Shown here piece after piece: positions 1 to 64,000 of a stretch of 64,000 bases of DNA (positions are counted from its first letter, which is position 1; each line of letters opens with the position of its first letter). This stretch comes from Geomicrobium halophilum (GTDB lineage: Bacteria; Bacillota; Bacilli; Bacillales; Marinococcaceae): positions 1 to 64,000 of the forward strand of contig NZ_JACHHJ010000006.1 of the NCBI RefSeq assembly GCF_014207655.1, given 5' to 3'. A model generated the notes under the pieces. The model saw nothing but the letters and a program-made list of their open reading frames with translations, ran no database searches and was not told where the DNA came from. Both the position numbers and the translations under genes were made by a program.

Positions 1-431
1 CTCTTGGTGCCGAGGAGATTGGTCTAGTCGGCGGGTTTGAATATGTAGATCAGTTGTCTGATTCGGAAATTGATCGCAGTGTGGCCAATTTTAATATGGA
101 TATGGTTGGAACGGCCTGGGAACCGGCCACTCAATTATATGTAAATGTGGTAGATGGGCAACCGAATACGGTTTGGGAGCAGGCAGATTCAGCTGCCCAA
201 AGGTTAGATAACGACATCCTTTTCCTTTTCGAAAGAGGGGCGTCTGATCATGTTGCGTTTCATGAAGCGGGCATTGATGCTGCGAATTTTATCTGGAGGG
301 AACCTGGAACCCATGATTTAGAGCCTTGGTACCACACTCCGGAGGACACCATCGATAATGTGAGCCCTGAAAAGATTCAACAGGTCGGTGATCTCATCGA
401 TTCGGCAGTATCTGATCTTATTCTTTCATAG
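1..431 (+). CDS. M28-family zinc aminopeptidase/peptidase, C-terminal part
   Basis: The gene enters from the left edge; the frame is open from base 3 and ends at TAA-adjacent stop TAG near 431. The translated tail begins LGAEEIGLVGGFEYV, the typical M28 segment that carries the general-base and zinc-binding glutamates (GAEE..GL.GS..Y). Further on come NFNMDMVG and SDHVAFHEAGIDAANF, and then HTPEDTIDNVS, where the H of the HT..D motif is a family zinc ligand. These motifs are in the order and spacing expected for the second half of an M28 catalytic domain. It is probably exported like the three genes that follow, but the N-terminus is outside the window, so a signal peptide or extra domains cannot be judged. 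The TTG at 54 is an internal codon, not the start. It has no FIMAH tail, unlike its three downstream neighbours. Confidence 0.85.
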   Translation, partial: LGAEEIGLVGGFEYVDQLSDSEIDRSVANFNMDMVGTAWEPATQLYVNVVDGQPNTVWEQADSAAQRLDNDILFLFERGASDHVAFHEAGIDAANFIWREPGTHDLEPWYHTPEDTIDNVSPEKIQQVGDLIDSAVSDLILS

Positions 432-479
432 GACAACGCTTGGTTTTAAATAAAAAAGGATATCGGAGGTTATGATGCT

Positions 480-2711
480 ATGAAACTGGGAAAAACATCG
501 CTTTTGCTTTTCGCGGGTTTTCCTCTCGTTATTTCCCCCATACTTCAGAGCGGATCAACAGCATATGCACATGCGGGGTTATCGGAATTTCCAGATCCAG
601 TCGATGAAGAGTCCTGGGTATTGCCGAGGGATATGACGTGGGACGATTACCAACCAGTACCGGGGATTGATTGGCGGGATACGGAAATAGAAGCAGATCG
701 GGAAATCCGGGGGGCCCTAATACTTGTTGACTTCCCTGACCAGGAATTTATTTTGAGTCAGCCTGAAGGATCCGATCCGGCGGGAAATCCGATCGCTGCG
801 AGTGAAATTCCCGAGGAAGAGCTTGGGGAATGGTGGGAGGATTTCCTGAACACTCCTCAATCGCTTAATAACTACCGAACAGTCGATGAGTTTTGGCGAG
901 AAAATTCCTATGGGGGTTGGGCTGTAGAACTGGACGCCTTTGGCCCTTATACATTGGAACATAAGGAATTTCAGTATGGGCTCAACGAATTTGGGCAACA
1001 AGAAAATATGCCTGAAGGTTATAGCACACAACATTTGGTTCCTGATGCTCAGGAAGCAGCTCAAGAAGACATTGAAGCCTCTGGGGTGGACTATGACTTT
1101 GAATTCATTATCCATTCAGGTTATGATGAATCATCTCTTTGGCAGGAATTTGGGGAGATGATGTTCGAGTCCCCTGAGGACGTCACGGATGAATTCGGAT
1201 CACCTTTCGAAGATCACCCAAACTCGGCTACGACCCGTTATGTTGATTGGACCTCATGGTTTGCGGCTAAAAGTATTTGGTCTCATGCCTATCCGGGTGG
1301 ATCTGTCCAGGCTGAAAATAGCGGTCAATCTGTTTTTGCTCATGAATTTGGCCATATTGAAGGGCTGGGGGATAACTACAACAATCCATATGCTGACCCT
1401 GTATCCCGTTCCTATTCAGGACCTTGGGAACTTATGAGCCGGGGGGCTTTCAATGGACCAGGCGGCCCTCACACTCGTTGGATGATTCCGGCAACGGAAG
1501 GGTCCAGCGCACCTTCTCATCATATGCTCAGAAATAAAATTAAACAGGATTTCGTTACTGAAGGTGAAGATTACCTTGAGATTGATCGTGATGATCTGGC
1601 TGCAGAAGGGCCAGTGTTCCAGGATATTTTAGCGCGTGCCGTACCGTCAGGGCCTGAATTTAATCGCGATGAATTACACGGTATTAACATCACTATGGAT
1701 GAAGATTTGACGCCTAAAAATGATTTGGAGGATGATTGGCGCGCGGATATGCAAGCGGGCGAAGATTGGTACGATAACTACACGATTGAGGTAGTTGATC
1801 AGGTCGGCTTTGACTCCTTCCAGCCAGATGCGGGTGTGCTGCTCGCGAAGACGAAAGATGAAGAGAGGCCGCCGTTCATTTGGGCGATTGACGCTCATCC
1901 TGAGGATATCAACGAAGTGGATTTCGAAAGACCAGATGGAACAACGCAAATGCTTTCGAAGGGTGATTATCAACAGTTAGCTGATGCCCTCTTTAAAGCA
2001 GGAACTGCAGATGGGGTCGTTAGCGAATATAAAGATGAGCATAACCGCCTTCATTTTTATGTATTAGATAAAAATTATGATGAAGATGGGGCTCTTTCTT
2101 ATCGTACAGCTGTCCGTCATATGGATGAAGCTGGCCCATATGAACGTGGTGTAGATGTGGACAAGAATACCGTTGTACGAGCCGAACCCGGGCGAGTAGC
2201 AGAGTATAACTTCAGTGTGACCAATAATGGCGAAGAGACAGACTTGATTCGTCTTAGTGTCGACATTGAAGATGAATGGGAGTACATGTTAGAGCATGAC
2301 GTTATTGAAGTAGAGGCTGGAGAATCGGTTGATGTTCCGGTATACGTCGATCTTCCCGAACATGAACAAGTTCCTTCTCAACTAACGTTCACTGCCACCT
2401 CTGAGACCGATGCAGAACAAGCAGCATCCGTCGATCGCGGCGCTGGAGTAAGTGCAGCGAGTATGGAGGCACTTGTTGAACAATATGAAGAGGAGGGAGT
2501 GTTTGAAAATAGTCAAGCTCCCCGTTCCTTAACGCGGCATTTAACTGCAGTGAGTCATTATGAAGAGCAAGGTGACACAGAAAAAGTGATCACTCACATG
2601 GAAGGTTTTAAAGATTTGCTCGATCATCAGCTAGATAATGTGCTGATTTCTCAAGAAGCGTTTGACACGCTCTATATGTATACAAATGAATTGATCGAGA
2701 AGTTAGATTAG
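480..2711 (+). CDS. Secreted M6-family (immune inhibitor A-like) metalloprotease with FIMAH tail
   Basis: A 743-residue exported zinc protease. Residues 1-30 form a signal peptide (Lys, hydrophobic stretch, small residues). The M6 catalytic domain spans roughly 60-340 with the zinc motif HEFGH at about residue 288, followed by GLGDNYN and WELMSRG, which fit the metzincin-like third ligand and Met-turn region of M6 enzymes. Residues about 560-650 look like an immunoglobulin-like NPCBM-associated/COG1470-type beta-sandwich (EYNFSVTNNGEETDLIRLSV). The last 80 residues are a FIMAH domain (LTRHLTAVSHYEEQG, THMEGFKDLLDHQ, ISQEAFDTL). The start at 480 is preceded by GGAGG at 465-469. The protein is strongly acidic, as in salt-adapted secretomes. 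InhA-type enzymes degrade host or environmental proteins; the actual substrate is unknown. It is followed by a hairpin, so it may be its own transcription unit. Confidence 0.9.
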   Translation: MKLGKTSLLLFAGFPLVISPILQSGSTAYAHAGLSEFPDPVDEESWVLPRDMTWDDYQPVPGIDWRDTEIEADREIRGALILVDFPDQEFILSQPEGSDPAGNPIAASEIPEEELGEWWEDFLNTPQSLNNYRTVDEFWRENSYGGWAVELDAFGPYTLEHKEFQYGLNEFGQQENMPEGYSTQHLVPDAQEAAQEDIEASGVDYDFEFIIHSGYDESSLWQEFGEMMFESPEDVTDEFGSPFEDHPNSATTRYVDWTSWFAAKSIWSHAYPGGSVQAENSGQSVFAHEFGHIEGLGDNYNNPYADPVSRSYSGPWELMSRGAFNGPGGPHTRWMIPATEGSSAPSHHMLRNKIKQDFVTEGEDYLEIDRDDLAAEGPVFQDILARAVPSGPEFNRDELHGINITMDEDLTPKNDLEDDWRADMQAGEDWYDNYTIEVVDQVGFDSFQPDAGVLLAKTKDEERPPFIWAIDAHPEDINEVDFERPDGTTQMLSKGDYQQLADALFKAGTADGVVSEYKDEHNRLHFYVLDKNYDEDGALSYRTAVRHMDEAGPYERGVDVDKNTVVRAEPGRVAEYNFSVTNNGEETDLIRLSVDIEDEWEYMLEHDVIEVEAGESVDVPVYVDLPEHEQVPSQLTFTATSETDAEQAASVDRGAGVSAASMEALVEQYEEEGVFENSQAPRSLTRHLTAVSHYEEQGDTEKVITHMEGFKDLLDHQLDNVLISQEAFDTLYMYTNELIEKLD

Positions 2712-2713
2712 AA

Positions 2714-2746
2714 GAAACGCCACCATTCTCTGTGGTTAGGCGTTTC
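2714..2746 (+). terminator. Hairpin after the M6 protease gene
   Basis: GAAACGCC pairs with GGCGTTTC, and inside it ACCA pairs with TGGT, making a long two-part stem directly after the stop codon. There is no clear T-tract after the second arm, so termination is plausible but may be weak. Confidence 0.45.
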
Positions 2747-2897
2747 TGCCACAGAGGATGCTATTTAACTATTAAATGAGGAAAATAAGTTGGTCACAAT
2801 AAATAGAAGCTTATCACATCGTCATGGACCTTCGAATGATTTGGTTAAGTTGTGTAATAGATGTTTCCAAACTTTAGGTAAGATGGAGGGGCATTAC

Positions 2898-4406
2898 ATG
2901 AAAAAGTGGTCAGTGATGGCTTTAGCAAGTGTATTTTTGGTGTCAACACTATCAGCGACTGCGGCTAACGATGTTGGTGGGGAGAACCAAGATACGAATA
3001 ACCCTGAGGATTTGCAACTCGGTGTTGATGTATTACTTGAAGATGAACTGGATGAGATTAAGGATAAAAACGTCGGTTTGATTACAAACCCTACAGGGGT
3101 CAATCAAAACTTAAACAGTATTGTGGATGTATTGCACCAGCATCAGGACGTTAACCTTGTGTCGTTGTATGGTCCGGAACATGGTGTGAGGGGAGACGCT
3201 CAGGCAGGGGATGATGTCGAATATTATATTGACGAAAGGACAGGCCTTCCGGTTTACAGCTTGTATGGAGATACAAGAAAGCCAACACCAGCAATGTTAG
3301 AAGATGTGGATATTCTCCTGTTCGACATTCAGGATGTAGGTGCCCGTTTTTACACTTACATCTACACCATGGCTTATGCCATGGAAGCAGCTGGTGAGAA
3401 TGATATTGGGATGATGGTTCTCGATCGTCCTAACCCCCTTAGTGGTTTGGGTGTAGAAGGGCCGGTGCTTGAACCGGAATATTCTTCGTTTGTTGGGATG
3501 TACCCGATTCCTTTGCACCACGGAATGACTGTTGGCGAATTAGCCATGTTATTCAATGAAGAGTTCAATCTTGACGCTGACCTTACCGTTGTGGAAATGG
3601 AAGGCTGGGAGCGTGAGATGTACTATGATGACACACCACTTGAATGGGTGCTCCCGTCTCCGAATATGCCCACATTCGACACGTCCATCGTTTACCCTGG
3701 AGCTGCCCTTATTGAAGGAACGAATGTATCGGAAGGAAGAGGCACAACGAAGCCATTTGAACTGATCGGGGCGCCATTCATTGATGGCACAGAGCTGGCA
3801 GAAGACTTAAATGCACTAGATCTCCCTGGCGTTCAATTTAGGGCCGCGTATTTTACCCCTATGTTCTCGAAACATGAGGGAGAGCTTTCCGGTGGAATTG
3901 AGATTCATGTCCAGGATCTCGAAGAATATGAACCCATTGAGACAGGACTCCACATCGTGAAAATGATTCATGATACCTACCCGGATGAATTTGAATTTAC
4001 GGACTTCTTCGACAGTTTGATCGGAAATAGCTGGATTCGTGAGGAACTGGAAAACGGGACAGCAATCGAAGAAATTACCGGGATGTGGGAAGAAGAATTA
4101 GAAGAATTTAAACAAACAAGAATCGACTATCTTCTTTACTTTGATGGTGTATCAGAAATAAAAGCCCTTGTAGAGGATTATGTGGAGCAGGGAGCATTTG
4201 CTAACGAAGAAGCTGCGCGTGCATGGCTGAATCACATGACTACCGTGGAACGTTTTGAACAGCAAGGGAACATGGGAAAAGTCGTCGAACACATGGAAAG
4301 CCTCTACCATTTACTCGATCACCAGCAGGAAAATGATCTGATTTCCGAAGATGCGTATCACACACTCAAGGAAGATGTAGATACCTTCATGATGCAGTGG
4401 CAATGA
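2898..4406 (+). CDS. namZ: Exported exo-beta-N-acetylmuramidase NamZ/YbbC-type (DUF1343) with FIMAH tail
   Basis: A 502-residue protein with signal peptide MKKWSVMALASVFLVSTLS at the chosen start. The ATG at 2898 has GATGGAGGGG just upstream; an upstream TTG at 2790 would add 36 residues without hydrophobic character and with no ribosome binding site. Residues about 35-400 carry the DUF1343/NamZ signature in order: GLITNPTGVN, LYGPEHGVRGDAQAG, LLFDIQDVGARFYTYIYTM, VLDRPNPL, EGTNVSEGRGTTKPFELIG. B. subtilis YbbC (NamZ) is an exo-acting muramidase that removes terminal MurNAc from peptidoglycan fragments during wall turnover. The C-terminal 80 residues form a FIMAH domain like those of both neighbours; this is not part of the standard two-domain NamZ. 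It is likely secreted and wall-associated. The NagZ and AmiE partners seen next to YbbC in B. subtilis are absent here. Confidence 0.88.
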   Translation: MKKWSVMALASVFLVSTLSATAANDVGGENQDTNNPEDLQLGVDVLLEDELDEIKDKNVGLITNPTGVNQNLNSIVDVLHQHQDVNLVSLYGPEHGVRGDAQAGDDVEYYIDERTGLPVYSLYGDTRKPTPAMLEDVDILLFDIQDVGARFYTYIYTMAYAMEAAGENDIGMMVLDRPNPLSGLGVEGPVLEPEYSSFVGMYPIPLHHGMTVGELAMLFNEEFNLDADLTVVEMEGWEREMYYDDTPLEWVLPSPNMPTFDTSIVYPGAALIEGTNVSEGRGTTKPFELIGAPFIDGTELAEDLNALDLPGVQFRAAYFTPMFSKHEGELSGGIEIHVQDLEEYEPIETGLHIVKMIHDTYPDEFEFTDFFDSLIGNSWIREELENGTAIEEITGMWEEELEEFKQTRIDYLLYFDGVSEIKALVEDYVEQGAFANEEAARAWLNHMTTVERFEQQGNMGKVVEHMESLYHLLDHQQENDLISEDAYHTLKEDVDTFMMQWQ

Positions 4407-4438
4407 TAGGAAAAAGGGGCTTTCTAGATTCCCTGGAT

Positions 4439-4471
4439 CTTTTACCTTATGGTCGGTATGCCAGGTAAAAG
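4439..4471 (+). terminator. Hairpin after the NamZ gene
   Basis: CTTTTACC pairs with GGTAAAAG over a 17-base loop, 32 bases after the stop codon. No T-run follows on the plus strand, so its role as a terminator is uncertain. Confidence 0.35.
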
Positions 4472-4625
4472 CAAGAGACTAAGCAATAGTGGTGGAAGGG
4501 TTTATAGGTGCTTTCTCTGATCACTAACGAAGCTTTGGCAAACTACAGCACCAAGGGAAAGCACTCGTTACAAAACTAGTGCACCGTGCCAGAAGTTGTT
4601 ACTTCATTCGGCTATGCTGTGCCCC

Positions 4626-4718
4626 GCGCCGAAAACATTCCCCAAGCGCCGAATAATATGCCCAGTGCGCCGAATAAACGTGTTGTTGCGCCGAAAAACC
4701 TATCCCCCGCACCGAATC
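4626..4718. repeat. Five phased GCGCCGAA repeats, 20-21 bp period
   Basis: GCGCCGAA (last copy GCACCGAA) starts at 4626, 4646, 4667, 4688 and 4709, so the period is 20, 21, 21, 21. The bases after each core are AT-rich (AAAA, TAAT, TAAA, AAAA, TCCG), and the remaining 8-9 bases differ between copies. An inverted half-copy TTCGGC lies at 4607-4612. The rest of the 4407-4856 gap holds no gene that I can support. Confidence 0.8.
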
Positions 4719-4856
4719 CGGTTTAGACGCACTCGACCATTCGTTTAAGGAATTCTCAATGGACGGAAAAGAAACTTTTGAAACATTGCACTTGTAAGCT
4801 CACAATCTTAGAAACTATTCTCTTTAATGTTTAAAAAGGGTAAAGGTGGTTTTGAA

Positions 4857-7010
4857 ATGACCAAGCGATATTTTTCCAAGTCTATGATGATGGCGTTTGC
4901 ACTTGCTTTTGCGTCTTCATCGTTCTTCCCTGCTGTGTCTTCAGCTGAACAAAATCAGGATATAACAGATAAAAGGGTGACTCACCTTATCGAGGATGGA
5001 GTCACTCAACCTCATTTTTCTTATGAAGATGCGGTTAGGGAGACGGTATACGTTGATACTGATTTGGATACGAATGGCGATGGAAACAATGATCAAATTG
5101 CAGCGGATATTATTCGTCCTGCCGAAAGTGAAGAAGGTCTTGATGTCCCCGTCATAATGATTGCCAGTCCTTATAATGAAAGTCTGGGACGAGGAGAAGA
5201 ATCGGAGCTCAAAGAATATGAAGATGGCGCGCCGGTGAAGTTTCCATTATACTATGACAATTACTTTGTTCCACGTGGTTATGCAGTTATTCATGTGGAT
5301 ATGGTAGGTACGAGTCTATCAGATGGCTGTCCGACGACGGGTGGCTTTGAAGAAACAGAGAGTGTAACAGCCGTGATTGATTGGCTTAATGGCAGAGCAG
5401 ATGCTAGTAATGAGGAAGGTGGGGATGTCAACGCTGATTGGAGTACTGGAAAAGTAGGGATGTACGGGAAATCCTATGACGGAACTTTAGCAAATGCAGC
5501 TGCTGCAACAGGTGTAGAAGGGCTTGAAACAATTATTCCTGTTACAGCGATCAGCAGTTGGTATGATTACTATCGTTCCAATGGTCTCCTTTATTTCTAT
5601 AACGGTCCGAATGGCCTGGCAAACAGAGTAGTCAATTCTGAGCGGGAATCAGAATGCCAACCTGTATTCGATCAAATGGCTGAAGACATGGATGACGAAA
5701 GCGGCAATTTCAATGACTTTTGGGACGAGCGCAGCTATTTAGATGATGCAGATAACGTTTCTGCCAGTGTTTTTCTGGTTCATGGTTTGAATGATTTGAA
5801 TGTAAAAACCAATCACTTCGGTCAATGGTGGGAAGAACTTGAGGAACATGATGTCGATCGAAAAATCTGGCTGACACAGACGGGCCATACTGAGCCTTTT
5901 GACTTTCGTCGTGAGGAGTGGGTCGACACGGTTCATCGTTGGTTCGATCATGAGCTGCTGGATATAGACAATGGCATCATGGACGAGCCTATGGCGGACG
6001 TAGAAAGGGCTGCCAGTGAATGGAAGACCTATGATTCTTGGCCAGATACAGAAGCATCCACAGTCCATTTAAACTTAGGGTCTGAAGATGGCGATCGTCC
6101 AGGCATCCTGACAGATGCTCCTGTTCAGGAAGGAGAAACGCAGAGCTTTACGAATGATCCACAATCAGAAAGCGAGCTCGTTGCTGACCCATTTGAAGAT
6201 AATGACAATCGATTAATATTCCTTTCCCCGGAACTTGAAGAGGAAGTACGATTCAGCGGTACCCCGAAAGTGGATATTAACGCTTCAGTGGATGGAGAAG
6301 CTATGAACCTAACAGCTTTAATTGTCGATTACGGAAAAGATGAACGAGTCGATCATCAAAGTGGTTCCGGGGGCATGGGTATGTTAGATGAAGTTGACTG
6401 TTGGGGAGAAAGTACCGAAAGAGACAATGCCTGTTATCACAAACATGAAATCTTAACCCATGAACAAGACTACGAAATTGTCTCACGAGGATGGATGGAC
6501 GCTCAGAACTATGAATCTGTATGGGAAAGCCGCCCACTTACACCTGGCGAAAACTATGAATTCCGTTGGAACACAATGACACATGATTACGCTTTTAAAC
6601 CTGGCCACCGTATTGGCATTATCATTGCCGGCAGCAACACCACTTATACCGTGCCAAATGAAGATGAAATAGACATTGAAGTCAACCTTGGAGAAAGCCA
6701 CATTGAACTTCCGGTTGTGGGTGGTGAACAGGCGATTGATTTTGGACTCAGTGCAGCCGGTATACAGGAAATTGTTGAGCAATTTAATGAAGATGGAGAA
6801 CTTGAAGATGAAGAAACCGTTCGTTCCTTAAATCTTCATTTAACCTCAGTGAGCCATTATGAAGAACAGAGAGAAGCAGAAAAGGTCGTGCAGCACATGG
6901 GAGGTTTTAAGGATCTATTGAATAATCAACTAGAAAATGAATTAATCTCTGAAACAGTGTTTGATCATCTCAACGCTCAAGCTGATGCTTTGATTAACAA
7001 ATGGGAATAG
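4857..7010 (+). CDS. Secreted S15/CocE-type X-Pro dipeptidyl-peptidase with FIMAH tail
   Basis: A 717-residue exported alpha/beta-hydrolase. The ATG at 4857 is preferred over 4827 because AAAGGTGG lies 7 bases before it and the signal peptide (MTKRYFSKSMMMAFALAFAS...) then starts correctly. The S15 catalytic domain spans about 60-370: GKSYDG puts the nucleophile at Ser206, VHGLNDLNV gives Asp313, and TGHTEPF gives His344. Residues about 390-620 fit the jelly-roll PepX_C domain (RFSGTPKVDINASV). The last 80 residues are a FIMAH domain (LHLTSVSHYEEQ, QHMGGFKDLLNNQ). The family removes X-Pro dipeptides from peptides; some relatives are cocaine- or acyl-esterases, so substrate class is family-level only. 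It would complement the M6 and M28 peptidases upstream in scavenging extracellular protein. Confidence 0.88.
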   Translation: MTKRYFSKSMMMAFALAFASSSFFPAVSSAEQNQDITDKRVTHLIEDGVTQPHFSYEDAVRETVYVDTDLDTNGDGNNDQIAADIIRPAESEEGLDVPVIMIASPYNESLGRGEESELKEYEDGAPVKFPLYYDNYFVPRGYAVIHVDMVGTSLSDGCPTTGGFEETESVTAVIDWLNGRADASNEEGGDVNADWSTGKVGMYGKSYDGTLANAAAATGVEGLETIIPVTAISSWYDYYRSNGLLYFYNGPNGLANRVVNSERESECQPVFDQMAEDMDDESGNFNDFWDERSYLDDADNVSASVFLVHGLNDLNVKTNHFGQWWEELEEHDVDRKIWLTQTGHTEPFDFRREEWVDTVHRWFDHELLDIDNGIMDEPMADVERAASEWKTYDSWPDTEASTVHLNLGSEDGDRPGILTDAPVQEGETQSFTNDPQSESELVADPFEDNDNRLIFLSPELEEEVRFSGTPKVDINASVDGEAMNLTALIVDYGKDERVDHQSGSGGMGMLDEVDCWGESTERDNACYHKHEILTHEQDYEIVSRGWMDAQNYESVWESRPLTPGENYEFRWNTMTHDYAFKPGHRIGIIIAGSNTTYTVPNEDEIDIEVNLGESHIELPVVGGEQAIDFGLSAAGIQEIVEQFNEDGELEDEETVRSLNLHLTSVSHYEEQREAEKVVQHMGGFKDLLNNQLENELISETVFDHLNAQADALINKWE

Positions 7011-7057
7011 TTCATAGATGTATTTTTTGAACAGATGAATGCTCTAATCCTAAAATA

Positions 7058-7088
7058 ATCCCGTATCACTTTAAAAGTGGTACGGGAT
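7058..7088. terminator. Terminator between convergent genes
   Basis: ATCCCGTA plus TCAC pairs with GTGG plus TACGGGAT around a short AT loop, and CGCTTGTTTT follows on the plus strand. It sits between the S15 gene and the leftward GMC oxidoreductase gene and could serve the S15 gene. Confidence 0.7.
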
Positions 7089-7159
7089 CGCTTGTTTTAA
7101 GTTGATTTTAACGATTCAAAGTGGGGGTTGAAATTCAGCTTTTGCGAAAGTCTTTCATA

Positions 7160-8914
7160 TCAGGCTTTTCGATTTATCTTTGTTTCTTCTCGTTTGACTA
7201 GCAAACCGCCGCCATTGTCCAGGTATTGCTCAATCCCGTCGGCAGCTCGGTATGCCATAGCACCAACGGTTTTGGTCGGGTGATAATTGGGGAAGTGAGG
7301 ATATGCGGATGCTCCCACGACAAACAAATTCTCAGCATCCCACATTTGTAAATAGCTATTGACTGCTGATGTTTCCGGATCATTACCCATAATAACGCCG
7401 CCGGCATAATGGGCACCAATGTACGCGTTGCTAAAGTGTTCAGGGACTTCATCGACATCAACAATATCTGCCCCCATCTCTTCTGCCACTTCTCTACATT
7501 TATCGATCCCGAAACACGAAAGGTTTCGATCTTGATCGGTATATTCGTTGGTGACACGTAGGAGTGGATCCCCGTAAAAATCCGTATAGGTAGGATCAAG
7601 ATCCAAATAATTATGATACCAAGGCATAACCCCATGTTGAAAGCGCAAGTAGATATTTCGATTAGCATAAAACAAAGACTTCTCTTTAAACTCCCGCCCC
7701 CAAGATGGGGTGCCGTTTGGAACACTATTACTTTCGATGGGTCTGTCTCCGTATTGTCTAACCTCAACATGCCCCCCGTGAATAAAATCAAGGTCCGTAT
7801 GGTCGATACTATCTCCACTATAATCATCGAAGGTAGCCCCTAAACCACCAGCTCCCATATAGAGGTTGAACTTTTTATCATTAAAAAATGCTCTAGCTCC
7901 TAAAAAATTAACGGAGAATTGCCCGGTAAAGTTTTTACCGATCACACCCTGTCGTGTGTCAGGATTATAAGGTGTACCAATTTCTGAGAGTAATAAAAGA
8001 CGTGTATTCGTAAATGTAAAACCGGCTAGTACAACGACATCCGCTGGTTGTTCATATTCGTTTCCGGTAGCTGTATCCACATAAATAACCCCGGTAGCTT
8101 GATTACCATCATAGAGTACTCTTCGAACATTTGATTTCGCTCGTAATTCAAAGTTACCGGTTTCACGAGCAGTCGGGAGCACAGTTACGAGTGGATCTGC
8201 CTTTGCACCATAATCACAACCATATGAATCGCAAAAAGCACAATACTGGCATTGAGCAATCGTCTGTCCGTCCGGATTTTCATAGAACTCTGTAATGTTG
8301 GCCGATGGTTGTGCATAGGGGTGATAACCGAGGTTTTCTGCCGCCTCCTTAAATAAACGAAGATTAGGGGTTTCAACCATCGGGGGATTAGGATAATCTT
8401 CTGATCGATAGGGGCCAATAGGATTAGGCTCCCCAGATATTCCCGCGGTTTTTTCAAAGCGAGTATAATATTCTTCAAATTCGTCGTATGTAATCCCCCA
8501 ATCCTGGATCGTCATCCCTTCTGGAATTTTATCTTCCCCATAACGATCAACTGTACGGCTGTAGATTTCGAAATCATAGGGTAGGAACCGGAACGTAGCA
8601 CCTGCCCAATGTACACTTCCGCCCCCCATATCATTTCCAACGATCATGCTATCTTGCATTCTTACCGGCAGGGCGGTAATATCCCTTTTATGCCGGGAGG
8701 TGACGGTTTCCTTTGATAAATTCTGCATCATTTCATAACGTGTTGAGAAACGTAGCTCATCTTTTACGTGAATGTAATCTTCGATCGATTTTTCATCGCC
8801 TCGTTCTAAACAGACGACTTGATATCCTGCTTTTGCCATTTCTGCACTAACAATCCCGCCTGCCCAGCCACTTCCGACGACGAGTACATCGACTTTATCT
8901 AATTGTGTCGGCAT
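7160..8914 (-). CDS. GMC-family FAD oxidoreductase (gluconate 2-dehydrogenase flavoprotein type)
   Basis: A 584-residue flavoprotein. The N-terminal VDVLVVGSGWAGG...CLERG is the FAD dinucleotide-binding fold, GGGSVHWAGATFRFLP is the GMC/gluconate dehydrogenase signature, and NYHPTKTVGAMAYRAADGI is the C-terminal FAD-binding segment with the catalytic His region. A cysteine cluster CQYCAFCDSYGC (C-x2-C-x2-C-x4-C) occurs at about residue 220, as in membrane-linked sugar/polyol dehydrogenases of this group. Such enzymes oxidise gluconate, 2-ketogluconate, fructose or inositol-type substrates and usually work with a small exported subunit 3 that carries the signal peptide. No subunit 3 gene lies on either side here, and this protein has no signal peptide. 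It appears monocistronic, and its substrate cannot be assigned. Confidence 0.82.
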   Translation of the reverse strand: MPTQLDKVDVLVVGSGWAGGIVSAEMAKAGYQVVCLERGDEKSIEDYIHVKDELRFSTRYEMMQNLSKETVTSRHKRDITALPVRMQDSMIVGNDMGGGSVHWAGATFRFLPYDFEIYSRTVDRYGEDKIPEGMTIQDWGITYDEFEEYYTRFEKTAGISGEPNPIGPYRSEDYPNPPMVETPNLRLFKEAAENLGYHPYAQPSANITEFYENPDGQTIAQCQYCAFCDSYGCDYGAKADPLVTVLPTARETGNFELRAKSNVRRVLYDGNQATGVIYVDTATGNEYEQPADVVVLAGFTFTNTRLLLLSEIGTPYNPDTRQGVIGKNFTGQFSVNFLGARAFFNDKKFNLYMGAGGLGATFDDYSGDSIDHTDLDFIHGGHVEVRQYGDRPIESNSVPNGTPSWGREFKEKSLFYANRNIYLRFQHGVMPWYHNYLDLDPTYTDFYGDPLLRVTNEYTDQDRNLSCFGIDKCREVAEEMGADIVDVDEVPEHFSNAYIGAHYAGGVIMGNDPETSAVNSYLQMWDAENLFVVGASAYPHFPNYHPTKTVGAMAYRAADGIEQYLDNGGGLLVKREETKINRKA

Positions 8915-9130
8915 TTTACCCTCCTGAAAAAGATGATTGGTTAACTATTAATATCATAGATATTTTTCCTAATAAGGATATCAGTTGTAGTATATCTGGG
9001 GGTTGTTAAAATGATGCATTAACTCCAAAATTTATTTAAAGGATTTAGACGCAAAATGGGGGTACAGTTTTTTCTAGAGGGAGATATGTCACTGTTGATT
9101 TAATGGAGTAACCAAAGATACTGTTTTTAC

Positions 9131-9159
9131 TTGATTCACGAACATTAGTTCTGTATAAT
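9131..9159 (+). promoter_or_regulatory. Sigma-A-type promoter for the coiled-coil gene
   Basis: TTGATT at 9131-9136 and TATAAT at 9154-9159 are separated by exactly 17 bases, about 70 bases before the coiled-coil start codon. The -10 box is a perfect consensus match. The rest of the 8915-9227 gap holds nothing else I can name. Confidence 0.65.
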
Positions 9160-9227
9160 ATAATTATAGTACCTGTAGCTTTAAGGTTTGCTTTTTAATT
9201 GATCCATACGTTTGAAGGGGGAAATTG

Positions 9228-9677
9228 ATGAGCTTAACAAATGAACAACTTCTGGCAGCGATACAGGGTCTTCAGTCAGAAATGAATGGCATGAAAATAG
9301 AGCTTCGAGAAGAAATGGCCGGAATGGAATCAAGGTTCAAGGAAGATCTGCAATCGGTAAGAAGCGAAGTCAATGATCGTTTTAATAAGATGGATGACCG
9401 ATTTGAGCGAGTAGACGATCGTTTTAATAAGATGGATGACCGATTTGAGCGAGTAGATGATCACTTTAATAATATGGGCGACCGTTTTGATGATGTAAAT
9501 GATCGCTTAGATAGGGTAGAAAAAAAGCAGGACACAGCAAATAAACAATTGGTAAAAGTTACAGAAGATTTGACGGATATTAAGGGAACCATCGATCATC
9601 ACGAGAGTGATATTAAGTCTCTCTTTAAAAGATCTTTCGACCTTAAAGGAAAGGTCGAAGCAATAAGGGAGCGCTAG
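9228..9677 (+). CDS. Heptad-repeat coiled-coil protein, function unknown
   Basis: A 149-residue protein starting at ATG 9228 with GAAGGGGGA just upstream. It has no signal peptide and no membrane segment. The middle, about residues 45-100, is a run of 7-residue units of the form DRFxxMD/DRFxxVD with hydrophobic residues at a and d positions, so it should form a long parallel coiled coil. The flanks (LAAIQGLQSEMNGMKIELREEMAGM and VTEDLTDIKGTIDHHESDIKSLF) continue the heptad pattern. Proteins with DRFxxM/V repeats are common in Bacillaceae as small hypothetical proteins; I do not know a proven role. It stands alone between a leftward oxidoreductase and a leftward transporter operon, with its own promoter. 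Length may vary between strains because the DNA repeats are nearly perfect. Confidence 0.8.
   Translation: MSLTNEQLLAAIQGLQSEMNGMKIELREEMAGMESRFKEDLQSVRSEVNDRFNKMDDRFERVDDRFNKMDDRFERVDDHFNNMGDRFDDVNDRLDRVEKKQDTANKQLVKVTEDLTDIKGTIDHHESDIKSLFKRSFDLKGKVEAIRER
9375..9500. repeat. Three tandem 42-bp coding repeats
   Basis: Units at 9375-9416 and 9417-9458 differ only in the last base (GTAGAC versus GTAGAT). The unit at 9459-9500 is degenerate, and a partial fourth begins at 9501. Each unit encodes two heptads (DRFNKMD DRFERVD), so gain or loss of a unit keeps the reading frame. Confidence 0.85.
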
Positions 9678-9809
9678 CGGTACTTTTATATGCCCTGTTC
9701 TCATGTAGTGAGGGTTAGCTTATGCTTTTCAGACACCAATCGCAAGCTCTGGTTGAAAAGTGGGAATAGACCCAAAGGCGGCAGGATCCCATTGTAGCTT
9801 TCGGCTGAT

Positions 9810-9848
9810 AAAAAGAACAGCCTGCCGGGGTTATAATCCTCGGCAAGC
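9810..9848 (-). terminator. Rho-independent terminator of the TAXI-TRAP operon
   Basis: Read on the minus strand, GCTTGCCGAGG pairs with CCCCGGCAGGC (one mismatch, one G-T) around ATTATAA, and TGTTCTTTTT follows. It lies just after the stop of the permease gene. Confidence 0.85.
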
Positions 9849-9855
9849 TTCTTGT

Positions 9856-12030
9856 TTACGCCGTGGCCTCTGCCGCTCCGCTCTTACGGTCTATCGCTTT
9901 CTTACGCAACCAATGAATGCTGATGAGTAGCGCAAAGAGCGCGATACCGATGAGATCGGAAATGAAAGGGGGGTAAATGAATACAAGCGCGGCACTGAGG
10001 GCCAGCACAAATTCATACCAGCGGTATTTCACGAACATATAGTTTTGAATGACGGTAACGAACGCCAGTATGCCAACCAGGGCAGTGAATATGGCCCATG
10101 TGATTTCATACCAGGCATACATTCCTTGATTTTCAGGCAATAACAGGATGATCGTATTCATGGCGAACACGAATGGAAGCAATAAGGCCCCGGCGTCATA
10201 CTTAAAGCCTTGAACACCGGTAATGATAGGGTCGGATTTTGCGATCCCGGAGACGGCATAGGCTGGTAAGTTCACCGGCGGTGTATCATCTGCAAGCACA
10301 CCATAGTACAGAACGAATAAGTGTGCGGCCATAATCGGAAGATCCATTTCGATAAGCGCAGGCGCAATCATGGAAGCCAAAATAACATAAGTTGCCGTTG
10401 TCGGCAGCCCCAGCCCGACGATGAGACAGGCGATAAAGGTAAACAAGAGCACAAGAAGCAATTGATCGCCTGCAAATCCTACAATGATGGTAGGAAGGGA
10501 ACCGGATAGTCCTGTTAAGTTAATAATCCCAATGAGAATACCTGCGGTGGCACAGGCGGCAATGACGGTGAGTGCTTTTCGTGACGCCATTTCAAGGCTG
10601 ACCATTAACTCGCGCAACCCGAATTTAATAGGGGCAGAGTCAATCTTGAATTTATTTTGAAAGAGCACGAAGAACACACAAATAAAGGTGCCGATCGCGA
10701 TCATGATGGAGATTTCAATGTGCCAACCGAATAAGTGGTGCATTCCATAAGACAACCCTGCCAATACCCCTGCGATCAGCAATCCTGCTCCGAAGCGTGC
10801 CCTTAGGCGATGGGCGAGAACAGCAACCGTCAAAAGCATAATAATCGAATAAAAGGCAGCATTAAAGATAGTGTTGCCGTCCATGACAAAATACACAAGC
10901 GCGATGATTGGAACAATCAGGTAGCCTTGTTGTAGCAAACTTTTTCGTCCGGAAACGAGCGATTCCCTCGGCAGTCCATGAATGTTGTGTTTTACCGCTT
11001 CAATGTGTACCATCCAGATGATCGCGATATACGTTAAAATCGCAGGAATTAAAGCGGAAATCATAATTTGTGCATAGCTGTAGGGCGTGTATTCAATCAT
11101 CAGAAAGGCGGCAGCCCCCATAACCGGCGGCAGAAATTGCCCGCTCGACGACGAGGCTACTTCGATCCCGCCTGACGTTTGCGGCCGAAAACCTACTTTT
11201 TTCATGAGTGGGATCGTGAATGTTCCGGTGGTGACAGCGTTGGCTACCGAGCTTCCGGAAATGGAACCCATAAATCCGGAACCAACGACGGCTGCTTTTG
11301 CCGGTCCGCCCCGATAATGGCCGACCGCACGGAGGGCCAGATCGATAAACATTTTGCCTGCACCGGTCGCTTCTAAAATCGCCCCGAACAGAATGAAAAT
11401 GAAAACATAATTGGCAGAAACAGATAAGGGTGTTCCCAAGATTCCCGTTGATGTGTACATCATTTCATAAATGAACTGCTCAAAATTTGCACGGCCGTGC
11501 CCAAAAGGTGGAGGTAAAAACTCCCCGAAAAAATAATAAGCGATGAATACAAAAGCTATAATCAATAAGGGTTTGCCCACAACCCGCCGCGCAGCTTCGA
11601 GGAGCAACAAGATCATGATAATCCCGGCGATCATATGGCTTGTCTCCATGTTTCCCTGCAATATCGTTTGGTGGGTTTGGTTAAGCATGACAAACGAACC
11701 CACAATGAGTACGAAGCTCGCGAGTAGCAAGTCATACCAGACGATGGTGGTTTGACCCAGCCCTTTTTTCCTTGGGAATATGAGAAAAATGAGGGTAAGG
11801 CCCGCGAGCAGGTGAATAAATAAATGTTGGTTTGTGGATACGATCAAACCGAAACCGGCCGTATATAAATGATAAAGGGAAAGCGCAACAGAGATGATGA
11901 GAATCAGTATCGCTTTCCAACCAAAGACGCTCCGGTCGCTTCCTTCTACTTCCAGCGCTTGCTCTGGCGTTTCTTGCGGAGCTTCGATGGGTTCTTTATT
12001 TTCTTCGTTCTGCTTTGAAGTATCTGTCAT
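9856..12030 (-). CDS. TRAP transporter fused 4TM/12TM permease (TAXI type)
   Basis: A 724-residue polytopic membrane protein with the small DctQ-like and large DctM-like permease parts fused, the form used with TAXI-type binding proteins. The N-terminal tail is soluble and acidic-polar, the first transmembrane helix begins near residue 40, and hydrophobic segments fill the rest. Conserved DctM-type stretches are visible, including GSGFMGSISGSSVANAVTTGTFTIPLM and GLGLPTTATYVILAS. The ATG at 12030 has AAGGAGG 8 bases upstream; an in-frame GTG lies one codon earlier. That ribosome binding site lies inside the end of the upstream DUF1850 gene, so translation is coupled. The transporter uses a Na+ or H+ gradient for import. 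TAXI substrates are poorly known (glutamate and other organic acids in a few cases), and nothing here fixes one. Confidence 0.92.
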   Translation of the reverse strand: MTDTSKQNEENKEPIEAPQETPEQALEVEGSDRSVFGWKAILILIISVALSLYHLYTAGFGLIVSTNQHLFIHLLAGLTLIFLIFPRKKGLGQTTIVWYDLLLASFVLIVGSFVMLNQTHQTILQGNMETSHMIAGIIMILLLLEAARRVVGKPLLIIAFVFIAYYFFGEFLPPPFGHGRANFEQFIYEMMYTSTGILGTPLSVSANYVFIFILFGAILEATGAGKMFIDLALRAVGHYRGGPAKAAVVGSGFMGSISGSSVANAVTTGTFTIPLMKKVGFRPQTSGGIEVASSSSGQFLPPVMGAAAFLMIEYTPYSYAQIMISALIPAILTYIAIIWMVHIEAVKHNIHGLPRESLVSGRKSLLQQGYLIVPIIALVYFVMDGNTIFNAAFYSIIMLLTVAVLAHRLRARFGAGLLIAGVLAGLSYGMHHLFGWHIEISIMIAIGTFICVFFVLFQNKFKIDSAPIKFGLRELMVSLEMASRKALTVIAACATAGILIGIINLTGLSGSLPTIIVGFAGDQLLLVLLFTFIACLIVGLGLPTTATYVILASMIAPALIEMDLPIMAAHLFVLYYGVLADDTPPVNLPAYAVSGIAKSDPIITGVQGFKYDAGALLLPFVFAMNTIILLLPENQGMYAWYEITWAIFTALVGILAFVTVIQNYMFVKYRWYEFVLALSAALVFIYPPFISDLIGIALFALLISIHWLRKKAIDRKSGAAEATA

Positions 12031-12034
12031 CACG

Positions 12035-12520
12035 CTATCCTCCTTGCACGTGAATCACGACGCGGCGATTATCTTCTTCTATTTCTGATAAATAGACCGT
12101 TTCATTTTTAAATTGAAAGGTGTGTGTATAGAGATTGGATGGGATTAATCGTAACTCTTCAACGACTCTGCCATCATCGGGAATGACGTAAAAGTCATCC
12201 TCTTTACGGATCGAGTCGCTCCCTTCATAGGGGATGCCGGCCCCGAAGGCCTGGGTCCACGTTTCTTTCGGGACGACTTCGAAATTATCGTTGATCTCAA
12301 AAACTTCCCGGATCGGTGTTTTCATAACTGAATGGATATATTCATGAAAAAACGTATCTCCCGGCTCAATCTCTTCTTCGAATAAAACGTCATTGGAGTC
12401 TGTAGCTACAACTTGTAACTTCGGCGCTTGCTCCCAAAAGAGTGCCAATAGCAGAAGGGTGGCAAGGAAGATGAGGGAGACTCTCCATCTCCCTTGAAAA
12501 AATGCTACGATGCTCCTCAT
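12035..12520 (-). CDS. DUF1850 protein of TAXI-TRAP operon
   Basis: A 161-residue protein with one N-terminal transmembrane segment (VSLIFLATLLLLALFWEQAP) and an extracytoplasmic domain containing GDTFFHEYIHSVMKTPIREVFEI, the DUF1850 hallmark. DUF1850 genes are typically found between TAXI binding-protein genes and fused TRAP permease genes, as here. The molecular role is not established; a part in complex assembly or in substrate delivery is only inference. The start ATG at 12520 has AGGTGA upstream, overlapping the end region of the binding-protein gene. Confidence 0.85.
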   Translation of the reverse strand: MRSIVAFFQGRWRVSLIFLATLLLLALFWEQAPKLQVVATDSNDVLFEEEIEPGDTFFHEYIHSVMKTPIREVFEINDNFEVVPKETWTQAFGAGIPYEGSDSIRKEDDFYVIPDDGRVVEELRLIPSNLYTHTFQFKNETVYLSEIEEDNRRVVIHVQGG

Positions 12521-12528
12521 GTTGTCAC

Positions 12529-13461
12529 CTATTGATCTTCAAAGAACTGTTCCGCACCGGGATGCAAATCAATCGGCATTCCTTCCTGAGCGGTCTCGAG
12601 ATCAATATAGCTGCCGGACTCATGGGCAGTCGCGAAGCTATCCGTGTTGTTAAAAATTACTTCCATGACTTCGTAAACGACCTCTTCATCCAACTCGTCA
12701 TGGGCAACAAGCATAGCTTGCACAGCGAGCGTATTCACAGCTTCTTCGTTCCCATACAAACCTTCTTCTAGCTCATGCTCGGTATAGTACGGATATTCGT
12801 CAATCAGATCGTTAGTCACCTCTTCGTCGACGTTAACCATTGTAATATCCTGTTGGGCAGACAACGCTTCAATCGCGCCCGTCGGTGTTCCTGCAACGAT
12901 CAACGCGGCATCGATATTTTCATCTTGCAAGCCATCGGCAGCGTTTTCAAAGTCCTGGTATTCCACCGTAATATCGTCATACGTAATGTCGTGGGCTTCG
13001 AGAATTTGTTGGGAAACCACTTCTGTTCCTGAACCTGCGTCCCCGACAGCAACACTCATGCCTTCCAGATCATCCACGGTTTCAATGCCAGATGCTTCCG
13101 TGGCTACAATTTGGATAACTTCCGGGTAGAGAGTAGCCATGCCGCCGAACCCTTCCAGGGGTTCTTCAAAATCAACTTCCCCGTTGACCGCATAGTAAGC
13201 GGTATCATTTTGCGTTAAAGCAAGGTCTCCCTGGTCACTAGCAATATCGTTTAGGTTTACGACCGAAGCGCTCGTCGCATAATGGGACGCATCGTAATCT
13301 TCCACATTTTCATTAATTAATGTAGCAAGCTGACCGCCTAATGGGTAATACGCACCTTGTTCCCCACCCGTTAAAATTTCCAGCTCTTCTTCAAAATCCC
13401 CACATGCCGACAATATCAACGCGAGCGAACCAATGGTGCATACTCCCAGAAACTTTTTCAT
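12529..13461 (-). CDS. TAXI-family TRAP transporter substrate-binding lipoprotein
   Basis: A 310-residue exported lipoprotein: the signal peptide ends in the lipobox LSAC with Cys20. The mature part has the TAXI pattern: LTGGEQGAYYPLGGQLATLINE, then DLALTQNDTAYYAVNG, then the conserved DLEGMSVAVGDAGSGTEVVSQQILEA. It should capture a small organic acid outside the membrane and hand it to the permease two genes downstream. It is the first gene of the leftward three-gene operon and has GGAGG 10 bases before the start. The mature protein is very acidic, consistent with a salty environment. The ligand is unknown; a diaminopentanoate-dehydrogenase-like enzyme encoded nearby raises the possibility of an amino-acid-derived substrate. 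Confidence 0.9.
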   Translation of the reverse strand: MKKFLGVCTIGSLALILSACGDFEEELEILTGGEQGAYYPLGGQLATLINENVEDYDASHYATSASVVNLNDIASDQGDLALTQNDTAYYAVNGEVDFEEPLEGFGGMATLYPEVIQIVATEASGIETVDDLEGMSVAVGDAGSGTEVVSQQILEAHDITYDDITVEYQDFENAADGLQDENIDAALIVAGTPTGAIEALSAQQDITMVNVDEEVTNDLIDEYPYYTEHELEEGLYGNEEAVNTLAVQAMLVAHDELDEEVVYEVMEVIFNNTDSFATAHESGSYIDLETAQEGMPIDLHPGAEQFFEDQ

Positions 13462-13629
13462 AAATATAAGACCTCCATTTCATCATTTTGACGAGAAGAC
13501 CCCCTGGAAAGTCATAAAAGAGGTCAACTCGCATATTGCGCAGTAAAATAGGTAGGGGTGACGCTTGGAACCGAGGTACTTTCAAGACATCCAACTGCCA
13601 TGTCATTGCCTACATTGGACGAAAAGATC

Positions 13630-14547
13630 TTAGTCTTGGATATAATGTGAAAATAGTTTTTTTGCCATATTGACAACGTCTTGTGTAATAAAAGGAGTAT
13701 AGGGTGATTCTTCCCAAATTAACGAGATTGAGCTCATATAATCTTTTTCCGCGATCGGAACGATTGTCACGAGTTCACCCGTCATGACGCCGGCCATATC
13801 GTCGGGCATCAATGTGACCCCAATTTCGTGGCCGATTAAATTTTCAATGGTCATGAGCTCAGGCCCGACACAGAGTGTATTTGGCACAAAACCGGCTTCC
13901 AGACATGCTCTCTCTAGTAAATAATAAAGAGACGGTGAATTATTCGGGTGATAGTGAATAAAAGATTCATACTTCAGATCTTCGAGATGAATGGCTTCAC
14001 TCCCGGCAAGTCGATGGTTCTTTGATAGAATGGCTCGCAAGGGGTGTTGACTCAATTCCAAAGCCATCATATCCAGATCACGCAATTCATTTGGATCGGT
14101 AGGTGTACGAATAAATGCTATATGACTTTGTTGCTGCTTGACTGCTTGAATGGCTGCTTTTGAAGTTGTCTCTTCTATATATAGTTCGACAGGCCCCAAT
14201 GTAGTACGCATTTTTTTCAGTAATTTCGGGACCCATAAACTTGCCGCTGATGGGACAGATGAGATTCGAACCGTCGTTTGTGGAATTTGTTTGAATTGAA
14301 CAATATCATTGATGATATTCTCGATTTTATTAAAAGACGGTTGTAAATTTTCATAAAGGTAAGCGCCTTCTTCGGTAAGAGACACCTGACGTGTTGTCCT
14401 TTTTAACAGTTTAAAGCCCATTTCTTTTTCCAACGTTGATATTTGTTGGCTTAAACCTGGCTGGCTCACATGCAAGCGCTTGGAAGCCTCACTAAAATTC
14501 AGGGTGTTGGCGACCTCCAGAAAATAGCGAAAGGAGAGTAAATTCAT
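13630..14547 (-). CDS. LysR-family transcriptional regulator
   Basis: A 305-residue LysR regulator. The N-terminal winged helix-turn-helix is clear (RYFLEVANTLNFSEASKRL, HVSQPGLSQQISTLEKEMG), followed by the effector-binding domain from about 90 to 300. Its start lies 3 bases after the stop of the upstream dehydrogenase gene on the same strand, with only a weak ribosome binding site, so it is probably translated from the same mRNA by coupling. It precedes the TAXI-TRAP operon (gap 13462-13629), which makes regulation of the transporter and/or the dehydrogenase likely. The effector is unknown. Confidence 0.88.
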   Translation of the reverse strand: MNLLSFRYFLEVANTLNFSEASKRLHVSQPGLSQQISTLEKEMGFKLLKRTTRQVSLTEEGAYLYENLQPSFNKIENIINDIVQFKQIPQTTVRISSVPSAASLWVPKLLKKMRTTLGPVELYIEETTSKAAIQAVKQQQSHIAFIRTPTDPNELRDLDMMALELSQHPLRAILSKNHRLAGSEAIHLEDLKYESFIHYHPNNSPSLYYLLERACLEAGFVPNTLCVGPELMTIENLIGHEIGVTLMPDDMAGVMTGELVTIVPIAEKDYMSSISLIWEESPYTPFITQDVVNMAKKLFSHYIQD

Positions 14548-14550
14548 CGT

Positions 14551-15591
14551 TTATACCCGCTCTTTATTGCTCGGAAAAGGTCGAACACTGTGGAATGGTA
14601 AACCATTTTCAATCATGGTTAATAATCCGGATTGTTGCTGTGTGATGAGCCGTTTTCCGGTGTTAATGATCATGGAAGCGGTTGCAGTATCCCCGAAAAT
14701 GCCATTTGGGATCAGGAGATGAACCGGGTCCGTACCTTTGATTATCATCTCGTCTTTTTGTTCAATGCCTAAAGCCATCGTTAGCTCCATTTCAATGGTT
14801 CGTCCCTCTGAAGTCGTCGCTTTCGCTTTTTGATATTGTCCGCTTACGTCGCCCTGAGCCAATTGACACCATGATAGTTCGTAATCTTGATCGGCATATG
14901 TTGGTTCTAGCTTCGTTGTAAGCTCATCAATGTGGACGTTTAACCCGGCGGCAACCATTCGAACGGTTTCCTCCAAGCCTACATGGCCAATTTTTCCTTC
15001 CTTTGCGAGTTCTCGAAACGTCTCTTCGCTTTTCGCGATACCGACTTTTTTCTGTAAGGGCACCCGGCGCTCGCCTACATTCACTTGCCGAATCGCTTTG
15101 ACGGATTGAATCTGATCGGTTACGGTTGTCGCCATTAACGGGAGGGTATCCATGACAAATCCGGGATTAATCCCTGTGCCAATTACAGAAAGCCCCTTAC
15201 TTTTCGCATAATCATTGATTTCTTGACTCAGTGATGGGTAGCGGTCCCAAGGGTAGAGCATTTCTTCACAAGTTGTAACGACATGGTATCCTAAATCAAG
15301 CAATTGGCGGATCTGCGGCCAAACAGTCGGGGCACTTGATCCGGTGGCATGGACGGCAATTTTTTGCTGATAAGATTGCGCAATACTAGAAAGCTCGGAA
15401 ACATCTGAAACGATTAACGCATTTGCCGGTGCCTCCGAAAATATGGCTGTAAGAGGCTTACCCACCAAATCCGGGGCAATATCGACACCACCGAGGACGT
15501 TAAACGCATCATCCCTGATGCCTTTCTTTAGAATTTCTTTTCCAATTGGGCCAAGCCCATACGGAACCAGTGCAATTTCTCCATCGGCCAT
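14551..15591 (-). CDS. 2,4-diaminopentanoate dehydrogenase-like NAD(P)-dependent enzyme
   Basis: A 346-residue protein with an N-terminal Rossmann fold (LVPYGLGPIGKEIL) of the dihydrodipicolinate reductase-like type. VVTTCEEMLYPW and GTGINPGFVMDTLPLMA match the amine-dehydrogenase branch whose best-known member is 2,4-diaminopentanoate dehydrogenase of ornithine fermentation. Family members reductively aminate or oxidatively deaminate amino acid derivatives. No other ornithine-pathway genes are in the window, so the exact substrate stays open. It is directly followed by a LysR gene and then by the TAXI-TRAP importer, so importer and enzyme may act on one compound. Start 15591 has only a weak GGA-rich upstream region. 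Confidence 0.68.
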   Translation of the reverse strand: MADGEIALVPYGLGPIGKEILKKGIRDDAFNVLGGVDIAPDLVGKPLTAIFSEAPANALIVSDVSELSSIAQSYQQKIAVHATGSSAPTVWPQIRQLLDLGYHVVTTCEEMLYPWDRYPSLSQEINDYAKSKGLSVIGTGINPGFVMDTLPLMATTVTDQIQSVKAIRQVNVGERRVPLQKKVGIAKSEETFRELAKEGKIGHVGLEETVRMVAAGLNVHIDELTTKLEPTYADQDYELSWCQLAQGDVSGQYQKAKATTSEGRTIEMELTMALGIEQKDEMIIKGTDPVHLLIPNGIFGDTATASMIINTGKRLITQQQSGLLTMIENGLPFHSVRPFPSNKERV

Positions 15592-16048
15592 CCTACGTCC
15601 CCCTATGTTCTTTTGTTATTAATAAGATATCATATATTAGGAAAATTTATAAAATAATTAATCATTATATATTTATAAAAGGTGTGCATGATAAAAAGAA
15701 GTAGATAAGCAGATCATGTTCATGAAGAGAATTGATGGGAGATTTTTGTTTCGTGGCAGGGGAGATAATAAGCCCGATAAAGGGCAAGGGAAGGGCATAT
15801 TCTAAATCGTTGAGGGTTCAACTCAACGGATAAAAAACTTGGGGCGATGCCTACCAACACTGAAAACCCCTAACTGTATGTATCAGCTAGGGGGAACTAC
15901 TTACCAGAGAAGGGATATAGACTTAGATTATTCACCTACCGCTCTATAGACTTATCTAAACAAGATATCTTAAGCGTTCGCTCTGTACTCTTTACAACTA
16001 AAAGTGAAAAAGTGTACCAAAAAGGGAACTTATGGTATCTCCATCTTC
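15592..16048. other. Intergenic region, no gene seen
   Basis: This stretch lies upstream of the leftward dehydrogenase gene and downstream of hpaF. The left end (15600-15680) is very AT-rich and is the likely promoter of the dehydrogenase-LysR unit. A hairpin (CCCCTA at 15867 pairing with TAGGGG ending at 15893) is present. An open but startless frame at about 15876-16065 on the plus strand gives no recognisable protein. Confidence 0.5.
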
Positions 16049-16432
16049 CTACCGAAATCGCCCATGCAAGTTATTTTGCTTAAAGTTCCCACCTACGGGA
16101 AATTCTTCGATATTCAACGATAGGGCGAGGTAGCTGGATTCATAGATGCTCGCGAAATCGTTTTTGAGCACTTCAAACAAAGCGTTGCCCACACCTTCTT
16201 TTTGCTCAGATGTACGCCCAGGTCCGATTTTTAAAGTGGCGTGGACGAAGGCGTCATCCTCTTTACCATCAGCAATGACGTAGTTTTCGAGCTTTATGGC
16301 GCGAACGCGGATGCCGCCTGTGGGGAAAACATCTTCTTTTGCCCGCAGTGTTTCATTTAAATGTCGTAAAACGTCTTGGATCGATATTCGTGCGTCAAGG
16401 TTGTCAGTATATTCAAGAATTAAGTGGGGCAT
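16049..16432 (-). CDS. hpaF: 5-carboxymethyl-2-hydroxymuconate isomerase
   Basis: A 127-residue tautomerase-superfamily enzyme of the homoprotocatechuate meta-cleavage pathway; it isomerises 5-carboxymethyl-2-hydroxymuconate. The ATG at 16432 gives the expected MPHLILEYTDN start, in which Pro2 (Pro1 of the mature protein) is the catalytic base of the family; AGGAGGTC lies upstream. A longer frame opening at 16570 would add 46 residues antisense-like in character that overlap hpaG2. GGIRVRAIKLENYVIADG and FVHATLKIGPGRT are family-typical. It is the last gene of the GntR-hpaG1-hpaG2-hpaF operon and lies 16 bases after hpaG2. Confidence 0.9.
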   Translation of the reverse strand: MPHLILEYTDNLDARISIQDVLRHLNETLRAKEDVFPTGGIRVRAIKLENYVIADGKEDDAFVHATLKIGPGRTSEQKEGVGNALFEVLKNDFASIYESSYLALSLNIEEFPVGGNFKQNNLHGRFR

Positions 16433-16448
16433 TAATGACCTCCTACCC

Positions 16449-17195
16449 TTATTCTGGTTTTGCAATAATCGTATTTTTGAGAGTGCCGAGGCCTTCGACT
16501 TCAGCTTCGACAATATCTCCTGCATTGACCTTGGCAAGCCCTTTCGGAGTACCAGTAAGAATAACGTCATCTGGTTGTAACGTCATAAATGAGCTTAAGT
16601 ATTCGATTAAAAATGGAATAGAAAAGACCATATCTTTTGTCGTACCCTCTTGGGTGGTAACGCCGTTGACTTTTGTTCGCAAGGCGAGATTCATAGGGTC
16701 TTGTATGGCTTCCTTACTTGTGATCCAGGGTCCAATCGGCGTACAGGTATCGCGGTTTTTTACTTTTAGATTTGGACGGTAATAGTTCTCCAAGTAATCG
16801 CGAATGGCGTAGTCATTGGCGATTGTATAGCCTTCAACATAGTCATAAGCCTCGGCTTGTTTAATATGTTTTCCCTGTTTGCCGATGACAACGGCAAGCT
16901 CGCACTCGTAATGCATATGTGTCGCTTCTTCCGGTCGTTTGGTTTCAGCATTATGTCCGATAAACGTGTTCGGCCCTTTTAAGAAAACAAGGGGCTCTTT
17001 GGGGGGCTCAAAAGCAAGTTCACTCGCATGATCGGCGTAGTTTAACCCTAAAACAAATGTCGTTTGCGGTTCGACGGGGGGAAGCCAGGTGACTTCTTCT
17101 TCCTTGTAAGTACGCCCGTCTGATAATTGTACACCGTCTTCTTGTTGTACGACTTCTTGTATACTGCCACCAATTGCAATGCGTCCTTTTCTCAT
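16449..17195 (-). CDS. hpaG2: HpaG C-half-type fumarylacetoacetase-family enzyme (OPET decarboxylase)
   Basis: A 248-residue FAH-superfamily enzyme matching the C-terminal half of E. coli HpaG/HpcE, which decarboxylates 5-oxopent-3-ene-1,2,5-tricarboxylate in the homoprotocatechuate pathway. Metal ligand motifs are visible: HYECELAVVIG (Glu pair) and YTIANDYAIRD (Asp). The substrate loop PNTFIGH and the C-terminal DVILTGTPKGLAKVNAGDIVEAEVEGLGTLKNT are also typical. The ATG at 17195 has GGAGGG 8 bases upstream; a GTG one codon earlier is possible. The gap to hpaG1 is about 13 bases. In enteric bacteria the two HpaG halves are fused; here they are separate genes, as is usual in Gram-positives. 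Confidence 0.87.
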   Translation of the reverse strand: MRKGRIAIGGSIQEVVQQEDGVQLSDGRTYKEEEVTWLPPVEPQTTFVLGLNYADHASELAFEPPKEPLVFLKGPNTFIGHNAETKRPEEATHMHYECELAVVIGKQGKHIKQAEAYDYVEGYTIANDYAIRDYLENYYRPNLKVKNRDTCTPIGPWITSKEAIQDPMNLALRTKVNGVTTQEGTTKDMVFSIPFLIEYLSSFMTLQPDDVILTGTPKGLAKVNAGDIVEAEVEGLGTLKNTIIAKPE

Positions 17196-17208
17196 CACTT
17201 GCTCCCTC

Positions 17209-17973
17209 CTATTCCGGCTGAATCGTGTTTTCCAAGATTCCTACTTTTTCAATTTCAACCTTTACCGTATCACTGCTTTTTACCCTTGGGGTTCCGTGTG
17301 GGACACCAACCATCAAAACATCCCCCTTGCCAAGTGACATGAAAGCAGTTACGTCACTGATGAGGTGGCGAACGGAGCGAACAAGTGATGAAGTATTTGC
17401 TTCATGCACAAGTTGATCATTTACGTACGTTTTTATTTGTAAATGATCAGGATCCGAGATTTCTGATGTATTCAACACCCACGGTCCAATCGGACAGAAA
17501 CGATCCCGTGCTTGTTCTTTAATCGCCGGGCGATGCAGACTTTCGTGCGGAATATGTACATCGTTGACAACGGTATAACCTGCGACGAAATCGAGGGCGT
17601 CCTCAGGGCTTACTTGGGTGGCTGTTTGTTTCAAAACAACTCCGAGAGCCGGACCTGTCTGCAATTCACTAACATCCTCTGGTACATAAACGGGTGCCTG
17701 ATGGGGTGTCCATGTATTTTTTGGTTTGATGTAGAGAACGGGTGCTTCAGGGGGCTTATTATAAGGCTTTTCTTGAAAGGCTGATTCATAAGCTTGCAGC
17801 GTTTCCCGGTAGTTGAGAGCTACACCGTAAATCGTCCCTGTCACCGGAACTTCCCAGTTCATTTCCGTGTCTCTCACTCTTCCATTTTCGTCACAAATGT
17901 CCCAGTTTTTTGTAAATTGGACATCCAGGTTTTTGGTAAGGGATGAACCTTGAATTAATGCTTTAGCATTCAT
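17209..17973 (-). CDS. hpaG1: HpaG N-half-type fumarylacetoacetase-family enzyme (HHDD isomerase)
   Basis: A 254-residue FAH-superfamily protein matching the N-terminal half of HpaG/HpcE, which acts as 2-hydroxyhepta-2,4-diene-1,7-dioate isomerase. GTIYGVALNYRETLQAY, VLYIKPKNTW and FVAGYTVVNDVHIPHES are characteristic. The catalytic-half metal motif ExE is replaced by TGPALGVVL, as in other N-half members. The ATG at 17973 overlaps the stop of the GntR gene by 4 bases (ATGA), and AGGAGG lies inside the end of that gene, so translation is coupled. An upstream GTG at 17985 lacks a properly spaced ribosome binding site. Confidence 0.85.
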   Translation of the reverse strand: MNAKALIQGSSLTKNLDVQFTKNWDICDENGRVRDTEMNWEVPVTGTIYGVALNYRETLQAYESAFQEKPYNKPPEAPVLYIKPKNTWTPHQAPVYVPEDVSELQTGPALGVVLKQTATQVSPEDALDFVAGYTVVNDVHIPHESLHRPAIKEQARDRFCPIGPWVLNTSEISDPDHLQIKTYVNDQLVHEANTSSLVRSVRHLISDVTAFMSLGKGDVLMVGVPHGTPRVKSSDTVKVEIEKVGILENTIQPE

Positions 17974-18647
17974 GGTTGAACACACCTCCTGTCATTCTGT
18001 ATGGTTTCAAATGCACGCAATGTATTGAGTTTATGTTGACGAGCAAATGCTTCGATCTCAAGAGATGACTTGTTTTCCACCAGCATTTTCAGCAGCTCTT
18101 CATGTTCAGTGACTGATTGCGGAGCTCTCGCTGGGAAAAAACTTATGCCTCCATTACGAACACTGTCCAGTCGTTCCCATACTTTCGTAATATCCTGAAC
18201 GAGCAGTTGGTTTGGGCAACGACTGTAAATAGCCATGTGAAAGGTTTTGTTCAGTTCCCCAAAATCTTGCAGCTCATAGGACTGTACGATTTCTTTCATT
18301 TTTTGGTTAATCGTATAAAGTTCTTCAATGTCATCTTTACGTAGGTAGGGGGCACTGTTTGCAGTAGCGTACCCTTCAAGAATGGCCAGCAGCTCAAGCG
18401 ACTCTTTGTAAACGTTGTCATTAATGGAACGGACAACAGCACCGATATTTTGCTGATGTTCAATGAGTTGGTCTGACTCGAGTTGGCGTAAGGCTTCTCG
18501 TACAGGAATGTGACTTGAGCCAACCTCCCTTGCGATTTGATCAATGATAATACGCTGCCCCTGCGTGTAAATGCCGTCTAAAATGCGAGTGCGGATAACT
18601 TCATAGGCGTATTGGGTCTTATTGACCTTATTTTCATTTGTGTCCAT
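17970..18647 (-). CDS. GntR-family (FCD type) transcriptional regulator of hpaG1-hpaG2-hpaF
   Basis: A 225-residue FadR-type GntR regulator. The winged helix-turn-helix spans about 12-75 (YAYEVIRTRILDGIYTQGQ, EVGSSHIPVREALRQLESDQLI) and an all-helical FCD ligand domain spans about 85-215, with the metal-binding histidine pattern typical of the group (FHMAIYS, HEELL). It is the first gene of the operon and overlaps hpaG1 by 4 bases, so it most likely controls its own operon in response to a pathway intermediate. No ribosome binding site precedes the ATG at 18647, and the best promoter places its start site at that ATG, which suggests leaderless translation. No in-frame alternative start exists before the DNA-binding domain. 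Confidence 0.88.
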   Translation of the reverse strand: MDTNENKVNKTQYAYEVIRTRILDGIYTQGQRIIIDQIAREVGSSHIPVREALRQLESDQLIEHQQNIGAVVRSINDNVYKESLELLAILEGYATANSAPYLRKDDIEELYTINQKMKEIVQSYELQDFGELNKTFHMAIYSRCPNQLLVQDITKVWERLDSVRNGGISFFPARAPQSVTEHEELLKMLVENKSSLEIEAFARQHKLNTLRAFETIQNDRRCVQP

Positions 18648-18653
18648 GTTTCT

Positions 18654-18682
18654 AATATATATGGTTTCATATATGATTTCAA
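18654..18682 (-). promoter_or_regulatory. Promoter of the GntR-hpaG operon
   Basis: On the minus strand TTGAAA (18682-18677) and TATATT (18659-18654) are separated by 17 bases. The last base of the -10 box is 6 bases before the A of the GntR ATG at 18647, so transcription should begin at or next to the start codon. Confidence 0.6.
18657..18674. promoter_or_regulatory. Inverted-repeat operator, probably for the GntR regulator
   Basis: ATATATG-GTTT-CATATAT is a perfect 7-4-7 inverted repeat that fills the spacer and -10 region of the GntR promoter. A near-identical 7-4-7 repeat lies before dctP at 57467-57484. The binding protein is inferred, not shown. Confidence 0.6.
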
Positions 18683-18690
18683 TGATTTAA

Positions 18691-18704
18691 TGCAAACGAT
18701 TTCA
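18691..18704. promoter_or_regulatory. cre site (CcpA operator) of the GntR-hpaG operon
   Basis: TGCAAACGATTTCA matches the cre consensus TGNAANCGNWWNCA at all fixed positions. It lies 8 bases upstream of the -35 box of the GntR promoter. Confidence 0.7.
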
Positions 18705-19009
18705 AAGATAAAAAGACGAGTGCAACGTTTCAAGAGTACTTTCCCGTCCATGAAAAGTCCTTGGGCGAATGATCGGGCGCGTAAGACACGGGATCGGTAT
18801 TCAGCGCTTGAGGAACTTTTTTCGGCACAGCGCAGCATTCATTAGCTGAACGAAGAAAGAACTTTCGGACCGGTGCACTAGAAAACGTAGCTTCGTGCAT
18901 CCTGTTTGTCACCACGAAAGCATCCATTTCTCACGAAGGAAAAGTGGGTTTCTTTCTCGGGGAATGGTTTCACACGTGAGCACCTTTGTCCCGGGTGTTT
19001 GAACAACCT
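18705..19009. other. Intergenic region with no recognisable gene
   Basis: About 300 bases between the GntR promoter and the 3' end of a leftward LysR gene. Short frames exist on both strands, but none has a ribosome binding site or a recognisable family. Base composition is more GC-rich than the flanking promoters. It may be remnant DNA. Confidence 0.4.
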
Positions 19010-19897
19010 CTAATAAAGTTCCTCCATATTGGCAATCACTTCACGTGCAGGTTTTGATAGGTAACGATCTTTGGCCCATAGGAGGGCAGCTTCTGCTTGA
19101 GCGTGAAAATCTTTTAGCTCGAAAACTTTCAAGTTCTTATGGGAAAAAGCTTCAAGCGTTGATCGAGGTACGATGGTTCCGCCAGCGCCTGCTGCAGTGA
19201 GCGATAAAAGCATCGCGGCATCCGGACACTCCACCACAACATTTGGGGTAAATCCCAGTCGTTTAAATTCATTTGTCACAATTTCAAATTGGCCCTTTCC
19301 ACTTAAGCGATGAAGTAGAAGGAGGGGAATGTTATCTAAATCTTTCATCTCAATGCTCGTTCCTTTTTGAACAAAACCTTCCCACTCATCAGAAATGACA
19401 AACATATAAGGTTCAGGAGGGAGCAGTAAGGTGGAAAAGTCTTCTTCATTGACGGGCAATCGCAGAATCGCAAGTTCAATCTCCCTTTCTTCGATTTCTT
19501 TTGTAAGGGTATACGTATCTCCTTCCCGAATCTTAAATTGTACGCCTGGAAACCGCTCGCGAATATAGGTGACCTGTTGGAGAAGATAAGCGAAGCAGGA
19601 CTTATTAGCTCCAATCTTGAGTACACCCTTCACACCACTGTTTACAGCTTTGACTTCTACAATCGTATCTTCAATCTCATTTAAAATAAAAGAAGCTTTA
19701 CGATACAGCGCCTCGCCAGATTCGGTCAATACGAGAGAACGCCCATTTCTTTCGAATAACGTAACATTGAGTTCTTCTTCCAATAGTTTGAGCTGCTGGC
19801 TTAGAGGAGGTTGTGCAATGTGTAATTTTTTAGCGGCACGGGTGATCTGACCTTCATCTGCAATGGTTTTAAAATAACGCAATCGTCTCGTTTCCAA
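19010..19897 (-). CDS. LysR-family regulator divergent from hpaE operon
   Basis: A 296-residue LysR protein, a usual length for the family. The start is taken as TTG 19897 (METRRLRYFKTIADEGQ...) because GGGAGGT lies 9 bases upstream; an upstream extension would be 32 residues of non-family sequence. The helix-turn-helix is at about 3-60 (QITRAAKKLHIAQPPLSQQLKLLEEELN), and the effector domain fills the rest. It is transcribed away from hpaE with about 170 bases between the starts, the classic LysR arrangement, so it is the likely activator of hpaE-hpaB-hpaD-hpaC-aldolase. The effector may be 4-hydroxyphenylacetate or an intermediate; this is inference. Confidence 0.88.
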   Translation of the reverse strand: METRRLRYFKTIADEGQITRAAKKLHIAQPPLSQQLKLLEEELNVTLFERNGRSLVLTESGEALYRKASFILNEIEDTIVEVKAVNSGVKGVLKIGANKSCFAYLLQQVTYIRERFPGVQFKIREGDTYTLTKEIEEREIELAILRLPVNEEDFSTLLLPPEPYMFVISDEWEGFVQKGTSIEMKDLDNIPLLLLHRLSGKGQFEIVTNEFKRLGFTPNVVVECPDAAMLLSLTAAGAGGTIVPRSTLEAFSHKNLKVFELKDFHAQAEAALLWAKDRYLSKPAREVIANMEELY

Positions 19898-19977
19898 TGT
19901 TATGAGACCTCCCATATCTTTTTCATATCGAAACACTATTTTATAGATATTTATCATATTTATTTTTCCATGATATA

Positions 19978-20007
19978 TTGAAAGCGTAAACATTACAACA
20001 GTTAAAT
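19978..20007 (+). promoter_or_regulatory. hpaE operon promoter with overlapping cre site
   Basis: TGAAAGCGTAAACA at 19979-19992 matches the cre consensus at all fixed positions. It overlaps a possible -35 TTGAAA (19978-19983) that lies 18 bases before TTAAAT (20002-20007). CcpA binding here would block transcription directly. The region also contains AT-rich inverted motifs suitable for the divergent LysR protein, but no single LysR box stands out. Confidence 0.6.
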
Positions 20008-20066
20008 GAATTCAAAAAATTATTGGAGTTGGTCGGTCAGGAAGAATCTGTTAAGGAGGAAATATC

Positions 20067-21584
20067 TTGAGCTTACAATTGAAGCATATAAGTGAAGCAG
20101 GAAAAAAAACCATTGAAGCCATTACGACGATTCAACAGTACATTAACGGGGGATTCGTTCCATCCTCGACGAATGAAACTTTTGAAAATTTGAGTCCATA
20201 TACCAATGAGCCTATCAATCAAGTAGCATCAGGTAGCTCTGATGATATTCACCAGGCGGTTCAAGCAGCTAAAAAAGCTTTCAAAGGTGAATGGGGGCAG
20301 ATGAAGTTAAAGGAGCGTTTAGGCTATATCTATAAAATTGCAGATCTTATTGATGAGCATATCGAAGAGATCGCACCGCTAGAGTCTTATGATACAGGAT
20401 TGCCGATCCAACAAACAAAAAAGATGGTAGCCCGTTCCGCTCAAAACTTCCGATTCTATGCAGAGATGGTGTCTACCCGTTTAGTTGGGGATGTGTATCC
20501 GGTAGATGATGAATTTCTCAACTATACCATTCAAAAACCCGTGGGTGTAGCTGGGTTAATCACACCGTGGAATGCACCTTTCATGTTAGAAACGTGGAAA
20601 ATTGCTCCAGCCCTCGCTACGGGAAATACGGTTGTATTAAAGCCGGCGGAGTGGTCCCCATTAACGGCGAACCGTTTAGCGGAGATCATCGATAAAGCAG
20701 ATTTGCCGGATGGTGTCTTTAACGTCGTTCACGGTTACGGGGAAACAGCCGGAGCGGCTCTTGTTTCTCATCCTGATGCACCACTTATCTCTTTTACCGG
20801 GGAAACGACAACCGGTTCAGAAATTATGAAAAATGGAGCCGACGCCTTGAAGCGTTTCTCTATGGAATTGGGTGGGAAGTCACCGATTATTGTTTTTGAT
20901 GACGCTGATATTGATCGCGCTCTGGATGCTTGTACGTGGGGAATATTCTCGTTTAATGGGGAACGTTGTACGGCAAACTCTCGACTATATGTTCAGGAAA
21001 GTATTGCTGAAGAATTTGTGAAGCGCTTACAAGAGCGTGTGGACAACATCAAGGTCGGCGACCCTATGGATGATAAAACGGAAGTGGGCCCACTCATTCA
21101 CAGGAACCATTGTGAAAACGTCCGCGGTTATTTAGAGATTGCAAAAGAAGAAGGAGCAGACATTTACAGTGGAAATATCCCATCTGATCTGAGCCGTGGC
21201 AATTACATTGCACCGACGCTTTTGCTCAACGCCAACAATGAAATGCGCTGTGTGCAAGAAGAAATCTTTGGTCCTGTCATTGCTGTGATGACCTTCGAGA
21301 GTGAAGAAGAAGTTGTAGAAAAAGCAAACGATGTACGTTATGGACTGGCGGGGTACGTCTGGACGAAAGATATTCAGCGCGGACATCGTGTCTCCCAAGC
21401 GATTGATTCCGGGATGCTCTGGGTGAATGCGCAAAATGTACGTGATTTACGTACGCCATTTGGAGGCGCAAAGCACAGTGGTATCGGCCGTGAAGGCGGT
21501 TATTATGCGTTTGAATTTTATACAGAGCAACAAGTGATTCATGTGGCCTTAGGCGATCACCATATCCCTCAATTTGGAAAATAA
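20067..21584 (+). CDS. hpaE: 5-carboxymethyl-2-hydroxymuconate-semialdehyde dehydrogenase
   Basis: A 505-residue NAD(P)-dependent aldehyde dehydrogenase. It starts with TTG at 20067, six bases after AAGGAGGA. Catalytic residues are visible: Glu267 in MELGGKSP and Cys301 in GERCTA. TPWNAPF, NTVVLKPAEWSP and GSEIMKNG show the cofactor-binding core. The ALDH family is broad; assignment to the homoprotocatechuate semialdehyde step rests on its position directly before hpaB and hpaD. It is the first gene of the rightward arm, 20 bases before hpaB, with a CcpA site at the promoter. Confidence 0.88.
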   Translation: MSLQLKHISEAGKKTIEAITTIQQYINGGFVPSSTNETFENLSPYTNEPINQVASGSSDDIHQAVQAAKKAFKGEWGQMKLKERLGYIYKIADLIDEHIEEIAPLESYDTGLPIQQTKKMVARSAQNFRFYAEMVSTRLVGDVYPVDDEFLNYTIQKPVGVAGLITPWNAPFMLETWKIAPALATGNTVVLKPAEWSPLTANRLAEIIDKADLPDGVFNVVHGYGETAGAALVSHPDAPLISFTGETTTGSEIMKNGADALKRFSMELGGKSPIIVFDDADIDRALDACTWGIFSFNGERCTANSRLYVQESIAEEFVKRLQERVDNIKVGDPMDDKTEVGPLIHRNHCENVRGYLEIAKEEGADIYSGNIPSDLSRGNYIAPTLLLNANNEMRCVQEEIFGPVIAVMTFESEEEVVEKANDVRYGLAGYVWTKDIQRGHRVSQAIDSGMLWVNAQNVRDLRTPFGGAKHSGIGREGGYYAFEFYTEQQVIHVALGDHHIPQFGK

Positions 21585-21604
21585 ATCGAAAGGATGGATT
21601 CAAA

Positions 21605-23080
21605 ATGCCAGCGAAAACGGGAGCTCAATATAGACAAGGATTAAGAGAAGCAAAGAACAACGTTTACATTCATGGCGAGCGTGTGGATGATCCAACCACC
21701 CATCCATCTTTTCAAAATGTGGTTGAATCCATGGCAGGCTTGTACGATTTGCAGCACGAAAAACCGGAGAAGATGCTTTACACATCACCAACGAGCGGAG
21801 ATAAAGTAGGCATGACCTTCCTTCGTCCAGCATCGATCGATGATCTTGTGAAAAGACGAGAGGCGATTCAGGAGTGGGCAAAAACTTCTGGCGGCATGAT
21901 GGGGCGCTCTCCGGATTATTTGAATGCTGAAGTGATGGCCATGGGCGTTGCTAATGATCTATTTGCCGAAGATGACCAAATGTTTGCAGATAATGCCCGT
22001 CATTACTACGAGTACGCTAGAGAAAACGATGTCAGCTTAACGCATACGCTCATACACCCTCAAGTCAATCGGCAAAAAGCGCAGCACGAACAAAAAGATG
22101 CAAACGTTGCCCTTCATTTAAAAGAAAAACGCTCAGATGGGATCATTGTAGATGGAGTGCGGCTGCTCGCAACACAAGGCGGAATTACGGATGAAATTCT
22201 CGTTTTCCCATCAACGGTCAAGCCGGCTGGGGAACTTGATGACCCGTATTCTCTGGCGTTCGTAGTGAAAAACAACACGCCTGGATTGAAGTTCATTAGC
22301 CGTGAATCCTTTGATTATGGTAAGTCGGAATGGGACCACCCACTAAGCAGTCGTTTTGAAGAAGGGGATGCGATCGTTTACTTTGATAACGTATTCGTAC
22401 CTTGGGATCGGGTCTTTGTTTGCGGAAACTCTTCAATCTGTAACCGTACATTCTTGGAAACGAATGCGGTCGTGCATATGTCCCACCAAGTGGTTGCGAA
22501 AAATGTTGTAAAAACAGAGTTCCTGTTAGGTACGGTCCTAAATCTTATGGATTCCATTGGCATCGATGGGTTCCAGCACGTGAAGGATAAAGGAACGGAA
22601 ATCATGCTTACATTGGAAACGATGAAATCTCATCTTTTCCGTGCCGAGCATAACGCAAAGCTGGACAAATGGGGAACGATGACACCGGATTTTGATGCAT
22701 TAAATGCAGCAAGAAACTGGTATCCGCGCGTTTATCCACGTATGGTTGAAATTCTTAGGATCCTTGGAGCTTCCGGTTTAATGGGAATTCCAACAGAGGC
22801 CGATTTCCAGCATGAAGAGCTCGGACCGATTGTTAACCGTGCACTCCAAGCGAAAAACCTGGAAGGATATGAGCGAGTACAGCTCTTCCGCTTAGCTTGG
22901 GATCTCACATTAAGCTCATTTGGAAGCCGCCAAATGCACTATGAATATTATTTCTTTGGAGATCCGATCAAGATGGGGATGAGTTATTTCGATGCGTTTG
23001 ATAAAGAACCATATAAAGCGTACGTTCAAGATTTCTTAAATCAAACCACGTCATCTAAACCAAGCTATGCCAAAGCATAA
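21605..23080 (+). CDS. hpaB: 4-hydroxyphenylacetate 3-monooxygenase, oxygenase component
   Basis: A 491-residue FADH2-dependent hydroxylase that converts 4-hydroxyphenylacetate to 3,4-dihydroxyphenylacetate. Family features include an N-terminal HpaB domain (TGAQYRQGLREAKNNVYIHGERV), VRLLATQGGITDEILVFPS, and the C-terminal helical flavin/substrate domain with HMSHQVVAKNVVKTEFLLG and SSFGSRQMHYEYYFFGDPI. Length is typical of Bacillaceae HpaB. The start has GAAAGGATGG upstream. It works with the flavin reductase HpaC, encoded two genes downstream, which supplies reduced flavin. Confidence 0.93.
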   Translation: MPAKTGAQYRQGLREAKNNVYIHGERVDDPTTHPSFQNVVESMAGLYDLQHEKPEKMLYTSPTSGDKVGMTFLRPASIDDLVKRREAIQEWAKTSGGMMGRSPDYLNAEVMAMGVANDLFAEDDQMFADNARHYYEYARENDVSLTHTLIHPQVNRQKAQHEQKDANVALHLKEKRSDGIIVDGVRLLATQGGITDEILVFPSTVKPAGELDDPYSLAFVVKNNTPGLKFISRESFDYGKSEWDHPLSSRFEEGDAIVYFDNVFVPWDRVFVCGNSSICNRTFLETNAVVHMSHQVVAKNVVKTEFLLGTVLNLMDSIGIDGFQHVKDKGTEIMLTLETMKSHLFRAEHNAKLDKWGTMTPDFDALNAARNWYPRVYPRMVEILRILGASGLMGIPTEADFQHEELGPIVNRALQAKNLEGYERVQLFRLAWDLTLSSFGSRQMHYEYYFFGDPIKMGMSYFDAFDKEPYKAYVQDFLNQTTSSKPSYAKA

Positions 23081-23094
23081 TAGGAGGGGGCTAT

Positions 23095-24075
23095 ATGAAT
23101 TTTGATATTATTCGTGCCGGGCGTGTGATTTTTCATGTTAAAGATTTAGATCGTTCAAAAGCGTTCTACGACGCGCTTGGCTTCATCGAAACAGAACGGA
23201 ATGAACACCACCTTTATTTACGGGGCCTGGAAGAGCATAATCATCATAGCATTTGTTTGAAAAAAAGTGATGACCCGGTCGTTGAAGTCATTAGCTACAA
23301 AGTAGCGGATGACCAGCATTTGGATTCCCTTGCTTCTTTTTTTGAAAGCAAGGGGCAGCCAATCACCTGGAAAGAAGCAGGGGAACAAAAAGCTCTTGGC
23401 CGGACGTTACGGACGACAGACCCCTCAGGTTTAACACTCGAATTTTATGCTGATATGGAATCCGTGGACATCATGCTTCAGCGTTATGACCTCTACAAAG
23501 GGGGGAAAGTCCAACGCATCGATCATTTTAATTGTATGATCCCGGACGTAGAATCAGCTTACAATTTTTACATTAACGAGCTTGGCTTCAGATGTTCAGA
23601 GTATACAGCAACGGAAGATGAGAAGATTTGGGCTGCTTGGCTCCATCGAAAGCCTAGTGTGCATGATGTCGCCTTTATGAATGGCCTCGGACCGCGTTTG
23701 CATCACGTAGGTTTTTGGCTCCGTGATCCGATGAGCTTGATCGATTGTTGCGATGTGTTGGCAGCATTGAATTACGGCCCCCATATCGAACGTGGGCCCG
23801 GCCGCCATGGACTATCGAATGCTTTCTTCCTGTATTTACGAGACCCGGACGGTCATCGTGTTGAACTGTACAATGGAGATTACTTGACGAGTGATCCCGA
23901 TTTCAAGCCAAAACGTTGGGATCTGGATGATCCGAAACGTGCAACATTTTGGGGACATGAAGCACCCGATAGCTGGTTCGAAGAGGCCTCTTTGTTTTTG
24001 GACCTTGATGGTTTGAAAAATGTAAATGTATCAGAGCCTCTTTTAGAGAAGAAGAAACCGACATTTGTCATCTAA
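23095..24075 (+). CDS. hpaD: 3,4-dihydroxyphenylacetate 2,3-dioxygenase (VOC extradiol type)
   Basis: A 326-residue two-domain vicinal-oxygen-chelate protein that opens the homoprotocatechuate ring. The metal ligands fall in the C-terminal domain: the His of RIDHFNC, the His of LHHVGFW and the Glu of HRVELYNGDY, forming the 2-His-1-Glu set. The N-terminal VOC repeat (VIFHVKDLDRSKAFYDALGF) is a non-catalytic copy. Gram-positive class I enzymes of this type use Fe2+ or Mn2+; which metal is used cannot be read from the sequence. It starts 15 bases after hpaB with AGGAGGGGG upstream, clearly in the same operon. Confidence 0.93.
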   Translation: MNFDIIRAGRVIFHVKDLDRSKAFYDALGFIETERNEHHLYLRGLEEHNHHSICLKKSDDPVVEVISYKVADDQHLDSLASFFESKGQPITWKEAGEQKALGRTLRTTDPSGLTLEFYADMESVDIMLQRYDLYKGGKVQRIDHFNCMIPDVESAYNFYINELGFRCSEYTATEDEKIWAAWLHRKPSVHDVAFMNGLGPRLHHVGFWLRDPMSLIDCCDVLAALNYGPHIERGPGRHGLSNAFFLYLRDPDGHRVELYNGDYLTSDPDFKPKRWDLDDPKRATFWGHEAPDSWFEEASLFLDLDGLKNVNVSEPLLEKKKPTFVI

Positions 24076-24101
24076 AATCATTCATAATGAGGTGAAAAGA
24101 T

Positions 24102-24566
24102 ATGGACGATAAAATGTTTCGAGCAGCAATGGGAAAATTTACGACAGGCGTGACCGTTATTACGACTGAAGTTGATGGCGATGTACGCGGAATGACTGCG
24201 AATGCGTTTATGTCTGTATCGATGGATCCTAAACTTATATTGATTTCAGTGGCTCATAAAGCAAGACTGAAAGAAGCCATTGAGCAATCAGGCCAGTTCG
24301 CGGTCAATGTGCTCTCGAATGAGCAAAAGGAGATGTCAATGATTTTCGCCGGACAGAAAAAGGATGCACCCGATATTGAGTTTAATTATTTTGAAGGGCT
24401 GCCGGTGATTGAAGATTCCTTGGTTTCCATTGTGTGTGATGTTCATAATAGCTATGTTGAGGGGGATCACACACTATTTGTAGGTAGAGTCAAGAATCTG
24501 GAATTACAAGACGGCGATCCACTAGCATTTCACGAGGGTTGTTATAAGCAATTACAAGAAGCTTAA
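24102..24566 (+). CDS. hpaC: Flavin reductase of 4-hydroxyphenylacetate 3-monooxygenase
   Basis: A 154-residue flavin reductase-like (FMN-binding split-barrel) protein. FTTGVTVITTEVDGDVRGMTANAFMSVSMDPKL is the family signature, and the C-terminal half has DHTLFVGRVKNLEL. It reduces FAD or FMN with NAD(P)H and passes the reduced flavin to HpaB. It lies between hpaD and the aldolase gene, 27 bases after hpaD, with GAGGTG before the start. The stop at 24564-24566 nearly abuts the next gene's ribosome binding site. Confidence 0.9.
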   Translation: MDDKMFRAAMGKFTTGVTVITTEVDGDVRGMTANAFMSVSMDPKLILISVAHKARLKEAIEQSGQFAVNVLSNEQKEMSMIFAGQKKDAPDIEFNYFEGLPVIEDSLVSIVCDVHNSYVEGDHTLFVGRVKNLELQDGDPLAFHEGCYKQLQEA

Positions 24567-24584
24567 ATGGGGGAGGAATCAGAC

Positions 24585-25487
24585 ATGCACGAAGCTATTA
24601 AATCAAGGTTAAAAGGCTCGATTGCCCCAGTAATCACGCCATTTACAAATGACCACGAACTCGATCTTAACAAACTTTCTGAACTGATTGAATTCCAGTT
24701 GGAAAATGGAAGCCACGGGATTTCTGTGACAGGAACTTCCGGGGAGCCGAGCTCACTTACAGTTACTGAACGTGAACAGGTGATGGAAACAGCAATTCAA
24801 ACGACAAATGGACGTGTGCCGGTAGCACCGGGAACAGGCTCTACAAATCATGACGAGACGATGCATTTGACAAAACGGGCACAAGAAATGGGTGCCGATG
24901 CTGCCATGGTAATCGTTCCTTATTATAATAAGCCGAACCAGCATGCGCTATATAGACATTTTAAGACCGTTGCAGATTCTGTTGACATTCCGATTATCAT
25001 TTATAACATCCCTGGCCGCACTGCACAAAATCTCCATGTCGATACGTTAGCAAGGTTAGTAGAGGATTGCCCGAACATCATCGGGGCAAAAGAATCAAAC
25101 AAAGATTTTGAGCATGTCAACCGCGTGCTTCTCAAGTGCGGAAGAGACTTTCTCCTTTTCTCAGGAATCGAGCTGCTTTGTTACCCGATGCTTGCCATTG
25201 GAGGATCTGGTTCAATCAGTGCAACCGCCAATGTGGAACCGAAAAAAGTTGCAGACCTTCATAATGCCTGGTTGGAAGGGGATGTTGCTACAGCCCAGCG
25301 ACTGCACTATGAGCTCATGCCATTAAACGATGTATTGTTTATGGATACGAACCCAGCACCGGTAAAAGCCGCACTTGGGATGATGGGTAAAATCGATCCT
25401 GCTCTTAGATTACCAATGGATCTACCATCTGAGGAACTGCAAGGTAAAATCCGTCAAACGTTGCAGGAATATTATATTGAAGTGTAG
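24585..25487 (+). CDS. DapA-family aldolase/lyase of the hpa operon
   Basis: A 300-residue class I aldolase of the dihydrodipicolinate synthase (NAL) family. Catalytic features are present: Schiff-base Lys169 in GAKES, Tyr140 in IIIYNIPGRT, Arg145 in the same motif, and the GTSGEPSSL loop. The ATG at 24585 is chosen because GGGGAGGA sits 7 bases before it; the in-frame ATG at 24567 would put that site inside the gene. Its place at the end of hpaE-B-D-C suggests it cleaves 2,4-dihydroxyhept-2-ene-1,7-dioate to pyruvate and succinate semialdehyde, the step done by HpaI in enteric bacteria. NPAPVKAALGMMG and Arg145 keep it close to true DapA, so lysine biosynthesis or another oxo-acid lyase cannot be excluded. 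Confidence 0.82.
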   Translation: MHEAIKSRLKGSIAPVITPFTNDHELDLNKLSELIEFQLENGSHGISVTGTSGEPSSLTVTEREQVMETAIQTTNGRVPVAPGTGSTNHDETMHLTKRAQEMGADAAMVIVPYYNKPNQHALYRHFKTVADSVDIPIIIYNIPGRTAQNLHVDTLARLVEDCPNIIGAKESNKDFEHVNRVLLKCGRDFLLFSGIELLCYPMLAIGGSGSISATANVEPKKVADLHNAWLEGDVATAQRLHYELMPLNDVLFMDTNPAPVKAALGMMGKIDPALRLPMDLPSEELQGKIRQTLQEYYIEV

Positions 25488-25578
25488 TCTCGTAGCTGCT
25501 GAAAAGAAACTTTCTTTTTAAGAGTGTGTAAGAGGACAGAAAGACCCGAGTAGGTGTAGGCCGAAAAGGTAAGATGTA

Positions 25579-25741
25579 GCAGTGAAAATGATGCTTGATC
25601 ATCTCGGAGAAGAAAAGCTTGACACGAAAATGCTCGATGCGACCTGAAAAAGGAATAGAGCGTGTAATTACGCCTGATATCGGTGGAAAAGCAGTAACAG
25701 AAGAAGTCATTCCGGGAAATATTCGTGAACTTTTAAAATAG
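25579..25741 (+). pseudogene. Relic C-terminus of an isopropylmalate/tartrate/isocitrate dehydrogenase-type gene
   Basis: Frame 1 encodes MMLDHLGEEKL from 25588, and frame 2 encodes KGIERVITPDIGGKAVTEEV from about 25649 to the stop at 25739-25741. Joined, these match the end of beta-decarboxylating dehydrogenases (AMMLDHLGE...AIERVITPDIGGKATTEEV). At least one frameshift separates the pieces, and no upstream catalytic part is present. The rest of the 25488-25825 gap holds only this relic and a terminator. Confidence 0.65.
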
Positions 25742-25778
25742 GAAGTTAGCTCCTAAGGGAACTCATCATATTCATCAC

Positions 25779-25814
25779 AAAAAAAGGCAGCCCCATTTCC
25801 GGAGCTGCCTTTTT
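25779..25814. terminator. Bidirectional terminator between the hpa operon and the DASS gene
   Basis: GGCAGC pairs with GCTGCC around a short loop; a run of A precedes the stem and a run of T follows it, so it can act on both strands. It lies between convergent transcripts. Confidence 0.85.
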
Positions 25815-25825
25815 GCATCAATGAA

Positions 25826-27517
25826 TTATCGAAGTGCGTCAGGGAAAGTTGATAGGTCAACTCCCCAGACAAGTGGCACCAAAAAGTACACAGCTAAGAC
25901 AATAATCATTGTCGCAACAATATTTACATAGAATCCGGTTTTCACCATTTCAATGATCCGCAGTTTGCCTGTACCGAAAATAATCGCGTTCGGCGGAGTT
26001 CCAACAGGTAGCATGAACGCCATGTTCGCAGCCATTGCACACGGAACCATTAATGCAAATGGGTGAACATTCAACGCAACAGCTAAGGCGGCAACGACCG
26101 GCAAAATCATGGTTGCTGTTGCTGTATTTGAGGTGATTTCAGTCAGAATCATAATAAATATGGTAGAAGCTGCGATAATAATAATTAAGTTAAAGCCGTC
26201 AAGAACGGTTAGTTGTTCACCAAGCCAATCGGATAATCCTGAAGCTGTAAAGCCTTGGGCGATCGCCAGGCCGCCACCGAAGAGAAGTAAAACGCCCCAT
26301 GGAATATCCCGAGAGTCCTCCCAGCTCAAAATTCGACCGCCCTTTAGGCGATTGGCCGGAATAGAGAAGAGCAGTACAGCGGCGAGAACCGCGATTAATC
26401 CGTCTGATAGACCGGGGATTCCATAGATCAGCCCGGTATCGATATCCCAGAAAAATTCACGCGTGATCCACATGGTAGCTGCAAAAAGGAAAACGAATCC
26501 AACGATCCATTCTTCATATGTGGTTTTTCCTAATCCTTGACGTTCCTGCTGGATGACCTCCCGGCCGCCTGGCAATTCTTTAATACTCGTTTTGAAGGCT
26601 ATTCGACCAAGATAAAGCCATGTAAATGCAATCATTATTGCGACGACAGGCAGACCGAATAACATCCAAGTCGCAAATGAAATTTCTACCCCGAAAATTT
26701 CACGCATTTGCCCAGCGAGAATAATATTTGGCGGGGTACCGATTAACGTACCTACGCCACCAATTGTACCCGCATAGCCAATCCCGAAGATTAATGATTT
26801 TTCAAACTTGGGAAACTCAGCTTCTTCCGGTTTCCCTTTTAAAGCCGAGGCTACCTGGGCAGTAATCGCAAGCCCCATCGGAATCATCATCATAACCGCG
26901 GCGGTGTTGGATACCCACATGGAGAGAAAACCAGTGCCTACCATGAAACCGAGCAAAATCCGCTGAGTACTTGTACCAATCATGGCAATAATTAAAAGTG
27001 CCATGCGTTTGTGTAAATTCCATTTTTCCATCGCTGTAGCGATGAAAAACCCACCCAAGAATAAGAAGATGATATTGTCGCCGTAAGAGGACGCAACTTC
27101 CCCGCCATCGACTGCACCTGTAATTGGTAACAGAATGAGAGGCAATAATGAGGTTGCGGGGATGGGTAGTGCCTCAGTCACCCACCAGCTTGCAATCCAT
27201 AGTGTAACAGCTAAAACCGCTTGTGCATCCGGAGAAAGTCCTGGAGGCTGAAAAAATAACATCGTGAGTATGAAGAGTGTAGGGCCAAGAAGGAGCCCGA
27301 TAATTTGTGCTCGCGAATAGGCCGGCTTTGGGGGTTCGGGTTCGATATTTCCTCCGCCCCCGCCCTGCGGCTGCGCAGGTTGCGGCTTTTCTTCCTGTTC
27401 ACGTTTTTTTGCTGCCTGATCGACATCTTTTTTATATGAGAAAATATTAATAAGATCTTTTGTACGAGCATGTTGTTTCCATAAATATTGCCAACCTGTT
27501 TGAAATACAGCTTTCAT
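25826..27517 (-). CDS. DASS-family Na+/dicarboxylate symporter (SdcS-like)
   Basis: A 563-residue SLC13/DASS transporter. The first about 75 residues are a soluble, charged and proline/glycine-rich tail (KPQPAQPQGGGGG), unusual for the family; the membrane part follows. Both hairpin signatures are present: SNTAAVMMMIP and SNTATATMILPV, which carry the Na+ and substrate sites in VcINDY and SdcS. It should import succinate, malate or fumarate with Na+. A sensor kinase and response regulator of the dicarboxylate-sensing group lie directly upstream on the same strand, and a cre site sits in the 79-base gap, giving both induction and catabolite repression. AGGAGGGA precedes the ATG. Confidence 0.9.
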   Translation of the reverse strand: MKAVFQTGWQYLWKQHARTKDLINIFSYKKDVDQAAKKREQEEKPQPAQPQGGGGGNIEPEPPKPAYSRAQIIGLLLGPTLFILTMLFFQPPGLSPDAQAVLAVTLWIASWWVTEALPIPATSLLPLILLPITGAVDGGEVASSYGDNIIFLFLGGFFIATAMEKWNLHKRMALLIIAMIGTSTQRILLGFMVGTGFLSMWVSNTAAVMMMIPMGLAITAQVASALKGKPEEAEFPKFEKSLIFGIGYAGTIGGVGTLIGTPPNIILAGQMREIFGVEISFATWMLFGLPVVAIMIAFTWLYLGRIAFKTSIKELPGGREVIQQERQGLGKTTYEEWIVGFVFLFAATMWITREFFWDIDTGLIYGIPGLSDGLIAVLAAVLLFSIPANRLKGGRILSWEDSRDIPWGVLLLFGGGLAIAQGFTASGLSDWLGEQLTVLDGFNLIIIIAASTIFIMILTEITSNTATATMILPVVAALAVALNVHPFALMVPCAMAANMAFMLPVGTPPNAIIFGTGKLRIIEMVKTGFYVNIVATMIIVLAVYFLVPLVWGVDLSTFPDALR

Positions 27518-27540
27518 CGAAAGTCCCTCCTAACTTGACT

Positions 27541-27554
27541 TGAAAACGCTTACG
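27541..27554. promoter_or_regulatory. cre-like site before the DASS symporter gene
   Basis: TGAAAACGCTTACG matches the cre consensus at every fixed position except the final A. It is 24 bases before the symporter start codon, where CcpA would repress or roadblock. Confidence 0.55.
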
Positions 27555-27596
27555 CTTATTCTCCATGATATGACGAATTTCGACTAGTTTTTTTAA

Positions 27597-28301
27597 CTAA
27601 ACGAAACCAGATTCTTTGGTTTTCATTCCTTGGGCGGTGAGTCGGTATTGCTGCAACGGCCTGCCTGATGGCTGATAAATGACGTCTTTGTCGATCCAGC
27701 TGTTTTCGACAAAAAACCGCAAATATTTGCGAAGCGATACGTGTGAAATTGAGGTGATTTCACTCAGAACCGCCGCTGTTAGCCATTCTTTCTGATTTTC
27801 AAAAGCGTCCAGTACTCGAATCGCTGTCTCTTTTGTAATGCCTTTTGGAAAGGGAGGGACCTCAACGCTGCGCGGGTTACGCGCATGAAACAGCCGGTCG
27901 ATATCTTCCTGGCAGTAAGCAGAATGCTCACTGGGCTGTCGGTTTTTAAACATAAGCATCGCTTCTTGAAAACGTTCATACGTAAAGGGCTTTATTAAAT
28001 AATCGACCGCGCCAAAACGATGGCCGACTTGCACAGATTCTCGATCGTTCGCGGAGGTAATTAGAACGACGTCGATCGCCAAATCTTGCTCCCTTATGTA
28101 ACGAAGCAAATCCAAGCCATTTTCCCCTTGCAAATACACATCTAGGAGCAGAACATCCATATGGCTTTCTTTCACGAGTTTCATACCTTCGTGAAGGGTC
28201 GCCGCGGATCCCGCCCAAGAGAACCCGGCCATTTTCTCCAAATAGATCTTATGAAATTTCACGACTAAAGGCTCGTCCTCGACAGCCCCTACTTTAATCA
28301 T
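27597..28301 (-). CDS. CitB/DctR-type response regulator
   Basis: A 234-residue two-domain regulator. The receiver domain (about 1-120) has the acidic pair in VEDEP, the phospho-acceptor Asp in LLLDVYLQG, the Thr/Ser in LITSAN and Lys in LIKPF. The C-terminal domain is the helix-turn-helix of the CitB/DcuR/MalR group (EITSISHVSLRKYLRFFVEN). It overlaps the upstream sensor kinase gene by 4 bases (ATGA) and is followed after 79 bases by the DASS symporter gene, its likely target. An acid sensed outside the cell would switch on uptake. Confidence 0.9.
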   Translation of the reverse strand: MIKVGAVEDEPLVVKFHKIYLEKMAGFSWAGSAATLHEGMKLVKESHMDVLLLDVYLQGENGLDLLRYIREQDLAIDVVLITSANDRESVQVGHRFGAVDYLIKPFTYERFQEAMLMFKNRQPSEHSAYCQEDIDRLFHARNPRSVEVPPFPKGITKETAIRVLDAFENQKEWLTAAVLSEITSISHVSLRKYLRFFVENSWIDKDVIYQPSGRPLQQYRLTAQGMKTKESGFV

Positions 28302-29887
28302 TTTCCATCCTCCTGTCTGTGCAGCGGGATTCGCGCCGTAAACGCTGTCCCCGAGCCCGGAGTTGATTCAAACGAATACGTACCCCCGGCCTTCGTAATT
28401 GTTTCCACCATAATTGCAAGACCAAATCCGCGGTGCTCGCCCTTTGATGACACACCCTTCTTAAGCAGCCACGGAAGTTCCGTTACTTCAAATCCTTTAC
28501 CACTGTCTTCTAATAAAAAGACGAGGGTGTCTTCGTCTCGATCGAACGTCAGGTCCATCGTTTTCTCGTTTCGGCCGATCATCGCTTCATACGCATTGTC
28601 GAGCGCGTTGCCGATAACGGTGATCCACCCGTCGAGCAGCTCAGTATTGTGAAGCACCGGCCAGCTCGTCTCTCCATGCAAGGTAACTGTCACCCCCGCG
28701 TTTTTTAAGCGTCCGATCTGATTTGTAATGTAGCCGGCAAGGGTGATGTCCTTGACATGCTGCCCAATTTCGTTCACTCCATCTTGATATTGAAAGGCGA
28801 GGGACTCGATGTAGTCTTTGAGCTCTGCATAAGACTCTGTATGTACCATTGCGCCAATAATATGGAGTTTGTTCATAAATTCATGGGTTTGCAGACGCAG
28901 CTGCTGGGCATAGTGCTCGACGCCGACGAGACGTTCGAGGACTCGATCGAGTTCGCTTCGGTCACGAAAGGTAATGAGGGCACCAACGGTTTCATTGCCG
29001 ACTGTGACGGGGGTGCGGCTCGTAATCATTTGCACATTCCCGAGCCAGCGCATGTTATCGGTGATCGTCTCGCCGTCGTGAAGCTGTTCGTGAATGGAAA
29101 GCGTTGGCCATACGTCTTCGAGCGACTTTCCGATCGTATGTGGGCCGAGCGTTGCAGTGGCAGTTCGGTTTGTGACGATGATCCTGCCTTTATTGTCGGT
29201 CGCGATTACGCCTTCATAAACACTTTCAAGCATTGCCTCTCGTTCTTGGAGCCTCTGCGAGATTTCTTCTGGTTCAAGGTCGTGCAATGTTCGCTTAATT
29301 CTGCGGGCAAGTATGTAGGAGCCCGCCGCGCCTAATAACAGACTAAGGCCTGTACTAATAAACACGATCCGCTGACTTTGTAAAACGTAGTTATTGATGC
29401 GTTCAGTGGAGATGCCGACGGAAATCGCTCCAATCTGCTCACCTTCATCGATGATCGGCCGAAAGGCACGCATCGACGGGCCAAGTGTGCCCACTTCCTC
29501 GGACGTATAAGCAAGACCTCGCTCAAGAACACCGGTCACATCCTCACCGACGAATTCCTCTCCCACTCGTTCTGGTGTCGGGTGAGTAAGCCGAATGCCG
29601 TCCATATCCATGAGGACGATATAAAGAAGGTTGTTCTCAACGCGCAGTTTAGCAAGCAGGTTCCTAAGTTCTTCATCAGCTTCGCCAGCCCGGAGTGCAT
29701 CAATAACCATCGGACTTTCGGCGAGGTGGCTTGCACTGAGCACAGCCTGATCTTCGAGCGACTGCCGCGCTTGATTTGCCTGAGAATGGGCGATAAGTAT
29801 ACCCGCCAGCAACAATGTCCCGAATAAAAGCGCCATCGCATAAATCATCACCCGATACTGCAGCGGCCATTTTTTCTTGCGCTTCAC
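28298..29887 (-). CDS. CitA/DcuS-type membrane sensor histidine kinase
   Basis: A 529-residue sensor kinase. Transmembrane helix 1 (about 12-33) and helix 2 (about 172-196) frame an extracytoplasmic Cache/PDC-like ligand domain with LYIVLMDMDGIRLTHP and RAFRPIIDEGEQIGAISVGIS. A PAS domain follows (about 215-300, ESVYEGVIATDNKGRI). The kinase core has the SpoOB-type H-box LRLQTHEFMNKLH, N-box GNALDNAYEA, and G-boxes EDSGKGF and HRGFGLAIM. DcuS, CitA, MalK and DctS belong to this group and bind C4-dicarboxylates or citrate. The neighbouring DASS symporter points to a C4-dicarboxylate, but the binding-pocket residues do not let me choose. Confidence 0.9.
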   Translation of the reverse strand: MKRKKKWPLQYRVMIYAMALLFGTLLLAGILIAHSQANQARQSLEDQAVLSASHLAESPMVIDALRAGEADEELRNLLAKLRVENNLLYIVLMDMDGIRLTHPTPERVGEEFVGEDVTGVLERGLAYTSEEVGTLGPSMRAFRPIIDEGEQIGAISVGISTERINNYVLQSQRIVFISTGLSLLLGAAGSYILARRIKRTLHDLEPEEISQRLQEREAMLESVYEGVIATDNKGRIIVTNRTATATLGPHTIGKSLEDVWPTLSIHEQLHDGETITDNMRWLGNVQMITSRTPVTVGNETVGALITFRDRSELDRVLERLVGVEHYAQQLRLQTHEFMNKLHIIGAMVHTESYAELKDYIESLAFQYQDGVNEIGQHVKDITLAGYITNQIGRLKNAGVTVTLHGETSWPVLHNTELLDGWITVIGNALDNAYEAMIGRNEKTMDLTFDRDEDTLVFLLEDSGKGFEVTELPWLLKKGVSSKGEHRGFGLAIMVETITKAGGTYSFESTPGSGTAFTARIPLHRQEDGK

Positions 29888-30739
29888 AGTTAGCCACCTC
29901 CTTTACTTGCATATATTGCTCTATTATAGAAAATCTTGATGGGCTACGCCAAGGGGGCAATTCACCGGTGTAAAGTTTCGTGTGCTGAGCACTCGACTGG
30001 TAAATATCCGTGAGGGGGATATCGACCGCATGGGGTACTCGGTACTTCATCGAAAAGCGGTCAAAAATTCGCCTCTCCCACAGAAGTTTGAAAACCTTTC
30101 CTTTCTACCTCACCTCGCTTACGAGTCGAGGTGAGGCAGTCCTAACTCAACAGACTGAGTTTCCTCTAGGTTTACACCTGCTGCGGGAAGGGAGTCATAT
30201 CGTAAAAAGTGGAGTTGGATACGGAGGAAAATAAGATGAGGCTAAATCAAATCATTTCAGGTAAATGAAAAAATCGCTGAACAACTGCTCGGATAAATAG
30301 GGAATCATGTAGTCCTATAAGGATTCTAAAAGAACCCTCCAGGAATATTAAAGGTTTTTTCGTTCGAATGGAAGCAGGGATCCCTCATATTTGTATTTTC
30401 CACTAGAGCAGCCAGAGTCGGCTAAAAAAACAATATGAAACCGCCCGTAAACGGGCGGGAAATCAATCATACCCTCCGGCCGGATCAGAAAGTGTATCGT
30501 ATTTGGGGCGTGGCATGAAACTTTATATATTAATTTTCTAACATTCTCCAACTATTCATCGGGTTCAGTGCCGCACATCTAGCCATTCTCTTTGGTGTTT
30601 CACCATTTATCGTTACGGTCAGCATGTTTTGTTTGGATGGTCAACGCAGGTTCTATCGCCGGCTTGTTCTGCGGGAGCTAACACATCAAATTCATTTATC
30701 TTTCATAAATCCGTATTCGTTCTTCTTCACTCAACCCAT
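29888..30739. other. Long intergenic region with hairpins, no gene seen
   Basis: About 850 bases between the sensor kinase start and the 3' end of the methionine-gamma-lyase-like gene. A strong hairpin lies at 30108-30136 (CCTCACCTCG pairing with CGAGGTGAGG, 9-base loop) and another at 30441-30458. Short frames exist (for example plus strand 30010-30234) but none resembles a protein family. It could be a decayed insertion element, but I find no transposase motif. Confidence 0.45.
30424..30458 (-). terminator. Possible terminator of the Lrp/lyase operon
   Basis: CCGCCCG-TTTA-CGGGCGG forms a perfect 7-bp stem; on the minus strand a T-run follows after an 11-base spacer. It lies about 280 bases beyond the lyase stop codon, so it is an indirect candidate. 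Confidence 0.4.
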
Positions 30740-32113
30740 TTAATGAAGTGCTTTTTTTAGGTCTACAATGATGTCGTCTGGATGTTCCATGCCAACCGAC
30801 AGGCGAATGAGATTCGAAGGAATTGCTGCAAGCTCGCGCCCTTCGTCTCCTTGCTGCTGGTGCGTGGAGATCGCCGGGATGACGGCGACACTTTTGTGAC
30901 GGCCGAGATCGGTCGCCCGCCAAATGAGTTCAAGCTTATCGAGTACTTTTCTCGCTGCTTGTTCCCCGCCTCTTACAATGAAGCCCATGAGGTGTCCGTA
31001 CCGGTTCACACCTGCGCCGTTTTCATCACCATCGACGAGCCACATATACTTGGACGCGACCTCGTACCCAGCATTGGAAGGCAACCCAGGATAATGGACG
31101 GCCTCTACGCCTTCATGCTGATCCAGGAACTCCGCCACTTTTATCGCATTTTTACTCATGACGTCAACGCGTGTCCGTAAAGTTCTCAAGTCATTCAGGA
31201 TAAAATGAGCACTTAGCGGTGAAAGTGCGGTGCCGTGGTCACGCATCGGCCAGAGCTTCACGTAACCTGCAAAGTTCTCAAGCATGTCGTCGCTCCCCAC
31301 TTTGCTCGGAATGTTGTTACGAGAGACGATCACCCCTGCGATCGCTGAACCGCTACCGCCGATCGCTTTACTGATCGAATGAACAACGATATCGGCACCA
31401 TGGCAGATCGGCCGCATAAGTGCCGGTGTTGTGAGCGTCGAATCAACGATCAGCGGAATGCCATGATCATGGGCGAGGTCTGCGAGACGCTCCAAATCAA
31501 CGACCGTTAAACTCGGGTTAGACGGCATTTCCACATAGATAAAACGTGTGTTTCCATCGATCATAGTAGTCCAGGCATCTATGTTCGAGGTGTCCTGCAC
31601 CCAGCGGACATCGATATCGCGTTCTCTACCGTAGCGTTCATTAAAGAGCATGAACGTTCCGCCGTAGCATTTTGCATCCGCAACAAAGTTCACGCCGCTT
31701 ACAGAGTTCTCCAGAAACGGGTTCGTCGCCATAAAGATTGCGCCCATACCCGAACCTGTCATCGCCGCAGTCGTTTCCCCGGAGAAGCCGTAGCCTTCCA
31801 GCATGGCAAGCGTGCCTTCAAGGTAGTGAAGTGAGGGGTTGTGAATGCGTGTATAACCCCAAGCCGGTGTGAGATAGGACAGTGCCGCCTCAAGATGATC
31901 GGAGTTTTCAAAATGCTGAGCAGGTGAAACGGTAAGCGGTTCCATTATACTGTCTTGATTATTCATCGCATCTTCCATGCCATACAAGCCATGAGCGGCA
32001 ATCGTATCAAACCTTTTCGTTTTCATTAGGTTGCGCCGCGCCTGTTCCTCTTGCTGCTTTCTTTTCCCATCTTCCACGTATTTTTTAACCCCAGCATTGA
32101 GCCTCTCTGTCAT
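30740..32113 (-). CDS. Methionine gamma-lyase-like PLP enzyme (trans-sulfuration family)
   Basis: A 457-residue PLP enzyme of the Cys/Met-metabolism family. The PLP lysine is in VHSISKAIGGSGSAIAG, with TGSGMGAIFMA and VDSTLTTPALMRP forming the cofactor pocket. Relatives include methionine gamma-lyase, cystathionine gamma-lyase and O-acetylhomoserine sulfhydrylase. The about 45-residue N-terminal extension and the divergent active-site stretches prevent a firm choice. Three ATG codons occur in a row (32119, 32116, 32113); the third has the best spacing from AAGGAGG. It overlaps the end of an Lrp-type regulator gene, an arrangement typical of catabolic lyases controlled by an amino acid. Confidence 0.8.
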   Translation of the reverse strand: MTERLNAGVKKYVEDGKRKQQEEQARRNLMKTKRFDTIAAHGLYGMEDAMNNQDSIMEPLTVSPAQHFENSDHLEAALSYLTPAWGYTRIHNPSLHYLEGTLAMLEGYGFSGETTAAMTGSGMGAIFMATNPFLENSVSGVNFVADAKCYGGTFMLFNERYGRERDIDVRWVQDTSNIDAWTTMIDGNTRFIYVEMPSNPSLTVVDLERLADLAHDHGIPLIVDSTLTTPALMRPICHGADIVVHSISKAIGGSGSAIAGVIVSRNNIPSKVGSDDMLENFAGYVKLWPMRDHGTALSPLSAHFILNDLRTLRTRVDVMSKNAIKVAEFLDQHEGVEAVHYPGLPSNAGYEVASKYMWLVDGDENGAGVNRYGHLMGFIVRGGEQAARKVLDKLELIWRATDLGRHKSVAVIPAISTHQQQGDEGRELAAIPSNLIRLSVGMEHPDDIIVDLKKALH

Positions 32114-32115
32114 CA

Positions 32116-32610
32116 TCATTCCTCCTTGTAAAAGATCGGCAATTGTGTTGAAGACTTAATTTCACCATAGGATACGCTTGTTTGAATCCGTGTGACACTT
32201 GGCAGCGAACTTAAATTCTCTACGACGAAATTTTTCAGGTCTTTGCTGTTTTTAAGAACGACCTTCAAAATGTAGTCGCACTCACCCGTAACGTGATGGC
32301 ATTCAAGCACCTCAGGCATTTTCACAACTGCCTCTTGAAAGAAATCAATGTGCTTTCTTTGATGCGCTTTCATGCCGACATAAATGAAGCATAGTAAATC
32401 GAAGCCGAGGTGATCTTTGTTTACGATCGTTACATAGCGGTCAATGAGCCCTTCAGCTTCCAAACGTTTGACCCTGGCGTGGGTTGCAGGCGGGGACAAA
32501 TTCACTCTGCGGACAAGTTCGAAGTTACTCAACTGTGCTTCTCTTTGCAAAACGTCAAGCAAACGCTGATCCATGTCATCGAGCTTTCGATCTACAAATG
32601 ATTTTATCAC
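32116..32610 (-). CDS. Lrp/AsnC-family regulator
   Basis: A 164-residue Lrp-type protein: N-terminal helix-turn-helix (LDVLQREAQLSNFELVRRVNLSPPATHARVKRLEAEGLI) and C-terminal RAM ligand domain (VLECHHVTGECDYILKVVLKN). It starts with GTG at 32610 with AGAAGGG upstream. Its stop overlaps the start region of the PLP lyase gene, so the two are translationally coupled, and the regulator probably senses the amino acid that the lyase degrades. An AT-rich promoter region lies upstream (32611-32720). Confidence 0.88.
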   Translation of the reverse strand: MIKSFVDRKLDDMDQRLLDVLQREAQLSNFELVRRVNLSPPATHARVKRLEAEGLIDRYVTIVNKDHLGFDLLCFIYVGMKAHQRKHIDFFQEAVVKMPEVLECHHVTGECDYILKVVLKNSKDLKNFVVENLSSLPSVTRIQTSVSYGEIKSSTQLPIFYKEE

Positions 32611-33044
32611 TAAAAACCCTTCTAAATGATGTTTTTTTCATTTTATAAAAAATTGAAAATAAATAATAGTTAGAGTGAATCACTGATGAATAAAATTCCG
32701 CTTCTTTTTTGTAAAAGAACATTTTCCGTACAATCTTCGTCAGTGCGTTTTTTTGGTTATAAATCTTTTGGTGTTGGGAGCTTCGGCGGGAGAGGGAAGA
32801 GATAGTGGTCATGGCAGTAGTAATCCAGACCGTTGCAGGTTCTGGATTTCTTATATGCATCGGATGTCCGTCAAATTCCTACATATGTAAAAACAGGGAA
32901 TATCGAGGGGGTGCGGGGAAATTGTCGGAAGAGAAGCTTTTATCGTTTGGGGCGCAAATACCAGTCATGATTCTTCCTTGTCTTGGATGTTTCTCGTCAG
33001 CTTAACTTTCATATTGTTGCCGACCCAAATGTAAGGGAATTTAC

Positions 33045-33338
33045 TTGTTGAAGAAAAAGAACAACAGATATGGCGTACCCTTGTACAACAAGGGGTTTCT
33101 CTTTATGGCGCTCGTAAAAGCATTGCTTACATCCATCATGATGCTTGTCATATCATTTTTTATTGTTTATTTAAGTGGCTTAAGTTTTACTACAGCATTA
33201 ATCGTTTATGTTTTCATTACCCCGATCCTCCTGATTACACTTTCAATCGGAACCATCATAGCAGCTTACTCCAACAATAAAATAGAAGTTAATCTGTGGA
33301 AACACCAATCATCATTATTTTTATTTCCCTGGAAATAA
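33045..33338 (+). CDS. Possible small two-helix membrane protein
   Basis: A 97-residue frame with two clear hydrophobic segments (ALVKALLTSIMMLVISFFIVYLSG and ALIVYVFITPILLITLSIGTIIAA). It begins with TTG after a weak AAGGGAA; ATG 33105 is an alternative start giving 77 residues. I do not recognise a family. It is isolated between a regulatory region (32611-33044, no gene) and mobile-element debris, so it may be the surviving part of a larger gene. Confidence 0.35.
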   Translation: MLKKKNNRYGVPLYNKGFLFMALVKALLTSIMMLVISFFIVYLSGLSFTTALIVYVFITPILLITLSIGTIIAAYSNNKIEVNLWKHQSSLFLFPWK

Positions 33339-33663
33339 TTCATCAAGTTCTGTCGAAAGAGCTAGAAATGGGATATGAGGATCTGGAGCCAGTTAGATCA
33401 ACGGTTGATAATGTTAATGTTTGTATTTTCACTCACCACTTTTACATGCAACGTTTTCTTGGAGCCAGTCAGAAACCTGTGCGCCAGAGATAAGGATCCA
33501 TTTTCTTTTTTTGAAAATCCTTCTGCGTATAAACGATGAATATCAAAATAAGTCATGTAACGGTTCACTCCTGTTTCCTCCACTCCGTATGTACTGCTTT
33601 CAGTATATACAGGTGAGGATACTTGTGGACGAACTGTTTAATCTTAGTCTGGGTGTACCATGA

Positions 33664-33867
33664 GCGATTCTAGGCCTTGAAAAGCTTTCCCCACAGCAGC
33701 TTTATCGAACGATGGATGTGTTGCTGGAGGTCAGAGAAGTTTTGGAAAAACAGGTGTATTTTTCTGTGGCCAAGCTCTTAAACCTAGAGGTCGATTTGAT
33801 TTATTTTGACATCACTTCCTCGTATTTCGAGGTAGAGCCACAGGAAGCCCCGGGAGGGGAAAGCTAG
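33664..33867 (+). pseudogene. Fragment of an IS1634/IS4-superfamily transposase
   Basis: An open frame without start encodes LEKLSPQQLYRTMDVLLEVRE and then LLNLEVDLIYFDITSSYFEVE. The second part is the conserved DDE block around the first catalytic Asp (LVYFDTTSTYFE) of IS1634-type transposases. Everything downstream of this block is lost, and the rest of 33339-34040 holds only short broken frames. One minus-strand frame at about 33500-33565 (DIHRLYAEGFSKKE) recalls the start of IS21 IstA, but this is weak. Confidence 0.6.
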
Positions 33868-33925
33868 CGACTGTCGACTCCGAGTCGTAACTTGGGCTAG
33901 CGTAACGGGGTTTAATCAAAAATAT

Positions 33926-33957
33926 GGCCTTATCCCTAAAGAATGAAGGATAAAGCC
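33926..33957 (-). terminator. Terminator of the galM-xynB operon
   Basis: On the minus strand GGCTTTATCC pairs with GGATAAGGCC around a 12-base loop (one T-T mismatch region), and ATATTTTTG follows. It lies about 85 bases after the xynB stop. Confidence 0.6.
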
Positions 33958-34040
33958 GCTTAAAAGTCCATTTTTCACATGGAGCAAGATGACTTTTTTC
34001 AATTAAATGTTGGTTGGCTTAGACGGTAGTCATTTGGTAC

Positions 34041-35627
34041 CTAGTCTGTTTGTTCTTTATAAATAAAGTAATCAAAATCAGCTGGGATCTTTCCCCCGCT
34101 TAAATCCTGACAGCACATTCCAATAAATGTGCCAGTAAACCGCACATGAGGTGCAGAATCGTCAGACATATGGCGAACATCGATTTGATTTCCAATTTTC
34201 TTCCACTTTTCTTCATTCTGAGCAAGTGTATAATAGAGCTGCAACCATTCGTTCTCAACGACAGCTTTTAATCTTACTTCTGGTTCTTCCGGAATTTCAA
34301 TATATCGCTCTAACAGTTCATAGTATTCACCATGCTTTGTCTGAATAATCCCGATACATTTTCCCAATCCTTCACGCTCTGTAATATTTAAGTAGACGTG
34401 ATCAACGGTATCGTAATAAAAAATCAATCCTGCCATTTGTTGGAACGTTTCAGGATGGAAATCAACGGAAGTTTCCGCTTCAACATGAAATGCTTGTTGA
34501 CGTCTCGCTATAAGGCTTTGTCTGTGTAAAGAAGATAATGACTCCATTCCTTTTAACCTCAGATATCCAGGGCGTTCAGTAAGGGAGAGCCAAGATGGTT
34601 CCGCGGGAATTCTAAGAGAATTCCACTCGCTTCGTAGTTCAGGTTTGTCAAAATTATCTTTTTCAGGGAGAGCTTCAAATGGTTGTTCCGGAACATCCAA
34701 TCCCTTGACATGTAAAGATGGGGCATTTCCACCATGACTGAGGCGCAGCCAGCCATCATTGGTCCATTCACAACGTTGGAGAGCTGTTTCACGTCCTAAG
34801 GTACAGTATTTATCTTTTAAGGGTCGTCCGCATAAATGAGCCAGATACCATTCACCCTCTTGTGTTTCTACTAAACTGCCATGACCAGCTTTTTGCAGAG
34901 GCAAGTCATCTCGACCTGCAGAAGTTAATAACGGGTACTGATCATCTACTTCATAAGGACCGTCAATATTTTTTGATCTAGCCAGGGTCGCGGCATGTTC
35001 ATATTCCGTACCCCCCTCTGCAGTTAATAAATAGTAATAGCCATTCACTTTATAAATGTGAGGAGCTTCCGTGAGTTTAATATCTGTACCTTTAAAGATA
35101 TTTTTTACTCCCCCTACTAATTTCTGTTCTTTCTCTGAGTATTCCTGTAGAAGGATTCCACCGAAAGAATGGTTCTCAGGACGATAATCCCATACAACAT
35201 TTGTCAGCCATTTACGCCCATCCGTATCATGAAATAACGAAGGGTCAAAGCCGCTGCTGTTTAAATATACCGGGTCGGACCATGGACCGGTAATCTCTTC
35301 GGCAGTCACTAAATAGTTATGGGTATCTTTATAAGCCCCGTGCCACGATTTAACATCTGTATAGATTAAATAATATAAACCATTACAATAACTGAGACAT
35401 GGTGCCCATACACCTCCTGAATTTACATTTCCATCCATATCCAATTGCGAAACACGAGTTAAGGGGCTGTTAATGAATTGCCAATGCTTCAAGTCTTTAG
35501 AATGGTAAATTCTTACACCGGGGAACCATTCAAAGGTGGAAGTCGCGATGTAATAATTGTCCTTGACACGAAGGATGGAAGGGTCCGGATAGAAGCCTCT
35601 TAGAATAGGATTTTCAATCATAGACAT
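34041..35627 (-). CDS. xynB: GH43 beta-xylosidase
   Basis: A 528-residue intracellular GH43 enzyme that cleaves xylo-oligosaccharides to xylose. The five-bladed propeller domain begins IENPILRGFYPDPSIL with the catalytic base Asp15; the pKa-modulating Asp is in SSGFDPSLFHD, and the catalytic acid Glu is in IKLTEAPHIYK. The C-terminal 200 residues form the beta-sandwich that closes the active site in XynB-type enzymes. There is no signal peptide. AAGGAGAG precedes the ATG. It follows galM on the minus strand by about 60 bases and faces away from the ABC importer and xylAB, forming the left half of the xylan locus. Confidence 0.93.
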   Translation of the reverse strand: MSMIENPILRGFYPDPSILRVKDNYYIATSTFEWFPGVRIYHSKDLKHWQFINSPLTRVSQLDMDGNVNSGGVWAPCLSYCNGLYYLIYTDVKSWHGAYKDTHNYLVTAEEITGPWSDPVYLNSSGFDPSLFHDTDGRKWLTNVVWDYRPENHSFGGILLQEYSEKEQKLVGGVKNIFKGTDIKLTEAPHIYKVNGYYYLLTAEGGTEYEHAATLARSKNIDGPYEVDDQYPLLTSAGRDDLPLQKAGHGSLVETQEGEWYLAHLCGRPLKDKYCTLGRETALQRCEWTNDGWLRLSHGGNAPSLHVKGLDVPEQPFEALPEKDNFDKPELRSEWNSLRIPAEPSWLSLTERPGYLRLKGMESLSSLHRQSLIARRQQAFHVEAETSVDFHPETFQQMAGLIFYYDTVDHVYLNITEREGLGKCIGIIQTKHGEYYELLERYIEIPEEPEVRLKAVVENEWLQLYYTLAQNEEKWKKIGNQIDVRHMSDDSAPHVRFTGTFIGMCCQDLSGGKIPADFDYFIYKEQTD

Positions 35628-35689
35628 GCTTAGCTCTCCTTTTGTAATAGATTGCGTAATATTTTATCGTCTTAGGTTGTTTCCTTCAC

Positions 35690-36721
35690 TCATATCAAAG
35701 AAAAATGCGTTTCTGAAAAATATTTCTCTCCTGAGGGTATAAAACAGGTCGGCTTTCCATGAGAAGCGATTGCTTCAGGTAATCGTTGTGTTTCAACGCA
35801 TAAACCTCGAAAAGGTGAAGCATATCCGTCTGTCAGTGTATACGTACTTTCCAGCTTTTGGCCTGTATAGATGACAGCACCGGGTTCTGTTGTTTCTATG
35901 ATAAGCGAACGGTTAGAATCTGGATGGAATAATGTAATAGGTGTATATTCATCATTGTGAAATATGAAAAAATGGTCAACCCCGCCATGGGCGATTTCAA
36001 CTTGTGGATGTTTAGAGTTAACGATGTCTTGTATCCGTTTTCTTTCCCGGATATCAAAAGGTGAATCAAGAAGTCGGTCGGTTGGGAGTAAATCAGAGTC
36101 AAGTTCTAAAGCAGCAAGTGTAGGCGCCTGTAGCGTATGATTCAAGATAGTGTCTCCTTTTAAAGGGGAGAGGTTAAAATAACTATGATTGGCTATACTT
36201 AACCAAGTATCATGATCGCTTACAGCCTCAATTTGCATGCTTAATTTGTCTGTATCCTTTTTCAAGGCATAGATTACTGTAGTATGGACATTTCCCGGAT
36301 ATCCTTCATCTCCGTACTTGGAAAAATACGATAAATGAAGCTGATATTCCGTTTCCGTCTCTTCATAGCGATACTCCCAAAATACGTTGCTAAAACCATT
36401 GTTCCCCCCATGTAAATGGTTACTTCCCTCATTTAAGGACAGTTTTCTTCTAACTCCGGAGATGTCCATTAATCCTCCCGGTATACGCCCTGCAACACGA
36501 CCAATGATAGCGCCGAGAAAATGAGGGTCATTTAGGTAATGAATGGGATTTTCATATGCTAAAACGATATTATGGAAAGAATGGTTGGCTGGATACCAAC
36601 CATTTATTCTTCCCCCATAATTAAGCACGCGTAAACAAGCTCCATGATCGTTGGTCATTTCTAATTGCATCAGTGGTTGCTCGTTTTTGTGCTGTTGTTG
36701 AACACACCATTCTTGAAACAC
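35690..36721 (-). CDS. galM: Aldose 1-epimerase (mutarotase)
   Basis: A 343-residue GalM. The start is taken as GTG 36721 because AAGGAGG lies 8 bases upstream; the upstream TTG at 36751 has no ribosome binding site. Family residues are visible: NYGGRINGW, GRVAGRIPGG, the catalytic His in SNHLHGG and in IANHSYFNL, and the catalytic Glu in RGLCVETQRLPEA. It interconverts alpha- and beta-anomers of aldoses, so it would feed alpha-xylopyranose released by the xylosidases to XylA. It is the first gene before xynB. Confidence 0.9.
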   Translation of the reverse strand: MFQEWCVQQQHKNEQPLMQLEMTNDHGACLRVLNYGGRINGWYPANHSFHNIVLAYENPIHYLNDPHFLGAIIGRVAGRIPGGLMDISGVRRKLSLNEGSNHLHGGNNGFSNVFWEYRYEETETEYQLHLSYFSKYGDEGYPGNVHTTVIYALKKDTDKLSMQIEAVSDHDTWLSIANHSYFNLSPLKGDTILNHTLQAPTLAALELDSDLLPTDRLLDSPFDIRERKRIQDIVNSKHPQVEIAHGGVDHFFIFHNDEYTPITLFHPDSNRSLIIETTEPGAVIYTGQKLESTYTLTDGYASPFRGLCVETQRLPEAIASHGKPTCFIPSGEKYFSETHFSLI

Positions 36722-36769
36722 TCTCTTGGCCTCCTTAAAAACTTCGAGCAATGCACTGAAAGGTATAAG

Positions 36770-37035
36770 TCACACTGCTAAATCCAGATCTCTTGTGATG
36801 AAATCACGGCAAACTTTTAAACTTTGATAAGGGGTGCTGGTTGATTGATCAATTTCAACAGTGACCCAACCTTCATACCGAATTTCTTTTAAATAGTCGA
36901 TGATGGGAGAAAACTGTGAAGCTAATTCTCCTAATCCTAACTCGCAAAAAATGGGCATCGCTTCATTGCCTGTAAAACCTGTTCAACGTCCTCGTTAAAA
37001 TAAGAGGGAACGTCCCGATAAGCATGACAATGGCC
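36770..37035 (-). pseudogene. Broken C-terminus of a sugar-phosphate isomerase/epimerase (xylose isomerase-like TIM barrel)
   Basis: The frame 36770-36958 encodes FCELGLGELASQFSPII and EIRYEGWVTVEID, the final strands of AP-endonuclease-2/IolE-type TIM barrels (F.E.G.G..d...ii..L.e..Y.GW..vE.D). The preceding part, GHCHAYRDVPSYF..., is in another frame up to 37035, so at least one frameshift is present and the N-terminal two thirds are missing. No ribosome binding site precedes the ATG at 36958. Confidence 0.65.
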
Positions 37036-37056
37036 TTTCCTATAAATTGATAGCTA

Positions 37057-37070
37057 CCATATATATATGG
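37057..37070. promoter_or_regulatory. Perfect 14-bp palindrome before the isomerase relic
   Basis: CCATATATATATGG is fully self-complementary and may be a leftover operator of the decayed isomerase gene. It contains the CATATAT half-site seen in the 7-4-7 repeats at 18657 and 57467, but the symmetry differs. Confidence 0.4.
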
Positions 37071-37469
37071 TTTTTAGTACGAGGCTTTCGCTCGTTTAGT
37101 TTTCCTCCCGTACTCCTAAATCATAATAGGTTAAATAATGTGTTAATTTTAAAATCTAATAACTCACTATAAAGCCTCCTTCACGAAAAATATGGCATCG
37201 ATTCATTTTGATAGAAAATGATGTATATTTAGGTGGGAGTAGACGACAGTTGGGGCTTTTTTAGATAACTTCGTTTTAATTTTAAATAAAGTTATGCTGT
37301 GATTTCTTCAACTTTTAAAATGTTACTTTAAAAAGTTGTCAGGATGTGAATACGGAATTTATCCAAAAATATAGTTATTTTCCCTCTAATATTCATTATT
37401 AATGACTACAAACGTTCTGTCAACTTAAAATAACTTAAAAATCAGGCAAGTGAGATCGTCAGTAAAGGG
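37071..37469. other. AT-rich divergent intergenic region, no gene seen
   Basis: About 400 AT-rich bases between the leftward galM-side genes and the rightward xylan importer promoter. I see no frame with family similarity. A promoter for galM-xynB probably lies here or in the isomerase relic, but I cannot place it confidently. Confidence 0.4.
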
Positions 37470-37498
37470 TTGACAAGAGAACAGTATAAAATTATAGT
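37470..37498 (+). promoter_or_regulatory. Sigma-A promoter of the xylo-oligosaccharide importer operon
   Basis: TTGACA at 37470-37475 and TATAGT at 37493-37498 with a 17-base spacer. The -35 is a perfect consensus. The transcript would have a leader of about 250 bases before the binding-protein gene. Confidence 0.7.
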
Positions 37499-37518
37499 TA
37501 GTTCAAACGATAAATTAA
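37498..37518. promoter_or_regulatory. Candidate XylR operator
   Basis: TTAGTT at 37498-37503 and AATTAA at 37513-37518 form an imperfect inverted repeat (5 of 6) overlapping the -10/+1 region. Bacillus xyl operators have the form TTAGTT...AACTAA, so XylR encoded at 44044 is the likely binder. Confidence 0.5.
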
Positions 37519-37682
37519 CATTCAAATTTCGAGGGGGTTTGAAAAAGGTGATGAATTTTTATAAATAGAAACTAACATAAATTCCTATTCTTCCGAAGAA
37601 TCAAGAACAATTATTGTAAAGTTCCTTTATATCTGCTGCATGACTAAATATTCAAAAAATATATCGTTAGGTGTTGTTTAAT

Positions 37683-37696
37683 TGTAAGCGCTAACA
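37683..37696. promoter_or_regulatory. cre site in the leader of the xylan importer operon
   Basis: TGTAAGCGCTAACA matches the cre consensus at all fixed positions. It lies about 180 bases inside the predicted transcript and about 60 bases before the start codon, where CcpA could act as a roadblock. Confidence 0.75.
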
Positions 37697-37757
37697 AAAA
37701 ATGGAGACTTCAAGCAGTTTAGAGTGATTGCGATAGTTTATAAGAGGGAGGTAGAGT

Positions 37758-39056
37758 ATGAAAAATAAATATACTCTTTTTGGATTAGCGTCTTCGCTAT
37801 TTATCATTACAGGCTGTGCAGGTGGAGATCTAGAAACTAATGGTAATGAGGAAGCAGATGGTGGTGAAGATCAAAGCAGTAATGGGGAAGCCATCGATTT
37901 CTGGTATATAGAAACCGGTGAAGCTGAAGAGGCGATCTTAAATGCTGTGGAAAGGTTTGAAGAAGAAAACCCAGAGTATACCGTTGACCCGCTTCAGATC
38001 GATAATGATGATTATAAACAAAGGTTAGTCGTAGCAATGTCCGGAGGCGACCCACCTGATGTCTTCCATTCATGGGGAGGGGGCTGGTTGGAGGAATTTG
38101 TTAAAGGAGACCAAGTTAAAAATTTATCTGAGACACAGATCGACAGTGATCGCTTTGTAGATACGGCTCTAGACAATTCTACATTTGATGGTGATATTTA
38201 TGGCTTGCCTCTCTCATTATCGGTAGTTCCAATTTATTACAATCAAGAGATTTTTGAAGAACTCGATTTAAGTGAACCTGAAACTTACGATGAGCTTTTG
38301 GGGATTATAGACGATTTAAATGAACAAGGATATGCCCCTTTTGCTTTAGCTAACCGAGACAGATGGCCTGGTAGTTTCTTTTATATGTATTTTGCAGAAC
38401 GTTTAGGAGGAGAAGAGTTATTTGAACAGGCTGTAAGCGGCGAGGGAAGCTTTGCAGAGGATGAGTATATAGAGGCAGGAGAACATGTTCAAGAACTTGT
38501 TGAGAAAGAAGCCTTCAATTCAGGTTTTAACGGGATGTCCTATGATGAAGGCCAGAGTAGGCAGCTGTTATATACTGAACAGGCCGCTATGATCATGGAT
38601 ACTGCTGCTTTTCCCAACAGTGCAATGGATGAGTATCCTGAATTTGTGGATAATATAGGTATGTTTTTGTTTCCGGATATAGAAGATGGAGAAGGGGATT
38701 CTGATAATTTAGTTGCTACGATATCTCCTACATGGTCAGTTTATGAGGATTCAGAAAATGAAGAAGCGTCTGTGGAATTAGTTAACCATTTAACAAGTAC
38801 TGAGACTGCTGAAGAGTATGCAGAAACTTCACAGCCACCAGCTATTGAGGATGTAGACAGTGATGATCCATTCGTTAATGAGTTTAATGAACATATTGAA
38901 AATGCTGATTATATTCAAAGTGTCTATGATCAAGCGTTAGTCCCGTCACTGGCAGAAGTTCACCTTGATACTGTTCAAGAATTGTTAGGTTTATCGATGT
39001 CTCCTGAAGAAGTTGCCAAAATGATGGAGGAAGAAGCAGAGGATACGCGCGATTGA
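37758..39056 (+). CDS. ABC importer substrate-binding lipoprotein, probably for xylo-oligosaccharides
   Basis: A 432-residue family 1 extracellular solute-binding protein. The signal peptide ends in the lipobox ITGC with Cys20, followed by an acidic linker. IDFWYIETGEAEEAI, AMSGGDPPDVFHSWGG and YGLPLSLSVVPIYYNQEIFEEL are typical of oligosaccharide-binding proteins. The substrate is inferred from the flanking xylanase, xylosidases and xylAB. It has GGGAGG before the ATG and is controlled by the promoter, candidate XylR operator and cre upstream. It is separated from the permease genes by 198 bases with a hairpin, which may allow a surplus of binding protein over permease. No ATPase gene is present; MsmX-type shared ATPases usually serve such systems. 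Confidence 0.9.
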   Translation: MKNKYTLFGLASSLFIITGCAGGDLETNGNEEADGGEDQSSNGEAIDFWYIETGEAEEAILNAVERFEEENPEYTVDPLQIDNDDYKQRLVVAMSGGDPPDVFHSWGGGWLEEFVKGDQVKNLSETQIDSDRFVDTALDNSTFDGDIYGLPLSLSVVPIYYNQEIFEELDLSEPETYDELLGIIDDLNEQGYAPFALANRDRWPGSFFYMYFAERLGGEELFEQAVSGEGSFAEDEYIEAGEHVQELVEKEAFNSGFNGMSYDEGQSRQLLYTEQAAMIMDTAAFPNSAMDEYPEFVDNIGMFLFPDIEDGEGDSDNLVATISPTWSVYEDSENEEASVELVNHLTSTETAEEYAETSQPPAIEDVDSDDPFVNEFNEHIENADYIQSVYDQALVPSLAEVHLDTVQELLGLSMSPEEVAKMMEEEAEDTRD

Positions 39057-39120
39057 ACTGATGAAGCAGATCAGAAGCACATTGGAATGGATTACAATAA
39101 GGGAATATCCGAATTAGCTT

Positions 39121-39143
39121 CACCGCTTTAGGTGTCTGTGGTG
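39121..39143 (+). other. Intercistronic hairpin between binding protein and permease genes
   Basis: CACCGC pairs with GTGGTG across an 11-base loop in the 198-base gap 39057-39254. It could stabilise the binding-protein mRNA or end part of the transcripts; it is a weak candidate. Confidence 0.3.
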
Positions 39144-39254
39144 ATCGGTGGGGTTCAGATATCTTAATGATTAAATGTTCTGATCCCCGCTCCTTTTTAG
39201 GGGGGCCTAACATACACAACTTCATTAACGGCAACTATCAAGGGAGTGATGTAA

Positions 39255-40199
39255 ATGAATATGAGTTCCAACTATGCAAAAGAAGGGGACCCTGTAACAA
39301 AATCCTACATAAAAAAAAACAAACGCAAGAAAACACGGATAATCTTAGGGTTTATAATACCTGCTTTAGTAATCTATATGATATTTACAATATATCCTAT
39401 AATAGCAACCCTTAATTACAGTTTAACTGATTGGAGCGGGGTCAGCGGGGAAAGTGATTTTGTAGGGATACAAAACTATATTAATTTATTAGGAGACAGT
39501 ACTTTTTGGCAAGCATTACAAAATAATTTGTTTCTTGTTTTGGTATCTGTTTTTCTTCAAATACCTTTAGGGTTACTCATGGCACTAGTTTTATTTACAC
39601 CTATCTTTGGCAAGCAATTGCTAAACATTGTATTTTTTCTTCCGTATTTGATGTCTACCGTTGCAATAGGGATATTATGGCTTTTTATGTATGATCCAAG
39701 TAGTGGGCCGATTAATCAGCTTACAGAGTTTTTGGGTATTGGGATGTTTGATTGGTTAGGAGATCCCAATTTAGCATTAATGTCTGTTTTATTTGTGTTA
39801 ATTTGGCAGTTTTCTCCTTTGTATATGATTTTATTTAAGGCAGCAATGGTAGGTATTCCGGATGAATTGTATGAAGCTGCTAATATAGATGGAGCTAATG
39901 GATTCAAGCAATTTGTACATGTAACATTTCCATCTTTAATTCCAACGATTGTTACCTCTTCTGTATTAGCTGTAGTAGGGTCATTAAAAGCATTTGATAT
40001 TTTCTATATCATGACGGGCGGTGGCCCGGGTACTGCTACAGAGATTTTGGGCACTTATATGTATGATCAAGCTTTTATTAATTTCAACATGGGCTATGCC
40101 AGTACAATCGCAGCAGCAATGTTCATCATTTCATTAATAGCTGTAATAATTATTCAGTATTTGGATTACAGACGTAAAAAGAAAGGGATTTTAATATGA
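39255..40199 (+). CDS. ABC sugar importer permease (MalF/UgpA type)
   Basis: A 314-residue polytopic membrane protein with six predicted helices after a basic N-terminus (KKNKRKKTRIILGFIIPALVIYMIF). The EAA loop that docks the ATPase is present: ELYEAANIDGANGFKQFVHVTFPSL. AGGGAGTG precedes the ATG. It overlaps the second permease gene by 4 bases (ATGA), so the two are made together and pair as the translocation channel for xylo-oligosaccharides. Confidence 0.9.
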   Translation: MNMSSNYAKEGDPVTKSYIKKNKRKKTRIILGFIIPALVIYMIFTIYPIIATLNYSLTDWSGVSGESDFVGIQNYINLLGDSTFWQALQNNLFLVLVSVFLQIPLGLLMALVLFTPIFGKQLLNIVFFLPYLMSTVAIGILWLFMYDPSSGPINQLTEFLGIGMFDWLGDPNLALMSVLFVLIWQFSPLYMILFKAAMVGIPDELYEAANIDGANGFKQFVHVTFPSLIPTIVTSSVLAVVGSLKAFDIFYIMTGGGPGTATEILGTYMYDQAFINFNMGYASTIAAAMFIISLIAVIIIQYLDYRRKKKGILI

Positions 40200-41026
40200 T
40201 AGCCTCAGGATTATTGAAGAAATTCTTTTTGTATTTGCTCGTATTAAGCTTGTTGCTTTTTACAGGGTACCCTTTCCTTTATATGATTAGTACATCTTTG
40301 AAAAGCATGGAAGATTTTTTTAACAATCCTTTTTCAATTTTACCTGAAAATATCACGTTTGATAATTATTTCTCGGTTTTTGATATGGGTTTAACTAGCT
40401 ATTTTATCAATAGCATTATCATAACTTTTTCTTCGGTCATAATCGTTGTACTCATTGCCTCGATGGCAAGTTACCCTTTAAGCAGAATGAAGTTTAAGTT
40501 TAATAGACCTTTATTAATGCTGTTTGTAGTGGGGATGATGTTGCCGTTTCATGCTGCGTTGATTCCGATTTTTGTTTTAACACAGGAGATGGGGATATAT
40601 GATACATTATTTGCACTACTGGGCCCCTATGTTGCTTTTAGTTTACCTGTATCAGTGTTTATACTTACTCAATTCATGGAGGAAGTTCCTAAGGAACTTG
40701 AAGAAGCTGCAGAAGTTGATGGGGCAAGTCATTGGAAAAAGTTTTGGAAAGTGTTATTCCCAAACACGATCCCGGCTATTTCTACGGTGGTCATTTATAA
40801 TTTTGTTTTTTTGTGGACTGAATTTATATTCGCTTTAGTATTGATCAGCTCGCCAAGTAGTATGACTCTTCCACTTGGACTTCGAGATTTCCATGGAGAA
40901 TTTTCAGTCGATGTACCGGGGATAATGGCTGCTTTAACTTTAGCTAGTCTACCTGTTATATTGGTCTATCTTTTTGCACAAAAACGTGTAGAAAAAGGTT
41001 TAGCAGGTGGGGCAGTAAAAGGATAG
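40196..41026 (+). CDS. ABC sugar importer permease (MalG/UgpE type)
   Basis: A 276-residue polytopic protein, partner of the preceding permease. The first helix is LYLLVLSLLLFTGYPFLYMI, and the EAA loop is ELEEAAEVDGASHWKKFWKVLFPNTIP. It starts inside the stop region of the upstream gene and is followed after 74 bases by xylA, with which it is probably cotranscribed. The substrate is inferred from context. Confidence 0.9.
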   Translation: MIASGLLKKFFLYLLVLSLLLFTGYPFLYMISTSLKSMEDFFNNPFSILPENITFDNYFSVFDMGLTSYFINSIIITFSSVIIVVLIASMASYPLSRMKFKFNRPLLMLFVVGMMLPFHAALIPIFVLTQEMGIYDTLFALLGPYVAFSLPVSVFILTQFMEEVPKELEEAAEVDGASHWKKFWKVLFPNTIPAISTVVIYNFVFLWTEFIFALVLISSPSSMTLPLGLRDFHGEFSVDVPGIMAALTLASLPVILVYLFAQKRVEKGLAGGAVKG

Positions 41027-41100
41027 ATACAGTCGGTTTATATATTGAGAATAGTGAGTTTTCAGTTGTCTATTAAACAATAGAGAGGAGATAAATAATA

Positions 41101-42417
41101 ATGTCTTTTTTCACGAAATTTCCTGACATAGCATATGAGGGTGCTTCCTCAAACAATAACTTTGCATTTAAACAATATAACCCTTCCGAAATCATTGCCG
41201 GTAAGACAATGAAAGAACATCTACGTTTTGCCGTTGCCTATTGGCATACATTTACGGAAGATGGCAGTGATCCCTTTGGTTCAGGGACCATGCAACGTCC
41301 ATGGGATCATCTGTCAGGTATGGACCAAGCCAAGGCGCGCGTAGAAGCAGCTTTTGAGTTGTTTGAAAAATTGGATGCACCTTACTTTTGCTTTCATGAT
41401 ATCGATATTGCTCCGGAAGGCGATAACTTGCATGAAACATTTAAAAACCTCGATACCATTGTGGCTATGATTAAAGATTACATGAAAACCAGCGATACAA
41501 AACTGCTTTGGAATACAGCGAACATGTTCACTCATCCGCGCTTCATGCATGGGGCGGCGACATCGAATGAAGTAGATATTTATGCTCATGCAGCTGCGAA
41601 AGTAAAAAAAGGTCTCGAAATCGGCAAAGAACTAGGTGCTGAAAACTATGTTTTTTGGGGCGGACGAGAAGGATATGAATCCTTGTTAAATACGGATATG
41701 AAATTTGAACTTGATAACCTTGCCCGTTTTTATGAAATGGCCATCTCTTATAAAAAAGATATAGAGTCTGACGCCCAATTTTTAATCGAACCGAAGCCTA
41801 AAGAACCGACGAAACATCAATATGATTTTGATGCGGCCACTTCCTATTCATTTTTACAAAATTACGGGTTAGACAAAGATTTCAAACTAAACATTGAAGC
41901 GAACCACGCGACCCTCGCGGGACATACATTTGAACATGAACTTCGTACAGCCCGCATCCACGGTATGTTAGGTTCGGTGGATGCAAATCAGGGCGATTTA
42001 TTACTCGGGTGGGACACAGATGAATTCCCATCTGACTTATATTCAGCTGTACTCAGCATGTACGAAATTCTTGAAAATGGTGGTTTGGGGAAAGGTGGCT
42101 TGAACTTTGATGCAAAGGTGAGAAGAAGTTCCTATCAATTGGAAGATCTCCTCCATGCCCACATTACCGGAATGGACACGTTTGCCACAGGATTAAAAGT
42201 TGCTGCTCAATTACGGGAAGACGATTTCTTCAAAAACATCCTCAACGAACGATATAAAAGCTTTAGTAGCGATATTGGGAAAAAGATTGTTCATGGTCAA
42301 ACGGATTTTTATGAGTTGGAACAATATGCTCTTAATAATGCCCCCATTGAGCATCAGTCCGGACGTTTGGAACTGATCAAAGCAAAAATTAATCAATACC
42401 TTCTCAATATTAATTAA
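41101..42417 (+). CDS. xylA: Xylose isomerase
   Basis: A 438-residue class II xylose isomerase, converting D-xylose to D-xylulose in the cytosol. Diagnostic segments are all present: [11 protein letters not shown] (catalytic His and Asp), [47 protein letters not shown] and [15 protein letters not shown], giving the metal-binding Glu, His and Asp set. AGAGAGGAGA precedes the ATG. It follows the importer permeases and precedes xylB by about 40 bases. Confidence 0.96.
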
Positions 42418-42458
42418 GATTTTGTATCCGTTGCCATTTCTAACTTGGAGGTGATCAA

Positions 42459-43951
42459 TTGTCATATGTACTCGGTATTGATTTAGGAACGAGCGCTGTT
42501 AAAGTGATGCTCGTAGGAAAAGATGGGACCGTTCATGATGAAGCGTCGAAACCGCTAACGCTCATTCAACCTCAATCGGGCTATAGCGAGCAGAATCCAG
42601 AAGAATGGTACAGCCAAACTGTGGAAGCAGTGAAAGAGATTATCACCCGAGCGCCTGCACGATCCCAGGATATTGAAGGTCTTAGTTTTTCTGGACAAAT
42701 GCATGGGCTTGTCCTTCTTGATGAAAACAATGATGTTTTAAGGCCTGCCATCCTTTGGAATGATACAAGGACAAGCAAACAATGTGAACACATTCATCGT
42801 ATTATAGGAAAAGAGCATTTACGTGAACTTACAGGAAACGAAGCGTTAGAAGGGTTCACATTGCCGAAATTGTTATGGGTGAAAGAACATGAGCCAGATA
42901 TATTCGTAGAAACTTCCTATTTCTTACTTCCTAAGGATTACGTACGACTCCGGATAACAGGAAAACTTCACAGTGAATATTCAGATGCAGCAGGAACGAT
43001 CATGTTAAACAAGGAAAAGAATGAATGGAGTGAAGAAATTCTTCATCGTTTGGGGATCCCTGCAGCCATTTGCCCGCCCCTTGTCCATTCTCATGCGTTT
43101 GTGGGTGAAATCCAACCATCGTTTGCCCAAGCAACCGGATTGAATGAACAAACGGGAGCTTTTGCAGGAGGCGCAGACAATGCTTGTGGGGCGATTGGAA
43201 GCGGCGTGCTTTCTGCAGGGAAAAGTTTGTGTAGTATCGGCACATCCGGGGTACTGTTATCTTATCAAGGGGAGGGGAAACGGGAGGTCTCCGGCCCTCT
43301 CCATTTATTTCACCATGGGAAGGCTGGAGCCTACTATACAATGGGGGTAACCTTATCGGCCGGGCAAAGTCTACATTGGTTTAAGGAACAGTTTGCTCCA
43401 GATGTAGATTTTGAAACACTCCTTAGCAATATGAGTGCAAAGCCTGGAGCGAGCGGGCTTTTATTTACTCCCTACCTCTCAGGCGAACGAACCCCTCATT
43501 CCGATGCCATGATTCGTGGAAGTTTCATTGGTCTAGATGCCAGGCACACACGGGGGCATCTTACCCGGGCCGTGATTGAGGGAATCACATTTTCTCTTAA
43601 TGAAACGCTGCAGTTGTTGAGAGATGCAGGTCAAGAAGTAGATGAAATCATTTCGATTGGCGGGGGGCCAAAAGTGATGCTTGGTTACAGATTCAGGCGG
43701 ATATCTTCGGAACCCACATTCTTACACTGGAAAATGAACAGGGTCCAGGTATGGGAGCAGCGATGTTAGCGGCTTACGGATGCGGATGGTTTTCCTCATT
43801 GCAAGAGTGCGCAGAGGTATTCCTTGCTTTTGGTAAAAGTTACGAACCTGATATGGAAGCTCATGAAATCTATAAAGAACTGTTCCTTCTCTATCGGGAG
43901 ATCTATCCATCCACAAAAAAAGTGAGCGAATCTTTAAGCATGTACCGCTAA
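42459..43951 (+). pseudogene. xylB: Xylulokinase gene with a single-base frameshift
   Basis: A FGGY-family kinase beginning TTG at 42459 with GGAGGTGAT upstream: VLGIDLGTSAVKVML, LSFSGQMHGLVLLD and AILWNDTRTSKQC are typical XylB. The frame is correct to IGGGPK near 43670 and then shifts; it ends early at 43769 (436 residues). The missing C-terminus continues in the +1 frame as SDAWLQIQADIFGTHILTLE, GPGMGAAMLAAYG and EIYKELFLLYREIYP to the stop at 43949-43951. One extra G in the six-G run 43662-43667 restores GGGAKSDAW and a normal full-length XylB of about 497 residues. This is a real mutation, a phase-variable tract, or a sequencing error. As written, the product lacks the final ATP-domain helices and is probably inactive. 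Confidence 0.92.
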
Positions 43952-44043
43952 CGGATGAGATTTCTGCTGGTGAACGCTTATGCATTTCACGGATTTATCC
44001 TTATAATAGAGAGAAAAGGTAGAGTTTTGAGGAGAGAAGCCAG

Positions 44044-45219
44044 ATGACAAAAACCGTAAAAACAGGGGACATTCAATACGTACGTGATATGAACAGAGCA
44101 ACCGTTCTAAACTATATCCGGAAACATGGCCCGATATCAAGAGCTCATATTGCCAAACAACTGAACATGAACAAGGCAACGGTATCATCGATTGTAGATC
44201 AACTCATATCTGAGGACTTTGTATTAGAAATCGGCGAAGGCGAATCTTCCGGAGGAAGAAAACCTGTCCTTCTAATGTTTAATAAAAATGTCGGTTCAAT
44301 CATCGGTGTGGATCTTGGTGTGAATTATATTTATGTAATCGTTAGTAACCTAAATGCTGAAATTATTTGGGAAGAGCGAGATTTTATTGACCCTCAACAG
44401 ATGTCTGCTCAGGAGATCATCGAAAAATTGATCCAGCTTATCCATAAAGCAACAGCGGAAAAACCTTCGACTCCCTTGGGAGTTATCGGGATGGGAGTAG
44501 GCATCCCGGGCTTGGTTAATAACAATGGTCATATTTTACTCGCCCCTAACTTGAACTGGGAGAATATTCACTTGAAATCCATCTTGGAAAATGAGTTTTC
44601 TTTTCCGATCTCGATTGACAACGAAGCGAACATGGGGGCCCTGGGTGAAAACAATATCGGCGTCGGTAAAGATGTTGAGAATATGATTTATGTCAGCGCG
44701 GGTATTGGCATTGGGGTGGGGCTCATCCTCAACAATATGATGTATCGCGGCCAGCATGGTTATTCCGGGGAGCTGGGTCATATGATCATTGAACGAAACG
44801 GATTGAAATGTGCTTGCGGTAGCCGGGGTTGCTGGGAGTTATATGCCTCTGAACAAGCACTTTATCGCCATCTTTCCAGTACCGATTATGAACATATAAA
44901 CAAGGATCAATTGACGCAATTACTGAATGCTCAGGAAGAATTGCCCCATTCGATGATCACGGCCCTCAACAGTGTTGGTGATTCCCTGGGGGTAGGAATC
45001 ACTAATATTATCAATACGTTTAATCCGGAAATGATCATTATCGGCAATTCATTGGCGAAGGCAGGTTCATGGATTCAGGCCCCGATCGAAAACAGCATTC
45101 AAGAGCGTTCCATGAATTACAGATTTTCAAATATGAAAGTCACAACTTCCTCATTAGGTGAAGAAGCTTGTGCAATCGGCGCTGCCAGTAGCATCCTTTT
45201 TAGCTATTTTAATGTGTGA
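44044..45219 (+). CDS. xylR: ROK-family xylose-responsive repressor
   Basis: A 391-residue ROK repressor. The N-terminal winged helix-turn-helix is ATVLNYIRKHGPISRAHIAKQL and NKATVSSIVDQL; the ROK domain has GVDLGVNYIYVIVSN, the sugar-site GHMIIERNG, and the zinc motif CACGSRGCWE. XylR in bacilli represses xyl genes in the absence of xylose. GAGGAGAG precedes the ATG. It lies directly after xylB and before the GH120 xylosidase gene. Its C-terminal 57 codons have a diverged second copy at 47301-47488. Confidence 0.93.
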   Translation: MTKTVKTGDIQYVRDMNRATVLNYIRKHGPISRAHIAKQLNMNKATVSSIVDQLISEDFVLEIGEGESSGGRKPVLLMFNKNVGSIIGVDLGVNYIYVIVSNLNAEIIWEERDFIDPQQMSAQEIIEKLIQLIHKATAEKPSTPLGVIGMGVGIPGLVNNNGHILLAPNLNWENIHLKSILENEFSFPISIDNEANMGALGENNIGVGKDVENMIYVSAGIGIGVGLILNNMMYRGQHGYSGELGHMIIERNGLKCACGSRGCWELYASEQALYRHLSSTDYEHINKDQLTQLLNAQEELPHSMITALNSVGDSLGVGITNIINTFNPEMIIIGNSLAKAGSWIQAPIENSIQERSMNYRFSNMKVTTSSLGEEACAIGAASSILFSYFNV

Positions 45220-45256
45220 AGCTAGACTGCCAAAACCTAATACTAAAGTCAAAAAC

Positions 45257-45273
45257 TCCTACCAGAGGTAGGA
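45257..45273. other. Hairpin between xylR and the GH120 gene
   Basis: TCCTACC-AGA-GGTAGGA is a perfect 7-bp stem with a 3-base loop, 37 bases after the xylR stop. No T-run follows on the plus strand, so it may be a processing or attenuation element rather than a strong terminator. Confidence 0.35.
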
Positions 45274-45350
45274 TGATCACAAAATACGTGCGTCAAAATC
45301 CTTTGTCGAACGCTAACGCCGAAAGCTGATATTAGCATAAGGAGGAAAAA

Positions 45351-47273
45351 ATGGCTATTGAATATCATGTAGCAAAGAATGGATCAGATCAGGGTAAGGG
45401 AATGAAGCAAGATCCATTCCTGACTATCAATCAGGCTGCTTCTTTTGCAGTTGCAGGAGATACGGTTATTGTTCATGAAGGGGAGTACCGTGAATGGATA
45501 AAACCGAAGAATCCGGGACGAAGTGATAAACGAAGAATTACCTATCAGGCTGCCGATGGTGAAAAAGTAGTGATTAAAGGTTCGGAGCGAATTCAAGACT
45601 GGCAGCTAGTCGAAGGAAACGTATGGAAAACCATACTGCCGAATACATTTTTCGGAGAATATAATCCCTATACAGAAGAAGTGTTTGGCGATTGGTTATA
45701 TAGTTTAGGCACAAGACATCTTGGGGATGTTTATTTGAATGGTATGTCTTTTTATGAAGTCGAGAGCTATGACGAATTGAAAGACCCTGGTGTGAAAACG
45801 TCAGTATTAGATCACTGGACGAAGAAGATTGTCCCTGTTTATAACCAGGAGCAGACACAATATGTGTGGTATACAGAAGTGGATGATGATACTACTGCTA
45901 TTTTTGCTAATTTCCAAGGTGCTGATCCGAATCAAGAGTTGGTTGAAATCAATGTACGCAAAGCTTGCTTTTATCCAGAAGTAACAGGGATTGATTATAT
46001 TACGGTAAGAGGCTTTGAAATGTCTCAGGCAGCAACTCCTTGGACCCCGCCCACAGCTGATCAGCCGGGGCTCATTGGTGCACACTGGAGCAAAGGCTGG
46101 ATTATGGAAGATAATATCATTCACGATTCCAAATGCAGTGCCATCAGTATCGGGAAGGAAGTATCGACAGGAAATAATTATCGTTCAGTGCGAAAAGATA
46201 AGCCGGGTTATCAATACCAGATAGAATCCGTTTTTTCTGCAAAACGTGCCGGCTGGAGTAAAGAAAAAACAGGCTCGCACATCATCCGAAATAATACGAT
46301 ATATAATTGTGGTCAGAATGGGATTGTTGGTCACCTGGGCTGTGTATTCAGCGAGATTTATAATAATCACATTTATAACATTGCTCTGAAGCGTGAGTTT
46401 TTCGGGCATGAGATTGCGGGTATCAAGCTGCACGCAGCTATTGATGTGCAAATCCATAATAACCTTATTCATAATTGTTCATTAGGATTCTGGTCTGACT
46501 GGCAGACACAAGGGACAAGAGTTAGTAAAAATCTATTCTATCATAATAATCGTGATATGTTCTTGGAAGTCAGTCATGGCCCTTACATCATAGATCACAA
46601 CATTTTAGCTTCCGAGTATGCGTTTGACAATTATGCGCAAGGTGGCGCTTATATCAACAATATCATTTGCGGAAAAATGGTTCACCGGAAGATTTTAAAT
46701 CGCTCCACTCCATACCACCTTCCTCATAGTACTGAGGTAGCTGGATATGCGCTTGTTTATGGTGGAGATGATCGTTTTTACAATAATATTTTCATCGGCA
46801 ACGATTCTTTAGACGAGGTAGGTACCGCGCATTACAATGGATACACGACTTCACTAGAGGAATACATTGAAGAGGTACATCAGGAATCAGGTGATGTTGA
46901 ACGATTTGAAAGGGTGGAACAGCCTGTTTATATCAACAACAATGCTTATTTTAACGGAGCAAAAGCATTTGACCGAGAGAATGATAATTTAGTTGCAGAT
47001 AGTTTTAATCCAGAATTTTCTATCGCGGAAGAAGGCAGTGAAGTGTATCTTTACTTTGAGCTTCCGGAAGCATTTGAAAAAATGTTTGGAAAGGTTCAGT
47101 CTACCGATACCTTGAATCGTGTAAGAATTGTAGATGCAGAATTTGAAAATCCGGATGGAAGTAAAGTACATGTGGATAAGGATTACTTTGGAGAGGAAAG
47201 ACCGGATGAAAGTTTGTTTGGTCCATTTGTGAATGCAAAGAGAGGAAAAAATCGTGTGAAAGTTTGGGGATAG
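45351..47273 (+). CDS. GH120 beta-xylosidase (right-handed beta-helix)
   Basis: A 640-residue cytosolic beta-helix protein that closely resembles Thermoanaerobacterium saccharolyticum XylC, the founding GH120 beta-xylosidase. Shared segments include HVAKNGSDQGKGMKQDPFLTI, GDTVIVHEGEYREWIKPK, IHDSKCSAISIGKE and IKLHAAIDVQIHNN. The catalytic pair known from XylC (Asp382 nucleophile, Glu405 acid/base, 23 residues apart) is matched here by Asp383 in FWSDWQ and Glu406 in FLEVSHGP at the same distance. There is no signal peptide, so it acts on imported xylo-oligomers next to the unrelated GH43 enzyme. AAGGAGG precedes the ATG. It sits between the intact xylR and a leftover xylR tail, suggesting arrival by recombination. 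Confidence 0.92.
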   Translation: MAIEYHVAKNGSDQGKGMKQDPFLTINQAASFAVAGDTVIVHEGEYREWIKPKNPGRSDKRRITYQAADGEKVVIKGSERIQDWQLVEGNVWKTILPNTFFGEYNPYTEEVFGDWLYSLGTRHLGDVYLNGMSFYEVESYDELKDPGVKTSVLDHWTKKIVPVYNQEQTQYVWYTEVDDDTTAIFANFQGADPNQELVEINVRKACFYPEVTGIDYITVRGFEMSQAATPWTPPTADQPGLIGAHWSKGWIMEDNIIHDSKCSAISIGKEVSTGNNYRSVRKDKPGYQYQIESVFSAKRAGWSKEKTGSHIIRNNTIYNCGQNGIVGHLGCVFSEIYNNHIYNIALKREFFGHEIAGIKLHAAIDVQIHNNLIHNCSLGFWSDWQTQGTRVSKNLFYHNNRDMFLEVSHGPYIIDHNILASEYAFDNYAQGGAYINNIICGKMVHRKILNRSTPYHLPHSTEVAGYALVYGGDDRFYNNIFIGNDSLDEVGTAHYNGYTTSLEEYIEEVHQESGDVERFERVEQPVYINNNAYFNGAKAFDRENDNLVADSFNPEFSIAEEGSEVYLYFELPEAFEKMFGKVQSTDTLNRVRIVDAEFENPDGSKVHVDKDYFGEERPDESLFGPFVNAKRGKNRVKVWG

Positions 47274-47300
47274 CATGACAGGGTATCCCCCTCTTCTCCC

Positions 47301-47488
47301 CATTAGCGAAAGCAGGATCCTGGATTCAATCTCCGATCGAAAATAGCATTCAGGAGCGTTCACTGAACTACAGATATTCAAACATGAAAGTAGCAACCTC
47401 CTCGTTAGGAGAAGAGGCCTGTGCGATCGGTGCTGTTAGTAGTATAGCTTTTAATTATTTTAATGAAGGAGCAGGTTTTAGAATTTAA
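47301..47488 (+). pseudogene. Remnant C-terminus of a second xylR
   Basis: The frame beginning LAKAGSWIQSPIENSIQERS matches the last 57 codons of the intact xylR (about 45049-45219), with mainly third-position changes plus about seven amino acid changes (for example F to Y, T to A, A to V). The remnant reads through to an extra GAGFRI before its stop. No start or N-terminal part is present. It is a homologous but distinct allele rather than a recent exact duplicate. Confidence 0.85.
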
Positions 47489-47495
47489 GCTATGA

Positions 47496-48851
<1,356 letters not shown>

Positions 48852-48885
48852 TATTCTATAAAACACATTTTATATCAGGTTATGT

Positions 48886-48927
48886 GGCATGTATTCGGCA
48901 TTATAGCGAACACATGCCGGATTTTTT
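48886..48927 (+). terminator. Terminator of the xylanase gene
   Basis: GGCATGTATTCG pairs with CGAACACATGCC (one mismatch), and a run of six T follows after GGA. Confidence 0.85.
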
Positions 48928-49021
48928 AATACGACTTTCGTTGTAGTAAACTCATATAGGTGTCGATGGCCAATTGCATTTATGATTGTGTTGATGTTCG
49001 TTCTTTGGCTACGTAAAAACT

Positions 49022-49060
49022 AAAACACGGAGTACCCTCGTGGGCACATCCGTGTTTTTT
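49022..49060. terminator. Bidirectional terminator between xylanase and esterase genes
   Basis: AAAACACGGA pairs with TCCGTGTTTT, with A-run before and T-run after the stem. It lies 7 bases before the stop of the leftward esterase gene and can serve it. Confidence 0.85.
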
Positions 49061-49066
49061 AGCGAT

Positions 49067-49960
49067 TTACTCGTGGTTTGCCCATTCCTTAAATGTTTCC
49101 CAGATCCATTGGCTGGCATCCATTTGTTGGCTGACTTTGCCGTTGGAAGTGGGGGATTGTACTTTTGGCCCTCCTGGCCACGTATGGCCGCCGCCTTTTA
49201 CATGATAGAACATGACGAGCGGGCGCTTGTCTTTGTCCAGGTAACATGTTTGTTCAATGCGCGTAGGGTCGTTAAGTTCTCTGGGCTTCATTCGTTCTTT
49301 TTTGATTTCTGGAGCATGAGACGAACGGTAAGCGAAGGTTTCTGCTGTTTTCTTCGCGCCTATCAAGCTGGTTGTGGAGAATGTTCTTTCTCCGGCGGCA
49401 TCAGCTTCGGAGAAGGGTACAATCGGGTCGGAATTTCCCATAATAAAGATGAGGGGAGGGACCGACTTCACGTTCTCGATCAAGTGTTTAGGGAGAGGTC
49501 CAGCCACGCTACCGATTGCCGCGAAAGTATTTGGAAGTTCAATCGCGAGTCGGAGGCTGAAGCTGGAACCATTTGAGAAACCAGTTGTATACACTCGTTG
49601 GGGGTCTACATGGCATATTTGCTGCCAATACACGATTAACGTTTGCACAAATAAAACGTCATCAACGTTTGCTTGGTAAACAGGGTTGTCTTCCACTCCT
49701 TCGTTCCATTGCTTGGAAGAAGGGTCCCTTGGGTTCGCCTGTGTGGATTCAGGGTATAAGACGAAAAATTGTTCTTCTTCCGCGAGCCTATGAAAATTTG
49801 TCAAGCGACTATGATGCTCCCCGCTGCTTGTCGCTCCATGAAAGCTAAGCAGGAGGGGGAGCTCATGTTTCTCATCATACGATGTCGGTATATAATATAA
49901 AAATGACCGTTGTCGCCCTGCAACTTCAATGATTTCTTTCGTTAACGTGCCTTTTTTCAT
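49067..49960 (-). CDS. CE1/PHB-depolymerase-like esterase (feruloyl or acetyl-xylan esterase candidate)
   Basis: A 297-residue alpha/beta-hydrolase of the LpqC/feruloyl esterase/PHB depolymerase group. Catalytic Ser129 is in GFSNGSSF, Asp in MGNSDPIVPFSEAD, and His in GGGHTWPGG; the oxyanion motif is LLSFHGATSSG. It has no signal peptide, so it would act on imported ester-linked fragments or other cytosolic esters. It points toward the GH10 gene across a bidirectional terminator. Proximity suggests removal of ferulate or acetate from xylo-oligomers, but no family member this short lets me decide between these and other esters. Confidence 0.78.
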   Translation of the reverse strand: MKKGTLTKEIIEVAGRQRSFLYYIPTSYDEKHELPLLLSFHGATSSGEHHSRLTNFHRLAEEEQFFVLYPESTQANPRDPSSKQWNEGVEDNPVYQANVDDVLFVQTLIVYWQQICHVDPQRVYTTGFSNGSSFSLRLAIELPNTFAAIGSVAGPLPKHLIENVKSVPPLIFIMGNSDPIVPFSEADAAGERTFSTTSLIGAKKTAETFAYRSSHAPEIKKERMKPRELNDPTRIEQTCYLDKDKRPLVMFYHVKGGGHTWPGGPKVQSPTSNGKVSQQMDASQWIWETFKEWANHE

Positions 49961-49989
49961 ATCTAGTCAATCAACCCCTTCTTCGGAGT

Positions 49990-51408
49990 TTACATATTTT
50001 TGCTTGCATCATTCGGTTTACTGCTATCTTCCTGGGTTTCTTCCGACTTTGTCAGCGTCCATCCTGTGTAGGCATAAAATAGAGCGATGAACGGAGTCAC
50101 GAGACTAAGAAATACAAAGAAAACATATTCCATCCCCACATTCAAGGTGGTCATTACAAAGGCTCCAATAACTCCCCACGGGATGAGCGGATGCAAAATG
50201 GTTCCCCCGTCTTCAATGGTACGGCTCAGGTTTTTCGGATGGAGGTGGTGACTTCGGTATGCCTCTTCATACATTTGTCCTGGGAGAATAATAGATAGGT
50301 ATTGCTCGCCAGTAACGATATTGACACCTAAACAGGAAGCTAATGTGGAAGCGATGGTGTTCCCTCTGCTTCTGAGTGCGTTCTTCATTCCCTCGATCAA
50401 GGCAGCTGCTATACCTATGCCCTGGATTAACCCGCCGAAAGCAAGCGCAATAATAATCAGCGAGACCCCAAAAAGCATGCTATCTAAGCCACCCAAAGTA
50501 AGAAGTTCATCAATGGCTTCGTGGCCGGTCTCAGCATCATACCCAAAGTGAGCAGCTCCCATAATATCCCCTAAGTTACTGCCAGGCATGGTGTAGAAGG
50601 TTGTCAAGGCAGCAACGATTAACCCTAACGAAAGGGAAGGAATGGGTTTAAATCTTTTAACGGCTAATCCAATAATTACAAGTGGAGATAAAAGCGTTAC
50701 GATACTAATAGGGAATTCGGATTGCATCACTTGCATCATCTCATCAATTTGGCTCGTGTCAGCTGCACTTTCATGCGTGACTAACCCAATGACCCCGAAA
50801 ATAATTAAGGCAATGATAAGGGCGGGAATGGTCGTCCATAACATATGGCGTATATGCTCAAAAATATTTGTCTTCGCCGTTGCAGCCGCAAGGTTTGTGG
50901 TGTCGGAAAGCGGCGATAGTTTGTCGCCAAAAATCGCCCCGCTCACGATAGCACCAGCGGTCATAGCAGGAGAAACATCCATTCCGTATGCCACTCCTAT
51001 TAATGATACGCCAATCGTTCCTATCGCACTTAATGAGCTCCCGGTCATGATCGCCACAACAGCAGTGATGATTACGGTAGAAACTAAAAAAGTGGAGGGG
51101 GAAAGAAGTTGTAAACCATAGTAGGTAATCGTTTGTACGGTACCGTTCAATACCCACACACCGATCAGCGTCCCAATCAAACTAAGAATTAAAATGGCTG
51201 GAATGCCGTGTGAAATTCCTTTTACCAAATCTTTCTCCATATCCCCCCATGTATAGCCAAGCTTAAATCCATAAAGGGTGACAACCATTGCCCCCAATAA
51301 AATAGGGATATGGGGAGCGGCTTCATAATAAAGAATACCCAACGCGAGAATACCGATAATTAGGAGCAAAACCAATCCAGAACCTTTTGCGGATGCTTTG
51401 TGTTCCAT
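49990..51408 (-). CDS. nhaC: NhaC-family Na+/H+ antiporter
   Basis: A 472-residue polytopic membrane protein of the NhaC type. GSSLSAIGTIGVSLIGVAYGM, FGDKLSPLSDTTNLAA and TGEQYLSIILPGQMY are characteristic, the second carrying conserved acidic and polar residues of the ion path. It exchanges Na+ for H+ and supports pH homeostasis in salty or alkaline media; some relatives exchange organic acids such as malate for lactate. It follows the E3 gene on the same strand after about 90 bases and may belong to the 2-oxoacid dehydrogenase operon. Confidence 0.9.
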   Translation of the reverse strand: MEHKASAKGSGLVLLLIIGILALGILYYEAAPHIPILLGAMVVTLYGFKLGYTWGDMEKDLVKGISHGIPAILILSLIGTLIGVWVLNGTVQTITYYGLQLLSPSTFLVSTVIITAVVAIMTGSSLSAIGTIGVSLIGVAYGMDVSPAMTAGAIVSGAIFGDKLSPLSDTTNLAAATAKTNIFEHIRHMLWTTIPALIIALIIFGVIGLVTHESAADTSQIDEMMQVMQSEFPISIVTLLSPLVIIGLAVKRFKPIPSLSLGLIVAALTTFYTMPGSNLGDIMGAAHFGYDAETGHEAIDELLTLGGLDSMLFGVSLIIIALAFGGLIQGIGIAAALIEGMKNALRSRGNTIASTLASCLGVNIVTGEQYLSIILPGQMYEEAYRSHHLHPKNLSRTIEDGGTILHPLIPWGVIGAFVMTTLNVGMEYVFFVFLSLVTPFIALFYAYTGWTLTKSEETQEDSSKPNDASKNM

Positions 51409-51501
51409 TCCAAACCCTCCCTGCTATATTTAGGAAAAACGTATCGATGAAAACATATGAATCGATCATATACTTTATCCCTTCACAGCGTCAATGTCTA
51501 A

Positions 51502-52908
51502 TTATGAGCTCGTACGATGAATCGCCATCCCAGTCAAAGCTTCGGATGCTTCAAGCCAAGCTTCATTCAAACTTGGATGGGGATAATAAGGGTATGTGAG
51601 ATCCTCCATGCGTGCACCCATTTCTAGTGCTTGTACAGCTTGGCTGATGAATGCTACGGATCCTTCCCCGATTAAATGACATCCTAGAATGACATCTGTC
51701 TCTTTTTCACTAATGATTTTAAAAAGTCCCTCTTTTTTGTTAATGATAGATGCATAACCATTTGATGCTAAAGGGAATTCACCAATATGAATGTCATACC
51801 CTTCGTTTAAGGCTTCTTCTTCCGTAAGGCCAGTCGTTGCGATGGGTCTTATGCTATAACCAACGTTGGGACGTGCCCACGGGTCCCATACACTCTTTTT
51901 ACCACCTATACGTTCTCCTGCAACTTTGCCCTGTTTGATGGCTTCTACAGCGAGAGAGCCATGAGCTGTCACATCACCAACGGCAAAGATATGTGGTTGG
52001 TTGGTTTGCGTTGTTTCTGTAATCGTAATAAGCCCTTCGTTCATCACTTCAATTCCGCAGACTTCAAGTCTCAATGCTTTCGTGTTTGCCACTCGTTCAT
52101 CAGGCAAGTATATGTGAGAAGCTGTAATGGTTTGCTCTTGATCTCCGAGCCGAAAGGTTGCTTCGAGATGTTTTTCATAAGGAGACACTTTCTTAAGGGC
52201 AGCGTCTTTTAAAATTTTGATTTTGGACTTCTTAAAAAGCCTGATAAGTTCCTTGTTTATCGTTTCATCATAAGGGAGCGGCCCGTCGAGTGCGAATGTT
52301 ATTTTTGTACCGAAAGCCGAAAAGGAGGAAGCAACCTCGATGGCTTGATAGTCTGAACCGCAAACGATGAGATGGTCCGGGCACTCTGTTTGCTCATAGA
52401 TGGAAGTGGGATCGAGAATTCTCTCATGAGTGAGTGTAAAACCTTTTGGCCTGACGTATGATGATCCCGTTGCGATCACAGCTTGTTCAAATTCATATTT
52501 TTCAAATGAATCGCCGTTTTCAACCCCTACCTGATTGTCAGATAGAAATGTTGCTGTCCCTTGGATTACTTCTACGTTATGTTTTTTTAATAGTGCCTGC
52601 ACCCCTTTGGTCAATGAGTTGATGACAGTGGCTTTATGCTTTTGCAGTTCGTTGATATCAAAGGTGAATGACTCGAATGTCATGCCAAAAGAGGGGAAGT
52701 CATGGGCATCACGCATTCTCTTGGCTGCTTCGGCAAACACCTTTGATGATATACAACCATTGTTCAAGCATATCCCCCCAAGTGCTTGCTTCTCGACTAA
52801 CGTGACCTCCTTTCCGAGTTGGGCGGCACGGATGGCCGCATGGTAGCCGCCAGGTCCACCGCCGATAATAAGGACCTCTTTTTCATGGGCAAAATCTCCA
52901 ACAACCAC
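51502..52908 (-). CDS. lpdA: Dihydrolipoyl dehydrogenase (E3)
   Basis: A 468-residue FAD disulfide oxidoreductase. The FAD fold is VLIIGGGPGGYHAA, and the redox disulfide is in GGICLNNGCISSK; the usual Pro after Ile is Ser here. The C-terminal catalytic His-Glu is in YYPHPSLNEAW. The NAD fold in the middle (HLIVCGSDYQAIEVASSFSAFG) is less canonical (GSDYQAIE in place of GGGYIGxE). It starts with GTG immediately after the stop of the E2 gene, so the two are coupled. It reoxidises dihydrolipoyl groups of the complex encoded upstream. Confidence 0.9.
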   Translation of the reverse strand: MVVGDFAHEKEVLIIGGGPGGYHAAIRAAQLGKEVTLVEKQALGGICLNNGCISSKVFAEAAKRMRDAHDFPSFGMTFESFTFDINELQKHKATVINSLTKGVQALLKKHNVEVIQGTATFLSDNQVGVENGDSFEKYEFEQAVIATGSSYVRPKGFTLTHERILDPTSIYEQTECPDHLIVCGSDYQAIEVASSFSAFGTKITFALDGPLPYDETINKELIRLFKKSKIKILKDAALKKVSPYEKHLEATFRLGDQEQTITASHIYLPDERVANTKALRLEVCGIEVMNEGLITITETTQTNQPHIFAVGDVTAHGSLAVEAIKQGKVAGERIGGKKSVWDPWARPNVGYSIRPIATTGLTEEEALNEGYDIHIGEFPLASNGYASIINKKEGLFKIISEKETDVILGCHLIGEGSVAFISQAVQALEMGARMEDLTYPYYPHPSLNEAWLEASEALTGMAIHRTSS

Positions 52909-54027
52909 TTATATCAACTCCAAAAGCATTAAATTAGGATTCTCTAATAATTGTTTTACGCGCCTGGAAAAAGCAAGTGCTGTTAAGCCGGTCACGGCTC
53001 GAGTATCAAAGGTTAACGTTACGTTTACCATGGAGCGGGTGGTGATCTCCTGATTGTATACCATGGCTTTCTCATGGATAGGGGAAATGATGGCACCGCC
53101 GGCTTGCGAACCATGGATGGCAGCAGGGACAACCTCGTTTGCGTTCTCGAGGTGATGGATGGTAAACGTAGCCCCGCTTTTTAGATGGTCCTTGGCTAAA
53201 CCGTCCTCAATGTCCCGGATAGATGACTGTTCCACATTTTGGATAACTTTCGTTTCGTATACTGGGTGGCTTACCTCAAAGTGGCATTCCGATGACAAAT
53301 AAACCTTGCCTTCTGACTCATCCACGCGGGCATTTAATGATGGATAATCTTGTAAGGCCACTTGTATTCCTTTGATGAAAAAGGAATTGAACGAAATATT
53401 CAATGGTTCACTTATACGAAGGAGATACGTGACGTCAACCTCCTCTGAGTGGACCGCGCTCGGTGCCGTTATAAACGAACGAGTTTCCTGGGTATGCAGG
53501 CCTGCACCCGGATGTTGTACAGGCGCTGTACGTTGTTCAGGTGAGGGCTTTGTTTCTGGGAATGTTTCTTCTGGTACCGAAATCTCTTCAATATAGGCGT
53601 AGACATCTTCGTCAGTCACACGGCCGGCAGAGCCAGTTCCCTTGACTTGTTCAATGTCAATCTCGTGATCCCGGGCAATTTTCCGTGTATAAGGTGTGGC
53701 GAGCACTCGTCTTGTAGGAGGGGGTGATAGCACTTCCAAAGTTGCTTTCTGAGCTTCTTGCGGATGTTCATTCCGTTGTGCCTCTACTCCGTTGGAATCG
53801 TCAATTTTAAGAATTGTATCTCCGACTTCAATGACATCCCCCACATTTGCTTCTATGTGACTCACCACCCCGGCCGACGGAGCGGTGAGTTCAGCCGTCA
53901 TTTTATCGGTTTGTACTTCTACAAGGGGGGCATCATTTTTTACTGCCTCTCCTGTTTCAACGAGAAAACTCAGAATTTCAGCTTCATGCATGCCTTCCCC
54001 GATATCGTGCAGTTTTACTTCTACCAT
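52909..54027 (-). CDS. 2-oxoacid dehydrogenase E2 (dihydrolipoamide acyltransferase) lacking catalytic motif
   Basis: A 372-residue E2. The start ATG 54027 has AAGGAGG 7 bases upstream. One lipoyl domain comes first (lipoyl Lys42 in VQTDKMTAE), then a peripheral-subunit-binding domain (ATPYTRKIARDHEIDIEQVKG, GRVTDEDVYAYI), then the acyltransferase core from about 190. The core is short: the usual MRKxIAxxM opening is missing, although EEVDVTYLL is kept. The universal active-site motif DHRxxDG reads DTRAVTG, so both the catalytic His (Thr342) and the Asp (Thr346) are replaced. Codons ACT at 53002-53004 and ACC at 52990-52992 (minus strand) confirm this. The protein may act as a lipoyl carrier and scaffold rather than as a normal acyl-CoA-forming enzyme. 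Confidence 0.88.
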   Translation of the reverse strand: MVEVKLHDIGEGMHEAEILSFLVETGEAVKNDAPLVEVQTDKMTAELTAPSAGVVSHIEANVGDVIEVGDTILKIDDSNGVEAQRNEHPQEAQKATLEVLSPPPTRRVLATPYTRKIARDHEIDIEQVKGTGSAGRVTDEDVYAYIEEISVPEETFPETKPSPEQRTAPVQHPGAGLHTQETRSFITAPSAVHSEEVDVTYLLRISEPLNISFNSFFIKGIQVALQDYPSLNARVDESEGKVYLSSECHFEVSHPVYETKVIQNVEQSSIRDIEDGLAKDHLKSGATFTIHHLENANEVVPAAIHGSQAGGAIISPIHEKAMVYNQEITTRSMVNVTLTFDTRAVTGLTALAFSRRVKQLLENPNLMLLELI

Positions 54028-54045
54028 CAATGATCCTCCTTTCGT

Positions 54046-55047
54046 TTAAAAATCCACCGCATGGAGAATGGCTGTTTGGATTTTTTCTGTGCTTGGCAAA
54101 TATTCTTGCTCTAAGGAATAAACGGGCACTGGAGTGTCGAATCCCGCTACACGCTGGATGGGTGCACGCAAGTATAGAAAAGAAGTGTCATTGATGAGCG
54201 AAATCACATCGTTACTGACACCCCCAGTAGCTGGTGCTTCATGGATGATCGCGGCTCGACCGGTTTTTTGTACTGAAGCGGCGATGGTTTCTTTATCAAG
54301 TGGATAAAGGGTGCGCAAATCGATGACTTCGCATGAAACATTTTTCTTTGCTTCTAACTTTTCAACGGCTTTCATCGTATCTATAACCATGGCTCCCCAT
54401 GTAAAGACGGAGATATCATCGCCTTCTTTGAGTACTGATGCTTTACCAATCTCGACGTTGTATTTACCATCTGGAACTTCGGTACGGCTGGAACGATAGC
54501 AGCGCATCGGCTCTAAAAAGAGAACGGGATCCGGATCATCGATGCTTGCGATCAGAAGTCCTTTCGCATCATAAGCGTTGGAAGGGACGACGACTTTAAT
54601 GCCTGGCATTTGCGTGAACAGTGCTTCTACACTATCGGAATGAATCTCAGGAGCGCGTACACCCGCACCATATGGAGCACGTACAACAAGTGGCACAGTG
54701 AAACGTCCCATTGAGCGTTGCCGTAACCTTGTTGCGTGGGTCATAAGCTGGTTGAACGCTGGATAAATAAAGCCAAGAAATTGCATTTCCGCAATCGGAC
54801 GGAAACCATTGACCGCAAGCCCGATGGAATTTCCAATAATCCCTGATTCGGAAATCGGTGTATCGATCACTCTATCCTCACCAAATTCTTCATATAATCC
54901 TTCGGTTGCGCGAAAGACGCCGCCGTTCACCCCGACATCTTCACCGAGGATCATCACGTCATCATGTTCTTTCAGCATTTCATGCATCGCATCCCGTACA
55001 CCTTGAATCATGGTCATTTTTTTGGTGTTAATGGCTGTAGTTGTCAT
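54046..55047 (-). CDS. 2-oxoacid dehydrogenase E1 beta subunit
   Basis: A 333-residue transketolase-like beta subunit. GEDVGVNGGVFRATEGL, PISESGIIGNSIGLAVNG, RAPYGAGVRAPEIHSDSVEA and ATGGVSNDV are the usual blocks of PDH/BCDH E1 beta, including the thiamine-contacting Glu in the first block. It overlaps the E1 alpha gene by 4 bases (ATGA). Together with alpha it decarboxylates a 2-oxoacid on thiamine diphosphate and passes the acyl group to lipoyl-E2. Substrate type (pyruvate, branched-chain, aromatic) cannot be read from it safely. Confidence 0.92.
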   Translation of the reverse strand: MTTTAINTKKMTMIQGVRDAMHEMLKEHDDVMILGEDVGVNGGVFRATEGLYEEFGEDRVIDTPISESGIIGNSIGLAVNGFRPIAEMQFLGFIYPAFNQLMTHATRLRQRSMGRFTVPLVVRAPYGAGVRAPEIHSDSVEALFTQMPGIKVVVPSNAYDAKGLLIASIDDPDPVLFLEPMRCYRSSRTEVPDGKYNVEIGKASVLKEGDDISVFTWGAMVIDTMKAVEKLEAKKNVSCEVIDLRTLYPLDKETIAASVQKTGRAAIIHEAPATGGVSNDVISLINDTSFLYLRAPIQRVAGFDTPVPVYSLEQEYLPSTEKIQTAILHAVDF

Positions 55048-56114
55048 TGAGTCGTCCTCCCTTGTACAGCAAGATGATTATTGACTTGCTCTTGAATGGT
55101 CCAGGTCGGCGTATCATAGACGTAATCAAACAGTTGGCTGAGATCGGGCTCGGGATAGGATTCCATTTCAGTCAGTGCAGTTTCGATCTCAAGGGTAATC
55201 TCTTCCTCAATTCTCGTAAGCCATTCTTCCTCCCATGCTTCTTGTGTTTTTAAGTAACGTTCGATGCGAAGAAGCGGATCTGTCGTTTCTCGGCGTGCTT
55301 CCGTTTCTTTTTGATCGCGGTATTTCGACGGATCATCAGCAGTGGTGTGGGCTCCGTACCGCCAGGTGACAGCTTCAATCAGGGTCGGTCCCTTCCCGTC
55401 TCTTGCACGGTCAACAGCTGATTGGGTTGCAAAATACACAGACAGTACATCATTTCCATCGATGCGCAAGCATTCAATGTCATAAGCGAGCCCTTTTTGC
55501 GCAATCGTTTTTGTTTTCATCTGTCGTTTCATCGGAACACTGATGGCATACCCATTATTTTGATTAAAAAAGACGGTCGGAGTATTGAAGACGCTTCCAA
55601 AATTAAGCGCTTCATGAAAATCTCCCTCAGAAGTCGCACCGTCACCAAAGTATACGAGAGAAATACGGTCCGATCCACGCTTTTTTTCCGCCCAAGCTGC
55701 CCCTGTCGCGTGCAATAGTTGAGAAGCAATCGGAATTCCTGGTGGGAAAATATTAACTCCTTCCGGTGCCACATTTCCTTCTGGGCGGCCACGCCAATTC
55801 AAAAGCAGGTTCCGCATGGAATGACCAAATGTCAAAGTTGCGGCATGATCACGGTAAGTCGGAAACATCCAGTCTCCTTCTTGGAGAGCGAGTGAGCTTC
55901 CAATTTGTGCAGCTTCCTGTCCTTCGTACGGGACATATGTGCCGATTCGTCCTTGTCTTTGCAAATGTACGCACTTTTTATCAAGCATACGAGCGCGTAA
56001 CATCTTATAATAAAAGGATTTAATCTCGTCTGTTGTTATATCTCCCATGGAACTGGAATCTACGATTTCTCCTTCTTCGTTTATGATTTGGTGCATGGGG
56101 AATTGTTCTAGCAT
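55044..56114 (-). CDS. 2-oxoacid dehydrogenase E1 alpha subunit
   Basis: A 356-residue thiamine-diphosphate-binding alpha subunit of PdhA/BkdA/AcoA type. The cofactor motif is GDGATSEGDFHEALNFG...FNQNNGYAIS, and the conserved YRDHAATL and RYGAHTTADDPSKYR (phosphorylation-loop region with the active-site His) are present. It is the first of the four complex genes, after the HisC-like aminotransferase gene with a 31-base gap. The genetic neighbourhood (aminotransferase before, TRAP importer divergent) suggests an oxoacid made from an amino acid rather than housekeeping pyruvate. Confidence 0.92.
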   Translation of the reverse strand: MLEQFPMHQIINEEGEIVDSSSMGDITTDEIKSFYYKMLRARMLDKKCVHLQRQGRIGTYVPYEGQEAAQIGSSLALQEGDWMFPTYRDHAATLTFGHSMRNLLLNWRGRPEGNVAPEGVNIFPPGIPIASQLLHATGAAWAEKKRGSDRISLVYFGDGATSEGDFHEALNFGSVFNTPTVFFNQNNGYAISVPMKRQMKTKTIAQKGLAYDIECLRIDGNDVLSVYFATQSAVDRARDGKGPTLIEAVTWRYGAHTTADDPSKYRDQKETEARRETTDPLLRIERYLKTQEAWEEEWLTRIEEEITLEIETALTEMESYPEPDLSQLFDYVYDTPTWTIQEQVNNHLAVQGRTTQ

Positions 56115-56145
56115 TGCGCATCACCTTTCTATTGTCGTTGTTTTC

Positions 56146-57243
56146 CTAGATACTTAGAATTTCTTCCAAAGCACTGATAAACAGCTGGTTTTCATCTGTT
56201 GTGCCGATCGTTACCCGTATCATCGTTGGATATCCCATCATGTGGCCCGGGCGTATAATGATGCCCCTTTTCAAAAGTTCGTCGTTGATGGTTTCAGCTG
56301 CCATGTTCGTATCAACCATAATGAAGTTTGTATGAGTAGAAAAATAGGAAAGGTCGAGTCTCTTAAATTCATTTTCTAAATATTGGCGTCCGGCATTGTT
56401 TTGTTCTTGGGTGGTCCGCATAAATTCATAATCATCTAAGCAGGCAAGAGCAGCGGCCTGGGCAAAACGGTTGACGTTAAAGGGATCCTTGCTTTTGAGC
56501 AGCTCTGAAACAATGGATGGGTGCATGATCCCGTAGCCTATCCGTAAAGATGCGAGTCCATAAATTTTTGAAAAGGTGCGGAGGGCGATTAAGTTTGGAT
56601 ATTCGTCTAAGTAATGAAGTGTGGCAAAATAATCGTCACTGCGAATATATTCATAATAGGCTTCGTCCACGATGACAAGGATGTGTGGCGGCACGTTTTT
56701 TATAAATTCCAAAAGTTCATGGGCTGAAATGATCGTTCCCGTAGGATTGTTGGGGTTGCAAACAAAAATCATTTTAGTGCTCTCGGTAATGGCATTGGTC
56801 ATTGCTTGCAGATCGTGGAGGCCCCCTTGTTTCATCGGTACTTCAATAGGGATCCCTCCATCGATGATGACATTCGTTTTGTACCGTGGAAAAGTAACGC
56901 TTGCCATGATGACTTCGTCATTTTCTTGTAAATAGGTTCGTGTCAGCATGCCAATGATCTCATCGGAGCCATTTCCGAAGATAAGTTGATTTTCGTTTAC
57001 ATCTAAACGATGGGCTAGTTTATGTTTAAGAACGGGCGCTGTAATCTCTGGATAATAATGGGTATCCTTGATTTCAGCAGTAATCGCTTTCTGGGCAAGC
57101 GGAGAAGCACCGTAGGGATTTTCGTTTGATGCCATCTTAATCACATGTGTGATGCCAAGCTCACGCTGCAGCTCTTCGATCGGTTTTCCGGGAGAGTACA
57201 TCGAGATTTCTTCCATTTGACTTCGCGGCGAGATGGTGTTCAT
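56146..57243 (-). CDS. HisC-like class I/II aminotransferase
   Basis: A 365-residue PLP aminotransferase of the histidinol-phosphate/aromatic amino acid type. MASNENPYGASPLAQ, CNPNNPTGTIIS, VDEAYYEYI and the PLP lysine in RTFSKIYGLASLRIGYG are all present, as is the C-terminal Arg in IRVTIGT. No histidine biosynthesis genes accompany it. Instead it leads the E1-E2-E3 genes, so it more likely converts an amino acid (aromatic or similar) to the 2-oxoacid that the complex uses. It is divergent from the dctPQM operon. Confidence 0.85.
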   Translation of the reverse strand: MNTISPRSQMEEISMYSPGKPIEELQRELGITHVIKMASNENPYGASPLAQKAITAEIKDTHYYPEITAPVLKHKLAHRLDVNENQLIFGNGSDEIIGMLTRTYLQENDEVIMASVTFPRYKTNVIIDGGIPIEVPMKQGGLHDLQAMTNAITESTKMIFVCNPNNPTGTIISAHELLEFIKNVPPHILVIVDEAYYEYIRSDDYFATLHYLDEYPNLIALRTFSKIYGLASLRIGYGIMHPSIVSELLKSKDPFNVNRFAQAAALACLDDYEFMRTTQEQNNAGRQYLENEFKRLDLSYFSTHTNFIMVDTNMAAETINDELLKRGIIIRPGHMMGYPTMIRVTIGTTDENQLFISALEEILSI

Positions 57244-57445
57244 GAGAAATCCTCCTGAATCATTTTGGATGTTTTAGTCAGCATACAATTAACTAAATTT
57301 TTAATCAAGTCTGTAAATTAAAGCTTAAAAGCTTTTATGTGATAAAGCATTCTTTATACGAAAAACCTATCATCCATAGATGAAGAAGGTATAAAGAGGA
57401 AGGGTAAATAGAGTATTAAACGAGGACGTTTACTGATACAATTAA

Positions 57446-57465
57446 TGAAAACGATTTCCTATAAT
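57446..57465 (+). promoter_or_regulatory. cre-like site and -10 box before dctP
   Basis: TGAAAACGATTTCC at 57446-57459 matches the cre consensus except for the last base, and a consensus -10 TATAAT follows directly at 57460-57465. No good -35 is seen at 17 bases, so the promoter may need activation. The 57244-57517 gap is shared with the divergent aminotransferase gene. Confidence 0.55.
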
Positions 57466-57466
57466 G

Positions 57467-57484
57467 ATATATAGGATCATATAT
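57467..57484. promoter_or_regulatory. Inverted-repeat operator before dctP
   Basis: ATATATA-GGAT-CATATAT is a 7-4-7 inverted repeat with one mismatch, sitting at the expected transcription start just after the -10 box. It has the same half-sites and spacing as the operator before the GntR gene at 18657-18674. Confidence 0.55.
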
Positions 57485-57517
57485 GATAAAGGATCAGTAA
57501 TAGGGAAGGGGACGTAA

Positions 57518-58552
57518 ATGATGAAAGTTCTTGTTCCGGTATTGTGTGTGTTGGTGTTGTTAGGTGCTTGTGATAGTGGGGAAAAGGCCTCCGGCACGAC
57601 GACTGAAGGAGAGCATACCGAGCTTATTTTTTCTCATTTTTTCCCCGCGAATCATATACAGGAAACGGAACTTGTCCAGGGCTTTATTGATGAGATAGAG
57701 GAAGCCACAGAGGGGAGGGTGACGTTTACATCTTATCCAGGTGGCCAGCTTGCAGATCCGGATGGGCATTATGAAGCAGCTGCCACGGGTGTTGCCGACG
57801 CTGGATTTAGTGTTCATAGTTATACCCCGGGTCAATTCCCGCTATCATCTGTGATGGAATTACCCTTTATGAGTGGGTCGGGGACAGAAGGATCGGAAAC
57901 GTTATGGGCGTTATATGAAGAGTTTCCAGAAGTACAGGATGAATACTCGGATACTGTTCCCTTATGGTTATCCACTTCAGAGCCGGGATATATTTTTACA
58001 GTTGATGAACCTGTTGAGAGTCCCGAAGATCTTCAGGGAATGATTATTCGTTCTCCTTCGCCAGAGGTCAACCAATGGCTGGAAATGATGGGAGCGACCC
58101 CGGTATCAATGCCGATGGGTGATACTTATCAGGCCTTGGAGCAAGGGGTAGTAGATGGCACTGTTGGCCCGCCCCATACGCTGGTCGATTATGGTTTGCA
58201 GGAACTTGTTGATTACGTAACCGTTGGCAACTTTTATATGACTACGTTTTTTGCTGTCATGAATCAAGAGGCCTGGGACTCGATTGGTGAACAGGATCAA
58301 GAAGCCATTGAAAAAATTACTGGAGAAAATACAGCAAATGTAGCCGGTACCATTATTGATGATCGTGCTGAGGAGGCTATGATCGCTGCTGAAGAAGCTG
58401 GAGCGGAAATGATTGAACTGGATGATGAACAACTCGATGAGTGGGAAGAGGAAGTGCAGCCGGTCATTGATAATTGGATTGAGCGTATGGAAGAAGAAGG
58501 ATTGCCTGGCGAAGAGGTTTACGATAGAGCTTTGGAATTAGGAGCTGAATAG
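57518..58552 (+). CDS. dctP: TRAP transporter solute-binding lipoprotein (DctP family)
   Basis: A 344-residue binding protein with a lipoprotein signal (LLGAC, Cys18 region). TELIFSHFFPANHIQETELVQGFIDEIEEATEGRVTF, IRSPSPEVNQWLEMMGATPVSMPMGDTYQALEQGVVDGT are typical of DctP proteins, and the last block includes the carboxylate-binding region. It should bind an organic acid outside the membrane. GGAAGGGGA precedes the ATG. First gene of dctPQM, with a cre-like site, a -10 box and a possible GntR operator upstream. Aromatic or 2-oxo acids are as likely as C4-dicarboxylates. Confidence 0.9.
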   Translation: MMKVLVPVLCVLVLLGACDSGEKASGTTTEGEHTELIFSHFFPANHIQETELVQGFIDEIEEATEGRVTFTSYPGGQLADPDGHYEAAATGVADAGFSVHSYTPGQFPLSSVMELPFMSGSGTEGSETLWALYEEFPEVQDEYSDTVPLWLSTSEPGYIFTVDEPVESPEDLQGMIIRSPSPEVNQWLEMMGATPVSMPMGDTYQALEQGVVDGTVGPPHTLVDYGLQELVDYVTVGNFYMTTFFAVMNQEAWDSIGEQDQEAIEKITGENTANVAGTIIDDRAEEAMIAAEEAGAEMIELDDEQLDEWEEEVQPVIDNWIERMEEEGLPGEEVYDRALELGAE

Positions 58553-58565
58553 GGGTAGATAGCTG

Positions 58566-59069
58566 ATGTGGAGATATATCACGAAAGCTGAAATAATTAT
58601 AACAAAAATTAGTAAATTCGCCCAAATAGGTGCGAGTGCTGCTTTGCTCTTTATCATGTTTCTGATTCCGCTCGATATCCTGTTGCGGCGTTTCTTCAAT
58701 CAATCGATCACAGGGGCGTATGAATTGGTTGAAATCGGCACAGCGTTCACCATTTTTTTCGCGTTAGCGATGACGAGCCATTATAAAGAGCATATTGCCA
58801 TCGGTTTTTTGGTTGATAAGTTATCTCATCGAACAAGGAATGCTGTCGAGGGGGTTGTCGATGTCGTTGTCTTCATTGTGGTGACCTTTGTAGGGATTCA
58901 ACTATTTGAGCACGCGATGAGGATCATGGATCGGTCAACAACTACGAATGATCTAGGTCTCCCCCTTTACCCTTTTATCATCATTGTTTCAATTTCTACA
59001 TTTATATTTGCGGCAAAAGTTCTTTGTAATGGGCTGAATCATTTTAGAGAGGTGGTGCAGAAATCATGA
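58566..59069 (+). CDS. dctQ: TRAP transporter small permease (DctQ family)
   Basis: A 167-residue protein with four hydrophobic helices and the DctQ block LRRFFNQSITGAYELVEIGTAFTIFFALA. It lies 13 bases after dctP and overlaps dctM by 4 bases (ATGA). It pairs with DctM in the membrane. Confidence 0.9.
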   Translation: MWRYITKAEIIITKISKFAQIGASAALLFIMFLIPLDILLRRFFNQSITGAYELVEIGTAFTIFFALAMTSHYKEHIAIGFLVDKLSHRTRNAVEGVVDVVVFIVVTFVGIQLFEHAMRIMDRSTTTNDLGLPLYPFIIIVSISTFIFAAKVLCNGLNHFREVVQKS

Positions 59070-60376
59070 GTCCAGAGTTTATCGGCCTATTGGGCATCGC
59101 TGTACTCCTCCTTCTTTTTTTATTGAAAGTCCCTGTGAGTATTGCCTTAATTATAGTAGGGGCGACAGGGTTTGGGTTTATTAGAGGGTTTGATGCTGCA
59201 TTTGTGCAAATGGGAAGCACTCCATTTAATACAGCAAGTGATTATTCATTAAGTGTCATCCCTCTTTTTATTTTGATGGGAATGTTTTTGTCTTACAGCG
59301 GGTTTGGGCAAGATTTGTATCAATCCGTCGACAAGTGGATTGGTCATCTCAAAGGTGGGATGGCAGTCACTACGGTGGGAACAAGTTCGATTTTTGCAGC
59401 GATTTCCGGTTCAGTTAATGCTACGACTGCAACGATCGCCAAAGTATCGCTCCCCGAGATGAAACGCTATAACTATAGCCCATCACTTTCAACAGCCTGT
59501 GTAGCAGCGGGAGGGACGTTAGGGCCGCTTATTCCTCCGAGTGTGATCTTGATTTTGTATGGAATTCTTACGATGGAGTCGATTGGTTCGCTCCTTATTG
59601 CCGGCATCATTCCGGGAATTGTGTTAATACTTGTTTTTTTGCTCACCATCTATATATGGATTGCAAAATATCCTGATGCAGCTCCTCCCACTGTTAAGTC
59701 GTCCTGGAGTGATCGTTTTCAATCGTTGAAAAGTGTATGGCCATTTGTACTGTTATTTATCGTCAGCATTGGCGGTATTTATTTCGGGATATTTACACCT
59801 ACTGAAGCCGGTGCGGTCGGTGCATTTGGTTCTTTTCTATTAGCTGTATTATCCGGGCGATTAAACGTGTCAACATTAGTAGGGGCCTTAAGTGACACTA
59901 CACGTTTATCCGCAATGATATTTTTAATTTTAATTGGTGCAGAGCTTTTTAGTCAGTTTTTATCGATTAGCCGTATTCCCACAGAGATTACGATGTTTGT
60001 TAATCAGCTTGATTGGTCACCGATGATGATTCTGATTGCTATCTTGCTCATCTATTTTCTGCTAGGTCTATTTTTAGAGGGGATCGCGATTCTTGTATTA
60101 ACGCTGCCTGTTGTGTATCCATTAATCACAGAGCTTGGATTTGATGGTATCTGGTTCGGTGTGATCATGGTGATGGTGATTAATATTGGTCTAATTACAC
60201 CGCCGCTTGGCATTAGCGTTTATATTATTAGTGGTGTCGTTAAGGACATTTCTATTGAGAAAATATTCAAGGCAGTTTTGCCTATGGTAGGAGCGATGAT
60301 CTTCTGTGTCATCTTGTTTATTCTATTTCCAGAAATCATTACGATTTTACCAAAGTTAATGATGGGGAGTGGATAG
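59066..60376 (+). CDS. dctM: TRAP transporter large permease (DctM family)
   Basis: A 436-residue, about 12-helix permease. TSSIFAAISGSVNATTATIAKVSLPEM and AAGGTLGPLIPPSVILILYGI are the diagnostic Na+-site hairpins of DctM, and GLFLEGIAILVLTLPVVYPL and INIGLITPPLGISVYI the second repeat. It is translationally coupled to dctQ and completes the importer. A strong bidirectional terminator follows at 60467. Confidence 0.93.
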   Translation: MSPEFIGLLGIAVLLLLFLLKVPVSIALIIVGATGFGFIRGFDAAFVQMGSTPFNTASDYSLSVIPLFILMGMFLSYSGFGQDLYQSVDKWIGHLKGGMAVTTVGTSSIFAAISGSVNATTATIAKVSLPEMKRYNYSPSLSTACVAAGGTLGPLIPPSVILILYGILTMESIGSLLIAGIIPGIVLILVFLLTIYIWIAKYPDAAPPTVKSSWSDRFQSLKSVWPFVLLFIVSIGGIYFGIFTPTEAGAVGAFGSFLLAVLSGRLNVSTLVGALSDTTRLSAMIFLILIGAELFSQFLSISRIPTEITMFVNQLDWSPMMILIAILLIYFLLGLFLEGIAILVLTLPVVYPLITELGFDGIWFGVIMVMVINIGLITPPLGISVYIISGVVKDISIEKIFKAVLPMVGAMIFCVILFILFPEIITILPKLMMGSG

Positions 60377-60431
60377 TATGAAAAAATACATGAGGGGAGT
60401 ACTGCGCTGAAATGTGGAAGCTTCCTGAGTG

Positions 60432-60460
60432 TTTTTTTTCCTCCTTTTTGAACAGGCATT
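60432..60460. repeat. Solo right end of the inverted-repeat element
   Basis: CCTCCTTTTTGAAC followed by a GCATT-like flank repeats the right terminus and flank of the element at 61917-62058. Only this end is present. Confidence 0.5.
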
Positions 60461-60466
60461 ATAAAG

Positions 60467-60508
60467 AAAAATCCGATGCGATGAAGGAACTCATCGCATC
60501 GGATTTTT
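60467..60508. terminator. Strong bidirectional terminator
   Basis: ATCCGATGCGATGA pairs perfectly with TCATCGCATCGGAT around AGGAAC, with an A-run on the left and TTTTTT on the right. It separates convergent dctM and the DJ-1-like gene. Confidence 0.95.
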
Positions 60509-60530
60509 TCTGTATATCCTTTTTACAAGG

Positions 60531-61205
60531 TTATTCTTTCAACGTTTTCACCAATTCACGTGCTACGCTAATCGATGATTGTGGATTTTGACCGGTGACG
60601 AGTTTTCCATCAGTTTGCGTATTGTCTGTCCAATCTTCGGCTGGGACAAATGAAGCGCCGAGTTCTCTAAGTTTCGATTCGAGTAGAAAAGGGACTTCAT
60701 GATCTAGCCCAACGCCTTTTTCTTCGGAATCTGTAAATGCCGTAATTGTTTTATCTTGTACAATCGGAGTCCCGTCGCTAAAGGATGCTCCAACAAAACC
60801 GGCTGGTCCGTGACAAACAGCGCCGATCGACTTGCCTTCTTCGGCGAAGTTACGTAGCAGCGAATGTAATTTCGAGTTCTCAGGGAAATCGAACATCGTT
60901 CCATGCCCGCCGGGTAAAAAGATAGCCGCAAAATCGTCTGCATTTACCGTATCGATAGACTCAGTATTTCTTAATAGGTCGGCAATTTCTTTCCAACCGG
61001 CTGGGATATTACCATCTTCTAAACTATTGTTATCGATACGAGACTCTCCACCTTTTGGACTGACAACTGTGATTTCGAAGCCATTCGCTCGCAGTTCTTC
61101 ATAAGGCTCCGCGAATTCTGATAGCCATATTCCAGCAAAATGGCCGTTGCTCATCTCCTGTCCATTGGTTACAACCATTAGAATTTTATTATTTTGGGTC
61201 AACAT
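60531..61205 (-). CDS. DJ-1/PfpI-family protein (Hsp31-like, class I glutamine amidotransferase fold)
   Basis: A 224-residue protein of the DJ-1/PfpI superfamily, Hsp31/YDR533C-like branch. The nucleophile elbow is GAVCHGPAG with Cys131 and the adjacent His132, and Glu30 in WLSEF is the conserved acidic partner. Relatives act as glyoxalase III, protein/nucleotide deglycases (debated) or chaperones under aldehyde stress. GGGGGG lies before the ATG. It appears monocistronic. Confidence 0.88.
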   Translation of the reverse strand: MLTQNNKILMVVTNGQEMSNGHFAGIWLSEFAEPYEELRANGFEITVVSPKGGESRIDNNSLEDGNIPAGWKEIADLLRNTESIDTVNADDFAAIFLPGGHGTMFDFPENSKLHSLLRNFAEEGKSIGAVCHGPAGFVGASFSDGTPIVQDKTITAFTDSEEKGVGLDHEVPFLLESKLRELGASFVPAEDWTDNTQTDGKLVTGQNPQSSISVARELVKTLKE

Positions 61206-61280
61206 TGATTCCCCCCATGATAATGATGATTATTCAATATAAAGAAATACCCGGAAGAGCCTAAGATTAAACATCAACGA

Positions 61281-61830
61281 TTGTTTAGGTATATTTTACC
61301 AAATGATGACGTGAGAATCGTCAATGTAACAATCATTGGCGTGATGGGAGTTTCCGTTGGTATAACCGAAGAAGAAATTGATTTATTGCAATCTAATGAT
61401 ATCCAACCCCTTGTGATCTGGAATCATACAACAGATATCACGGGCGACGACCACAGTCAAAACGAAGCAAATGAAGCGAATGGCAAGGGATCAAGGTGTT
61501 CCTGAAGGGTTGCATTATTCTTCTACGTTCATCATCCTAGGGTGTGATATTGGTGATCCTAGCGACGAACGATATGGGGCTTTCGAAGCTAGCTGCTGAA
61601 GAAAATAGCGGTTTACTGGATGAGATGTATGTCTGGACCGCATATCAAATGGAGGAATCACGAGCGAACAAAATACTCCTGCTTACGAATCTAATGATCC
61701 GGGAGGATCCTTGCTTGCTGGCTGGCAATGCGGGATCGAAGCCGAAACATGTCATATTGATACGAATCTCTTTGAGGAAGATTTGCTAAACGTACTTTGG
61801 TCGTATAAAAATTCCTCGCAACCTATATAG
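61281..61830 (+). pseudogene. Decayed protein-coding gene, family not recognised
   Basis: Protein-like segments are spread over three frames: DVRIVNVTIIGVMGVSVGITEEEI with DIQPLVIWNHTTDITGDD (61281-61505), LHYSSTFIILGCDIGDPSDERYGAFEAS (about 61510-61601), a middle frame with DEMYVWTAYQMEESRANKI (about 61544-61789), and SNDPGGSLLAGWQCGIEAE to the stop at 61828-61830. Several stops and shifts interrupt it. I cannot name the family. Confidence 0.4.
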
Positions 61831-61916
61831 GAACATGATAAGGGTGTACTCTTAGGAATATCTCACTCCTACAATCCCTCCCATCTTTTCAGTGATATGA
61901 TAAAATGATAGAGGAT

Positions 61917-62058
61917 GTTCAAAAAGTCCGGGAAAAATAGCGGTCGTATTTCTTCGTCGACTTGCTTCTGCGCGCTTCACGTATGAAAACCATACGCTCC
62001 GGTGCTCGCAGCTGCGTCTTCTCGAACTACTCGGCTCTTTTTGTCCTCCTTTTTGAAC
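61917..62058. repeat. Small inverted-repeat (MITE-like) element, 142 bp
   Basis: GTTCAAAAAG at 61917-61926 and CTTTTTGAAC at 62049-62058 are perfect 10-bp terminal inverted repeats. The interior carries a small hairpin, GTATG-AAAAC-CATAC at 61981-61995, and no gene. The element ends 49 bases before the hydroxyacid dehydrogenase start, and a solo copy of its right end lies at 60432. Confidence 0.7.
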
Positions 62059-62106
62059 ACGCATTGATAGAGGTTTATGGTATTTTTTAAAAAAGGAGTG
62101 ACCTCA

Positions 62107-63069
62107 TTGCCCAGTAAAGTCTATGTAACGCGTAAACTCCCCGAGGAAATTGAGACTCGTTTAGCTGAGCATTTCGAGGTGAGATCTTGGGATCATGAAG
62201 ATCAGCCAGTACCGCGCGAAAAACTGCTTGAAGAAATCAAGGACGTTGATGGTATTTTTTGTATGATTACAGAAAATATTGATGCAGAGGTTCTGGATGC
62301 AGGCAAAGACTTGAAAGTTGTAGCAAACATGGCGGTGGGGCATAATAACATTGATGTTGAAGCAGCCAACTCAAGGGGTATTACGGTGACGAATACACCT
62401 GATGTATTGACAGAAACGACGGCTGACCTCACATTTGCCCTTTTAATGGCTGCCGCAAGACGTTTGGTGGAGACCTCGGATATTCTTCACAGAGGTGAAT
62501 GGGGCGCTTGGTCTCCAATGCAATTTACGGGTCAAGATGTTTCACGTGCAACCATTGGCATTATCGGCCTCGGAAGAATTGGCGAGACAGTCGTGAAACG
62601 TGCCCAAGGTTTTGATATGAATGTGCTCTATTATAGCCGAACACGAAAGCGGGAGAAAGAGACGGAGCTTGGAATTACGTATAGGGATTTAGAGACCTTA
62701 CTACAAGATGCTGATTTCGTAGTTTTACTCCTTCCATATCATTCCGAAAGTCATCACTTGATCGGGCAGCGAGAACTTGCTTTAATGAAGAGGAGTGCGG
62801 TCTTGATTAACTCCTCCCGAGGTGGCATTGTTGATGAAGACGCTCTTTATGAAGCACTTGTGAATGAAGAGATTTGGGCCGCCGGCCTGGATGTATTTGA
62901 ACAAGAACCTGTCCCTGTGGATCACCCGTTGTTGACGTTATCCAATGTGACAACATTGCCACATATTGGAAGTGCCAGTGTGGAAACAAGGCTAGCCATG
63001 GCTCATTTAGTGACTGATAATTTAATTCATGTATTAGATGGAAAAGAAGCCTTGACCCCAGTGTATTAG
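62107..63069 (+). CDS. D-2-hydroxyacid dehydrogenase (glyoxylate/hydroxypyruvate reductase type)
   Basis: A 320-residue NAD(P)H-dependent dehydrogenase. The start is taken as TTG 62107 (MPSKVYVTRKLPEEIE), 8 bases after AAAGGAG; the ATG at 62077 would place that site inside the gene. The Rossmann motif is GIIGLGRIGETVVKRAQGF. The catalytic Arg is in INSSRGGIVDEDAL, Glu in DVFEQEPVP, and His in LPHIGSA. Members reduce glyoxylate or hydroxypyruvate to glycolate or D-glycerate. It lies just before prs, with a weak hairpin at about 63106-63121 between them. Confidence 0.9.
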   Translation: MPSKVYVTRKLPEEIETRLAEHFEVRSWDHEDQPVPREKLLEEIKDVDGIFCMITENIDAEVLDAGKDLKVVANMAVGHNNIDVEAANSRGITVTNTPDVLTETTADLTFALLMAAARRLVETSDILHRGEWGAWSPMQFTGQDVSRATIGIIGLGRIGETVVKRAQGFDMNVLYYSRTRKREKETELGITYRDLETLLQDADFVVLLLPYHSESHHLIGQRELALMKRSAVLINSSRGGIVDEDALYEALVNEEIWAAGLDVFEQEPVPVDHPLLTLSNVTTLPHIGSASVETRLAMAHLVTDNLIHVLDGKEALTPVY

Positions 63070-63159
63070 GAAGTTGGCTGAAGTTGCCTCCGAATAGGAG
63101 ATGAAGCAGGGGGGATCCCTGTTTGTGAATAAATTTAGATGAAAGTTTGGAGAGAAACG

Positions 63160-64000
63160 ATGTCCTATCAATTACAAGATACATTTAAGATTTTTACATT
63201 AAGTTCAAATCCAGCATTAACGGAAGAAGTTGTACGTCATTTGGGATGTGAGCTTGGAAAGAGTTCTCTTAAACGGTTCAGTGACGGCGAAATTCAGGTG
63301 GAGATTGAAGAAAGCGTTCGCGGTTGTGAAGTTTACGTTGTACAATCAACGTCGCAGCCGGGTAATGAACATGTCATGGAATTATTGATTATGCTCGATG
63401 CGTTAAAACGTGCATCGGCGAAAAAAATCAATGTGGTGATTCCATATTATGGTTATGCACGTCAAGACCGCAAAGCCAGGTCGAGGGAACCGATTACCGC
63501 GAAGCTGCTTGCTAACTTATTGGAAACAGCCGGGGCGACACGTGTGATCACAATGGATTTGCACGCACCGCAAATCCAAGGTTTTTTTGATATCCCGGTT
63601 GACCAGCTGCTAGGGGTGCCGATTCTTTCCCAATATTTCAGGGAAAAGCAATTAGAGGATCCCGTCGTTGTGGCGCCAGACAATGGCGGAGTAGTACGGG
63701 CGCGTAAAATGGCGGGAGAGCTAAATGCCCCAATCGCCTTTATCGATAAACGGCGGCCGCGACCGAACGTATCCGAAGTCATGAATATCGTCGGTGAATT
63801 TAAAGGAAAAAATGCGATTATCATCGATGACCTCATTGATACCGCGGGGACCATTACTTCTGCAGCCAATGCCCTTATGGAAAACGGGGCAAACGCTGTT
63901 TACGCTTGTTGCACACACCCGGTGCTTTCCGGCCCTGCCATTAGTCGTATTGATGGTTCCCCCATTCAAGAACTCGTGATTACGAACACGATTGAGCTAC
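63160..64000 (+). CDS. prs: Ribose-phosphate pyrophosphokinase, 5' part
   Basis: Class I PRPP synthase running off the right edge after 280 codons (family length about 317). [55 protein letters not shown] (ATP-binding), the catalytic His in [20 protein letters not shown] and the PRPP loop DDLIDTAGT are all intact. It makes PRPP from ribose 5-phosphate and ATP for nucleotide, His and Trp synthesis. GGAGAG precedes the ATG. Bacilli normally carry prs next to gcaD; here it follows a hydroxyacid dehydrogenase, so it may be a second copy. Confidence 0.95.

Follow-up and report, generated by a model that had tools for sequence, protein, structure and literature searches.

According to textbooks, E1-E2-E3 complexes produce acyl-CoA, and the locus described here raises the question of what such a complex yields once the active site of its E2 subunit has been lost. 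The locus lies within a window of 64,000 nucleotides of Geomicrobium halophilum DNA (the whole stretch analyzed), in which features are on the minus strand unless stated otherwise.

The E2 gene and its operon

The original prediction placed the E2 gene correctly at 52909-54027, to which the strand (minus) can be added. There, the frame encodes a protein of 372 residues without interruption, with AAAGGAGG 5' of the ATG, while stops occur throughout the plus strand; translation and Pfam searches identified it as a degenerate E2 conserved in 11 genomes. The three parts of an E2 are present in the usual order, i.e., a lipoyl domain, a binding domain and a core with the acyltransferase fold. The first two had been predicted to be intact, and both were recognized by Pfam: the lipoyl domain spans residues 3-75 (PF00364, 68 bits) and contains the attachment lysine Lys42 in the motif QTDK (53902-53904), invariant in 11 of 11 degenerate E2s, and the peripheral subunit (E3/E1) binding domain covers residues 108-146 (53590-53706), with the match to E3_binding (PF02817, 50 bits) at residues 108-142. 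The core (residues 183-372, 52912-53481), assigned by AlphaFold2 (AF2), Foldseek searches against the PDB and alignment, matched PF00198 (2-oxoacid_dh) with 79 bits over profile positions 22-232 of 232. Since the match begins at position 22, the first 21 positions are missing, in line with the predicted loss of the opening segment, and the alignment likewise lacks this segment (RKQIAKKMTQSL; RKQIAKKM).

In place of DHRxxDG, residues 341-347 (52987-53007) read DTRAVTG by translation and comparison with relatives, with T342 at the catalytic His and T346 at the second Asp. The alignment further revealed GATFTIHH where GGTFTISN is expected and the loss of the TPIIN loop, so that the window E2 lacks the active-site motif with its usual loops. 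The claim that the catalytic His and Asp are both gone had to be narrowed: the first Asp of the motif (D341) remains, as does the Arg (R343), and both are invariant in 11 of 11 degenerate E2s. The His had also been taken for the general base of acyl transfer, a role that is disputed. In the E. coli E2o, replacing either His375 or Asp374 by Ala leaves about 2% of the activity (2.1% for His375Ala), whilst His375Trp is nearly harmless; the authors of that study favour oxyanion stabilisation and oppose a general base (PMC5986005). For this reason, our argument draws on the ruin of the active site as a whole and not on any single residue.

The window E2 missed the curated E2 equivalog cut-off (best 145 bits vs. 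449), a weak criterion because the PDH E2 of the same genome misses its cut-offs too. Three further E2 genes are found in the genome, all with DHRxxDG; two adjoin other E1-alpha genes (PDH type and BKD type) and the third is a 2-oxoglutarate-type SucB, above its cut-off. A second intact E2 serving this E1/E3 set, against which the original prediction had advised checking, was not encountered, as the other three go with the PDH, BKD-type and OGDH sets; no other E2 of the genome belongs to the E1 of this operon. Over the whole protein, the window E2 is 23-27% identical to the housekeeping E2s. Plasmid-borne E2 relatives are all below 60% identity, none of them close.

Upstream of the E2 gene lie those for E1 beta (54046-55047; Pfam, and NCBIfam PRK09212 with 293 bits, cut-off 321) and E1 alpha of the PDH_E1_alph_x type (55044-56114; TIGR03181, 462.6 bits, cut-off 411), followed by a HisC-type aminotransferase (56146-57243; TIGR01141, 355 bits, cut-off 277), which is a second copy, the other being at C1:983892. 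The aminotransferase had been put forward as a possible constant partner of the altered motif. Three degenerate loci (L037, L041 and L072) have no copy of it within 8 kb, and it is present beside intact Halobacillus E2s; it was discarded as a diagnostic partner. An NhaC-family transporter (49990-51408; TIGR00931, 436 bits, cut-off 370) is kept in most of these operons. Divergent from the operon, a TRAP transporter, DctP-DctQ-DctM (57518-60376, plus strand), was assigned by Pfam for DctP and by synteny; it may import an aromatic acid. DctPQM genes were also seen near the operon at three other loci (L035, L036 and L046).

The E3-type flavoprotein (51502-52908) was identified by its motifs and by TIGR01350 (382 bits, below the cut-off of 408.8). 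It keeps the redox CxxxxC and HP..E motifs, and its NAD motif GxGxxG has become GSDYxxxE. In about 60 related loci from many genera, GxGxxG (GGGYIGxE) is mostly replaced by G-x-D-Y-x-x-x-E, with the FAD motif, CxxxxC and HP..E intact, which suggests that this E3 lineage may differ in how it binds NAD+ or may pass electrons to another acceptor. The change was considered as part of the E2 event and rejected, being common to the E3 lineage as a whole, phenylalanine-type operons and those with live E2s included; the E3 oddity predates the E2 loss. Several of these operons (L061, L066 and Halobacillus-type loci) have no E3 gene and must depend on a housekeeping E3.

Loss of the active site across relatives

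Relatives were drawn from the same family and from a public genome collection, and 97 E2 loci across the order were aligned. The active-site His column holds T, P, R, Q or S in 11 loci and His in the other 86; the possibility that close homologues all have DHRxxDG, which would have pointed to a local mutation, is not what was found. The E2s with a dead core come from 11 genomes and seven genera of one family of salt-loving bacilli, among them Natribacillus halophilus, Bacillus piscicola, Alteribacillus, Salsuginibacillus and Salibacterium, and the frame is open in every case. Their motif variants comprise DPRAVTG, DTRAASA, DTRALNG, DRRVTTG, DQRQTSG, DTRQVPP, DTRKISP and DSREVDA, and none of the 11 keeps the opening segment, the GGTFTISN loop or the TPIIN loop in unaltered form.

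In a tree of E1 alpha plus E1 beta (84 rows, quick IQ-TREE search, SH-aLRT support only), the 11 dead-E2 operons formed one clade (SH-aLRT 99), in agreement with the suggestion that the altered motif is conserved in a clade. This clade is sister to the Halobacillus/Thalassobacillus operons (SH-aLRT 99), and both are nested among phenylalanine-type operons. The sister E2s keep DHRVADG, with the exception of one independently decaying copy. In that copy, from Halobacillus hunanensis (L057), the motif reads DHGAADG, the opening segment is lost and Est, the hydrolase described below, is present; its core shares 58-59% identity with its nearest relatives, compared to 95-97% among those relatives themselves. 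Its decay is apparently separate from that of the 11-member clade, and incomplete. Core lesions were thus counted in 12 of 21 Est-bearing E2s (the 11-member clade plus the H. hunanensis copy) vs. 0 of 76 Est-less E2s, a comparison that rests on few independent events (about two), since the full lesion arose once and there is one partial case. DHRxxDG was found in all 76 Est-less E2s. We regard the clade-wide loss of the E2 active site as near certain.

Mean identity among the 11 dead E2s is 71% in the lipoyl domain, 68% in the binding domain and 32% in the core, compared to 77%, 70% and 62%, respectively, among Halobacillus-type E2s. The lipoyl Lys and key residues of the binding domain are invariant among the dead E2s. 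For pairs with unsaturated or moderate dS, core dN/dS was 0.18-0.29 in dead E2s vs. 0.009-0.035 in live ones, i.e., around 5-30-fold higher, which indicates that the dead core is under relaxed purifying selection, far from neutral. Local mutation or decay is ruled out by the 11 genomes and this selection, and the view that the gene does not look like random decay is borne out by the 11 genomes carrying the lesion vs. none of the 76 Est-less relatives.

The fold appears to have been retained. AlphaFold2 modelled the window core with pLDDT values mostly of 85-96, and its best Foldseek matches in the PDB were E2s, at an rmsd of approximately 3 Å and a TM (target) of about 0.65-0.76. The only invariant core residues in the 11 dead E2s are K219, V265, E327, D341, R343, A350, E362, P364 and E370, none of which is a newly conserved nucleophile. 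The simplest reading is that the dead core serves as a scaffold, which would also explain the purifying selection on it.

The Est hydrolase and the hpa pathway

The original prediction was incomplete in that it connected the operon neither with the hydrolase Est (49067-49960) nor with the hpa cluster at 16-25 kb. Est, an LpqC/PHB-depolymerase-type alpha/beta hydrolase according to profile search, alignment, structure prediction and co-occurrence, is the diagnostic partner of the dead E2. Within the family, it was found in 11 of 11 dead-E2 genomes vs. 0 of 18 others (Fisher 2.9e-8, uncorrected for kinship), and a search of 397 genomes of the order gave 12 matches. Eleven of these lie next to this E2, and the remaining one (G170) is weaker, apparently secreted, and has no E2 nearby. 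A serine hydrolase triad is present, with Ser129, Asp178 and His259 invariant in 14 sequences, the predicted fold is confident (pLDDT 93), and as no signal peptide is visible by eye, the protein was read as cytoplasmic. Among solved structures, those closest to it are of PHB, acetylxylan and feruloyl esterases, with acyl-protein thioesterases as weak matches only. Est also stands beside intact Halobacillus-type E2s; since it was already with these live-core E2s, its arrival precedes the core loss, and on the tree Est was gained once.

The window carries a full homoprotocatechuate (hpa) set. HpaF, the 5-carboxymethyl-2-hydroxymuconate isomerase (16052-16444; tblastn 53% over 131 aa, 4e-45), and HpaG2 and HpaG1 (16449-17985; TIGR02303 and TIGR02305 above cut-off) are encoded on the minus strand. 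The plus strand encodes HpaE (20067-21584; TIGR02299, 801 bits, cut-off 638), the 4-hydroxyphenylacetate 3-monooxygenase HpaB (21605-23080; TIGR02309, 775 bits, cut-off 480), HpaD (23095-24075; TIGR02295, 421 bits, cut-off 321), an HpaC-like flavin reductase (24102-24566; NF042921, 135 bits, below the cut-off of 200) and HpaI, a DapA-type aldolase (24567-25487; TIGR02313, 504 bits, cut-off 397).

HpaD scored above cut-off in 11 of 11 dead-E2 genomes vs. 5 of 18 others of the family, and lies at most about 30 kb from the operon in 9 of the 11, being far from it in G002 and G004. By sequence inspection only, the operons at L041 and L072, far from hpa, adjoin genes resembling those of carnitine/betaine catabolism and betaine ABC transport genes. 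Est-bearing operons are mostly near hpa genes, and at Halobacillus-type loci the order aminotransferase-E1 alpha-E1 beta-E2-NhaC-Est-HpaG1-HpaG2-HpaF occurs on a single strand. In another family, one locus (L132:1283-11463) shows HpaI-E-B-D-C, an amino-acid dehydrogenase, an intact E2 and HpaG1-HpaG2-HpaF; no E1 genes or Est are nearby. The usual alternative route for tyrosine, 4-hydroxyphenylpyruvate dioxygenase, is absent from all 11 dead-E2 genomes. Taken together, the complex likely serves the conversion of tyrosine to 4-hydroxyphenylacetate.

This contrasted with the setting of the Est-less live-core relatives, where a PheDH-like gene was found at 67 of 76 loci, a hotdog thioesterase-like gene at 57 and PaaX or PaaA at 24; in G007, G008 and G010, a live-core operon lies a few kb from PaaA. 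Fictibacillus and many Bacillales cluster PaaX, a hotdog thioesterase-like protein and a Phe/Trp-dehydrogenase-like enzyme with a live-core E1-E2-E3, an arrangement that probably represents a route from phenylalanine to phenylacetyl-CoA. The Paa pathway begins at phenylacetyl-CoA, whereas HpaB takes free 4-hydroxyphenylacetate, the entry compound of the hpa pathway; the CoA-transfer site has thus been lost where the pathway uses a free acid.

A putative free-acid complex and its counterparts

From the conserved loss of the active site, the selected fold, the intact lipoyl and binding domains, the linkage to hpa genes and the exclusive pairing with Est, all read from sequence, we infer the substrate, its hydrolysis by Est and the independence of CoA. 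Among the options listed in the original prediction, release of a free acid or hydrolysis of the acyl-lipoyl is the one best supported by this evidence. We lean towards an aromatic 2-oxo acid dehydrogenase complex that would yield the free acid instead of the CoA ester, with Est somewhat more probably than otherwise acting as an acyl-lipoyl hydrolase that bypasses CoA. The aminotransferase would convert tyrosine to 4-hydroxyphenylpyruvate, which E1 would decarboxylate, acylating the lipoyl arm of E2. The E2 core, devoid of acyl transfer, would act only as a scaffold for lipoyl arms, E1 and E3, and Est would cleave the 4-hydroxyphenylacetyl-lipoyl thioester. Free 4-hydroxyphenylacetate would then pass via HpaBC into the homoprotocatechuate pathway, and the lipoyl group would be re-oxidised by an E3. 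Counting against this scheme are the esterase kinship of Est, the two operons far from hpa, and the retained D341 and R343; the genome also encodes other thiamine-diphosphate enzymes that could be arylpyruvate decarboxylases.

The main rival, with a small but real chance of being correct, is that the core still moves the acyl group slowly to CoA via D341 and proximity, and that Est is an ordinary acyl-CoA thioesterase releasing 4-hydroxyphenylacetate from its CoA ester. We kept it because the retained D341 corresponds to Asp374 of E2o, and the residual activity of His375Ala and the slight penalty of His375Trp fit it as well (PMC5986005). So do the invariance of D341 and R343, the presence of Est beside intact E2s, where a CoA ester could be its substrate, and the PDH-like PglB/C of pristinamycin, which feeds the thioesterase PglD via CoA esters (PMC7089894). 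Nevertheless, the damage reaches beyond the His to the opening segment and both loops in every member of the clade, and core identity has fallen to 32%. A bolder version of the free-acid scheme, in which CoA is dropped altogether, with the core as a pure scaffold, a detached lipoyl thioesterase and an own E3 passing electrons to an acceptor other than NAD+, has only a slim chance.

A role as an E3BP/protein-X-like subunit, joining an active PDH- or BKD-type E2 of the cell that would then carry out the CoA transfer, is quite improbable. Such subunits share its anatomy of lipoyl and binding domains plus an inactive core, and the genome does encode three intact E2s elsewhere; nevertheless, no second E2 was seen in the operon at any of the loci compared, the low identity to the housekeeping E2s speaks against it, and the pairing with Est would be left unexplained. 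A new activity of the core, e.g., direct hydrolysis or transfer to a non-CoA acceptor, would agree with the purifying selection and the retained fold, but is highly improbable given that no new conserved nucleophile appeared and that scaffolding accounts for the selection. Pseudogene-like decay without functional meaning, for which the raised core dN/dS speaks, has a close to negligible chance with dN/dS well below 1, open frames in 11 genomes and seven genera, and an invariant lipoyl Lys and binding-domain residues.

Under the favoured free-acid reading, the CoA-transfer step was seemingly removed in a whole clade whose downstream pathway wants a free acid, with the core kept as a scaffold, and the live-core relatives that feed phenylacetyl-CoA pathways constitute a natural control. 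If it is true, the complex would take tyrosine to 4-hydroxyphenylacetate with need of neither an arylpyruvate decarboxylase nor CoA. No report of a lipoyl-dependent 4-hydroxyphenylpyruvate dehydrogenase complex was found in the open-licence literature, of which coverage is incomplete. As a caution, such genes should not be annotated as acyltransferases.

Compared to known systems, the window E2 resembles the PDH/BKD-type E2s (PF00198) in domain order, lipoyl lysine, binding domain, core fold and an operon with E1 alpha, E1 beta and E3, and differs in that its clade lost the His, the second Asp, the opening segment and the substrate loops. In eukaryotic PDHX (E3-binding protein or protein X), a catalytically dead core likewise accompanies the lipoyl and E3-binding domains, whereas the window E2 is the only E2-like gene of its operon and has a hydrolase, not an active E2, as its partner. 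The acetoin dehydrogenase E2 AcoC (PRK14875) joins a lipoyl domain and an alpha/beta hydrolase in one polypeptide. There, too, the lipoyl domain works with such a hydrolase in place of an acyltransferase core; in AcoC, however, the core has given way to the fused hydrolase, while the window E2 retains its core and the hydrolase has a gene of its own.

In L-phenylglycine biosynthesis, PglB/C takes phenylpyruvate through a CoA route with the thioesterase PglD (PMC7089894). In this system, too, a single operon encodes a thioesterase, an aminotransferase and a PDH-like E1 whose substrate is an arylpyruvate, but it uses CoA esters, belongs to an antibiotic pathway and has no reported dead E2. Finally, human mitochondrial ABHD11, an alpha/beta hydrolase, removes glutaryl from E2 lipoate and is inactive on glutaryl-CoA (PMC12643935). 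Like Est, it is a serine alpha/beta hydrolase, and the putative target of Est is similarly the acyl-lipoyl thioester of an E2. ABHD11 is a remover of adducts, whereas Est is of the LpqC/PHB-depolymerase type, is encoded with its complex and would be an enzyme of the main route; should Est prove to be a lipoyl thioesterase, it would represent a bacterial, main-route counterpart of ABHD11.
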